From: Bacteroidales bacterium
GTDB lineage: Bacteria > Bacteroidota > Bacteroidia > Bacteroidales > VadinHA17
Reading direction: 5' to 3'
NCBI GenBank assembly: GCA_027067975.1
Contig: JAMOUS010000162.1
Coordinates: forward strand, 1 to 40,101
DNA: 40,101 nucleotides
Shown here: in pieces, positions 1 to 40,101 of the stretch
How positions within the stretch are numbered: position 1 is the stretch's first letter
Layout of the letters: every line of letters begins with the position of its first letter
Translations under genes and position numbers: made by a program
Notes under the pieces: model-generated
The model's input: only the letters and a program-made list of their open reading frames with translations
The model's database searches: none
What the model was told of the DNA's origin: nothing

Positions 1-1453
1 CCATCAGCCGTATCTGGGCCTCCTGTTCCACGGGTTGGTGGGTGGGGCCGTCTTCGCCGACACGGAAGGCATCGTGGGTCCAGATGTATTTTACCGGCAG
101 TTCCATAAGGGCAGCCATCCGGACAGCCGGTTTCATATAGTCGGAGAAAACGAAGAAAGTGGCGGTGACCGGGATCACCCCGCCATGGAGGGCCATGCCG
201 TTGGCGACAGCGGCCATGGTGAGCTCCGATACCCCTGCCTGGAGGAAATTCCCCGAGAAGTCCCCTTTTTTGAACACGGTCGTCTTTTTCAGAAAAGCAT
301 CGGTCTTGTCGCTGTTGGAGAGGTCGGCCGAGGTGACGATCATGTTCTCCACCTTGTCGGCCAGCCATCCCAGCACGGTCCCTGAGGCGGCGCGGGTGGC
401 GGCATTGGGTTTCTGTTCCACTTCGGAGAAGTCGAGCTTGGGGGCCTTTCCGGAGAAGAAGAGGCTCCATTTCTCAGCCAGTTCGGGGTTGGCCTTTTCC
501 CAGCGGGCCTGCTCTTCTTTTTTCCACTTGGCGTATTCCCGTTTCTCCTGCAGCACGCGAGCGTAATATTCCGACACTTCCGGAAAGATCATGAAGGGAT
601 TGTCGGGGTCGCCGCCCAAGGCTTTGACCGTCTCGCGGAAGTCGGCGCCGGCCTTGCTCAGAGGCATTCCATGGGTGGAGACCTGCCGTTCGAAGCTGTT
701 GCCGGCTTCGTCGACGGCTCCTTTGCCCATCACCGTCTTGCCGATGATGAGCGACGGCCGTTCTTTCTCGTCGATGGCGGTGCGCAGCGCCTTGCGGATG
801 GCCTCATGGTCGTTGCCGTCGATCGATTGAACGTGCCAGCCCCATGCCTCGTATTTCATAGCGGTGTTTTCAGAGGTGACCTCACTGGTCTCCGAGGAGA
901 GCTGAATGTCGTTGGAGTCGTAAAACATGATCAGGTTGCCCAGCCCGAGATGGCCGGCCAGACGCCCGGCGCCCTGGGAGATCTCTTCCTGGATGCCGCC
1001 GTCGGAGATGTAGGTGAAGATACGGTGCGACATCCACTCTCCGAAGCGGGCTGCCAAGAAGCGCTCTGCAATGGCTGCGCCCACTGCCATCACATGACCC
1101 TGACCCAGCGGGCCGGAGGTGTTCTCAATGCCATGCTTGAAGTCCTTCTCGGGATGTCCCGGAGTCGGGCTTCCCCACTGGCGGAAGTTCTTCAGATCTT
1201 CCAGCGAAAAATGCCCCGTGAAGGTGAGCACCGAATAGAGCATGGGCGACATGTGACCGGGATCGAGGAAGAAACGGTCGCGGTTGACCCAGTAAGGGTC
1301 GGAGGGGTCGAAATTGAGAAACTCCGAATACAGGATATGGATGAAGTCCGCTCCACCCATTGCCCCACCGGGATGTCCCGACTGGGCCCTTTCCACCATC
1401 GCGGCCGAAAGGATCCGGATATTGTCAGCAGCTCTTTTTGCCAGATTGTCCAT
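1..1453 (-). CDS. tkt: Transketolase, C-terminal part cut off by window edge
   Basis: Transketolase transfers two-carbon ketol units between sugar phosphates in the non-oxidative pentose phosphate pathway, using thiamine diphosphate in the cytoplasm. The 484 visible codons start at ATG 1453-1451 (MDNLAKRAADNIRILSAAMV) and run off the left edge; family members are about 670 residues. Visible family motifs are SGHPGGAMGGADF, the phosphate-site stretch SPTPGHPE followed by ENTSGPLGQGH, the thiamine-diphosphate stretch SDGGIQEEISQGAG, and at the edge THDAFRVGEDGPTHQPVE, which marks the pyrimidine-binding domain. It is the last visible gene of the minus-strand uronate/pentose-phosphate train, 71 bases downstream of uxaC. 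That gap contains a promoter-like word, so it may be transcribed both with the train and on its own. Identity is secure; whether the missing C-terminal part is intact cannot be seen. Confidence 0.97.
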   Translation of the reverse strand, partial: MDNLAKRAADNIRILSAAMVERAQSGHPGGAMGGADFIHILYSEFLNFDPSDPYWVNRDRFFLDPGHMSPMLYSVLTFTGHFSLEDLKNFRQWGSPTPGHPEKDFKHGIENTSGPLGQGHVMAVGAAIAERFLAARFGEWMSHRIFTYISDGGIQEEISQGAGRLAGHLGLGNLIMFYDSNDIQLSSETSEVTSENTAMKYEAWGWHVQSIDGNDHEAIRKALRTAIDEKERPSLIIGKTVMGKGAVDEAGNSFERQVSTHGMPLSKAGADFRETVKALGGDPDNPFMIFPEVSEYYARVLQEKREYAKWKKEEQARWEKANPELAEKWSLFFSGKAPKLDFSEVEQKPNAATRAASGTVLGWLADKVENMIVTSADLSNSDKTDAFLKKTTVFKKGDFSGNFLQAGVSELTMAAVANGMALHGGVIPVTATFFVFSDYMKPAVRMAALMELPVKYIWTHDAFRVGEDGPTHQPVEQEAQIRLM

Positions 1454-1506
1454 AGGTCAGATCTTTAAGTTAGGTTTTGTTTGTAGCGTTCTTGCAAAAA
1501 AGCCCT

Positions 1507-1514
1507 CAAAAATA
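1507..1514 (-). promoter_or_regulatory. Possible -7 promoter element for tkt
   Basis: On the minus strand the uxaC-tkt gap contains TATTTTTG, an exact match to the Bacteroidota -7 word TAnnTTTG, about 55 bases before the tkt start codon. I found no clear TTG at the expected -33 distance, where the sequence is still uxaC coding, so this is a candidate only. Confidence 0.3.
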
Positions 1515-1524
1515 CACATGTTTT

Positions 1525-2925
1525 TCAGAAGTTGAAATACTCTTTTGCGTTATAATAGCTGATGTTCCTGACCATCTGGCCGATCCAGTCGATATCTTTG
1601 GGTAGGAGCCCGGCTTCGATGTCGCTGCCGAGGAGGTTGCACAGTATTCTTCGGAAATATTCGTGCCGTGGGTAGGAGAGAAAACTTCGCGAGTCGGTGA
1701 GCATGCCTACGAAACGGCTCAGCAGGCCGAGGGCGGAGAGGGCATTGAGATGCCGTTCAATGCCCTCTTTCTGATCGAGAAACCACCAGGCCGCCCCGAA
1801 TTGTATTTTGCCGGGGATGCTGCCGTCCTGGAAGTTTCCGGCCATGGTGGCTACCACCTCATTGTCGGCAGGGTTTAGGTTGTAAAGGATGGTTTTGGTG
1901 AGTTTGCCGGCATAGGCAAGACGGTCAAGAAACCGAGCCATGTTACGGGCTACGGGCGTGTCGTCGATTGAGTCGAACCCCGTGTCGGGGCCGAGTTGTT
2001 CGTACATGCGGCTGTTGTTGTTGCGTAGGGCGCCGTAATGATATTGCTGCACCCAGCCTTTCTCATGGTCCATGTAGGCCAGTTCGATGAGGAGGGCGGT
2101 CTGCAGCTTACGCAGCGACCCTTCGTCGAGGGCCTTGCCGCCCCGCACACGGGCAAAGATCTCTTTCACCTCCTTTTCGGTGTATGCTTCGGCCACGAAG
2201 GTCTCGATGCCGTGATCGGAGATCCGGCAGCCATGGGCGGCGAAGTGGTCATGCCGCGCCTTGAGCACCTCCAGCAGGTCGTCATAACTGCGGATCTCGC
2301 GGCCGGCGGCCTCCCCCAACTTGTCGAGGTAGGCGTTGTAACTTTCCGGTTCGCCGGCGGCCATGGCCTTGTCGGGACGGAAGGCGGGATATACCTTCAC
2401 CTCGGCAAAGTCGCGCTGCAACTGCTCGTGGTATTCCAGGGTGTCGGCCGGGTCGTCGGTGGTGCAGACCACTTCCACATGCATCCTCTTCAGCAGGTTG
2501 CGGCACGAGTACTCCGGCTGTTGCAGCATTTCATTGGCGTTGTTCCAAACCTTGTCGGCCGTGGCGGGCGACAGCAGGTCGGTGATACCGAAATAGCGCT
2601 GCAACTCCAGATGGGTCCAGTGATAGAGCGGGTTGCGCATTGTGTAAGGCACGGTCTCGGCCCACTTGTCGAACTTCTCCCGCGGCGTGGCGTCGCCGGT
2701 GCAATAGCGCTCGTCGATGCCGTTGGTGCGCATCGCCCGCCACTTGTAATGATCGCCGGCGAGCCAGATCTCCTGCAGATCGCGGAAGCGGTGATCGTCG
2801 GCAATATCCTTCACCGGAAGGTGGCAGTGGTAGTCGATGATCGGCATCGGTGCGGCGTATTCGTGGTAGAGCCGCTCGGCCGTTTTGTTTTGCAGGAGGA
2901 AGTTATCATCGAGGAATTTTCTCAT
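1525..2925 (-). CDS. uxaC: Glucuronate/galacturonate isomerase UxaC
   Basis: UxaC is a cytoplasmic amidohydrolase-fold isomerase that converts D-glucuronate to D-fructuronate and D-galacturonate to D-tagaturonate. The chosen start (MRKFLDDNFLLQNKTAERLY) matches the usual family N-terminus and gives 466 residues, the normal length of about 470. A longer in-frame extension would begin inside gnd and is rejected. Visible family features are DYHCHLPVKDI near residue 32, the IWLAGDHYKWRAMR segment, TTDDPADTLEYH and the C-terminal SDSR-like LTDSRSFLSYPRHEYFRR. It lies 25 bases after gnd and 71 bases before tkt on the same strand, so it is very probably in the same operon. Together with the SDR gene at 10249-11100 it would convert glucuronate to mannonate. 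Nothing unusual is seen in the active-site motifs. Confidence 0.97.
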   Translation of the reverse strand: MRKFLDDNFLLQNKTAERLYHEYAAPMPIIDYHCHLPVKDIADDHRFRDLQEIWLAGDHYKWRAMRTNGIDERYCTGDATPREKFDKWAETVPYTMRNPLYHWTHLELQRYFGITDLLSPATADKVWNNANEMLQQPEYSCRNLLKRMHVEVVCTTDDPADTLEYHEQLQRDFAEVKVYPAFRPDKAMAAGEPESYNAYLDKLGEAAGREIRSYDDLLEVLKARHDHFAAHGCRISDHGIETFVAEAYTEKEVKEIFARVRGGKALDEGSLRKLQTALLIELAYMDHEKGWVQQYHYGALRNNNSRMYEQLGPDTGFDSIDDTPVARNMARFLDRLAYAGKLTKTILYNLNPADNEVVATMAGNFQDGSIPGKIQFGAAWWFLDQKEGIERHLNALSALGLLSRFVGMLTDSRSFLSYPRHEYFRRILCNLLGSDIEAGLLPKDIDWIGQMVRNISYYNAKEYFNF

Positions 2926-2950
2926 GACTTTTCCGGGTTGAAGGGTTTGT

Positions 2951-4402
2951 TCAGGCGTTGTAAGTGGTGGAGGCGGTGTCGCCGCCGCGGCCGGTCCAGT
3001 TGGTATGGAAAAATTCGCCGCGCGGGCGGTCGACACGTTCGTAGGTATGGGCGCCGAAGTAGTCGCGCTGGGCCTGGATCAGGTTGGCAGGCAGCCGGCC
3101 GGTGCGATAGCCGTCGTAGTAGGTGAGGGCGGCGGCCATCGAGGGGATGGCGATACCGTGGGTGAGGGCGGTGCTTACCACCCTGCGCCAGCTCTCTTGG
3201 TTGCCCTCGACGATCTCCTTGAAGTAGGGATCGAGGATGAGATTGCGCAGGTTGGGATCGTTCCGGTAGGCCTCATGGATCTTGCCCAGGAAAGCCGAGC
3301 GGATGATGCATCCGCCGCGCCACAGCAGGGCGATGCGGCCATAATCCAGATCCCATCCGTAGGTGGCGGCGGCCTCCCGCATCAGCGTGAAGCCCTGGGC
3401 GTAAGAGATGATCTTCGAAGCATAAAGCGCACGGCGGATGTCTTCCAGGAACGGTTGCCGGTCACCCTCGAAACGGGGCGCCGGGCCGTGCAGCACCTTC
3501 GAGGCGGCCACACGCTCTTCCTTCTGGGCCGAGAGAAAACGGGCAAAGACCGACTCGGCGATGAGCGTCAGCGGCACCCCCTCGTCGAGGGCGGCAATGG
3601 CCGTCCACTTGCCGGTACCTTTCTGGCCGGCGGTGTCGAGGATCTTCTCCACCAACGGCTCACCGTCCTCGTCCTTGTAGGCCAGGATATCGGCCGTGAT
3701 CTCGATGAGGTAGCTGTCCAGCTCGCCCTTGTTCCATTCGGCGAACACCTCATGCATCTCGTCGGGGGTCATCTTCAGCAGCTCTTTCATGATGAAATAC
3801 GACTCGGCAATGAGCTGCATGTCGCCGTATTCGATGCCGTTGTGTACCATCTTGACGAAATGGCCGGCGCCGTTCTCCCCCACCCAGTCGGCGCAGGGGG
3901 TGCCGTCTTCCACCTTGGCAGCGATCTTCTGGAAGATCTCCTTCACGTGGGGCCACGCCGCCGGCGAGCCGCCGGGCATCATCGAGGGGCCGTGGAGCGC
4001 TCCTTCCTCGCCGCCCGAAACGCCGGTGCCGATGAACAGGAGCCCTTTGCTCTCGACATACTTCGTGCGGCGGATGGTGTCGCGGAAGTGGGAGTTGCCG
4101 CCATCGATGATGATGTCTCCCGGTTCGAGGAGGGGGATGAGTTGCTCGATGAAGTCGTCCACCGGCTTGCCGGCTTTCACCAGCAACATCACCTTACGCG
4201 GACGCTCGAGGGCTGCCACCAGCTCCTCGAGTGAGTGAGTGCCGATGATGTTCTTGCCCTTGCCGCGTCCGTTGACAAAACGGTCGACCTTCTCGACGGT
4301 GCGGTTGTACACCGCCACGGTGAAGCCTTTGCTTTCCATGTTGAGTACGAGGTTCTCGCCCATGACGGCGAGACCGATCAGTCCGATATCCGCTTTTTTC
4401 AT
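2951..4402 (-). CDS. gnd: 6-phosphogluconate dehydrogenase, decarboxylating
   Basis: Gnd oxidatively decarboxylates 6-phosphogluconate to ribulose 5-phosphate with NAD(P)+ in the cytoplasm. The 483 residues are full length. The N-terminal Rossmann motif reads [14 protein letters not shown] and the substrate-binding signature reads [19 protein letters not shown]. The catalytic Lys/Asn segment is [17 protein letters not shown], and the C-terminal domain ends with the usual [22 protein letters not shown] substrate tail. Its start overlaps the pdxB stop in an ATGA arrangement (4399-4402), and uxaC follows after 25 bases, so the three genes look translationally and transcriptionally coupled. A uronate isomerase next to Gnd is notable: normal uronate catabolism runs through KDG and bypasses 6-phosphogluconate. 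The placement suggests gluconate or 6-phosphogluconate is an intermediate here. Confidence 0.98.
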
Positions 4403-5535
4403 TTTTCCTTTTCTTTTATGATGTTAAACTTCAGTTTTTCCAGTGTTTTCAGGAGTATTTCGTTATGGGGATCGCTCTTTACGGAGTAGTTGTGAAATTC
4501 CCTCCTCACGGGGTAGTTTCCGCGCAGTTCTTCGAACCTTTCCGGGTGTTCCCGCAGGGCTTTGTCGTCGCGGTCGATGGGGTAGGTATGGAGAATAACG
4601 GTGCGGAGTACCTCTTCGAAGGGAGTTTCCGGGGCGATGGTGATCAACGGATGCGGTGGTGGGGGGAGTTGTTCCGGGTACCAGCCGGTGAGGGGCAGGC
4701 CGAAGTGGCGGGCGAGGGCCTGTACGCTCATGGCGGTGCCGTTGGCCTTGCCGTCGACGGAGTATCCGGCGATGTGGGGGGTGGCCAGGTCGGCCAGTGC
4801 CATCAGCTCGGGGTCGGGCTCCGGCTCGTGGTTCCACACGTCGAGGACGGCGCCGCCGAGGTGGCCATTGCGGAGGGCTTCCTTCACCACGGCGTCGACA
4901 ACCACTGCTCCGCGCGAGCTGTTGATGAGGAGGGCGCCGTGTTTCATGCGGCTGATAAAGAGCTCGTCGACGAGGCCGAGGGTGCGGTCCTCTCCTTCAC
5001 GGTTGAGCGGTACGTGCAGGGTGACGATGTCGCTTTCGGCCAGTACCTGCTCCAGAGGGAGAAAGGCCGGGTCGCCTTCGGCGCGCCGGCGCGGCGGGTC
5101 GTTGAGGAGTACCTTCATGCCCAGCAGCTCGGCCATGCGGGCTACCTTCGAACCCACATGCCCTACGCCGACGACACCCAATGTGGTGCCCCGGAAAGAG
5201 AAACCCCGGCGGCGCGAGAGCCACGCCAACGCTGCCGCCACATACTGCATCACCGAGCCGGAGTTGCAGCCCGGCGCATTGGTCCAAGCGATGCCGGCCT
5301 CCTCCAACCACACGGTGTCGAGGTGGTCGTAGCCGATGGTGGCCGTGGCGACGAACTGCACCCGCGAGCCCTCCAGCAGCTCCCGCCCCACACGGGTGCG
5401 CGTGCGGACGATCAACGCATCGGCATCCTGCACCTCCTCGCGCGTGATGGCCCTGCCCGGGAGATAGACCACCTCGGCATACGGCTCCAGAACACCCTGC
5501 AGGAACGGGATCTTATCGTCGGTAACGATTTTCAT
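4399..5535 (-). CDS. pdxB: Erythronate-4-phosphate dehydrogenase PdxB
   Basis: PdxB oxidises 4-phosphoerythronate to 2-oxo-3-hydroxy-4-phosphobutanoate, the second step of the deoxyxylulose-5-phosphate-dependent route to pyridoxal phosphate. The 378 residues contain the D-2-hydroxyacid dehydrogenase fold. The NAD-binding stretch is [22 protein letters not shown], catalytic Arg lies in SSRGAVVVD, Glu in [11 protein letters not shown] and His in [23 protein letters not shown] is characteristic of the PdxB branch, and the C-terminal extension after about residue 290 fits the PdxB dimerisation domain. It overlaps gnd by four bases and follows the Gfo/Idh gene after a 103-base gap holding tandem heptamers. 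Its presence in a pentose-phosphate cluster is understandable because its substrate derives from erythrose 4-phosphate, a transketolase product. A different hydroxyacid substrate in this context cannot be excluded. Confidence 0.92.
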
Positions 5536-5536
5536 T

Positions 5537-5592
5537 GAGTATCGAGTATTGAGTATCGAGTATTGAGTTTAGAGTATCGAGTTTAGAGTATT
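5537..5592. repeat. Tandem heptamer array GAGTATY x8
   Basis: Eight consecutive 7-base units fill most of the gap between the Gfo/Idh gene and pdxB: GAGTATC and GAGTATT alternate four times, then GAGTTTA, GAGTATC, GAGTTTA and GAGTATT. The reverse complement of the same unit appears in the intergenic islands near 20277 and 30334. The array sits immediately upstream of the pdxB start codon region on the transcribed strand, inside an otherwise tight operon. Confidence 0.9.
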
Positions 5593-5638
5593 GTGTAGGG
5601 AGTTATGGTTTTTCAGTTTGTTATTTTGGGTTTTCGTT

Positions 5639-6643
5639 TCAAATTTCAAGTTTCTCGCTTCCTTTCAGGATCTTTTCCATCACGAGGTTGGTCCGTGCGG
5701 CGGTGATGCCCGTGCTGGGGCACGCACCTTTTTTCCCCTGCAGTTCTTCCACGATGCTCCGGATGAGGTTGAACTGGATGTTCTCGGGGTTCTTGTATTC
5801 GTATATTTCGGTTCCTTCGCGTGTTTCGAGGCGTACGGGGATCACCTCGTAGGTAGAGTAATGTATGGATCCTTCCGAGCCGTAGATGGTGAGGGTGTCG
5901 GTCTTGTCGCGGGATGCAGCGGCGAAGTGCCACACCCCTTGTCCCTCAGTGCCATTGGCGAAGGAGAAATGGGACAGGACGGTGTCCTCGGCGTCGTAGA
6001 GGCCGGCCATGTTGCGGACCACGCTTTGGATGTGTGTGATGGGCCCGAGGATATAGTCGAGGATGTCGAGCTGGTGGGAGGCCAGGTCGTAGAAGTAGCC
6101 TCCGCCGGCGATGTCTGGGATGACGCGCCAGGGTGGGTTGTCGCGGTCGAGGTCTTCGGTGCGCGGGGGCAGCAGCAGGCGCAGCACCACCAGACGGGGC
6201 GTGCCGATACGTCCGGCGTCGATCCATTCCTTCACCTTGAGGAACCCCGGCAGCCGGCGGCGGTAGTAGGCCACGAAGAGGGGCATGCCCGTCTCTTCAG
6301 AGACGCGGATCATCTCCCGGCATTCGGTCCAGGTGCGGGCCATGGGCTTTTCGACGTACACTGGTTTGCCGGCACGCATGGCGGCAATGGCATATCCGGC
6401 ATGCGAAGAGGGCGGCGTGGCCACATACACGGCGTTGACCTCCGGGTCATGGATGAGATCTTCGGCCCTGTCATACCATCGCGGCACCCCATGACGGCGG
6501 GCATAGTCCTCCGCCTTGGCGGCGTCGCGCCGCATCACGGCCACCAGCCGAGAGCCGGGTACCTTGTTGAAAGCAGGACCGCTCTTCTTCTCCGTCACAT
6601 TACCGCATCCGATGATGCCCCAGTTGACCTGTTCCATCTTCAT
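5639..6643 (-). CDS. Gfo/Idh/MocA-family oxidoreductase
   Basis: This is a predicted cytoplasmic NAD(P)-dependent sugar or cyclitol dehydrogenase. The substrate is unknown. ATG 6643-6641 is preferred because it overlaps the stop of the upstream LarA-like gene as ATGA, giving 334 residues; an upstream in-frame ATG would extend deeper into that gene. The N-terminal Rossmann stretch is WGIIGCGNVTEKKSGPAF, the family Glu-Lys-Pro motif is YVEKPMART, and the C-terminal domain carries the GGGYFYDLASHQLDILDYILG segment with the conserved Asp/His pair. It resembles the branch often annotated as 1,5-anhydrofructose reductase-like, but that assignment is weak. Coupling to the LarA-like gene suggests they act on the same or consecutive sugar-acid intermediates. 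No signal peptide is seen. Confidence 0.9.
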   Translation of the reverse strand: MKMEQVNWGIIGCGNVTEKKSGPAFNKVPGSRLVAVMRRDAAKAEDYARRHGVPRWYDRAEDLIHDPEVNAVYVATPPSSHAGYAIAAMRAGKPVYVEKPMARTWTECREMIRVSEETGMPLFVAYYRRRLPGFLKVKEWIDAGRIGTPRLVVLRLLLPPRTEDLDRDNPPWRVIPDIAGGGYFYDLASHQLDILDYILGPITHIQSVVRNMAGLYDAEDTVLSHFSFANGTEGQGVWHFAAASRDKTDTLTIYGSEGSIHYSTYEVIPVRLETREGTEIYEYKNPENIQFNLIRSIVEELQGKKGACPSTGITAARTNLVMEKILKGSEKLEI

Positions 6644-7920
6644 GGCTCTAGGAATTTTTGTTTTTCGGCCCAAAGTCCCAGGGCGGGGTTGGAGATAAAG
6701 AAGATCTCTTCCCCGCCGGGGAGGGTGTTTGGTCCGTCGTGCAGGGTATCGGGATTGTATCTTTTTGTCATCTTCTGCAGGTCGCCCCAGGCGAACCCCA
6801 CCTGTTCGATCTCCTGGCGGGATAGATGGCCGGGGCAGTAAGTGATGCGGAAGCGTCCTTCCGATGAGCCGTGGATCAGGTGGGCAGCAGCGGCCAGGTT
6901 GCCCGCCAGGTCATCGTGGTCTTCGGTCTGCTGGAGGATGACATCGGTGCCGTAGTAGCCGTATTTCCGGATCAGGCGGTCGATCTCAGCATCCTCGCCG
7001 AACTCCCGCACCCCGGGGGCGAGGATGATCAGCTCACCGCCGTCGGCCAGGGCCATGCGGGTGCGGTAGATGGCTTTGTTGCCCAGCCAGGTGCTCTTGT
7101 ATTCGAGGGGATCGAGGTATACGATCACCTTTTGCAGGGGCCGCTCTAGGAGGGTGATGTTCACCTCTTGCGAGAGGGCGGCGGCATGGTAAAAGACCTC
7201 ATGGTCGTCGCCGATGAAGAGCCCGCGGGTGACCAGCCGGCCCTCCTCGTCCGGTCCCAGGACGGTCAGCACATAGAGGATGGGCGGCAGCAGGTGGCCG
7301 AACATCTCCGATGCCTTGTTGAGCACCGCCCGAACGGGGTTGTCGGCACGGCCCATGATGCGTTCCATGCCATACACCGCTCCGATGAAGTGACTTTTGT
7401 TGATGCCATCGTAGCCGCCTGTGCCGACAAAGATATTTTTGTTGTAGTTGGCCATGCCGATCACCTCATGGGGCACCACCTGCCCCGGCGAGAGGATCAG
7501 GTCGTGCCCTCCCTCGCGCAGCAGGCGGTTCACCTGGGCCGGCCAGGGGAAGGAGAGACGTCCCTCCGTCATTTCCCGGACAAAATCACCGGGCACCTCG
7601 CCGAGGGTGACCACATCATGGCGCCAGTCGTGTACCCGGAAAAGATCCCGCGGAAGATCTCCGAACATGGCCGAGATCTGTTCGCCGGTCATGGGAGAGT
7701 GGGTGCCCAGGGCGGGGAGAATGTCGATGAGCGCCTCCCCGAAATATTCGTAAGCATAGCGTGTCAGCTCGCCCGCCCGCGAGTGGTAGCGGGTCATGTC
7801 CGGCGGCACCACCAGTACATTCCGGAAACGCCCGGCCTTGTCCAGGGCCTCGAAAAGACCCTGCCGAAGATCGTCAGCGTTGAGGACCGTGGTTCCGGAA
7901 CCTTTTTCAAAGTAGATCAT
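6640..7920 (-). CDS. LarA-like nickel-dependent 2-hydroxyacid racemase/epimerase (DUF2088)
   Basis: The 426-residue protein belongs to the lactate racemase LarA superfamily. In characterised members a pyridine-derived nickel pincer cofactor, bound covalently to a lysine, transfers hydride at C2 of a 2-hydroxyacid. Visible features are PDMTRYH (residues 40-46, the PDxTR motif), ALGTHSPMT with His74 at the usual N-terminal catalytic position, VVPHEVIG with His151, and NYNKNIFVG with Lys161 at the cofactor-lysine position. The canonical LGTHRP arginine is Ser75 here. Known family activities include lactate and malate racemases and a D-gluconate 2-epimerase. In this cluster, between a fructuronate-reductase-like SDR and gnd, gluconate/mannonate epimerisation is the attractive inference. 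Simple lactate racemisation, with the L-lactate dehydrogenase nearby, is the alternative. The cofactor genes larB, larC and larE are not in the window. Confidence 0.88.
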   Translation of the reverse strand: MIYFEKGSGTTVLNADDLRQGLFEALDKAGRFRNVLVVPPDMTRYHSRAGELTRYAYEYFGEALIDILPALGTHSPMTGEQISAMFGDLPRDLFRVHDWRHDVVTLGEVPGDFVREMTEGRLSFPWPAQVNRLLREGGHDLILSPGQVVPHEVIGMANYNKNIFVGTGGYDGINKSHFIGAVYGMERIMGRADNPVRAVLNKASEMFGHLLPPILYVLTVLGPDEEGRLVTRGLFIGDDHEVFYHAAALSQEVNITLLERPLQKVIVYLDPLEYKSTWLGNKAIYRTRMALADGGELIILAPGVREFGEDAEIDRLIRKYGYYGTDVILQQTEDHDDLAGNLAAAAHLIHGSSEGRFRITYCPGHLSRQEIEQVGFAWGDLQKMTKRYNPDTLHDGPNTLPGGEEIFFISNPALGLWAEKQKFLEP

Positions 7921-7995
7921 GATGTTGATGAATTCTAATGATCAAATTCCTGCCTGCGGGATCCTTCAGATGAATAGGAAAGAACCTGACATTTG

Positions 7996-8877
7996 TTATT
8001 TCCATGGAGGCGTGCCGGGGAGGCTTTTGTTGAAAGCTTCCACCAGTTCTCTCTCATATGCGCCGGCATAGGTGCCTTCGAAGAAGCGGTGCAGCGCCTC
8101 TTTGTGGAAGCGTTCCCACGATTCCTCTTCATGGCCGGGGTTGATGGGGTAGAAGAGCACGCCGTTGTTCCTGGCGGCTTTCATGTCGCCGGGAGCGTCG
8201 CCCACCATGAGGATATGGTCGTCGGGATATTTCCCTTTGGCGGCGAGGGCGAGGTGTTCACTCTTGGTGCCGAACTCCTGGCCTGCGATGATGCGCACAT
8301 AGCTGTCGATGCCGTTCTCCTGCCATTCCCGTTCGAGGGCTTCGACGGGGGTCTGAGAGACTACCATGGCATCGGCCTTGTCGCGAAGGAGCTCCAACGA
8401 CTCGCGTACTCCCGAAAAAGGTTTCAGACCCTTGACCCAGATGCCGATCTCTTCGTTCACCTTTTCCGACCACTCCAGCACGCGCCGCAGGACAGGATCG
8501 TCATGGCTTTCAAGATAAGCTTTCAGGGCAGGATTGCCCAGTTTGGTCTCCTTGTCGGTCCACTCCTGCAGAGAGGAGAGATCCGGTACCTCGATGCCAC
8601 GGGCCGCCACCTCAGGGCGTTCTCTCAGGAGTTTCACAAACTCCAGCAACGCCAGGAAACGGTTGATCCCACGCGTGCGGGAATAGAGGTTCACGAACTC
8701 CCACGTCTCCCGGGCCACCTTCGAGACCGGAAGCAGACCGAAATAACGGAGCACGTTAGGGCAGAAGAACTCCTTCTGTTTGGGCTCCATCGAGTCGAAA
8801 ACACATCCGTCGGAATCGATCCCGACGAAAAATTCCTTTTCCGGCTTAAGGTCTTTCAAGATTTTTTGATAATCCAT
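7996..8877 (-). CDS. HAD-superfamily hydrolase, probable phosphatase
   Basis: The 293 residues show all four HAD motifs. Motif I is GIDSDGCVFDSM with Asp21 as nucleophile and Asp23 as acid/base; motif II is VVSQTP; motif III is the lysine in GTKSEHL; motif IV is VGDAPGD. A helical cap domain of about 120 residues lies between motifs I and II. The protein is expected to be a cytoplasmic Mg-dependent phosphatase for a small phosphorylated metabolite, but the substrate cannot be read from the sequence. It lies 75 bases before the LarA-like gene and 38 bases after the phosphofructokinase gene on the same strand, so a sugar phosphate or phosphorylated aldonate of this pathway is a reasonable guess. 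No signal peptide. Confidence 0.88.
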   Translation of the reverse strand: MDYQKILKDLKPEKEFFVGIDSDGCVFDSMEPKQKEFFCPNVLRYFGLLPVSKVARETWEFVNLYSRTRGINRFLALLEFVKLLRERPEVAARGIEVPDLSSLQEWTDKETKLGNPALKAYLESHDDPVLRRVLEWSEKVNEEIGIWVKGLKPFSGVRESLELLRDKADAMVVSQTPVEALEREWQENGIDSYVRIIAGQEFGTKSEHLALAAKGKYPDDHILMVGDAPGDMKAARNNGVLFYPINPGHEEESWERFHKEALHRFFEGTYAGAYERELVEAFNKSLPGTPPWK

Positions 8878-8915
8878 AAACGAAGATTTTGAGGAACTAA
8901 ATGTTGGATGTTGCT

Positions 8916-10202
8916 CTATTCATAAGCTTGCGGCGTATATTTCTCGAGCTTCTGTTCCGCGAAGATGGGTTCGAAGCGTGTGAAACGCTGCAGGCCGTTC
9001 ACGAGGGGCACCGAGGGCCAGTCGTTGCCGATGAGGGGCCGGACGTAGTCGAGGAACTCGTCGGTGACGTCGATGCGGTTGGGGGCGATCCATTTTTCGG
9101 GGAAGGTTCGTTCCGAGAGGGCGACCTTTTCGAGGGGCACCTTGTCGTAACGGACCGTATAGTTGGGTCCTGGTACACGCAGGAGGGTTGCCATCCAGCC
9201 GTTGCCGTCGTGCAGGGCGATGTCGACGGCTTTGCGACCCACCTGGTAGGCCTCTTCCAGGTCGACGGTGGAGGCATAGATGGCCGTATCGCGCTGGTCG
9301 GTGCCCATCACCTGGCCGCGGGCGGCACCGCGGGCTTTCAGTCCCACCTGGTTGAGGTAATTGATGACGGTCTGGTACACCGACATCTTCGTGGCGCCGA
9401 AGTTGGTATGCCCGAACGAGTCTTTCACCTCGCCCAGGTCGCCCACGTCGAACCCTTCGCTGATGACCACCAGGCAGCGGCCGTCGCGTTTGAGTTGGTC
9501 GTTGACGTTATCGGCCAGTTCGGCGAGGGATACTTTCGATTCGGCCATGTAGATCTGCAGGGGGGTGCGGCGTTCCGGGTCGGCCAGACGGGCGGCGGCG
9601 GGGATATAGCCGATCTTGCGGCCCATGGCCTGCAGCACCAGCACCGGGTCAGCCGGCGACGAGCCGCGGTTCTCTTCTTCGGCATTCTGCACGACATGGC
9701 TCCAGTAACGGGCGACACTGCCATATCCCGGCGTGTGGTCGATGAGCTGGAATTCACTGTCACCGACATCGTTATCGATGGTCTTGGGCACCCCTACGGC
9801 CACCACGTCGAGCCCCTGCTCGCGGCAGATCTCGCTCACCTTCCAGGCGGTGTGCTGCGAATCATTGCCGCCGATGTAGAAGAAATATCCGATATTGTGG
9901 GCGCGGAACACTTCCACGATCCGGTCGAAGTCCTTCGTCTGATGATCTTTCAGTTTATAGCGGCAGGTGCCGATACTGCCGGCGGCCGGCGTGTTCTTCA
10001 GCAGGGCGATCTCCTCCTCTTTCTGAGCCGAAAGGTTGAGGAGCTCTTCTTTCAGCACCCCTTCAATGCCGTGCCAGCCGGCATAGAGCGTACCAAAAAC
10101 ATCCGGATAGGCGCGGCAGGCATCGATAATGCCCCGCAGCGAGTTGTTGATCACCGGAGAAGGACCTCCGGATTGGGCGATGATGACGTTCTTACTTTTC
10201 AT
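8916..10202 (-). CDS. pfp: Phosphofructokinase, pyrophosphate-type signatures
   Basis: This is a cytoplasmic phosphofructokinase-fold enzyme of 428 residues that phosphorylates fructose 6-phosphate. The N-terminal phosphoryl-donor loop is SGGPSPVINN. The donor-specificity stretch reads GGNDSQHT (residues 111-118), with Asp114 where ATP enzymes have Gly. The catalytic stretch is VPKTIDNDVG, with Lys140 where ATP enzymes have Gly. Both positions are established markers of pyrophosphate use. LQAMGRKIGYI provides the substrate MGR motif and ISEGFDVGD follows. Pyrophosphate-dependent enzymes are reversible, and some also phosphorylate sedoheptulose 7-phosphate, which would fit a cluster that includes transketolase. 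It lies 46 bases after the SDR gene and 38 bases before the HAD gene. The donor assignment is inferred from two residues only. Confidence 0.93.
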   Translation of the reverse strand: MKSKNVIIAQSGGPSPVINNSLRGIIDACRAYPDVFGTLYAGWHGIEGVLKEELLNLSAQKEEEIALLKNTPAAGSIGTCRYKLKDHQTKDFDRIVEVFRAHNIGYFFYIGGNDSQHTAWKVSEICREQGLDVVAVGVPKTIDNDVGDSEFQLIDHTPGYGSVARYWSHVVQNAEEENRGSSPADPVLVLQAMGRKIGYIPAAARLADPERRTPLQIYMAESKVSLAELADNVNDQLKRDGRCLVVISEGFDVGDLGEVKDSFGHTNFGATKMSVYQTVINYLNQVGLKARGAARGQVMGTDQRDTAIYASTVDLEEAYQVGRKAVDIALHDGNGWMATLLRVPGPNYTVRYDKVPLEKVALSERTFPEKWIAPNRIDVTDEFLDYVRPLIGNDWPSVPLVNGLQRFTRFEPIFAEQKLEKYTPQAYE

Positions 10203-10248
10203 AGTTTCTTGCCGTTAACGAGATTGTATCCTATCGTTATTCGAGCTT

Positions 10249-11100
10249 TTAAACGCCTGCATAGGCGTTGAATCCTCCGTCGATGGGGAGGGTGATGCCG
10301 GTGATGAAGCTTGCCATATCGGAGAGGAGGAAGGCGATGGCGCCGTGGATCTCTTCATAATCGCCGAAGCGTCCCATGGGGGTATTGGCGAGGATCTTCT
10401 TTCCGCGTTCCGACAGTTCCCCGGTTTTTTCGTCATAGAGGAGGAAGCGGTTCTGTTCGCCGACGAAGAAGCCGGGGGCGACGGCGTTGACGCGGATGTT
10501 TTGTTTGGCCAGGTGTACGGCCAGCCACTCGGTGAGGTTGCTGACGGCGGCCTTGGCGGCCGAGTATGCGCCCACGCGGGTGAGGGGATGGTAGGCGCTC
10601 ATGGAGGAGAAGTTGATGACGGCGCCGCCGCCCAGTTCCAGCATATCGCGGGTAAAGACAAGGGTGGGTAACAGGGTGCCGGAGATGTTGAGGTCGAAGA
10701 CCCACCGGAACCCTTCGATGTCGAGGCCGTATATGGAACGCTGCAGCTCCTCCTCGGTGGTCTTCTCGAGCATCTCCACGTCGGTGGTGCCTTTGGGAGA
10801 GTTGCCGCCGGCAGCGTTGATGAGGAAAGAGACCTTGCCGAAAGCTTCATGCACCTGACGGCGGGTCTCCTCGAGGGATCCCTTGTCCAGAACGTTGGCG
10901 GTAAGGCCAAGTGCCGGCCGGCCGGTCTCTTTTTCGATCGTGCCGGCCACCTCGCGGGCCCGCTCACCATTGAGGTCGAGCACCACCATCTTCATCCCGG
11001 CACGGGCCAGGGAGAGCGCCAGCGACGAGCCGATGGCCCCTCCGCCACCGGTCAACACACATACCTTGTCTTTCAGGTCGTCAAAGGTGAGTTTTTTCAT
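10249..11100 (-). CDS. uxuB: SDR oxidoreductase, probable fructuronate reductase (mannonate oxidoreductase)
   Basis: The 283-residue protein is a classical short-chain dehydrogenase. TGGGGAIG (residues 17-24) is the cofactor loop, NAAGG (95-99) is the structural motif, and the catalytic Ser-Tyr-Lys set is SSMSAY followed by YSAAK with Tyr179 and Lys183. The C-terminal VAPGFF and ITLPIDGGFN motifs are typical. Length and the APGFFVGEQNRFLL segment resemble the SDR-type D-mannonate oxidoreductase of Bacillus subtilis UxuB, which reduces fructuronate to mannonate with NADH. That function fits UxaC in the same gene train. It is the first enzyme gene after the LacI-type regulator (48-base gap), the usual place for a pathway-defining enzyme. 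Other sugar or sugar-acid substrates of the SDR family remain possible. Confidence 0.82.
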   Translation of the reverse strand: MKKLTFDDLKDKVCVLTGGGGAIGSSLALSLARAGMKMVVLDLNGERAREVAGTIEKETGRPALGLTANVLDKGSLEETRRQVHEAFGKVSFLINAAGGNSPKGTTDVEMLEKTTEEELQRSIYGLDIEGFRWVFDLNISGTLLPTLVFTRDMLELGGGAVINFSSMSAYHPLTRVGAYSAAKAAVSNLTEWLAVHLAKQNIRVNAVAPGFFVGEQNRFLLYDEKTGELSERGKKILANTPMGRFGDYEEIHGAIAFLLSDMASFITGITLPIDGGFNAYAGV

Positions 11101-11148
11101 GGTCGGATGTTTTTTCTGTTTTTGGATTGCTTGTCAAATCCTTCCTCC

Positions 11149-12195
11149 TTACAGGTCGGAGTAGTCGGTGTAGTTCTCTTTTACCACGATCTCGATGGGC
11201 ATGGGATGTTCGCGTTTTACCTCTTTTTTCCGGACCAGGTGGTCGAAGAGGGTGCGCATGGCACCATATCCCTGGGCGACGGGTTTTTGACAGAGGAGGA
11301 CATCGATGACCCCCTGGTTGAGGTATTGGACGTTGTCAGGGGTGAGGTCGTAGCCGACGAACATCAGTTTTTCACGCCGGATCTTCCGGATGCTGCGGGC
11401 GACCTTGTGGGCGGAAGAGGTGACGAAAAGGCCGCGGGTTTTGTGGTGAAGATGTTCATAGAGGGTGTGGGAGAGAAGGAGCTCTTCGCGGGGGGCAATG
11501 TGGAGGCTTTCCACCTTCCCCTTGAAATGATGATCGTTCAGAAAAGCCCGCAAGCCTTCCTCGCGTTTCTTCAGATGCAGATGGTTCTCCAGGTCGGACG
11601 TAAAGTTGACGATGAGCACCTCGGAATGCTTTTTCAGGTGAAACCAGATCAGCCGTCCCGCGAGATAACCGCTGCGGAAGGGGTCTTGTGCGAAGAAGCT
11701 CAAGTAGTTGGTGCCCTCGAGGATCGAATCGATGAAAACATAGGGAATTCCTTTCATGTCCAGTTTTCTGACGAGATCTTCCGCTTCGCGGTGGAAGACC
11801 GGCGCGAGCACCACGCCGTCAGGTTGTTCGACCAGCATGTTGAGGGAGTTCTGCCGAAAGGATTCCTCATCGAAGATGTCGAAAAAGTGTTCTTTGACGG
11901 TGATGCGGTATCCTGCCAGTTCTTCCGCGGCTTTCCGGATCCCTTCGAGGGGCAGTGACCAGTAGGCATTGTCCCGCCGGGGACGGGGGATGAAGGTGGC
12001 AAGGATGAAGGTTTTGTCCGAAGCCAGCCGCTGCGCCAGGAGGTTGGGCTCATAGTTCAGTTCACGGCAGATCTTCAGAACCTTTTCTTTCGTTTTCTCC
12101 GATACCCTTCCGCGGTTATGGATCACACGGTCGACCGTGCCGATCGATACCCCCGCACGTTCGGCGATCTCTTTGATGCTGACCTTTTTCTCCAT
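11149..12195 (-). CDS. LacI-family transcriptional regulator
   Basis: The protein (348 residues from MEKKVSIKEIAERAGVSIGT) has an N-terminal LacI helix-turn-helix with the recognition segment VSIGTVDRVIHNRGRVSEKT, the hinge segment LAQRLASDK, and a periplasmic-binding-protein-like sensor domain. A longer in-frame start further upstream would cross the predicted promoter and operator, so ATG 12195-12193 is preferred. Regulators of this type bind palindromic DNA and release or bind on a sugar or sugar-acid signal. It heads the minus-strand train and is divergent from the lactate dehydrogenase gene. A near-perfect palindrome with central ACGT lies just upstream of its -7 element, which suggests autoregulation and control of the whole train. 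The effector is unknown; a uronate, fructuronate or mannonate would be the natural candidate. Confidence 0.94.
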   Translation of the reverse strand: MEKKVSIKEIAERAGVSIGTVDRVIHNRGRVSEKTKEKVLKICRELNYEPNLLAQRLASDKTFILATFIPRPRRDNAYWSLPLEGIRKAAEELAGYRITVKEHFFDIFDEESFRQNSLNMLVEQPDGVVLAPVFHREAEDLVRKLDMKGIPYVFIDSILEGTNYLSFFAQDPFRSGYLAGRLIWFHLKKHSEVLIVNFTSDLENHLHLKKREEGLRAFLNDHHFKGKVESLHIAPREELLLSHTLYEHLHHKTRGLFVTSSAHKVARSIRKIRREKLMFVGYDLTPDNVQYLNQGVIDVLLCQKPVAQGYGAMRTLFDHLVRKKEVKREHPMPIEIVVKENYTDYSDL

Positions 12196-12221
12196 TTTTT
12201 CCCTCAGCTGGTTCTCCTCAG

Positions 12222-12229
12222 CAAATATA
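12222..12229 (-). promoter_or_regulatory. -7 promoter element of the LacI regulator
   Basis: On the minus strand TATATTTG is an exact match to the Bacteroidota -7 word TAnnTTTG. It lies 26 bases upstream of the regulator start codon, leaving a leader of about 20 bases. No good TTG is present at -33; the position is instead occupied by the palindrome at 12245-12260. Confidence 0.55.
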
Positions 12230-12244
12230 CGCTTTTTTCTTATT

Positions 12245-12260
12245 GCGTGTACGTTCACGC
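12245..12260. promoter_or_regulatory. Candidate LacI-type operator
   Basis: The 16-base inverted repeat GCGTGTACGTTCACGC has 7 of 8 base pairs symmetric about a central ACGT, the centre type preferred by LacI-family regulators. It lies 15 bases upstream of the regulator -7 element, over the -33 zone, and 98 bases before the divergent lactate dehydrogenase start. Position and symmetry suggest the adjacent LacI protein binds here; this is inference from sequence alone. Confidence 0.5.
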
Positions 12261-12358
12261 ATGAAAAAATTCTTGGAGAGGGATGGGGGTGTGAGGGGAT
12301 TTTCATTACTTTTAATAAAGATGAGATGACCGTTGTAGTATTTTAAAGAACTTTGGAT

Positions 12359-13324
12359 ATGGAAGGAATGAATACGCGTTCAACAAGAAGGAAGGTTGTG
12401 GTCGTCGGGGCCGGGGCCGTAGGGTCGACCTTTGCGTATGCCCTGGCGCGTGACGGGGCGGCCGACGAGATCGTCCTGATCGATGCCAATGCGCAGTTGG
12501 TAGAGGGGCAGGTGCTTGACCTGGCCCATGGGCAGCCTTTCTTTCCCTCGGTGGAGATCCGTGTGGGGGATCAGGAGGATTACGGCGATGCCGATGTGAT
12601 CGTGATCACGGCGGGGGCGGCGCAGCGTCCCGGGGAGAGCCGGCTCGACCTGCTGCAACGCAACCGCCGCATCATCGAAAGCATCGTCGACGATATCGTG
12701 GCCAGCGGCTCCGGCGCGGTGGTGCTCGTGGTCACCAACCCTGTGGATGTGCTGGCCTATGTGGCGTGGCGCCGCGCCGGCTGGCCCGCCGGAAGGGTCA
12801 TCAGCTCCGGCACCGTCCTCGACAGCGCCCGCCTGCGTTACTTGCTGAGCCGCTACCTCGCCATAGACATCCACAGTGTCCATGCTTACGTCCTGGGCGA
12901 ACACGGCGACAGCCAACTGGTCGCATGGTCACTCTCCCACATCGGCGGCGTACCCGTCGATACCTATTGCGGCAGCGCATCGCGCTTTGCCGACTGGCCG
13001 GAACAGAAAAAACGGATCGCCGAAGAGGTGAAACGCTCGGCCTATCACATTATCGATTACAAAGGGGCTACCTGGTTCGGCGTGGGGATGGCCCTCGTGC
13101 GCATCATCCGCTCCATCCTCCGCGATGAGAAGAGCATCCTCACCGTCTCCACTGTACTCCGGGGAGAATACGGTTTGCAGGATGTCTGTATGAGCGTTCC
13201 CTGTATCGTCACCCACGAGGGGGTCGGGCAGATCATCTCCACACGGCTCCGTGATGAGGAGCAGGAAGCTCTGGCCCGTTCGGCCGGCGTAATCCGCAAA
13301 GCGCTCGACCAACTGGGAGTGTGA
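12359..13324 (+). CDS. ldh: L-lactate dehydrogenase
   Basis: The enzyme interconverts pyruvate and L-lactate with NADH in the cytoplasm. Residues are counted from ATG 12359 (321 residues); a TTG six bases upstream and an ATG nine bases downstream are alternative starts. The Rossmann loop is VVVGAGAVGSTFAYAL, and the substrate loop is AAQRPGESR with Gln89 at the position that separates lactate (Gln) from malate (Arg) dehydrogenases. The NPVDVL motif and the catalytic histidine motif VLGEHGDSQLVAWS are present. The C-terminal GEYGLQDVCMSVP stretch is typical. It is divergent from the LacI-type regulator across a 163-base region that holds the candidate operator, so it may share that control. 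The nearby LarA-like gene could be a lactate racemase partner, but it lies inside the opposite-strand train. Confidence 0.94.
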   Translation: MEGMNTRSTRRKVVVVGAGAVGSTFAYALARDGAADEIVLIDANAQLVEGQVLDLAHGQPFFPSVEIRVGDQEDYGDADVIVITAGAAQRPGESRLDLLQRNRRIIESIVDDIVASGSGAVVLVVTNPVDVLAYVAWRRAGWPAGRVISSGTVLDSARLRYLLSRYLAIDIHSVHAYVLGEHGDSQLVAWSLSHIGGVPVDTYCGSASRFADWPEQKKRIAEEVKRSAYHIIDYKGATWFGVGMALVRIIRSILRDEKSILTVSTVLRGEYGLQDVCMSVPCIVTHEGVGQIISTRLRDEEQEALARSAGVIRKALDQLGV

Positions 13325-13392
13325 ACCGTCCCGTCTTACGGATGAAAATGATATACCTATTTTTAGAGAGTGGAGAACTTAAACGAGAGATC

Positions 13393-14559
13393 ATGAGAAA
13401 GCTTTTGGGGTTGTCATGGATGGCGGTGTTGTTGTTGTCGTGTGCTCCGCATGAGGAGGAGGGTGTGACGAACGATCTGGGCAGCTTGTACCGGCTGGCG
13501 GAGGCGAAAAGCCGGTCGATCAGTCCGGAAAACTTCACCGGGGAGAAGGGGAAAGGCGGTATGGCCACCCTCGAGGAGGGGACGGCCGCCGGCCCGGCCC
13601 GCGAACTGGGAAGAGGCTGGAAGGTGAACCCTTTCATCAACATTGCTCCCGGCGACACCTTTACCCTGGCCGACATCCGGGGGCCGGGGGTGATCCGCCA
13701 TATCTGGATGACCCCGACGGGCGTGTACCGCCTGATGATCCTGCGCATCTACTGGGATGACGAGAAGACCCCTTCGGTGGAGGTGCCGGTGGGCGACTTC
13801 TTCTGCAGCGGCTGGGGCCAGGGCAACGAGCCGCAGATCGCCTCACTGGCCATTTGTGTCAATCCCCGCAGCGGATTCAACAGCTATTGGCAGATGCCTT
13901 TCCGGCAACGGTGCCGAATCACCATGGAGAACAAGGCTGACCTCCCCGCCCGCCTATATTATCAAATCGATTACCAGCTCACCCGCGTGCCGCGGGATGT
14001 CGCCTATTTCCATGCGCAATTCCGCCGTACCAATCCCCTGCCTTACAAACAGCCTTTCACGATCGTCGACGGCATTCGCGGCAAGGGACAATATGTAGGT
14101 ACATACCTGGCCCACGGTGCCTTCAGCAAATGGTGGTGGGGGGAAGGGGAGATCAAATTCTATATCGATGGTGACAAGGAGTTCCCCACCATTTGCGGCA
14201 CAGGCGAGGAAGACTATTTCTGCGGGTCCTATGCATATGAGATGCGCGACGGCGGCGGCCCCGACGGCCGCGATGCGTATACCGAGTTTTCCACACCCTA
14301 CACCGGTTTTTACTATGTACGCGGGGCCTTCGGCAAATACCGCAACCGGGTGGGGGAATACCGCTGGCACATCACCGATCCCGTGTGTTTCGATCATGAC
14401 CTGCGGGTGACGATTCAGGCTTTGGGGTGGAAAGAAGGCGGTCTCTACAAAGCCCTGGAGGATGATATGGCGGCCGTGGCTTACTGGTACCAGATGGAAC
14501 CGCACAATCCCTTCCCGCCGCTGCCTTCCAGGGAGGAACTGGTGATACGGCCCGAGTGA
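13393..14559 (+). CDS. DUF2961 lipoprotein, glycoside hydrolase family 172
   Basis: The 388-residue protein starts at ATG 13393, which gives a short lipoprotein signal ending in VLLLSC at residue 17; an earlier in-frame ATG would place this signal internally. DUF2961 proteins form GH172, whose characterised members act on fructofuranosides and D-arabinofuranosides. Visible family features are GVIRHIWMT, the GDFFCSGWGQGNE region, SYWQMPFRQ, and GTGEEDYFCGSY near residue 275, which contains the conserved acidic pair. The usual GTGTEDYF motif has Glu in place of Thr. It follows lactate dehydrogenase by 68 bases on the same strand and converges on the GH92 gene with 9 bases between stops. Surface location is inferred from the lipobox. 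The sugar removed cannot be deduced. Confidence 0.9.
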   Translation: MRKLLGLSWMAVLLLSCAPHEEEGVTNDLGSLYRLAEAKSRSISPENFTGEKGKGGMATLEEGTAAGPARELGRGWKVNPFINIAPGDTFTLADIRGPGVIRHIWMTPTGVYRLMILRIYWDDEKTPSVEVPVGDFFCSGWGQGNEPQIASLAICVNPRSGFNSYWQMPFRQRCRITMENKADLPARLYYQIDYQLTRVPRDVAYFHAQFRRTNPLPYKQPFTIVDGIRGKGQYVGTYLAHGAFSKWWWGEGEIKFYIDGDKEFPTICGTGEEDYFCGSYAYEMRDGGGPDGRDAYTEFSTPYTGFYYVRGAFGKYRNRVGEYRWHITDPVCFDHDLRVTIQALGWKEGGLYKALEDDMAAVAYWYQMEPHNPFPPLPSREELVIRPE

Positions 14560-14568
14560 GGGGAAAGG

Positions 14569-17514
14569 TCAGTGAAAGAAAGCCCCGGAAGGGACCGGCC
14601 CGGCCGTAAATGACGGTCCTGACCATTCGAGCCGCAGCTTCGGCGTGCCGCCCACCTGGGCATGGTCGACACGGATGCGGTGCATCCCTTTTTGCAGGGC
14701 CAGCCGTGCCTCGCGCCATCTGCCTTCGTTGAGGATCACAGGCCGTCCGTCGATCTCGAGACGGCTGCCGTCTTCCGAAATAAGATAAAAGGTGTAGATG
14801 CCGGTCTGCGGCACCTTCAGGTAGCCCTGAAAGGTGATGGCGTGTTTGTCGTCGAGGGGGAAGTCGAGGGAGGTGCCGACGGTGGCAGCCACTCCTTCCC
14901 GCACTACCGGGTAGTGGCGCATCTGGTTGAGGTGGCGGCAGGCCCATACGCGGCGATAGTGGTAGGTGAGACCCGGGCGGGGTCGGCGCACGGTCACGGC
15001 CGGAAGGGGTGTCAGCCGCCGCAGGCGCAGCCAGGCGGGGTATCCGGCACCGGCGTCTTCTGCGACACTGCAAGCCTGCAGCAGACAACCGCTGTCGACG
15101 GACAAGGGAGATACATAAGGCCGGCCTGCCAAACAGGGATCGCGGCCGTCACACGAATAAAGGATCTTGCCGGCCCCCGCGGCGGAGAGTGTGGTGCGGC
15201 ACATCCCCTCAAACGTGACGATGCCGTCGGGAGGGATGGAATGCCCTTCCGGAGCGATCTTCACCATCGGAGTCACAGGCCAGTCGGGAGGGAGAGGCCG
15301 CTGCGCGCAACCACGTGCCCAGGTGGTGTCGGGAACAGCTCCCATGACAAACTCCAGCGTGCCGCCGGCCATGATCTCCGCATGCCGCAGATAAGAACGG
15401 TCCAACGGCCGTCCGTTGAGGGAGACCGACCGGATGTAAACGTGCTCCGGGGTGTTGTCCCGCACCACGATACGGAACTTCTTCCCGTTCTCCAGCCGGA
15501 TCACTGCTTTCTCCACCAGGGGAGATCCCAACGCGTACCTATCGGTGCCGGGGGTGACGGAATAGAATCCCAACGCACTGAGCACATACCATGCCGACAT
15601 CTGGCCGGCGTCGTCGTTGCCGGCGAGGCCTTCCGGCCCGCAACGGTACTGGCTCTCCATGATCTTCCGTACCATCGCCTGGGTCTTCCACGGCATGCCG
15701 GCATGGTCATAGAGATAAGCCACATGGTGTGAAGGCTCGTTGCCATGGTAATATTGTCCGATCATCAGCGACGAGCGGCGTCCCTGGTAGGTGGTGGGGT
15801 TTTCGGTGGTGAAGAACCGGTCGAGCCATTGTCCGAAGGCTTGGTCGCCGCCCATCATATCGATCAGGCCTTGCAGGTCGTGTGGCACAAAGGTGGTGTA
15901 CTGCCAGGCGTTGGCCTGGGTATAGTTGCGGGTATAGGCAAGGGGATCGAAAGGTTCGAGCCAGTGGCCGCGGTGGTCACGCGGCCGCATGAAACCGGTA
16001 ACAGTGTCATATAAGTTGCGGTAGAAGTGGGAGCGGGCGTTGTAGTACTGCCAGGCGGCCGTGTCCGGGTCGCGTGCCACCACCGCCACGCACCAGTCGT
16101 CGTAGGCGAACTCCAGCGTGCGGGAGACGGCCTGGTAGGTGTAATCGTAAGGGAGGTAGCCGAATACGTTGCCGGTGGTGCGGGTGCCGTAAGGGAGACG
16201 GGCCAGCTCCTTCATGGCCTGCAGCATCTCCAGCGTGTCGCGTACGCTCATTCCCTTTACCCAGGCGTCGGCGATGACGGGTAAAGAGTGGAAGCCGATC
16301 ATGATGGGCAGGTCGTTACCCGAGAGCTCAAAGACCGGCAGGTTGCCGGTGTGGCGGTAGCGGTCGAGGAAGGTGGCCAGGAGGTTGCGTGTGAGCGAGC
16401 GTTGCACGAGGGTGAAGAGCGGATGCAGTCCGCGAAAGGTATCCCACAGGGAGAAGTTGGTATACACTTCGTGATCGTCGCTGCGGTAGATACGGTGGTT
16501 GGGGCTGCGGTAGCGGCCATCGCGGTCGTTGTCGAGCGAAGGAAGAAGGAAACAGTGGTAGAGGGCGGTGTAAAAGAGGGTGTCATAGCGGGGAGCACGG
16601 GTGCGGACGGTGATCTTTTGCAGTTCTTTGTTCCAGGCTTTCCGGGCGGCCCGTCGGGCCTCGTCGAAATCTTTTTCGCTGCCTTCTTGCAGGTTACGCC
16701 GGGCTCCCGCCGGGTCGACGCGTGAGAGGGCCACCTTCACCTCGAGGGTGCGGGTGTGGGGGAAGCGGAACAACGCCTTGACAGCATGGCCGGCGGTCCG
16801 ACTGGCCGTGTCGGAAAGGAGACTGTCGCACAGGAGGGTATGGCTCTTGAAAGGCTCAGAGAACTCGATTGCAAACCAGACAGTCTGATAGTTCCGTAGC
16901 CCTCCCACGGAGCGGCGGCAGCCTTCGACCGTGCGGGGGCCGGTGATGTGCAGCACCAGCGAGTCGGGGCGGTCGTGGATGCCATGCACCAGGTCAAGCA
17001 GCAGGAGGGCGGTGTCTTGACGATGCCACGTGTAGCGGTGGAAGGCCACCCGCCGTAACGCAGTAAGCTCGGCAGTGACATGCACATCCTTCAGCTTAAC
17101 GCGGTAATACCCCGGCGAGGCTTCCTCGTCGTCATGGGAGAAGCGGCTGCGATAGCCTTTGTCCGGTTGACCGGCGGGGCCGGGTTCCCATTGTACCTTC
17201 CCTGTTAACGGCATCAGCAGCACGTCACCGCCGGCACCGCGTCCCGTGCCGCTGTAACGCAGATGGCTGAAACCGATGATCGAAGAATCAGAGTAATGAT
17301 ATCCCGTAGCATCATCGGGACCCGTGACGCGTGTGTCGGGCCCCGGCTGGATCATGCCGAAAGGCCATACAGGGCCGGGGAAGGTGTGCCCGTCGGCACC
17401 CGTGCCGATGAAAGGGTCTACATATCGAGCAGGATCCTCATCCCCGGAACGGCAAGAGACCATCCCTGCCAGGAGGATCAGGAAAGACAACGAACGTACG
17501 GAAAACGGTCTCAT
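14569..17514 (-). CDS. GH92 alpha-mannosidase lipoprotein with PA14-like C-terminus
   Basis: GH92 enzymes are calcium-dependent exo-acting alpha-mannosidases, widespread in Bacteroidota for trimming mannans and N-glycans. The chosen start (MRPFSVRSLSFLILLAG) yields a lipoprotein signal with cysteine 21 (GMVSC) and 981 residues. Catalytic-domain motifs include VDPFIGTGADGHTFPG, GFSHLRYSGTGRGAGGD, GNEPSHHVAYLYDHAG and GNDDAGQMSAWYVLSALGFY. After about residue 700 a chitobiase/hexosaminidase-type C-terminal module follows (ILYSCDGRDP), then a PA14-like segment at about 860-980 (GIYTFYLISEDGSRLEIDG), which is longer than the minimal 750-residue family architecture. It is transcribed towards the GH172 gene. 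The extra modules suggest binding to a glycan. Linkage specificity is not visible. Confidence 0.94.
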   Translation of the reverse strand: MRPFSVRSLSFLILLAGMVSCRSGDEDPARYVDPFIGTGADGHTFPGPVWPFGMIQPGPDTRVTGPDDATGYHYSDSSIIGFSHLRYSGTGRGAGGDVLLMPLTGKVQWEPGPAGQPDKGYRSRFSHDDEEASPGYYRVKLKDVHVTAELTALRRVAFHRYTWHRQDTALLLLDLVHGIHDRPDSLVLHITGPRTVEGCRRSVGGLRNYQTVWFAIEFSEPFKSHTLLCDSLLSDTASRTAGHAVKALFRFPHTRTLEVKVALSRVDPAGARRNLQEGSEKDFDEARRAARKAWNKELQKITVRTRAPRYDTLFYTALYHCFLLPSLDNDRDGRYRSPNHRIYRSDDHEVYTNFSLWDTFRGLHPLFTLVQRSLTRNLLATFLDRYRHTGNLPVFELSGNDLPIMIGFHSLPVIADAWVKGMSVRDTLEMLQAMKELARLPYGTRTTGNVFGYLPYDYTYQAVSRTLEFAYDDWCVAVVARDPDTAAWQYYNARSHFYRNLYDTVTGFMRPRDHRGHWLEPFDPLAYTRNYTQANAWQYTTFVPHDLQGLIDMMGGDQAFGQWLDRFFTTENPTTYQGRRSSLMIGQYYHGNEPSHHVAYLYDHAGMPWKTQAMVRKIMESQYRCGPEGLAGNDDAGQMSAWYVLSALGFYSVTPGTDRYALGSPLVEKAVIRLENGKKFRIVVRDNTPEHVYIRSVSLNGRPLDRSYLRHAEIMAGGTLEFVMGAVPDTTWARGCAQRPLPPDWPVTPMVKIAPEGHSIPPDGIVTFEGMCRTTLSAAGAGKILYSCDGRDPCLAGRPYVSPLSVDSGCLLQACSVAEDAGAGYPAWLRLRRLTPLPAVTVRRPRPGLTYHYRRVWACRHLNQMRHYPVVREGVAATVGTSLDFPLDDKHAITFQGYLKVPQTGIYTFYLISEDGSRLEIDGRPVILNEGRWREARLALQKGMHRIRVDHAQVGGTPKLRLEWSGPSFTAGPVPSGAFFH

Positions 17515-17668
17515 ATTTTTCTTCGCTGAAGCCGATCCCGATCCGGGCATCCGTCTCTCCCGGTCGACGACATACATGCTGGGAGATCCGTGGACGCGGT
17601 AGCGCAAATACACCACCGGATAGTGAGGATGATGTCATGGAGAGCCTTGTGCCGTTTTGGGAAATGTG

Positions 17669-18580
17669 TCATTGGAGAAGGTCCCGGGTATCATCTTCCG
17701 GATGTTCCATGGTCGTTTGAGATCTCTTTTGCTTTTCATCGTCGAGATAGCGGAGGCGGAAATAGATCAGAAGGGAAAAGATCGGCATCAGCGGCGTGAT
17801 GAGGGCAGATACCAGGGAGTTAAGGCCCAGGTAGACCGGGTTGGTCATGAACGACAAGATCCCGGAGGAGTCGGGGGCAGGTTGGGACATGGCGGTGAAG
17901 ATCTCACGGATGAACCGCCCCGCATAGGGGATCATCGTGAGGGTGCTGAGGATCATACTCGCCATGATGTAAAAAAGGAGAAAGAGCAGGATGTAACCCA
18001 ATGTGTGCCAGAAGTCGTTCATTACCAGACGGAACGAACGGCCGATGGTACGGAAGATGCCCGTCCTTTCGACCACCAGTACCGGCAAAACGGGAAAAAA
18101 TACCGTTGCCAGGAAAAGCAGGGCAAAAAGGGAACCGATGATCAGGGCCAGGAGGCCAAGCACCGTACCGACGGTGAAGGCCATGATCACGATCACCATT
18201 ACGATCATGCCGGGCAGGAGAAAACGTCCCACCGTTTGTGCGAGGATCGTGCCCAAACCCGCCTCTGAACCGCTCTCCTTGTGGAAGACGTAATTGACCA
18301 CAAAAAGGTGGATGAACGTCTGGATCACCAGGGAGACTAACACCAGGATCCCTGCATTTTTATAGATCTCTGCCAGCTTGGAAAGATCGTTGTTCTCGAT
18401 ATCATAAAGGGCGCTCATGTTACCGATCGAATAGTGCGACACCGCCGGCAAAGAGAGCAGCAGGGCCAAAAAAGTGATGAAGAAGAGCCATCCGAAATGG
18501 CGTCGGTAGATGTCGAATGTACCGCTGAAGACCGTTTCGAGGTTGGCCGGACCGTAATAGGAAAATTTTTCTGCTTCCAT
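17669..18580 (-). CDS. Multi-pass membrane protein of unknown function
   Basis: The 303-residue protein has about six hydrophobic segments: residues roughly 28-46, 74-95, 115-140, 142-165, 195-215 and 250-275. It has a soluble N-terminus and a charged C-terminal tail (DDEKQKRSQTT). The segment VERTGIFRTIGRSFRLVMNDFWHTLGYILL resembles the repeated motif of integral membrane proteins related to the glycerophosphoryl diester phosphodiesterase membrane domain and DUF4013-like families. I could not assign a function. It lies 154 bases upstream of the GH92 gene on the same strand and is divergent from the fucosidase gene. No glycan-specific feature is visible, so it may be unrelated housekeeping. 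Confidence 0.85.
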   Translation of the reverse strand: MEAEKFSYYGPANLETVFSGTFDIYRRHFGWLFFITFLALLLSLPAVSHYSIGNMSALYDIENNDLSKLAEIYKNAGILVLVSLVIQTFIHLFVVNYVFHKESGSEAGLGTILAQTVGRFLLPGMIVMVIVIMAFTVGTVLGLLALIIGSLFALLFLATVFFPVLPVLVVERTGIFRTIGRSFRLVMNDFWHTLGYILLFLLFYIMASMILSTLTMIPYAGRFIREIFTAMSQPAPDSSGILSFMTNPVYLGLNSLVSALITPLMPIFSLLIYFRLRYLDDEKQKRSQTTMEHPEDDTRDLLQ

Positions 18581-18704
18581 AAAGGATGATCATTTATTGT
18601 TCGGAGCTTAAAGATATTTTAAAATCTTCAATCGGGAAAACACCGGGAGAGGAAATCCGTTTCCGTGGAAAAATCTTACCTTTACTGAGCCAAATCCTTG
18701 CCTC

Positions 18705-20198
18705 ATGAAACGATCTTTGTTTGTACTAATGTTCACGACGATTTTCTTGTGGCCTGCCGGTCCGATTTTTTCCCAGAAGCGTTATACGGCGGATTGGGCA
18801 TCGTTGGACAGCCGGCCGGTGGCGTCGTGGTTTGCCGATGCCAAGTTCGGCATCTTCATCCACTGGGGGGTCTATTCCGTGCCGGCGTGGAGTCCCAAGG
18901 GCACTTATTCGGAGTGGTACCAGTACTGGCTGCAGGAAAGGAATGTCTTCGGCAACGGAAAGTACCAGGGCGATGAGGTGTACCAGTATCATCTTAAGAA
19001 TTATGGTCCGGACGTGACCTACTATGACCTGGCCAAGCGTTTCAAGGCGGCATTGTATGATCCCGGCGAGTGGGTTTCGCTCTTTGATCGGGCCGGGGCA
19101 AAGTATATTGTCGTCACCTCGAAGCACCATGATGGTTTTGCGATGTGGCCCAGCCGTGAGGCCAACGACCGTGGCTTCCCCTGGAACAGCATGGAGACAG
19201 GTCCCCACCGGGACCTGCTGGGCGAGCTCGAGAAAGCCATCCGGAAAACGGATCTCAAATTCGGGATCTACTATTCTCTTTTTGAGTGGTACCATCCCTT
19301 ATGGAAAATGGACCGGGAGAAGTTCGTCACCAAGCATTTCTTTCCCCAGTTCAAGGACCTGGTCGCCCGTTACAAGCCGGACATTGTCTGGCCCGATGGC
19401 GAGTGGATGATGACGGCCGAGCAGTGGCATACGCCCGAGCTGTTGGCCTGGCTCTTCAACGATTCGCCCGTGGCGGCCACGGTGGTGGTCAACGACCGCT
19501 GGGGCAAGGGCTGCCGTCAGAAGCATGGGGGCTACTTCACAACGGAGTACAAGGCTTCGGGAGACTATGAAAAACCCTGGGAAGAGTGCCGCGGCATGGG
19601 CTTCTCGTTCGGTTATAACCAGGCTGAAGATATCCAGGATTACAACTCGGCCCGGGCGCTGGTGCTGCTGCTGGTCGACATTGTCAGCCATGGCGGCAAC
19701 CTGTTGCTCGACATCGGCCCTACCGCACAGGGGAAGATCCCGGTGATCATGCAGGAACGCCTCCTCCAGATGGGTGAATGGCTCAAAGTGAACGGCGAAG
19801 CCATCTACGGAACCCGCAAGTGGGACAAGGCGGTGCAGTGGTCGGAAGGGAAAAGAGATTATCAGCCCAAGCAGCATTATCTGGGCGGTGACTATATCCT
19901 GAAACAGACGATCGACCCCGAACCGGGATATGCGGTCAAGGAGCTCTTCTTTACACGCAAAGGCGATACCCTCTACGTGATCTCCCCGCGGTGGTCGGGA
20001 CAGGAGATGGTGGTGAAGGACTTCCATGGTCCCCGCGGTATGCGGGTGACCCTGCTGGGTTACGACAGGCCTCTGGCATGGGAAAACCGCGCCGGGAACC
20101 TGGTGGTGAAGATGCCCCCCTACGATCCGGAACGCTTCGGCGAAAGTCGCAGACTTGCCTATGCTTTCCGCCTGGAAGGGGCGTTGGGGGAGGAGTGA
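18705..20198 (+). CDS. GH29 alpha-L-fucosidase
   Basis: The enzyme hydrolyses terminal alpha-linked L-fucose from glycans. The 497 residues begin with a Sec signal peptide (MKRSLFVLMFTTIFLW, cleavage near Gln24), so it acts in the periplasm or outside. The family motifs are KFGIFIHWGVYSVPAW, the SKHHDGFAMW stretch near residue 139, FGIYYSLFEWYHP, and PDIVWPDGEW with Asp231 as the expected catalytic nucleophile. NLLLDIGPTAQGKIP closes the catalytic domain and a beta-sandwich C-terminal part follows. It is a single-gene unit, preceded by 124 bases of divergent intergenic sequence and followed by a repeat-filled 302-base gap. The general acid/base cannot be identified safely because it varies between GH29 subfamilies. 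Confidence 0.96.
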   Translation: MKRSLFVLMFTTIFLWPAGPIFSQKRYTADWASLDSRPVASWFADAKFGIFIHWGVYSVPAWSPKGTYSEWYQYWLQERNVFGNGKYQGDEVYQYHLKNYGPDVTYYDLAKRFKAALYDPGEWVSLFDRAGAKYIVVTSKHHDGFAMWPSREANDRGFPWNSMETGPHRDLLGELEKAIRKTDLKFGIYYSLFEWYHPLWKMDREKFVTKHFFPQFKDLVARYKPDIVWPDGEWMMTAEQWHTPELLAWLFNDSPVAATVVVNDRWGKGCRQKHGGYFTTEYKASGDYEKPWEECRGMGFSFGYNQAEDIQDYNSARALVLLLVDIVSHGGNLLLDIGPTAQGKIPVIMQERLLQMGEWLKVNGEAIYGTRKWDKAVQWSEGKRDYQPKQHYLGGDYILKQTIDPEPGYAVKELFFTRKGDTLYVISPRWSGQEMVVKDFHGPRGMRVTLLGYDRPLAWENRAGNLVVKMPPYDPERFGESRRLAYAFRLEGALGEE

Positions 20199-20500
20199 TA
20201 AGGCGATCCGCCTTCGCCAAGACAAAAGACAAAAGGAAAAAGATAAAAGGGTTCAGGCATTGTCAAAAGCCAACTCGATACTCGATACTCGATACTCGAT
20301 ACTCCGAACTCAGAACTAAGCAGGGAAGGCAAAAGGGTTAAGGCAAAAGGCAAAAGTGAGACTCCATACTCCGAACTCGGAACTATGCCGATAAGGAAAA
20401 AGGGTTAAGGCAAAAGGCAAAAGGCAAAAGGCAAAAGAAAGCGAACTCGAAACTATTTACTCCGGGCACGATACCAAAAACTGAGAAATAGCCTTCGAAC
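20199..20500. repeat. Intergenic island of heptamer repeats
   Basis: This gap between the fucosidase and sulfatase genes is almost entirely low-complexity words. Four copies of GATACTC at 20277-20304 are followed by the variants CGAACTC and AGAACTA. ACTCCAT/ACTCCGA/ACTCGGA units lie at about 20361-20385. GGCAAAA occurs twice at about 20342-20355 and four times in tandem at 20409-20436. AAAAG-rich words (GACAAAAGACAAAAGG) lie near 20221. The same word families occur at 5537-5592 (inverse orientation) and at 30334-30415. I see no gene or RNA in it. Confidence 0.85.
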
Positions 20501-22120
20501 ATGATATCAGGAAGATTCAAAACAAGGTGGTTCGGCATGATGGTGGCGGTGGGGTTGGCTGTGTGGGGAGCCGTGGTCTCCTGTGGGGGGGCTGAAGAGA
20601 GGCAATCAACCGCAATGCCCAATGTGGTGATCATCTTGGCCGATGATATGGGGTATGGGGATGTAGGTTGTCTCAATCCTGATGCGAAGGTGTCGACGCC
20701 GCATCTCGACCGTCTAGCGGCGGAGGGGATGGTCTTCACCGATGCGCACACGCCCTCGGCAGTTTGTACGCCCACCCGCTATGGTTTGTTGACAGGTCGT
20801 TATGCCTGGCGCACGCGTCTGCAGGGGGGTGTGCTGTGGGTGTGGGACCGCCCCCTCATCGAGCCGGGTCGCCTGACCCTCCCCCGACTGCTGAAACGAC
20901 ACGGCTATGCCACCGCCTGCATCGGGAAGTGGCACCTGGGCTGGGAGTGGCCTACCGATGACGGTTCCCGCATCAACGACAGCGTCCCCGACGGCGTGAT
21001 GGCCCGCCGGAAGAGAATCCTCTTCGGGAAGAAGGTCGATTTTACGAAAAAGCTGGGGGGAGGGCCCCTTGCCGCGGGATTTGATCACTATTTCGGGGAT
21101 GATGTACCCAACTTTCCCCCCTATTGTTTTATCGAAGATGATCATGTGACGCAGTTGCCCACCTCCTGGAAGCCGGACAGCATGTTCGGCTTTCCGGGTC
21201 CCATGGTGCCGGGGTGGCGCCTGTCGCGGGTGATGCCCGCCCTGACCCGCCATGCGGTGGAATATATCCGCCGGGCCCGGTCGCCGTTCTTTCTTTACTT
21301 AGCCCTTACCGCTCCACACACTCCCATTGCGCCGGCCGCTCCTTTCTGTGGTTCCAGCCGTGCCGGTGCCTATGGCGATTATGTGCAGGAGGTCGACTGG
21401 GCAGTGGGGCAGGTGATGCAGGCCCTCGTCGAACGCGGTCTCGACCGCAACACGTTGGTGGTGTTCACCAGCGACAACGGCTCCCCCGGCCGCGACGGCA
21501 CCGGCATGGACGGTCCCCTCAACTCGGTGTTGCGCTACGGCCACCATCCCTCGTATATCTTCCGCGGCATCAAGTCGGACATCTGGGAAGGCGGTCATCA
21601 TGTGCCTTTTCTGGCACGGTGGCCGGGACATATACCGGCAGGGAAGAAGAGCGACGAGGTGATCTGCCTCACCGACATGATGGCCACCTGTGCAGCCCTG
21701 GTGGGGGATACTCTGCCCGCCGGTGCCGGCGAGGACAGCTACAACCTGCTGCCTCTTTTCCTGGGACATCCCCATGAAGAGCCGCTGCGCGAGGCGATCG
21801 TCCATCACTCCATCGACGGCAGCTTTTCCATCCGCAAGGGAAGCTGGAAACTGGAGCTGTGCCCCGGCTCCGGCGGCTGGAGCCTCCCCAACCGGAAAGC
21901 CCTGAAAGAGGGGCTCCCGGAGATCCAGCTGTATGACCTGTCGAACGATATCGAAGAGCGTATCAACGTGGCCTCCCTCCACCCGGAGGTGGTGGAAGAG
22001 CTGTCGCAACTGCTCGAAAAGTATATCCGTGAGGGACGAAGCACCCCCGGTCCGCCACGGGAAAACGATATGGAACCGGATGCCTTCAAGTGGATCCATA
22101 ATAACAGCGATCATGAGTAA
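20501..22120 (+). CDS. S1-type sulfatase, lipoprotein
   Basis: The enzyme removes sulfate esters from glycans or other substrates. The 539-residue protein has a lipoprotein-like signal (GAVVSC, cysteine 28); the ATG at residue 13 is an alternative start. The metal-binding aspartates are in IILADDMGYGD (Asp48, Asp49). The maturation motif is CTPTR with Cys89, to be converted to formylglycine; the maturase is not in this window. Further motifs are TACIGKWHLG, FTSDNGSPG and the C-terminal ETRAL-like QLYDLSNDIEERIN. It overlaps the following GH20 gene by eight bases, so the two are translationally coupled and probably act together, for example on sulfated N-acetylhexosamine residues of mucin or glycosaminoglycans. 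The exact sulfatase subfamily and regiospecificity cannot be decided by eye. Confidence 0.95.
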   Translation: MISGRFKTRWFGMMVAVGLAVWGAVVSCGGAEERQSTAMPNVVIILADDMGYGDVGCLNPDAKVSTPHLDRLAAEGMVFTDAHTPSAVCTPTRYGLLTGRYAWRTRLQGGVLWVWDRPLIEPGRLTLPRLLKRHGYATACIGKWHLGWEWPTDDGSRINDSVPDGVMARRKRILFGKKVDFTKKLGGGPLAAGFDHYFGDDVPNFPPYCFIEDDHVTQLPTSWKPDSMFGFPGPMVPGWRLSRVMPALTRHAVEYIRRARSPFFLYLALTAPHTPIAPAAPFCGSSRAGAYGDYVQEVDWAVGQVMQALVERGLDRNTLVVFTSDNGSPGRDGTGMDGPLNSVLRYGHHPSYIFRGIKSDIWEGGHHVPFLARWPGHIPAGKKSDEVICLTDMMATCAALVGDTLPAGAGEDSYNLLPLFLGHPHEEPLREAIVHHSIDGSFSIRKGSWKLELCPGSGGWSLPNRKALKEGLPEIQLYDLSNDIEERINVASLHPEVVEELSQLLEKYIREGRSTPGPPRENDMEPDAFKWIHNNSDHE

Positions 22121-24494
22121 GAATATGCGGCAGATAAGGAATGAACGCCCGTGGTGGGGAGTCTGGCTGGTGGCAGCGTTCCTGTTGTCGGGGCTGCTTT
22201 CCTGTGGGCGGCGTGTGGCCGGACCGGCCGAGGTGAAGATCATCCCGCGGCCCGTAGAAGTGGAAGTGCAGGATGGTTTTTTTCTCCTGGATGGTTCCGT
22301 CGCTTTTGTCTTGCAAGATTCTTCCTCACGCCTGCGCAGGGCGGCGGAGATCTTTTCCGCCGGGGTGAGCGCTTCGTCATCGTTCCGTTGGGTGCCTGAA
22401 GTGCGTGACAGCGTCGCCGGGACGGCGGTGGTGGTCCTCCTCTCCTCCGACACCGTCCGGTATGGGAGGGAGGGATATTCGCTGGTGGTCACACCCCGCC
22501 GTATCACCCTCGAGGCGGCCGCCCCGGCAGGGGCCTTTTATGCTATGCAGAGCCTGCGGCAGCTCTTCCCGCCGCAACTTGAGGATTCCACCTTCGTCGC
22601 CGATGCTTGGAAGATCCCTTGCGTGCGTATCTTCGACAAGCCCCGTTTCCCGTGGCGGGGAGAGATGATCGATGTGAGCCGTCACTTCATGCCTTTATGG
22701 TTTTTGAAGAAGAATATCGACTACCTGGCCCGGTACAAGATGAACATTTTCCACTGGCATCTCACCGATGACCAGGGATGGCGGCTGGAGGTGAAACGGT
22801 ATCCCAAGCTTACGGAGATCGGGGCTTGGCGTGTCGACCATGAGGGGATGCCCTGGCACCGGCGTCCCCCCCAGCAGCCGGGGGAGAAGGCCACTTACGG
22901 AGGGTATTATACCCAGGAGCAGGTAAAGGAACTGGTCAAGTATGCGGCCGACCGTTTTGTGACCATTGTGCCTGAGATCGATATGCCGGGACACAGCCAG
23001 GCGCTGGTGGCAGCCTATCCGGAGCTGGCGTGTGATCCGGGTCCCCACTATGTGGCCACGGGCGGCCGTGTTTCGGGCAATACCCTCTGTCCGGCACGGG
23101 AGGAGACCTACCGTTTTATTGAGAACGTGCTTGCCGAAGTGTTGCCCCTCTTCCCCGGACCGTGGTTCCATGTGGGGGGCGACGAATGCAACAAGAGTTG
23201 CTGGGAGAAGAACCCGGAATGTCAGGCGCTGATGCGGCGCGAGGGGATGAAGGATGTCGAGGAGCTGCAAAGCTATTTCATCCGCAGGGTGGAAGAGATC
23301 GTCAACCGCCAGGGGAAGCGGCTCATCGGATGGGATGAGATCCTGCAGGGAGGGTTGGCTCCCAATGCGGCGGTGATGTCGTGGCGCGGCATGCAGGGTG
23401 GTATCCGCGCTGCCCGCCTGGGTCACGATGTGGTGATGACACCCCTTCCTTATACTTACCTCAGCCGCAAGCAGGGCGATCCGGAGCTGGAGCCGGGCGA
23501 TGCCCCGTACGGCATCCCCATCACCAAAGCCTATTCGTTCGATCCTGTGCCGTCCGCCCTGACACCGCCGGAGGCCCGCCACATCCTTGGTACGCAGGCA
23601 TGCCTGTGGACCGAGTTCGTGCCGGGACCCGAGCGTGCCGAATACATGCTCTTTCCCCGTCTCCTGGCCATTGCCGAGATCGGATGGACACCGCAGGAAC
23701 AGCGCCGGTGGGAGGATTTCCTGGGCCGGCTCGATTACAACCTGCTCCGCCTGAAGAACCTGGGGGTCAATTATGCTCCGAGCATGTTCAATGTGGCGGT
23801 GCAGACTTTGCCCGACACCATAGGCCATCGTGTGCTGGTGCGCCTTTTTACCGAGCATGGGGGCGTGGAGATACGCTACACCTTCGACGGTGGCGATCCC
23901 ACGCCTTCCTCACCATTGTACCGGGGGCCTGTGGAGGTGCCCGGCCCGGTGACGACGCTCAAGGCCGCCGCTTTCCGCGGCAAGGAGCGGCTGGGACGCA
24001 TCACCACGAAGGTGTTTGAACTGCATAAGGGGGCGGGAGCCCATGTGACCTTCTCTGTGCCCCCCTCGCCACGCTACGCCCCGGGAGCGCACGCCATCAC
24101 CGACGGCCTCCTCGACGGAGCCAACCCCTCCAGCCCCCTCTGGACAGGCTGGCAGGAGGTAAGCCCCACCATACTCATCGACCTGGGACGGGAAGATACG
24201 ATCCATACCGTCACGGTCAACTGCCTCGAAGTCCAACGCTCTTGGATCTTCCTGCCCCCCGAGGTGCGTGTCTTCATCTCCCGCGACGGGAAACATTTCA
24301 TGACACGCGGGATCCTCTACCGTGAACTCAAAAAGGAAGAACGCACACAGCCGGTAGCCCTGGTACTCAACATTCCGCCTACGTATGGACGGTACATAAA
24401 AGTATGGGCGAAAAATGCCGGAAGATGTCCCGAATGGCACTATGCCGCCGGGAAAAAAGCATGGCTTTTTATCGATGAGATCTTGGTAGAATGA
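22113..24494 (+). CDS. GH20 beta-N-acetylhexosaminidase lipoprotein
   Basis: GH20 enzymes release terminal beta-linked GlcNAc or GalNAc by substrate-assisted catalysis. ATG 22113 overlaps the sulfatase stop and gives a 793-residue lipoprotein (lipobox LLSC, cysteine 31). A much longer open frame extends upstream inside the sulfatase gene and is rejected. Domains in order are an N-terminal GH20b domain (about 40-175), the catalytic barrel (about 178-520) with IDVSRHFMPLWFLKKNID, FHWHLTDDQGWRLE, DMPGHSQAL and FHVGGDECN (catalytic Asp357-Glu358 pair), a chitobiase-type C-terminal module (RYTFDGGDPTPSSPLY) and a discoidin/F5-F8-like domain (PTILIDLGREDTIHTVTV to WLFIDEIL). This layout is common in Bacteroidota. 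A weak hairpin with a T-run follows 50 bases after the stop. Confidence 0.96.
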   Translation: MSKNMRQIRNERPWWGVWLVAAFLLSGLLSCGRRVAGPAEVKIIPRPVEVEVQDGFFLLDGSVAFVLQDSSSRLRRAAEIFSAGVSASSSFRWVPEVRDSVAGTAVVVLLSSDTVRYGREGYSLVVTPRRITLEAAAPAGAFYAMQSLRQLFPPQLEDSTFVADAWKIPCVRIFDKPRFPWRGEMIDVSRHFMPLWFLKKNIDYLARYKMNIFHWHLTDDQGWRLEVKRYPKLTEIGAWRVDHEGMPWHRRPPQQPGEKATYGGYYTQEQVKELVKYAADRFVTIVPEIDMPGHSQALVAAYPELACDPGPHYVATGGRVSGNTLCPAREETYRFIENVLAEVLPLFPGPWFHVGGDECNKSCWEKNPECQALMRREGMKDVEELQSYFIRRVEEIVNRQGKRLIGWDEILQGGLAPNAAVMSWRGMQGGIRAARLGHDVVMTPLPYTYLSRKQGDPELEPGDAPYGIPITKAYSFDPVPSALTPPEARHILGTQACLWTEFVPGPERAEYMLFPRLLAIAEIGWTPQEQRRWEDFLGRLDYNLLRLKNLGVNYAPSMFNVAVQTLPDTIGHRVLVRLFTEHGGVEIRYTFDGGDPTPSSPLYRGPVEVPGPVTTLKAAAFRGKERLGRITTKVFELHKGAGAHVTFSVPPSPRYAPGAHAITDGLLDGANPSSPLWTGWQEVSPTILIDLGREDTIHTVTVNCLEVQRSWIFLPPEVRVFISRDGKHFMTRGILYRELKKEERTQPVALVLNIPPTYGRYIKVWAKNAGRCPEWHYAAGKKAWLFIDEILVE

Positions 24495-24543
24495 CCCCCG
24501 GTCGCGGAGAGATACGGAGTTACCGTGCGACATATCCCGCATC

Positions 24544-24564
24544 CCCTTCGGAAAGGGTCTTTTT
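24544..24564 (+). terminator. Possible intrinsic terminator after GH20
   Basis: CCCTT and AAGGG form a 5-base-pair stem around the loop CGGA, followed directly by TCTTTTT. It lies 50 bases after the GH20 stop. The short stem makes it a weak candidate. Confidence 0.4.
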
Positions 24565-24767
24565 GTTGCATAAGGAAGGAAACGGATGATCCGCTTTCCG
24601 GTAGATCGTCGCCCGGTAATCCGGTATGTGAAAAGCAAAACATCTTAACTGAGAATCTTATCCGATCCCTGCACAGGCCGTGGGAGAATAAGACCGTTTT
24701 TGTGGATTGTCTGATTCCGTAGTGACGGATTTTCGTTAACTTTATTGCTTATAACAACAAAGGATCC

Positions 24768-26597
24768 ATGCTCGAGCACATCATCCGTTTCAGTCTTCGC
24801 AATAAGCTGATCATCATTCTTTTCACCCTGACGACGGTCATCTTCGGTCTCTTCTCGATCCCGCAGATTCCCATCGGTGCATTGCCGGACGTGACCAACA
24901 ACCAGGTGCAGATGATCATCACCTCGCGCAACCTCTCTATCCGGGATGAGAAGAAAGATCGCATGACCACTTCCCCCAAAGGGGATAGGGTTTGTGCGGC
25001 TACCGGTCCGGAATATCATGATTCCCGGGAAAGATGGCATCCTGTCACCGTCGATTCCGTGACGGAAGAGATCCGGCTTTTCCGCCAGTGGGAGGTAGAA
25101 CGTGTGCCTGAAATGAAGATGATGCTCGGGAAGGTGAATCCTGCCATCATCCCCACCGAGAAGAAGAATGAATGGTGGCGGTGCCGCCATGACCGGAAAT
25201 TGAAAGAGATCCAAGGCTCCAAGAAAAAAGTGCAGCTGGTTTTCCTTGGCAATTCCATCACTCACAATCTGGAGAAGCCGGATAACAAAGAGATATGGGA
25301 CAGGTATTTTTCCCGGTATGGGTTCCTGAATCTGGGCTTTGGAGGCGACCGGACAGAAAATGTGCTTTGGCGGGTGATGCATGGGGAATTGGAGGGTCTT
25401 CAACCCGAACTGTTGGTGCTGCTGATCGGGACCAACAATACGGATGCCGAACATTACCCCGCAATCCATACCGGAGAGCAGGTGGCCGAGGGCATTGCGC
25501 GTATATGTTACGAGGTGCAGCAGCGCCTTCCGGCAACGAAGATCCTCATTCTCGCCATCTTCCCATACGGAAAGGATCCGGCCAATACCCGGCGTGCAGC
25601 CAATGATCGGGCCAATCGCCTGGCTTCCCGTCTGGCCGACGGGAAACGGATCTTTTTTGCTGATCTGAACCGTTATTTTCTGGATCCCGACAATAGTGTG
25701 GATATCTCGCTGATGCCCGATCATCTGCATCCATCCCGGGCAGGAAACCGTGTCTGGGCAGCGGCGCTGGCGCCGGTGGTGGAGGAGATCCTTCACGGAG
25801 GAGGAAGCCATTACGGAGCCCCGAGGGTGCAAGGGCCCATGAAGATGCTTTACAAGAAGGTGGACAGTACGGAACTGTATCTTTATTTATATTATCCGCC
25901 CGACTTTCATCCCGGTGAGATCCGTCCGGCGATCATTTTTTTCTTTGGAGGTGGGTGGCGTTCGGGGAGTCCCTCGCAATTCACCGAACAGGCCCGCTAC
26001 CTGGCGCGCCGAGGGATGATTGCTCTCACGGCCGATTACCGCGTGGAGCGGCGTAACCATACCACTCCTTTTGAGGCGGTGATGGATGCCAAGTCGGCCA
26101 TACGATATGTACGCCGGCACGCAGTGCTGCTGGGGATCGATGCAGGCAAAATCGTCGCTTCGGGCGGTTCGGCCGGCGGACATGTCGCTGCCGCGGCAGG
26201 CATCGTCCCGCGACTCGAGCAACCGGGCGAGGATACGACCATCAGCTCACGCCCCAATGCGCTGGTGCTGTTCAACCCTGTCTTCAACAACGGACCGGGA
26301 GAATACGGCTACAACCGGATCGGCGACCGCTATCCCAAGATCTCTCCCTACCATAACATCGCTCCGGGCGATCCCCCTACAATCCTATTTTTTGGCACCC
26401 AGGACAAGCTGGTCTCGGTGCCTACCATCAAAGCCTTCCAGCAGAAGATGCAGGAGAACGGCAACCGTTGTGAGCTGTTCCTCTACGAAGGTCAGGGACA
26501 CGGTTTCTTTAACTCCTGGCACCCTGAATTTTTCCAGAGCACCATGCGGGAAACTGTGCGATTCCTTCAGTCCCTCGGTTATCTGTCTGAGGAATAA
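24768..26597 (+). CDS. Chimeric ORF: CusA/CzcA N-terminal fragment fused to SGNH plus alpha/beta-hydrolase esterase
   Basis: Residues 1-57 (MLEHIIRFSLRNKLIIILF through PIGALPDVTNNQVQ) match the start of heavy-metal RND pumps of the CusA/CzcA family, including the first membrane helix, and then the homology stops. Residues about 58-120 are unassigned. From about residue 123 (NPAIIPTEKKNEWW) the protein is a carbohydrate-esterase-like SGNH hydrolase: LGNSITHNLE with Ser163, LIGTNNTD, and the Asp-His block PDHLHPS. From about residue 365 an alpha/beta hydrolase follows with an FGGGW oxyanion loop, GGSAGGH nucleophile elbow, FGTQDKLV aspartate and GQGHGF histidine. The whole 609 codons are open. 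The normal esterase signal peptide is missing, and the pump helix at 12-32 might act as a membrane anchor. It is either a real in-frame fusion after a deletion or an assembly join. The promoter region presumably comes from the pump gene. Confidence 0.85.
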   Translation: MLEHIIRFSLRNKLIIILFTLTTVIFGLFSIPQIPIGALPDVTNNQVQMIITSRNLSIRDEKKDRMTTSPKGDRVCAATGPEYHDSRERWHPVTVDSVTEEIRLFRQWEVERVPEMKMMLGKVNPAIIPTEKKNEWWRCRHDRKLKEIQGSKKKVQLVFLGNSITHNLEKPDNKEIWDRYFSRYGFLNLGFGGDRTENVLWRVMHGELEGLQPELLVLLIGTNNTDAEHYPAIHTGEQVAEGIARICYEVQQRLPATKILILAIFPYGKDPANTRRAANDRANRLASRLADGKRIFFADLNRYFLDPDNSVDISLMPDHLHPSRAGNRVWAAALAPVVEEILHGGGSHYGAPRVQGPMKMLYKKVDSTELYLYLYYPPDFHPGEIRPAIIFFFGGGWRSGSPSQFTEQARYLARRGMIALTADYRVERRNHTTPFEAVMDAKSAIRYVRRHAVLLGIDAGKIVASGGSAGGHVAAAAGIVPRLEQPGEDTTISSRPNALVLFNPVFNNGPGEYGYNRIGDRYPKISPYHNIAPGDPPTILFFGTQDKLVSVPTIKAFQQKMQENGNRCELFLYEGQGHGFFNSWHPEFFQSTMRETVRFLQSLGYLSEE

Positions 26598-26940
26598 GAA
26601 TGGCAGCGTGGTGATCGTATGCCGCCACCAGGACGAGCTAATGATCCGTCCGGCGGAAGGTCTATGCCATGTTTCTCAACCTGTTTTCATACTTGCAGAC
26701 GCTCCGCTGATGAACCTCGTCAACAGGATGCCGGCCAATGATATCTCCTGACATAATTCGGGCGATGTTGCCCGGGCCGACTAACTGAAAGGTGCTTCGA
26801 CGGCCTGCTATGCAGAGGGAGCCGTGGCGTGATCGATGTTGCTGGCAAAAGGGGAAAAGAAAATGAAGATGAACCGGCAGGAAAAAAATCGTTATTTTCG
26901 TTCGCTATTTTCCCTAAACGGACAACAAAAAACCTTACCG
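26598..26940. other. Intergenic stretch with a possible coding remnant
   Basis: The 343 bases between the chimeric esterase and the DUF1080 gene contain no complete gene that I recognise. A plus-strand frame from about 26602 to the stop at 26751 reads without interruption (including RHQDELMIRPAEG and APLMNLVNRMPANDIS) and has coding-like composition, so it may be the tail of a lost gene. The last 60 bases are AT-rich and probably hold the DUF1080 promoter; the best -7-like word is TATTTTCG near 26893, one base off TAnnTTTG. Confidence 0.4.
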
Positions 26941-28335
26941 ATGATGAAAACACGTTTGTTTATATTTCTCTTCTTCCTACTTTCGGGAATGCTCCTTGCC
27001 CAGCAGGAATGGGTCGATCTGTTTAACGGGAAGGACCTGAAAGGCTGGGAAGAGCTCAACGGGAAGGCAAAGTATTATGTCGAAGACGGGGTGTTGGTAG
27101 GTGAGACGGTGGTGGGTTCGCCCAACAGTTTCCTTTGTACCAAAAAGCATTTTGGGGATTTCATACTGGAATATGAGGTGTTGCTCGAGCCGGCGGTCAA
27201 CTCGGGCGTGCAGATCCGCAGTGAGAGCTCGAAAGATTACATGAACGGCCGCGTGCACGGTTACCAGGTGGAGATCGATCCTTCGTTACGGCGTTGGACG
27301 GGAGGGATCTATGATGAGGCGCGCCGCGGATGGCTATACAACCTTGAGCGCAACCCCCGTGGCAAGGAGGCTTTCCACATGGGGCAGTGGAACAAGTTTC
27401 ACGTCGAGGCGGTCGGCGATGAGATCCGTACATGGGTCAACGGGGTGATGTGTGCCAACCTGGTGGATACCGTGACCGCCTCGGGCTTCATCGGCCTGCA
27501 GGTGCACAGCATCGGCAACAACAAAGCTTTGGCCGGGAAGAAGATCCGCTGGCGTAACATCAGGATCCTCACCACCGGCCTCGACACGGCCCGGTGGGAT
27601 CCCGATCCGCGGGTGCCGGTGATCAGCTACCTCGATAACAGACTTTGCCCGCAGGAGGTCGCCGAAGGATGGAAACTCCTGTGGGACGGCAAGACCACCA
27701 AAGGATGGCGCGGCGCCCGGCTCGACCATTTCCCGGAAAAAGGTTGGCAGATCCACGACGGCGTGCTGACCGTCCTGGCCGGCAACGGCCGTGAGGCCGA
27801 GAACGGTGGCGACATCGTCACTACACGCAAGTACCGCAATTTCATCCTTGAGGTCGATTTCCGCATCACGCCAGGAGCCAACAGCGGGATCAAATATTTT
27901 GTCAATCCTTACCTTAACAAAGGGCCAGGATCGGCCATTGGCTGTGAGTTCCAGATCCTCGACGACCAGCGTCATCCCGATGCCAAGAAAGGCACCAACG
28001 GCAACCGTACGTTGGCGTCGCTCTATGACCTCATCCCGGCCCGGGCTGCCACGAAGCAGTTGCAGGGCTACGCCAAACGGCCGGTGGGAGGATGGTACCG
28101 CGCCCGTATCGTCGTGCGCGGATGTCATGTGGAGCACTGGATCAACAACATCAAGGTGGTGGAATACGACCGCTGCGGACAGATGTGGCGCGCCCTGGTG
28201 GCTCGCAGCAAATACCATGTGTGGCCCCACTTCGGCGAGTCGCCCGATGGGTACATCCTGTTGCAGGACCATGGCAACGAGGTGTCGTTCAAGAATATCA
28301 AGATCCTGGAACTGAACAACTGTGATGAACTGTAG
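26941..28335 (+). CDS. Exported protein with two DUF1080 (3-keto-glycoside hydrolase-like) domains
   Basis: ATG 26941 gives a Sec signal peptide ([20 protein letters not shown], cleavage before Gln21) and 464 residues; an upstream in-frame ATG at 26836 would bury the signal. Two DUF1080 jelly-roll domains follow, at about residues 22-230 ([36 protein letters not shown]) and 255-460 ([41 protein letters not shown]). Some DUF1080 proteins of Bacteroides are known to cleave 3-keto-glycosides produced by Gfo/Idh-type oxidoreductases. The next gene, three bases downstream, is such an oxidoreductase with a Tat signal, which supports a two-step oxidation-then-cleavage role in the periplasm. Which of the two domains is catalytic cannot be told. 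Confidence 0.92.
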
Positions 28336-28338
28336 ATC

Positions 28339-29688
28339 ATGGAAAAGAAAAGCATGACCACGCGGAGAGATTTTGTAAAGAAAAGTGCGTTGGGGGTGGC
28401 TGCTTTCGGCCTGGGAGGGGTGGCCTTTCCGGCAGCCAGCTACCGCCGTATCCTCGGGGCCAACGAACGCCTTACCGTCGCTCTCGTGGGGGCGGGGCGC
28501 CGTTTCCCCGGCTATCTGGAAGCCATGGCCAAGAACAAGGAGAACGTCCGGGTCGCCTATATCGCCGATGTGATGCGGTCGCGCCGTGAGAAAGGCCTTG
28601 CACGCTTCCGCGACCAGGTGGGTTATGAGCCGAAACTGCTCAACGACTTTCGCAAGGCCCTCGACGACAAAAAGGTGGATGCCCTCTTCTTTGCCATCCC
28701 CGACCACTGGCATGCCCCTGCCACATGGATGGCCCTTGAAGCAGGAAAACATGTCTACGTGGAAAAGCCCCTTACCCACAACCCCCGCGAGAGTGAGGTG
28801 TTGCTGGAATACCTGAAGAGATATCCGCATGTTGTCCAGATGGGCAACCAGCAGCGCTCGGCACCCGAGACGCGTGAGATCATTGCTGAAATCCACAAGG
28901 GGATCATCGGAAAACCTTATCTGGCCGTAGCCTTTTATACCAATGCCCGGGGCCGGGTGAAAAACCCTGTGCCGGCTGCCCCGCCCGAAGGGCTCGACTG
29001 GGATCTCTTCCAGGGACCAGCCCCCCGGAAACAGTATGTTGATAACGTCTTCGACTATAACTGGCACTGGTATGGCTGGGATTACGGCACTGCCGAGGCA
29101 GGCAACAATGCCACCCATGAGCTGGATGTCGCCCGCTGGGCCTTGCAGGTAGATTACCCTGTCGAGGCGGAGGTCGTCGCCGGGAAATACCATTTCCTCG
29201 ATGACGGCTGGAGCATGTACGATACTATGGATGCCACCTTCCGCTTTGCCAACGGCACCACCATCAAATGGGACGGCAAGAGCCGCAACGGCTATCCTAC
29301 CTATGGCAGCGGCCGGGGAACGATCATCTACGGCAGCGAGGGAACCGTTTACGTCGACCGGGGGGGATACCGTCTCTATGACCGGAAAGGGAAACTCATC
29401 CGCGACAGCAAATCCAAACTGGCCGAGGCAGGTACGGCCCTCGGGGGCGGCGGAGGCATGACCACCCTCCATATCGAAAACTTCTTCGAGGCCATCCGCG
29501 GCAAGGCCAAACAACACTCCCCCATCGACGAGGGAGGAAAAAGCACCTTGCTGTGCCACCTGGCCAACATTGCCTATCGTACCGGAAAACGACTGAAGAT
29601 CGACCCTGCTAACGGCCATATCCTCGATGAGGAGGCCATGCAGCTCTGGGGCAGGAAATATGAGCCGGGATGGGAGCCGAAGTGTTGA
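28339..29688 (+). CDS. Tat-exported Gfo/Idh/MocA oxidoreductase
   Basis: The 449-residue protein starts with a twin-arginine signal (TTRRDFVKKSALGVAAFGLGG), so it is folded with its nucleotide cofactor before export to the periplasm. The Rossmann loop is VALVGAGRRFPGYL, the family motif is YVEKPLTHNP, and WGWDYGTAEAGNNATHELDVARWAL holds the conserved Asp/His region of the C-terminal domain. This branch includes proteins annotated as GH109-like and glycoside 3-oxidases or dehydrogenases. It follows the DUF1080 gene by three bases and is surely co-transcribed; together they suggest oxidation at C3 of a glycoside followed by cleavage. The substrate is unknown. A repeat-rich 830-base gap follows the stop. 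Confidence 0.92.
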   Translation: MEKKSMTTRRDFVKKSALGVAAFGLGGVAFPAASYRRILGANERLTVALVGAGRRFPGYLEAMAKNKENVRVAYIADVMRSRREKGLARFRDQVGYEPKLLNDFRKALDDKKVDALFFAIPDHWHAPATWMALEAGKHVYVEKPLTHNPRESEVLLEYLKRYPHVVQMGNQQRSAPETREIIAEIHKGIIGKPYLAVAFYTNARGRVKNPVPAAPPEGLDWDLFQGPAPRKQYVDNVFDYNWHWYGWDYGTAEAGNNATHELDVARWALQVDYPVEAEVVAGKYHFLDDGWSMYDTMDATFRFANGTTIKWDGKSRNGYPTYGSGRGTIIYGSEGTVYVDRGGYRLYDRKGKLIRDSKSKLAEAGTALGGGGGMTTLHIENFFEAIRGKAKQHSPIDEGGKSTLLCHLANIAYRTGKRLKIDPANGHILDEEAMQLWGRKYEPGWEPKC

Positions 29689-29859
29689 AGTATAGTGCAA
29701 TGAGTGCCTGGAGTACTTCGAGTGCCTAAAGTTGTAAGTTACAAGTGCCTAAAATCAATGACACCCGGATTCTGCTAGGCGAAGCCGCAGGGTACTGTTG
29801 GGTGTTGGGAGTGACTAAAGTTAAAAGTTACAAGTGACTAAAAATATAAGTGCCTTGAG

Positions 29860-29915
29860 TGCCTTGAGTACTTGGAGTACTTAAAGTGACTAAAGTGGTA
29901 AGTTACAAGTGCCTA
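29860..29915. repeat. 56-bp direct repeat, copy 1
   Basis: This 56-base segment (beginning TGCCTTGAGTACTTGGAGTA and ending ACAAGTGCCTA) is repeated at 30218-30273 with one difference, a T/C change in the middle. The copies are 358 bases apart in the same orientation. The end of the motif, with AAGTTACAAGTGCCTAAA, also occurs at 29736-29767. Confidence 0.9.
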
Positions 29916-30217
29916 GATTTTGCCTTCTTATCTGCTGTGGCCTCAGCGAAGGCGGATCGCATTATCGCATTATCGCTTCCTCGCTTAATCGTCTTCACCG
30001 GAGCCGCAGGCGAAGCGTCAGGGTTGCAAGATAGTGCCTGGAGTGCCTGGAGTACTTCGAGTACTTCGAGTACTTGGAGTTCCGAGTTCGGAGTTCCTAG
30101 TATCGAGTCAGTGAGTCACGGCTTTCGCGAAGCTTTGGCTGAAGCGAAAGACGATGGTGGAATTGACACTGACCGGAATGCAGTGGAGCGTCAGGGTTAC
30201 ATCAATAGAGCCTCGAG

Positions 30218-30273
30218 TGCCTTGAGTACTTGGAGTACTTAAAGTGACTAAAGTGGCAAGTTACAAGTGCCTA
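30218..30273. repeat. 56-bp direct repeat, copy 2
   Basis: Second copy of the 29860-29915 element, 55 of 56 bases identical. Its 3' flank through 30289 (CAGTGACACCCG) is also shared, with two differences, with 29736-29767, so the island contains at least three related copies. Confidence 0.9.
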
Positions 30274-30518
30274 AAGTCAGTGACACCCGCCTTGTGCGAG
30301 GCGTAGCCGAAGCGGAATCCGCCGGTGGGTCTGACTCGATACTCGATCGATACTCCATACTCGATACTCCATACTCCACTTTTGCCTTTTGCCTTGGCCC
30401 TTTTGCCTTTTCGTATCTTTTGTCTACCGGTTCGGTTGGGAGTATCGAAGCGATGACTGACAATATCGATACCGGTGGGAAGGGAAAACTCGTCGGCAAT
30501 ATTCGGGTTGCCCTTACG

Positions 30519-32642
30519 CTACTCTTCTTTGATCGCCGGCAGGGGTGGTTCGTCGATGGCAGTACCGGGAGGTACTGCCTCGTCGAAAGCGATGCCGCCA
30601 AATTTTTCCCGCAAGATCTTTGTTCCTTTTACGGGTCCGTGCCACAGACTCACCAGGTTGCCGGCACAGCCGCGGTCGGCGTTCTGTGCGGCATAGAGCC
30701 GGATGTACTGGTCGAAAGTAGCCAGCATCTCATTGCAGATCCGGGCGTAATCCTCTTTCTGTTCCCGGGGCAGGGGATTGCGAGTGTCGAACCGTGCCAG
30801 CTCCCTGCCTTTTTCAAAGGCTTTGATGTAGAGGAGGGTGGTGCGGATGCGGTTGTCGAGGAAGGTGAGCCATTCGCGTCCCGGGCGGGAAGAGGTCTTG
30901 TCGCCACAGGGGGCGAGGGTGTCAAGCACCCTTTGGTAGGCCTTGTATACCTTTTCCAGTTCTTCGACGGGATAGTGGGCGAGGGGGCCGCCGTGGCGCC
31001 ACCGTCCCACCCAGCAGAAGGCGAAGCCGCCGGCATGGTGCATGGCAGTGGTGTCGGCCTCGTCGAGCAGGGTCATGGCACGGGCAAAATCCCGGGCCGG
31101 CCGGAGGCCCAGCTTGCGGGCATACTGTTCGTAGAAGGCCGCAGGGGCAATGGGACCGTACACCCCGGACAGCGCCGCGTAGCGGGCGGTGACCCTGTTC
31201 TCTGCCGTGCGCCAGTGGTTGAAAAGGATGGCTGTGGCCCGTCCTCCCGGGGAATGCTGCAGAGCCTGCTGCAGCAGGTCGTGGATGCCGCTGATGCCGT
31301 TCTGCTGGATGTACATCATGCCGTCGAACTCGATCCACGAGTAGAGGATGGCCTGCCGCCAGTCGGCACTGTCGCGTAACACCTTGTCGGCGTTGGCGGA
31401 CACCCGCATGCTGTGATGCCCCGGCATCAGCGAGATCCGCGTGCCGGCAGGGGCATAACGCCGTGCCAGGTAGTATGCCGGCCGGGCATATGCCGGGATC
31501 ACCACATAGATGCCCAGCACCATCGGCATCCCTGCGGGGACGATCTCTTGTTCACGCAACACACGCATAAGCCGTGTGACATGCCCTACCTCGCCGTAGA
31601 TATAGGCCAGGTCGCTCTGCTCGTCCCGTACCGGTGCCATCACCACGCTGTCGTGCAGCATCGCCTCTCCGAAATGGCGGCGGATCATCGCCTCGGTCTC
31701 CGGACGGGTGGTACGGGGACCCCAGCCGCCCGCCTCCTCGGTAATGAACTCCAGCTCGTCGATCATGGGATACTCCTTCAGGATCGCCTTTACCGTCTCG
31801 ACCGACCGGCTTACGTCGGTGTCACTGCTGCGGGGTTCGAAAGAGAAGCGTACCTTCATGCCGCAGTGTTTCGCCTCGGTCATCACATCTTCCAGCCATT
31901 CGATCGCCAACCGGCTGCGGGCCTCGACATTCTCAAAATAGGGCTCGATCTCCGGGATGCAGAAGTATTTTTTGTTCACGGCGATGCGGCGGATGACCGG
32001 GTTGTCGGGGACCAAATGCACGTCGCCATAAAAAAAGTGACCGGCATATTCCACCGTATCCTTCCGGATCACCTCATACCACTGCCCCGGATAACTGTGA
32101 AAAGTGATGGCGTTGAAACGCATCCGGGCCAGATTGCGGATATACGCTTTGGCATCCTCTACCGACCAGGCGGAGAGATCCATCGGGAAGTTGAGATGTT
32201 GGCGGATGCCCCGTTCCTTTACAGCGGGGACGATCTTTTCGTGATATCCTGTGACTTCTTCCCACTTGAACTTTTCAGGGGATACCGGCCCGGTGATGTC
32301 AAAGAGGTAGCCGCCTTTTTCGAGGAAGGTATAGACGGCATCCAACACCTCCCGGGGGGTGCGGCCTGTAAGTGTGATGTTGCAGCGTTCCCCTTTCTTC
32401 TCCACATCAATGGCAAAAGCTCTTTCTTCGAAAGAGGGTTCAAGACGGAAATGAAAATATACCTGGTGAATGCCGGAACCTTCAAGAGAGGAGGGGGAGA
32501 GGAACCGCTCCATCTCACTGCGGGCATATTCTGTCACCGGATCCTGCTGGGAAAGATCATAACGGATAAGAGATTCTTTCTTACCCCATTGACAAGAGGA
32601 GAGGATGAGGGTTACGGACAGGAGGAGAAGGATCTTTTTCAT
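30519..32642 (-). CDS. Large lipoprotein, putative glycoside hydrolase of unassigned family
   Basis: The 707-residue protein has a clear lipoprotein signal (LILSSC, cysteine 17), so surface or periplasmic location is expected. Residues about 25-125 look like the small alpha/beta domain that precedes many TIM-barrel glycosidases (TGRTPREVLDAVYTFLEKGGYLF). From about 140 a barrel-like region follows: RGIRQHLNFPMDLSAW, LARMRFNAITFHSYPGQW, GMKVRFSFEPRS, ELEFITEEAGGWGP, ILYSWIEFDGMMYIQQNG. A helical C-terminal part (about 510-700) is present. The layout recalls alpha-glucuronidase- or hexosaminidase-like families, but I recognise no exact family signature. Acidic pairs such as FITEEAGGWG are candidate catalytic residues. 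It follows the SGNH esterase gene after 15 bases, so both probably act on the same acetylated or acidic glycan. Confidence 0.8.
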   Translation of the reverse strand: MKKILLLLSVTLILSSCQWGKKESLIRYDLSQQDPVTEYARSEMERFLSPSSLEGSGIHQVYFHFRLEPSFEERAFAIDVEKKGERCNITLTGRTPREVLDAVYTFLEKGGYLFDITGPVSPEKFKWEEVTGYHEKIVPAVKERGIRQHLNFPMDLSAWSVEDAKAYIRNLARMRFNAITFHSYPGQWYEVIRKDTVEYAGHFFYGDVHLVPDNPVIRRIAVNKKYFCIPEIEPYFENVEARSRLAIEWLEDVMTEAKHCGMKVRFSFEPRSSDTDVSRSVETVKAILKEYPMIDELEFITEEAGGWGPRTTRPETEAMIRRHFGEAMLHDSVVMAPVRDEQSDLAYIYGEVGHVTRLMRVLREQEIVPAGMPMVLGIYVVIPAYARPAYYLARRYAPAGTRISLMPGHHSMRVSANADKVLRDSADWRQAILYSWIEFDGMMYIQQNGISGIHDLLQQALQHSPGGRATAILFNHWRTAENRVTARYAALSGVYGPIAPAAFYEQYARKLGLRPARDFARAMTLLDEADTTAMHHAGGFAFCWVGRWRHGGPLAHYPVEELEKVYKAYQRVLDTLAPCGDKTSSRPGREWLTFLDNRIRTTLLYIKAFEKGRELARFDTRNPLPREQKEDYARICNEMLATFDQYIRLYAAQNADRGCAGNLVSLWHGPVKGTKILREKFGGIAFDEAVPPGTAIDEPPLPAIKEE

Positions 32643-32658
32643 TGTACAAAGGGTTGGG

Positions 32659-34083
32659 TTAGTTGACAGCTATTTGGCAGGCTTCTGAGATGAAATGGAC
32701 GATCGGTTCGGGGTCGGGGAGGCTGTGGGGATGGTGGCCGATGCCGGGTTTATGGATGACGCGGATGGTGCCTCCCTCTTTTTTGATGATCTGTTCGAAG
32801 GGTCCGGTGTTTTCGTCCACAGGCACCACCTTGTCGGCGTCGCCGACGACATGGAGCATGGGGAAGCCGAGGGTGGCGATCTCTGCGGCGTGGTCCAGGG
32901 GGCTCACATGAGCCTGGAGGGCTTCTTCCTCACTGGTAAAGCCGTACACATTCATGCAGGCTTTCCAGTTGTCAGGGCTGCCCTTCCCTATGCCTTTCCC
33001 GCCGGGCCAGCTTTTGATATCGAGGACGGGGGCGTCGGCATAGACGGCACAAACCTTGTCGGGGTTTTGGAGGGCCCAGTTGTAGACGATCAATCCGCCG
33101 CGGCTCATCCCCTCGAGAGCGGCCTTGGGGGCCAGTCCCCCCTTCTGCAGCCAGTCGTAAAAGCGGTTCCAGCGGACTACCGCCGGCGGCGCACCGAAGA
33201 GCCCTGCCACATCGTAGTAAACCACATGATATCCCCGTTCGAGGAGGGCGATGTCTGCTTGCGGCTCGTGGCCGAAGAAACGCGCCCGCCAGACCCACGG
33301 CCGCCCTGCGGCCGTATGACGCGGCATCACAATATGGTAGGGAACACTGTCAAGCTGCCCGCTCTTCATCTCGAAACCATGGAAATTATGGGTTTCCACG
33401 GGAAGGTCGAGCTGCCGGCGCAGATCGAACGCTGTCGTGTCGGCAACCAGATGGTCATACAAACGCTCGGCGATACGGCGGGCTCCTGCAACATTGGGGT
33501 GGACTTTGTCGGGCAACAGGTCCTCCTTATCAAGGAACCAATGGTACAGGTCGATCAACTCACAACGGTTGTCAAAGGCCACCTTCTCCATCAGCGGCTG
33601 GATTTTGCGGGTGATGAGTTCAGGCGAGATCCAGACGGTATCCCCGTAATTGAATGCAGGCAGCGGCTTGAGGAGGATCACCCGGGGATGGGAAGGAAGC
33701 TCCCGGTAGATGCGGATGAGTTGCGCATAATCCCCCTCAAACGCAGGAAGATGAGCACGGCTTTTCTTTTGCGTATCGTTGGTGCCCAGCATAATGAAGA
33801 CAATGTCGGGAGCAAAAGCCTTGGAAGCTTCAAACTCTTTCGTCTTTACATAAGGGAGGGCCCCCTCGAACAGCAAGGTCGCTCCCGGGCGGCCGAAATT
33901 GGCCACGGTGTACTGTTTCCCCAGCATCTCTTGCAACTGGGCGGGATAACTGTTGTGTCCACGATCTTCAATGCCGGAACCGTAAGTGATGCTGTCACCC
34001 ACACAGGCAACCTTCGTACGCGAAGAGTGACACCCTGTAAAAAGAAATATTATGCCCAGGAGTATGAGGGGGTTTGCTTTCAT
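32659..34083 (-). CDS. Lipoprotein esterase: SGNH hydrolase fused to alpha/beta hydrolase
   Basis: The 474-residue protein has a lipobox (FLFTGC, cysteine 18). The N-terminal SGNH/GDSL domain (about 22-205) shows CVGDSITYGSG with Ser31, FGRPGATLL, LGTNDTQKK and the Asp-His block LPDKVHPN. The second half is an alpha/beta hydrolase with nucleophile elbow GMSRGG, aspartate in VGDADKVVP and histidine in GIGHHPHS. Both halves carry complete catalytic sets, so the enzyme is probably a bifunctional carbohydrate deacylase. The same two-domain order occurs in the chimeric ORF at 24768-26597, although the sequences are clearly different. It is transcribed first in a two-gene unit with the unknown lipoprotein at 30519-32642. 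The 143-base upstream region is AT-rich, without a convincing complete promoter on this strand. Confidence 0.92.
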   Translation of the reverse strand: MKANPLILLGIIFLFTGCHSSRTKVACVGDSITYGSGIEDRGHNSYPAQLQEMLGKQYTVANFGRPGATLLFEGALPYVKTKEFEASKAFAPDIVFIMLGTNDTQKKSRAHLPAFEGDYAQLIRIYRELPSHPRVILLKPLPAFNYGDTVWISPELITRKIQPLMEKVAFDNRCELIDLYHWFLDKEDLLPDKVHPNVAGARRIAERLYDHLVADTTAFDLRRQLDLPVETHNFHGFEMKSGQLDSVPYHIVMPRHTAAGRPWVWRARFFGHEPQADIALLERGYHVVYYDVAGLFGAPPAVVRWNRFYDWLQKGGLAPKAALEGMSRGGLIVYNWALQNPDKVCAVYADAPVLDIKSWPGGKGIGKGSPDNWKACMNVYGFTSEEEALQAHVSPLDHAAEIATLGFPMLHVVGDADKVVPVDENTGPFEQIIKKEGGTIRVIHKPGIGHHPHSLPDPEPIVHFISEACQIAVN

Positions 34084-34226
34084 CCGCGAAAATTTGCGGT
34101 AAATTTAAGGAATCTACGGTGTAATTTTTGGATGTAAGCTGGGAATATTGCCGACGTGATAGAACAAAGTGATCTATTTTTGCCGGAGAGCCTTCTCCTT
34201 TCCATCCTTTCCGGCAACTTCAGATC

Positions 34227-34553
34227 ATGGCGTCCATAGGGACGGTGATGTCATCCCATCCCCTTTCTGAAGGTGGGCATACCCGCTATCTTACTTCATC
34301 CTTGTCGTTCGACCATGCCTGGCAATATTCCCGGTTGAGCCGGTTTGCCACAGGCTTGGATCTGTTCTATGACGGATCGCTGGCAGAGGCGTACGACATG
34401 GTTCAAAGCGAGGTGCCGTTCTTTTGGCAGAGCGCTGTGGGAGTCCATGCTGGGTTGCAATATGATGTGGAACGGATCACCTTCCTGGGGAATGCCGGTC
34501 TTTATCTTTGGAAGCACACCCCTTTGCGCGGACATTATTATCTGCGGGCCGGG
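34227..34553 (+). pseudogene. Acyloxyacyl hydrolase (PagL-like) C-terminal fragment
   Basis: The reading frame encodes SFDHAWQYSRLSRFATGLDLFYDG, WQSAVGVHAGLQYDVERITFLGNAGLYLW and RGHYYLRAG, a pattern typical of the last beta-strands of outer-membrane PagL-type lipid A deacylases of Bacteroidota. No N-terminal half or signal peptide is present, and the similarity ends abruptly at about 34550, where a WG-repeat fragment in another frame begins. An exact -7-like word TATTTTTG lies at 34175-34182 on this strand, but without a well-placed -33. I regard the segment as a 5'-truncated remnant. The family assignment is from visual resemblance and is moderate. Confidence 0.5.
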
Positions 34554-34965
34554 GGTCATTGCGCCACGTTACGACACCCTCTCCCAGGAGGGGACGATGT
34601 GGAAGATCAGGGAAAAAGGAAAGACGGGCATTGTAGACTACCGGGGCCGGGAGGTGGTGGCCCCTCTCTATGATTCCTTGTAAAGGGAAGGGGTATTCTA
34701 TTGCTTGTACGACCAGGGCCGTGTGGGCCTGGCTTCGATCGACGGCAAGACCTTTTTCGAACCCTGCTTTGATAGTGTGAAATGTTTTACGTGGTACTGT
34801 ATCGTCGTCCGTGATGGGAAAAAAGGGCTGGCGAACGAAAAAGGCAAGATGATCGTGCCCATCGTGTACCAGGATCTCCGGATCAACGGCAACCGGGTGG
34901 AAGTGCTGACAGAAAAGGGATGGAAAGAATTGCAAGGAATCCGGCTCCAGGTGAAAAGATTCTGA
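34552..34965 (+). pseudogene. WG-repeat protein fragment with an in-frame stop
   Basis: The frame reads GVIAPRYDTLSQEGTMWKI, GKTGIVDYRGREVVAPLYDSL, then TAA at 34681-34683, and continues in the same frame as GVFYCLYDQGRVGLASIDGKTFFEP, RDGKKGLANEKGKMIVPIVYQDL. These are WG-like beta-hairpin repeats, each with a Gly-hydrophobic core and an (I/V)xPxYD end. The N-terminal part of the protein is missing, because the frame abuts the PagL-like fragment. A single nonsense change plus the truncation makes this a decayed gene. A partial restart at TTG 34705 is possible but not convincing. Confidence 0.7.
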
Positions 34966-34968
34966 AAA

Positions 34969-35000
34969 CTACGTAGTTGTCTACGTAGTCGACTACGTAG
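34969..35000. repeat. Three palindromic CTACGTAG boxes at 12-bp period
   Basis: CTACGTAG, itself a perfect palindrome, occurs at 34969-34976, 34981-34988 and 34993-35000, separated by the 4-base spacers TTGT and TCGA. The second and third copies with the TCGA spacer form a perfect 20-base palindrome. It lies four bases after the WG-remnant stop and 79 bases before the end of the convergent phosphoethanolamine-transferase-like gene. No T-run follows, so it is not an ordinary intrinsic terminator. Confidence 0.9.
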
Positions 35001-35079
35001 TAAGTGTGATGTAATGGTCTGAATCATATCATATAATCAGGATATATGTCTTGTAAATTCCTTAAACTACCGGGGAGGT

Positions 35080-36831
35080 TTATCTGTTCCGGGAAGGAGG
35101 GGGGAGGCTGTCCGGGCCGGAGCGTTGGAGGCGGGTGTCGAGGAGGTGGCGGATGGCAGGTTCGAGACGGTCGTATGGATAACTGCGACCGTTGCGGTAG
35201 TCGGTGACCGCCCTTTTGGCAAAATCGACATAGAGGGTCTGCAAGAGGGTGTCGACCACGATGCCGGAAGGGTCGTTGTGGAAGGTGGGCATGTATTCCA
35301 TGCAGGTGACGAAATCGTGAGCGTGCAGGGAATCCAGCAGGGAGATGCCGTCGACGGGGTAAGCGGGGGGGATGCCGGCCAGCGAGAGGATGGTTGTGAA
35401 GATATCGGCCTGTGAGGTGAGACGGGCACGCTGTTCCGGGAGTTCTTCGCGGTGGAGCGTGTCCGTGACGGGAGGAAAGACCAGCAGCGGATTGTGCCAT
35501 ACATCCGGTTTGAAGTTGTCGTTGAAACGGCCGGCCAGTCCCCCGAAGTTCTGACCGTGATCGGGGGAAAAGAAGATCCAGGTATCCGGAAAAGCTTTCT
35601 GGATGAACATGTACAGTCTTGCAAGGAAAATATCGGTGACGATCAGGGTGTTGTCGTAGGCATTGACACAGTTGGGGCTCTCCTCGGGGAGGAAACGTTT
35701 CAGGCTGTCGGGGGAGTGGATGTTGTACGGGTAATGGCTCCCGTCCATTTGATAGACCAGCAGGAAGGGGGTGCCGTATTGCTGCAGGTAACGGAACAGA
35801 TGCGGCAGTACCGCCAGGTCGTCCGCACCCTTGTGGACATCCACATTGCCACTGAAAGAGGAGCCGTCAAGGAGCAGGTCGATGCTCCCGTCGTCGAAGT
35901 ATTTGTCGAGGTATCCCCAGTGGAGGTCTTGCGCCGAGATGAAGAGGGTGTGATAGCCGGCAGCCTTCAAATAGTTGAACAGGGAAGGGTACCGGTAAAA
36001 GGCGCCCTGCGGGTCGGGACCTTCCAGGCCGGTGAGCATGTAGGGTACGCTCAGGCGGGTCTTGTTGCCCAAGGCGACCGCCTTCTGCATGGCGACCAGG
36101 TCGCCCCGGCGGGCCAGGGAGTCAAGCAGCGGAGTGGTGGATCGCTCGTATCCGTACAGGCTCATATGGGAGAGCACCTGCGACTCGCCGATGACAAAAA
36201 TGAAGTTGGGGCGCTCCTCCGCGGAAGGAACTGAAGGAACAGGAGCACGGTCAGGATGGATCTTCTTGTCCCGGCTGATGAACAGGTTCTCTGTGAACGA
36301 GCTGTAGAAGGCAAATGAACTGTGCTGAAAGTTGATGACACTGTACCAATGCAGCAGGAAGAAGGTGAAAAGGCCGGTAACAACGAGCAGTGAGGGAATA
36401 ATGAGCCAGCGCCGCGGGGAGGCGGTGCGTCGCAACAGCCATCCTGCTGCCAGTGAGAGCAGCAAAAGGTAAGCCATCAAAGGAAGATTGAGGTTGGCCG
36501 CAGAGGTGCTTGCCACCATTCCGGGCGACTCGAAAAAGATCGAAAAGATCGAGGGGGAGAGGAACTTACGGTAGATCCAGAAATAGTTGCCCTCGACCAA
36601 CAGGGGCAGGATGACACCCAAAAAGTAAAGGGCCCAAAAAAGACCCCGCCGCCGGATGAAGGTGAGTAAAAGCAGAAAGGCCAGCAGCACTACCGCCGAT
36701 GCCATATAATTGGCCAGAAAACGCAACCCCGGTGCCGTATGAACAAGCCAGCTGGTGCCCCGCATCGAAAGGTCTCCTGCCATTAGCAGACCCCACGCTA
36801 TCCATAACCGTTGGCGATGCATCTTCCTCAT
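35080..36831 (-). CDS. Phosphoethanolamine transferase-like membrane sulfatase-fold protein
   Basis: The 583-residue protein has about five N-terminal membrane helices (residues roughly 8-28, 38-60, 65-85, 115-135, 142-162) and a periplasmic alkaline-phosphatase/sulfatase-fold domain. This is the architecture of EptA/CptA enzymes, which transfer phosphoethanolamine from phosphatidylethanolamine to lipid A or core sugars. Metal and active-site motifs are FVIGES (Glu216), NKTRLSVPYML with Thr258 at the nucleophile position, MDGSHYPY and SPDHGQNFG. Modification of surface charge and polymyxin resistance is the known family role; the acceptor here is unknown. It is divergent from nikR with a -7 element at 36848-36855 and a shared palindrome between the two promoters. 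A second ATG three codons downstream is an alternative start. Confidence 0.9.
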   Translation of the reverse strand: MRKMHRQRLWIAWGLLMAGDLSMRGTSWLVHTAPGLRFLANYMASAVVLLAFLLLLTFIRRRGLFWALYFLGVILPLLVEGNYFWIYRKFLSPSIFSIFFESPGMVASTSAANLNLPLMAYLLLLSLAAGWLLRRTASPRRWLIIPSLLVVTGLFTFFLLHWYSVINFQHSSFAFYSSFTENLFISRDKKIHPDRAPVPSVPSAEERPNFIFVIGESQVLSHMSLYGYERSTTPLLDSLARRGDLVAMQKAVALGNKTRLSVPYMLTGLEGPDPQGAFYRYPSLFNYLKAAGYHTLFISAQDLHWGYLDKYFDDGSIDLLLDGSSFSGNVDVHKGADDLAVLPHLFRYLQQYGTPFLLVYQMDGSHYPYNIHSPDSLKRFLPEESPNCVNAYDNTLIVTDIFLARLYMFIQKAFPDTWIFFSPDHGQNFGGLAGRFNDNFKPDVWHNPLLVFPPVTDTLHREELPEQRARLTSQADIFTTILSLAGIPPAYPVDGISLLDSLHAHDFVTCMEYMPTFHNDPSGIVVDTLLQTLYVDFAKRAVTDYRNGRSYPYDRLEPAIRHLLDTRLQRSGPDSLPPPSRNR

Positions 36832-36847
36832 TGCTTCTGCAAAGCAA

Positions 36848-36855
36848 CAAAAGTA
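36848..36855 (-). promoter_or_regulatory. -7 promoter element of the phosphoethanolamine-transferase-like gene
   Basis: On the minus strand TACTTTTG matches TAnnTTTG exactly. It lies 16 bases upstream of the start codon, so the leader would be very short unless the second ATG (36822) is used. There is no clear TTG at -33. Confidence 0.4.
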
Positions 36856-36868
36856 AAAATTTATCCCT

Positions 36869-36898
36869 CACATGTTTCTTGAAAAAAAAAGAAATGTG
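36869..36898. promoter_or_regulatory. Candidate NikR operator (CACAT-N20-ATGTG)
   Basis: CACAT at 36869-36873 and ATGTG at 36894-36898 form an inverted repeat, extended imperfectly inward by TTTCTT and AAGAAA. It sits between two divergent promoters and overlaps the nikR -33 element. NikR proteins bind widely spaced inverted half-sites (in E. coli 6 bases with a 16-base spacer), so the geometry is compatible but not identical. This is inference only. Confidence 0.35.
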
Positions 36899-36907
36899 TT
36901 AACTTTG
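36879..36907 (+). promoter_or_regulatory. nikR promoter (TTG, 18-bp spacer, TAACTTTG)
   Basis: TTG at 36879-36881 and TAACTTTG at 36900-36907 are separated by 18 bases, a good Bacteroidota sigma-A type promoter. The start codon of nikR follows 17 bases after the -7 element. Confidence 0.65.
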
Positions 36908-36924
36908 TCAGAAATCGTAACACT

Positions 36925-37329
36925 ATGTCGGTAAAACGTTTTGGAGTCTCTTTACAGGAGGGGCTGTTGGAGGACCTGGACAGGTTGGTGGAAAGAAGGT
37001 GTTTTCCGAACCGTTCCCAGGCCATCGCCTTTTTGATCGAGAAATACAAGGTGGAAAAGGGCTGGGAGGAAGATGCCCTGGTGACAGGGGCCATTCTGCT
37101 GGTCTATGACCATCACAAACGGGATGTGGTCGATCAGTCGATCCACATCCAGCATGAGTACCAACCGCTTATCCTGGCTCTCCAGCATATACACATCACC
37201 CATGATGCCTGTCTGGAGACCATTGCGGTCAAGGGGAAGGCGAGTGAGATACGGGAACTGGCCGACAGGCTCATCGGCATGAAAGGGGTGGAATATGGTG
37301 ATCTGATGATGAGCAAGGTGGTGGAGTGA
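36925..37329 (+). CDS. nikR: Nickel-responsive regulator NikR
   Basis: NikR is a ribbon-helix-helix regulator that represses (or in some species activates) nickel uptake genes when nickel is bound. The 134 residues comprise an N-terminal RHH domain (VKRFGVSLQEGLLEDLDRL, NRSQAIAFLI) and a C-terminal ACT-like nickel domain. The nickel ligands are all present and shifted by one residue from E. coli: His77, His88, His90 and Cys96 in QHEYQ and HIHITHDAC. It heads a plus-strand unit with a TsaA-like gene (stop/start overlap TGATG) and a His-rich permease. This context of nickel transport supports the assignment. The upstream palindrome could be its own operator. Confidence 0.94.
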   Translation: MSVKRFGVSLQEGLLEDLDRLVERRCFPNRSQAIAFLIEKYKVEKGWEEDALVTGAILLVYDHHKRDVVDQSIHIQHEYQPLILALQHIHITHDACLETIAVKGKASEIRELADRLIGMKGVEYGDLMMSKVVE

Positions 37330-37769
37330 TGCCGGAAGAGATTGCCGTACGGGTCATAGGAAAAGTGGAGAACAGGGTGAAAGAGCCGCTGGGGCAGGAG
37401 GCTTTCAGTGGAGAGATCTCGGTCATCACGGTCTATCCCGAATATGCGGCGGGACTTTACCGGATCGAGGAGAATGAATACCTGGACATCCTTTTCCACT
37501 TTCATCTGGCCGGAGGCTTTTCCTTGCACACGAAGGTCTTCTCGGGTGAGGAGAAAGGGGTGTTTGCTTCCCGGAGCCCTCATAGGCCTTCCGGGATCGG
37601 ACTGACCACCGTCCGGCTGGAGAAGAGGGTGGGCAACCGGCTCCTGGTGAGAGGACTCGATGCGGTCGACGGAACCCCCGTCCTCGATATCAAACCTTCG
37701 GTCAGTCATTTTACCGATGAGGAAAAGGCGATCATCAGTGGAAGGGAGGGGGATGCGATGAAGCGATGA
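37329..37769 (+). CDS. TsaA/TrmO-like SAM-dependent methyltransferase domain protein
   Basis: The 146-residue protein consists of a TsaA domain. The E. coli member TrmO methylates the t6A37 base of threonine tRNA with S-adenosylmethionine. ATG 37329 overlaps the nikR stop by one base; a GTG three bases earlier is less likely. Visible family motifs are VFASRSPHRPSGIGLTTVRL and DGTPVLDIKPSVSHF. The usual RSPxRPNPIG has Ser-Gly in place of Asn-Pro, so either the loop has diverged or the protein has a different role. Tight coupling to nikR and a nickel permease is hard to explain by tRNA modification and hints at a metal-linked role, perhaps methylation of a small ligand. The stop codon lies inside an 8-base tandem repeat. 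Confidence 0.82.
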   Translation: MPEEIAVRVIGKVENRVKEPLGQEAFSGEISVITVYPEYAAGLYRIEENEYLDILFHFHLAGGFSLHTKVFSGEEKGVFASRSPHRPSGIGLTTVRLEKRVGNRLLVRGLDAVDGTPVLDIKPSVSHFTDEEKAIISGREGDAMKR

Positions 37770-37794
37770 AGCGATGAAGCGATAAAGCGATGAA
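37755..37794. repeat. GCGATGAA octamer x5
   Basis: Five tandem 8-base units (GCGATGAA, with one GCGATAAA) run from the last codons of the TsaA-like gene into the intergenic region. The stop codon TGA at 37767-37769 lies within unit two. Because the unit is not a multiple of three, a change in copy number would alter only the last few residues of the protein. It also sets the distance to the downstream permease. Confidence 0.9.
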
Positions 37795-37842
37795 GTGTTA
37801 GTTTCCCCGGTACGGGGTACTTGGACAGAAAATGGAAAAAGC

Positions 37843-38553
37843 ATGGCAAAAGAACTGGACATCTTGATAGCAACGTCGGCTACGGTAGCTTTTTTACATA
37901 CCTTGTTCGGACCGGATCATTATTTGCCGTTCATTGCGATGGGGAAGGCGCGACGGTGGTCGATGTTGCGCACTTCGATGGTGACACTGATCGCCGGAAC
38001 GGGGCATGTCCTCGGCTCGGTGGTTTTGGGGATGATCGGTGTGGCGGCCGGCCTGGGCATACAGAAGGTGTCGCAGGTGGAGACGGTAAGGGGCGACCTG
38101 GCCGGCTGGCTTTTCATGGCCTTCGGACTGGTCTATATGGTATGGGGGTTGCGCCGTGCCTGGCTCAACAAACCCCACTCCCATCCGCATTTCCATCTTG
38201 ACGGGACATCGCATGACCATGTGCATATCCACAAGGGAGAACACCTGCATCTGCATGAGGGGGAGAAGAAGAACATCACGCCCTGGGTGTTGTTCGTGAT
38301 CTTTGTCCTGGGGCCTTGCGAACCGCTCATTCCGATCGTGATGTATCCGGCGGCACGGGGTGACTGGGGGGAACTGCTGGTCACCGTGCTGGTGTTCAGT
38401 GTGGTCACGATCCTTACAATGCTTGCGCTGGTGTTAGGCACCCTCTTTGGGCTCAACCTGATGCCGCTGGGGAAGATGGAGCGTTACATGCATGCCCTGG
38501 CCGGGGGAACGATCCTCTTCAGCGGTGCTTCTATAGTTTTCCTGGGTTGGTAG
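37843..38553 (+). CDS. UreH/NicO-type nickel or cobalt permease with His-rich loop
   Basis: The 236-residue inner-membrane protein (start ATG 37843; an upstream in-frame ATG begins in the repeat region) has six predicted helices. In helix I HTLFGPDH (His19, Asp25, His26) resembles the HxxxxDH signature of nickel/cobalt transporters. Helix II contains GTGHVLGSVVLG. A central loop (residues about 110-143) carries eleven histidines in HSHPHFH, SHDHVHIH and EHLHLH, a metal-binding stretch seen in nickel exporters and importers. FVLGPCEPLIPIV opens the second half. Linkage to nikR supports nickel transport. Direction (uptake or efflux) is not decided by sequence, although NikR control more often means uptake. 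It ends two bases from the convergent TonB receptor gene. Confidence 0.88.
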   Translation: MAKELDILIATSATVAFLHTLFGPDHYLPFIAMGKARRWSMLRTSMVTLIAGTGHVLGSVVLGMIGVAAGLGIQKVSQVETVRGDLAGWLFMAFGLVYMVWGLRRAWLNKPHSHPHFHLDGTSHDHVHIHKGEHLHLHEGEKKNITPWVLFVIFVLGPCEPLIPIVMYPAARGDWGELLVTVLVFSVVTILTMLALVLGTLFGLNLMPLGKMERYMHALAGGTILFSGASIVFLGW

Positions 38554-38555
38554 GA

Positions 38556-40101
38556 TCAGAAGAACCAGGCCATCCGGACCTTTAGGAAAAAAGGTGTGCC
38601 CGGCGTGAAATGGAGCTCGGTGACGGGTTCCGGTTCATTGTATAATCTCGACTCGGTGGCGAACTGGGCTTCATTCCATTCAGTATTAAGAAGGTTTTCC
38701 ACAATCAGCGCAATCTCATATTTCGGTTTCAGGTAATGTAATGCGGCATCCACTACGGTATATCCCAGGGCTGTCACGGTATTGTCCTCGTTGGCGGGAC
38801 GATCGGACATATACCGGTAACGCAGACTGCCGCCGAGGCCGTTTCCCAGGATGAGTTTGATACCCCCTACGCTGGAGAAGATGGGAGCCAACGGCACATG
38901 GTTGGCGCCTTCGGGTTCATCCGGGTATACCGGATTGGCATAGTTAAGGTCCAGATCTGCATAAAGCCAATTACGGTACTGATAACGCATTGAGAGATCG
39001 ATCCCTACGCGACGGGTGCGACCTGTCGGCTCAACGGTGCCTTCGTCGCCGGAGAAAACCGACTCCTGTTGCATGTATAGGTACCATAGCGCCGTTTGTA
39101 CTACCAGGTTGTCAGTGGGTTTCCAGAGAGTCCCCAGGTCAGACCCCCATGCCATGGGGATCACCCGGTCGCCGTGAACCATGATGACATCCCGTGTATC
39201 ATTGGTGTGAAAACCGCCTCCGCCCCTGAGGTAAAGTTGCCATCGTCGTGAGAGATTGTAAGAGAGGGAGGCTTTCGGACATACAACTGCTTTTCGTATG
39301 GCGTCGCGCCGGTAATCAGGCAGCAAACGGTTGATGGATTCAAACGTGAAAATGTCGAGACGTGTCCCGGCACTGAACATCCAGTTACCTAGGTTGATCT
39401 TTTCCCGGATGAAGAGATCGGTGTTGATTTCATTGATGTCACCGAAGTTGATTGTGTCGAGGGTGGTGAAGCGTTTTTCTACGTGGGACAGTTCCTGCCC
39501 TCTGATTGCATCGAAGCGGAAGTCACCTCCTACGGTCAGATGTCCCTCCCAAGACCCCAGATCATGGGGTTTCTGGTAACGGGCCGAATAGCCGTAGATT
39601 GTACGTTGTTCTCTCTGTCGGATCTCGTCGCCGTGAACCGGGTCGTTCAGGAAAAAGGTGAAATTGGAGTAAAGCGTAAAATCGTAATCTGTAAAGTACA
39701 TCAGATTCATAAGATTCGATCCGTCGGGGAAATTGCTGTTCAGCCGGACCAACATGTTCTTTCGTCCGGTTTGGCCTCCTTCGGTGTTGTCGATGGCTCC
39801 GAAACGGTCGATGATCCCTTCGTCGATGGCCCGTTGGGGGATCTGTCCGGAAGCGTCCCAGTCACTCCGAAAAAGAGAGAGTTCGACAGTCAGATGATGA
39901 TCAAGGTCGAGATAGCTTGAATATTTTCCGAACAGGTTGTATCGCTTGAAATGCTGACTGTTGTCGAAAGGTCCATCGGAGAGAAAAAACTCCCCGGCCA
40001 CGTAAGCATTTTGGTTGTGTGCATGTCCGTTGTTTCCCAAGATGTTGAGCAAGGTCACCAACCTTCGGGTTTGGTATTGTCCCACGCCGAGTTGGATACG
40101 G
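38556..40101 (-). CDS. TonB-dependent receptor, N-terminus beyond window edge
   Basis: This is the C-terminal part (about 515 residues) of an outer-membrane TonB receptor; the plug domain and signal peptide lie to the right of the window. The visible part is beta-barrel, with strands such as GQYQTRRLVTLLNILG, KYSSYLDLDHHLTVELSLF, YGYSARYQ and the closing motif HFTPGTPFFLKVRMAWFF, which ends in the aromatic residue expected for barrel assembly. VVDAALHYLKPKYEIALIVENLLNTEWNEAQF is the usual last-but-one region. The GTG start inside the visible part is not the real start, because the frame stays open to the edge. Convergence on the nickel permease suggests nickel or another metal chelate as cargo, by analogy with NikR-controlled TonB receptors. 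This is inference. Confidence 0.9.
   Translation of the reverse strand, partial: RIQLGVGQYQTRRLVTLLNILGNNGHAHNQNAYVAGEFFLSDGPFDNSQHFKRYNLFGKYSSYLDLDHHLTVELSLFRSDWDASGQIPQRAIDEGIIDRFGAIDNTEGGQTGRKNMLVRLNSNFPDGSNLMNLMYFTDYDFTLYSNFTFFLNDPVHGDEIRQREQRTIYGYSARYQKPHDLGSWEGHLTVGGDFRFDAIRGQELSHVEKRFTTLDTINFGDINEINTDLFIREKINLGNWMFSAGTRLDIFTFESINRLLPDYRRDAIRKAVVCPKASLSYNLSRRWQLYLRGGGGFHTNDTRDVIMVHGDRVIPMAWGSDLGTLWKPTDNLVVQTALWYLYMQQESVFSGDEGTVEPTGRTRRVGIDLSMRYQYRNWLYADLDLNYANPVYPDEPEGANHVPLAPIFSSVGGIKLILGNGLGGSLRYRYMSDRPANEDNTVTALGYTVVDAALHYLKPKYEIALIVENLLNTEWNEAQFATESRLYNEPEPVTELHFTPGTPFFLKVRMAWFF

Follow-up and report, generated by a model that had tools for sequence, protein, structure and literature searches.

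A rare family of candidate three-domain barrel glycosidases represented by a Bacteroidales lipoprotein

A 40,101-nucleotide stretch of a Bacteroidales genome (contig JAMOUS010000162.1; hereafter the window) contains a lipoprotein gene next to an esterase gene, and raises the question of whether the lipoprotein belongs to an unnamed family of glycoside hydrolases and, if so, on which glycan it would act. The initial annotation, made from the sequence alone, had proposed an unassigned glycosidase co-transcribed with the esterase and acting on acylated or acidic glycans. We read the 707-residue product, with a probability of about 0.7, as a glycoside hydrolase, presumably membrane-anchored and exo-acting, whose family has no name in Pfam or NCBIfam, and, at the same joint probability, as a member of a broad set of three-domain barrel glycosidases, GH20, GH84, GH67, GH115 and GH138 among them. 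The features concerned are as follows, with their basis in brackets.

30519..32642, minus strand: candidate glycosidase, lipoprotein, 707 aa (ORF, Pfam/NCBIfam searches, family alignment, AlphaFold model)
32244..32573, minus strand: N-terminal alpha/beta domain, zincin-like, GH20b/GH67N-like, residues 24-133 (model; profile-profile comparison)
31143..32243, minus strand: eight-stranded barrel, putative catalytic domain, residues 134-500 (models; fold comparison)
31734..31736, minus strand: E303 codon; the residue follows strand 4 and is the proposed general acid, 20/20 invariant (model, alignment)
31323..31331, minus strand: E438-F-D440 codons; the residues follow strand 7, and the two acids, each 20/20 invariant, are candidates for base or nucleophile (model, alignment)
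30594..31142, minus strand: helical C-terminal domain, residues 501-683 (model)
32659..34083, minus strand: SGNH plus alpha/beta-hydrolase esterase, 474 aa (ORF, Pfam, motifs)

The lipoprotein, its relatives and the adjoining esterase

Both ORFs were recovered as annotated, and the description of the larger as a lipoprotein of barrel-like layout without a recognized family held up: it carries an LSSC lipobox, its AlphaFold model contains a barrel, and at E <= 1 NCBIfam returned nothing and Pfam only LPAM_1 (18.8 bits, slightly below the cut-off of 20). Nineteen related loci, including one from Paenibacillus (L035), share 31-66% identity in the aligned part and indicate that the ORF is a real gene; judged by sequence comparison, the protein and its relatives form a rare family, present as one copy per genome in 10/10 genomes tested and retaining 83 invariant columns in an alignment of 20 rows. 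The Paenibacillus copy has an ATG start preceded by a GGAGG site and lacks a signal peptide, compatible with an enzyme acting on small oligosaccharides after their import. No description of the family was found among literature titles and abstract openings, which is not proof of its being unpublished. Scans of the region for promoter-like sites (5, against a shuffle mean of 4.3) and terminators (10, against 7.5 in shuffles) both gave counts near shuffle level.

The esterase gene lies upstream on the same strand with 16 nt between its stop and the lipoprotein start, a spacing that by itself suggests co-transcription. Its two-domain nature, as annotated, was confirmed by Pfam matches to Lipase_GDSL_2 (3.8e-28, residues 27-203) and, for the alpha/beta-hydrolase half, Peptidase_S9 (2.7e-07, residues 320-450), and by the strings GDS, GTND and DxxH, and GxSxGG, GDAD and GHHPH, all present, which we take to be the catalytic motifs of the respective halves. 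Assignment as the acetylxylan esterase AxeA1 was rejected (NF042968, 165.9 bits against 700 required, over the SGNH half only). A relative of this esterase adjoins the family gene in only 2/18 contexts; the pairing is thus local rather than general, and for the family as a whole the acylated glycan of the initial annotation is unsupported as a rule.

Structural and sequence relationships

The AlphaFold model (pLDDT 89.8, pTM 0.90) comprises a zincin-like N-domain, an eight-strand barrel and a helical C-domain, a predicted layout that is that of GH84, GH20, GH67, GH115 and GH138. The best Foldseek match to the whole model was GH138 6hzf (E 2.1e-14, TM 0.46), whose PDB title includes 'targeting rhamnogalacturonan II' and which we take to be an alpha-galacturonidase, yet identity was only 11%; chains of GH20, GH84, GH67 (presumably 1gql) and GH115 followed. 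Among whole-chain VIA-align matches the highest were GH84 2cho_A (Z 25.4, 461 aligned, rmsd 8.6 A, model 24..682) and GH20C 5a6a_B (Z 22.9, 483 aligned, rmsd 6.0 A, model 26..685), with large whole-chain rmsd values; GH67, GH115 and GH138 were absent among the matches listed (best 50), an absence that is uninformative. The model is thus structurally near the four families, GH20, GH67, GH84 and GH115, that the initial annotation had named for comparison. GH84 (BtGH84, CpOGA) and GH20 (GcnA, GH20C) enzymes align with it through N-domain, barrel and helical C-domain across nearly the whole chain. The barrel modelled alone (pLDDT 90.9) matched O-GlcNAcase 5diy_B (Z 19.4, 265 aligned, rmsd 3.5 A), and a barrel-only fold search favored GH20/GH84; a barrel fold by itself proves no function.

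Sequence comparisons set the family apart. A profile of its 20 members, searched against PDB sequences at E <= 10, yielded 12 unrelated matches and no GH138, GH20, GH84, GH67 or GH115 chain, so that for GH138 membership only the fold match speaks. Pfam Glyco_hydro_20/20b and Glyco_hydro_67N/M occurred in 0/20 members at E <= 1, and NAGidase (GH84), Glyco_hydro_115 and PF16126 (DUF4838, which we take to be GH163) likewise in 0/20; GH123_cat matched 1/20, at E 0.0024. The catalytic pair is Asp-Glu in GH20 and Asp-Asp in GH84; at the end of strand 4, in place of either, the family has E302-E303, of which E302, corresponding to the first acid of those pairs, is kept in 19/20 and is Ser in L035. 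For all their structural likeness, then, GH20 and GH84 differ from the family in sequence, in the catalytic pair and in the variability of this position. Membership of GH20, GH84, GH67, GH115, GH138 or GH163 was rejected on these sequence tests. No confident match to any characterized or non-catalytic family emerged from Pfam, NCBIfam or PDB sequences, and on this separation the protein probably represents a new glycoside hydrolase family.

More distant kinship was visible in profile-profile comparisons. These gave 89.2% with a GH67 alignment of six sequences, 61% with GH115 over 101 N-terminal columns only, and 5.1% and 0.3% probability with GH84 and GH20 respectively, both weak tests in which a single sequence stood for the family. 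DUF4838 resembled the N-domain (96.9%, 143 columns), whereas over the barrel its profile gave no meaningful alignment; at L031 the family gene and a neighboring DUF4838 gene overlap, and it is this neighbor that carries PF16126. The nearest sequence kin is an unnamed, uncharacterized group from the order of the window's organism (A3; L003-L013), with weak GH67N matches and most rows ending at a locus edge. Its profile aligned with that of the family at 99.9% over 587 columns (identity 18%, with insertions), pairing the N-domain, the barrel start and the H-x-YP motif that it contains, the D of strand 7 and the HW-R/T region of strand 8. Searched against the PDB, A3 reached alpha-glucuronidase chains (7pug, 1.7e-09; GH115 4c90, 1.1e-07; 1k9d, 8.6e-06) over the N-domain and the beginning of the barrel. 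The N-domain and barrel start of GH67/GH115 alpha-glucuronidases are therefore detectably related to the family, directly and via A3; since A3 is nearer DUF4838 (99.4%) than GH115 (97.2%) or GH67 (96.7%), however, uronidase kinship is not exclusive.

Gene neighborhoods

The remainder of the cluster encodes the following.

28339..29688, plus strand: GFO/IDH/MocA oxidoreductase with TAT signal, 3-dehydrogenase-like, convergent neighbor (Pfam/NCBIfam; 84% identical in L017)
26836..28335, plus strand: double-domain 3-keto-disaccharide hydrolase (PF06439), two genes off (Pfam; 84% identical in L017)
24768..26597, plus strand: second dual-domain esterase, SGNH plus BD-FAE (Pfam)
21933..24494, plus strand: GH20 protein; probably begins later than the ORF, which at its start overlaps the sulfatase
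20501..22120, plus strand: sulfatase
18705..20198, plus strand: GH29 alpha-L-fucosidase
14569..17616, minus strand: GH92 protein with PA14
13321..14559, plus strand: DUF2961 protein, presumably GH172
1525..12306, minus strand: block with glucuronate catabolism genes at the opposite flank of the cluster (UxaC, 6-phosphogluconate dehydrogenase, nickel-dependent putative hexonate epimerase, D-mannonate oxidoreductase, LacI regulator)

A GH29, GH95 or GH141-type gene occurs in 11/18 contexts, GH29 standing immediately beside the family gene in L019, L020, L026 and the Paenibacillus locus; no fucosidase-type gene was recognized around L017, L022, L023, L024, L027, L031 or L034, and inspection by eye of L021, a 6.9-kb contig apparently identical to that of L002, showed no glycan genes. 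Sulfatases are found in 5/18 contexts and a further GH20 gene in L033, while a SusC/SusD pair accompanies the family in 6/18 (L032 by PDB sequence match; L025, L026, L028, L029 and L030 by BLAST to L032). None of the other 17 loci has a relative of the second esterase. Together these neighbors suggest a fucosylated, partly sulfated glycan. The acidic glycan of the initial annotation draws weak support from the sulfatases and, in the window, from the glucuronate catabolism genes some 27 kb from the family gene. No relative of the window's UxaC was found around the family gene elsewhere (17 loci), though flanks of <=10 kb are too short to reveal a 27-kb link. UxaC was present in 15/15 genomes tested; in 10/10 comparable genomes, those with known contig numbers for both genes (L017, L024, L031 and L034 fall outside), it is separated from the family gene by at least 121 kb or sits on a different contig, so that a general link between uronate catabolism and the family is unsupported, and the case for a uronate substrate comes mainly from this one window. 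Also within 1525..12306 are a GFO/IDH gene, PdxB and, on the plus strand, two ORFs without an assignment.

Proposed catalysis and alternative readings

Nine barrel acids are invariant in 20/20 members (D155, E190, E233, E269, E298, E303, E438, D440 and E481), most of them in post-strand loops of the model. With roles assigned by strand order in the model rather than by measured geometry, the active site would lie at the C-terminal face of the barrel; E303 would protonate the leaving sugar, and a carboxylate after strand 7, E438 or D440, would act as base or nucleophile. Invariant H149, H182, R271, H476 and R478, pocket-lining by the same assignment, may hold a charged group such as a uronate or sulfate. 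The enzyme would trim, in the periplasm, an oligosaccharide of a fucosylated, partly sulfated glycan together with the GH29, GH92, GH20 and sulfatase enzymes, once the neighboring esterase had taken off acyl groups.

Two specific substrates are compatible with this reading. The enzyme may be a uronidase of alpha-glucuronidase or galacturonidase type, like GH67, GH115 and GH138, freeing uronic acid from a fucosylated glycan: the reach of A3 to alpha-glucuronidase chains, the GH67 comparison, the Arg/His-rich invariant set and the UxaC, mannonate oxidoreductase and hexonate epimerase genes of the window argue for it, but the GH115 alignment is confined to N-terminal columns, A3 is nearer DUF4838, UxaC is unlinked elsewhere and the barrel alone favors GH20/GH84, leaving this a serious possibility at somewhat less than even odds. 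That same structural preference, with GH84 and GH20C as the best whole-chain matches, the GH20 genes of the window and L033, and the acidic pair after strand 4, would suit a beta-N-acetylhexosaminidase using substrate-assisted catalysis through E302-E303 as in GH20/GH84; the Ser at L035, an E-E pair where D-E or D-D is usual and the low profile scores, from one sequence each, make it unlikely. A sugar other than uronic acid or N-acetylhexosamine is conceivable as the substrate, as a guess that we would place at around one chance in three.

The place of the protein among known families was weighed in the same way. It could belong, with strong divergence, to a CAZy family that already exists but lies outside Pfam/NCBIfam coverage, such as GH138 or a recently numbered family, given that GH138 heads the Foldseek list and that the GH families in CAZy numbered 194 in March 2026 (PMC13059095); the failure of the 20-member profile to reach any chain of the five families, and the low identity of the GH138 match, render this rather improbable. 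Of recent families, GH195 is described as a distant relative of GH99 (PMC13063451), and GH99 is not one of those that the model resembles. The SusC/SusD pairs at some of the loci would suit a non-catalytic, glycan-binding relative, but the nine invariant acids and the Paenibacillus form lacking a signal peptide fit an enzyme better, and we consider such a role very improbable. If the glycoside hydrolase that we favor is active, it would found a GH family with few members, a high-confidence model and a small set of residues to mutate. Its recurrent fucosidase-type and 3-keto-hydrolase neighbors suggest that the target is a linkage, in fucosylated and sulfated glycans, to which no enzyme has been assigned, and they offer a test of classical and oxidative glycan cleavage working jointly.

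The oxidative genes of the cluster admit a further, speculative role, which we rate a long shot: a new GH family partnering a periplasmic oxidize-and-cleave route, in which an exported 3-dehydrogenase would oxidize the sugar and a PF06439 enzyme would cleave it, the 707-residue enzyme acting on a glycoside that is a 3-keto sugar already or has been turned into one. The 28339-29688 product is a relative, rather than an equivalog, of the BT_2158 glycoside 3-dehydrogenase (NF058561, 140.5 bits against 750), and the 26836-28335 product belongs to PF06439 (310.2 bits over two stretches, above the cut-off of 26.8). PF06439 occurs in 5/18 contexts and in two separate layouts: in L022, L023 and L024 it immediately follows the family gene, and in the window and L017 it forms, with a GFO/IDH gene, a convergent pair in which it stands second; between layouts the PF06439 proteins are 34-39% identical.

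The 707-residue lipoprotein and its distribution

Both ORFs lie exactly where the initial annotation had placed them, with 16 nt between the esterase stop codon and the start of the gene downstream:

30519-32642, (-), ORF of the 707-residue protein
32659-34083, (-), ORF of the 474-residue esterase

The 707-residue protein bears an LSSC lipobox and, as first proposed, falls in no recognised family: Pfam returned only a sub-threshold lipoprotein-site match, NCBIfam no match at E ≤ 1, and neither the single sequence nor a 20-sequence profile found a plausible relative among PDB sequences (E ≤ 10). The esterase contains two sets of catalytic motifs, bearing out its description as a dual-domain (SGNH plus alpha/beta-hydrolase) enzyme.

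A scan of the genome contig collection identified 19 related loci, whose products are 31-66% identical to the window protein and whose hosts, going by record titles, comprise Bacteroidales and Marinilabiliaceae MAGs, Flavivirga, Flavobacterium, Chitinophaga and kin, Phocaeicola, Bacteroides, Parabacteroides, one Chlorobiota-labelled MAG and one Paenibacillus. The resulting 20-row alignment retains L018, incomplete at a contig end, and includes close pairs or groups (e.g. L017/L018 and L028-L030). The family is rare across the sampled genomes. Full-length matches occur in two of 393 genomes of the window's order, its own genome counted, with partial-length matches only in 12 more; a phylum sample (E ≤ 1e-20) yielded one of 395, the genome itself. 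Matches were found in 4/294 genomes of the taxonomic family of the Chitinophaga genome and 1/104 of that of the Paenibacillus genome, the centre genome counted in each. All ten genomes tested hold a single copy. This patchy presence suggests horizontal transfer of the gene.

A loose lipobox pattern was passed by 10 of the 20 rows; it missed L031, where TGC is present, and visual inspection shows plain signal-like N-termini in several other rows. No such start is present in the Paenibacillus copy, which has a clear ribosome site; intracellular action there would fit an exo-enzyme acting on imported oligosaccharides.

Sequence kinship, predicted fold and candidate active site

In profile-profile comparison the nearest profile was that of A3, an unnamed protein group (99.9% probability, 587 columns, 18% identity) comprising 11 of 14 distant loci, from the window's order, with open frames of 585-905 aa, most rows being truncated at the locus edge. 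Against PDB the A3 profile matched alpha-glucuronidase chains 7pug (1.7e-09), GH115 4c90 (1.1e-07) and 1k9d (8.6e-06) across the N-domain, the best match reaching the start of the barrel; its profile-profile probabilities were 99.4% for DUF4838, 97.2% for GH115 and 96.7% for GH67. Corresponding values for the 707-residue family were 96.9% against a DUF4838 alignment (n=15; 143 N-terminal columns), 89.2% against GH67 (n=6) and 61% against GH115 (n=13; 101 columns). These scores point to a broad stock shared with these families, yet membership tests place the proteins in none: the GH20, GH84, GH67, GH115 and DUF4838 Pfam models each matched 0/20 members. The GH123 model matched one member (E 0.0024). 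The A3 loci (L003-L013), with L015 and L016, are GH67N-like, unnamed and commoner, and are kin to the family over most of its length; their Pfam matches are weak or lacking, except for CBM_6 in L015.

AlphaFold predicts with high confidence (pLDDT 89.8, pTM 0.90) an alpha/beta domain at the N-terminus, followed by a barrel and then a helical C-domain. For the whole model, Foldseek placed GH138 first (E 2.1e-14, TM 0.46), followed by GH20, GH84, GH67 and GH115 chains, so that all four families proposed for structural comparison in the initial annotation were recovered. VIA-align, a second look at matches supplied by Foldseek itself, gave Z 25.4 for GH84 2cho_A (461 aligned, rmsd 8.6 Å) and Z 22.9 for GH20C 5a6a_B (483 aligned, rmsd 6.0 Å). 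Modelled alone (pLDDT 90.9), the barrel gave tied scores (Z within 1) for O-GlcNAcase 5diy_B (Z 19.4, 265 aligned, rmsd 3.5 Å) and beta-N-acetylhexosaminidase Am0868 7cbn (Z 18.6, 285 aligned, rmsd 4.2 Å). Because GH5, GH138 and GH156 were also retrieved by Foldseek at E of about 1e-5 to 1e-4 (best rows, 5e-06), the modelled barrel picks out no single family.

The predicted barrel strands span residues 141-149, 178-183, 263-268, 296-300, 374-378, 402-405, 431-436 and 469-475. Within the barrel, nine acids (D155, E190, E233, E269, E298, E303, E438, D440, E481) and R144, R147, H149, H182, R271, H476 and R478 are invariant in all 20 rows. Judged from the order of the strands, E303 follows strand 4 and would be the acid; E438 or D440, after strand 7, may serve as base or nucleophile. 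A GH20-like catalytic pair is disfavoured by the Paenibacillus protein, the one sequence with Ser at the E302 position.

Gene neighbourhoods

We compared 18 contexts (the window and 17 loci), in which some ORFs are named after a scanned member of the same BLAST group, and "GH141-type" denotes a match to the Pfam GH141 insertion domain.

Neighbours of the family gene (W, window)
GH29, GH95 or GH141-type: 11/18 (W, L019, L020, L025, L026, L028, L029, L030, L032, L033, L035)
GH92 homologues: 7/18 (W, L019, L020, L026 [partial], L028, L029, L030)
Sulfatases: 5/18 (W, L017, L019, L020, L033)
SusC/SusD pairs: 6/18 (L025, L026, L028, L029, L030, L032)

GH29 immediately adjoins the family gene in L019, L020, L026 and L035 (gaps of 32, 44, 32 and 23 nt, including the stop codon). 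The contexts of L017, L022, L023, L024, L027, L031 and L034 have no recognised fucosidase-type gene, the flanks of L022 and L023 being under 4.1 kb on each side, and none was apparent by eye on the L021 contig (seen as L002); L027 has a DUF2961-like ORF, L031 a DUF4838 gene and L034 a DUF5703 gene. A PF06439 gene lies immediately downstream in L022, L023 and L024 (gaps of 30-37 nt). The window and L017 each carry one as the second gene of a convergent pair, the other gene being GFO/IDH; each product is 84% identical between these two contexts. DUF1080/PF06439 has been described as a 3-ketoglycoside hydrolase (PMC9007349). The esterase has one relative (77%), again immediately upstream of the family gene, in L017; the pair occurs only in these two genomes among the 18 contexts. 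No SusC/SusD was recognised among scanned ORFs of the window's large glycan-degrading cluster (13321-34083). Its model is good and its context suggestive, and the family is best described as glycosidase-like and unassigned.

Downstream of the family gene in L033, after a gap of 171 nt, lies an ORF (12254-13294) that resembles choloylglycine hydrolase/penicillin V amidase, with scores below the cut-offs.

Glucuronate genes and other window features

The initial annotation had envisaged a possible new glycoside hydrolase family acting on acylated or acidic glycans, and the window also carries glucuronate genes, along with those for transketolase and NikR:

2-1453, (-), transketolase, cut by the window edge
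1525-12306, (-), glucuronate route genes: UxaC, D-mannonate oxidoreductase, nickel enzyme, 6-phosphogluconate dehydrogenase
36925-37329, (+), NikR

UxaC, about 27 kb from the family gene, is present in 15/15 family genomes; in all 10 comparable genomes the two genes are on different contigs or separated by at least 121 kb. Published clusters of GH92 and sulfatases have been read as glucuronomannan loci (PMC9723552); enzymes of a Polaribacter cluster of this kind were later shown to digest sulfated alpha-mannan (PMC13063451). The nickel enzyme matches "putative hexonate epimerase", a group-18 nickel-pincer protein (642.8 bits; cut-off 500), and UxuA had no match in the window's genome (assembly 93% complete), against matches in 5/14 control genomes. 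Together these suggest epimerisation of mannonate to gluconate, which would enter the pentose phosphate pathway; hexonate as the group-18 substrate is put forward only as a hypothesis in PMC7583248.

Elsewhere, two ORFs of 299 and 456 aa at 7993-10271 (+) have no Pfam or NCBIfam match. Within the gene-poor interval 29690-30420, a 67-nt repeat composed of 9-nt units, e.g. AGTGCCTTG, occurs in four imperfect copies (73-100%) spaced 164-184 nt apart. At 35080-36831 (-), probably outside the glycan cluster, lies a 583-aa sulfatase-superfamily protein nearest to phosphoethanolamine transferases (CptA-like, below cut-offs), its N-terminal half probably membrane-spanning by eye.
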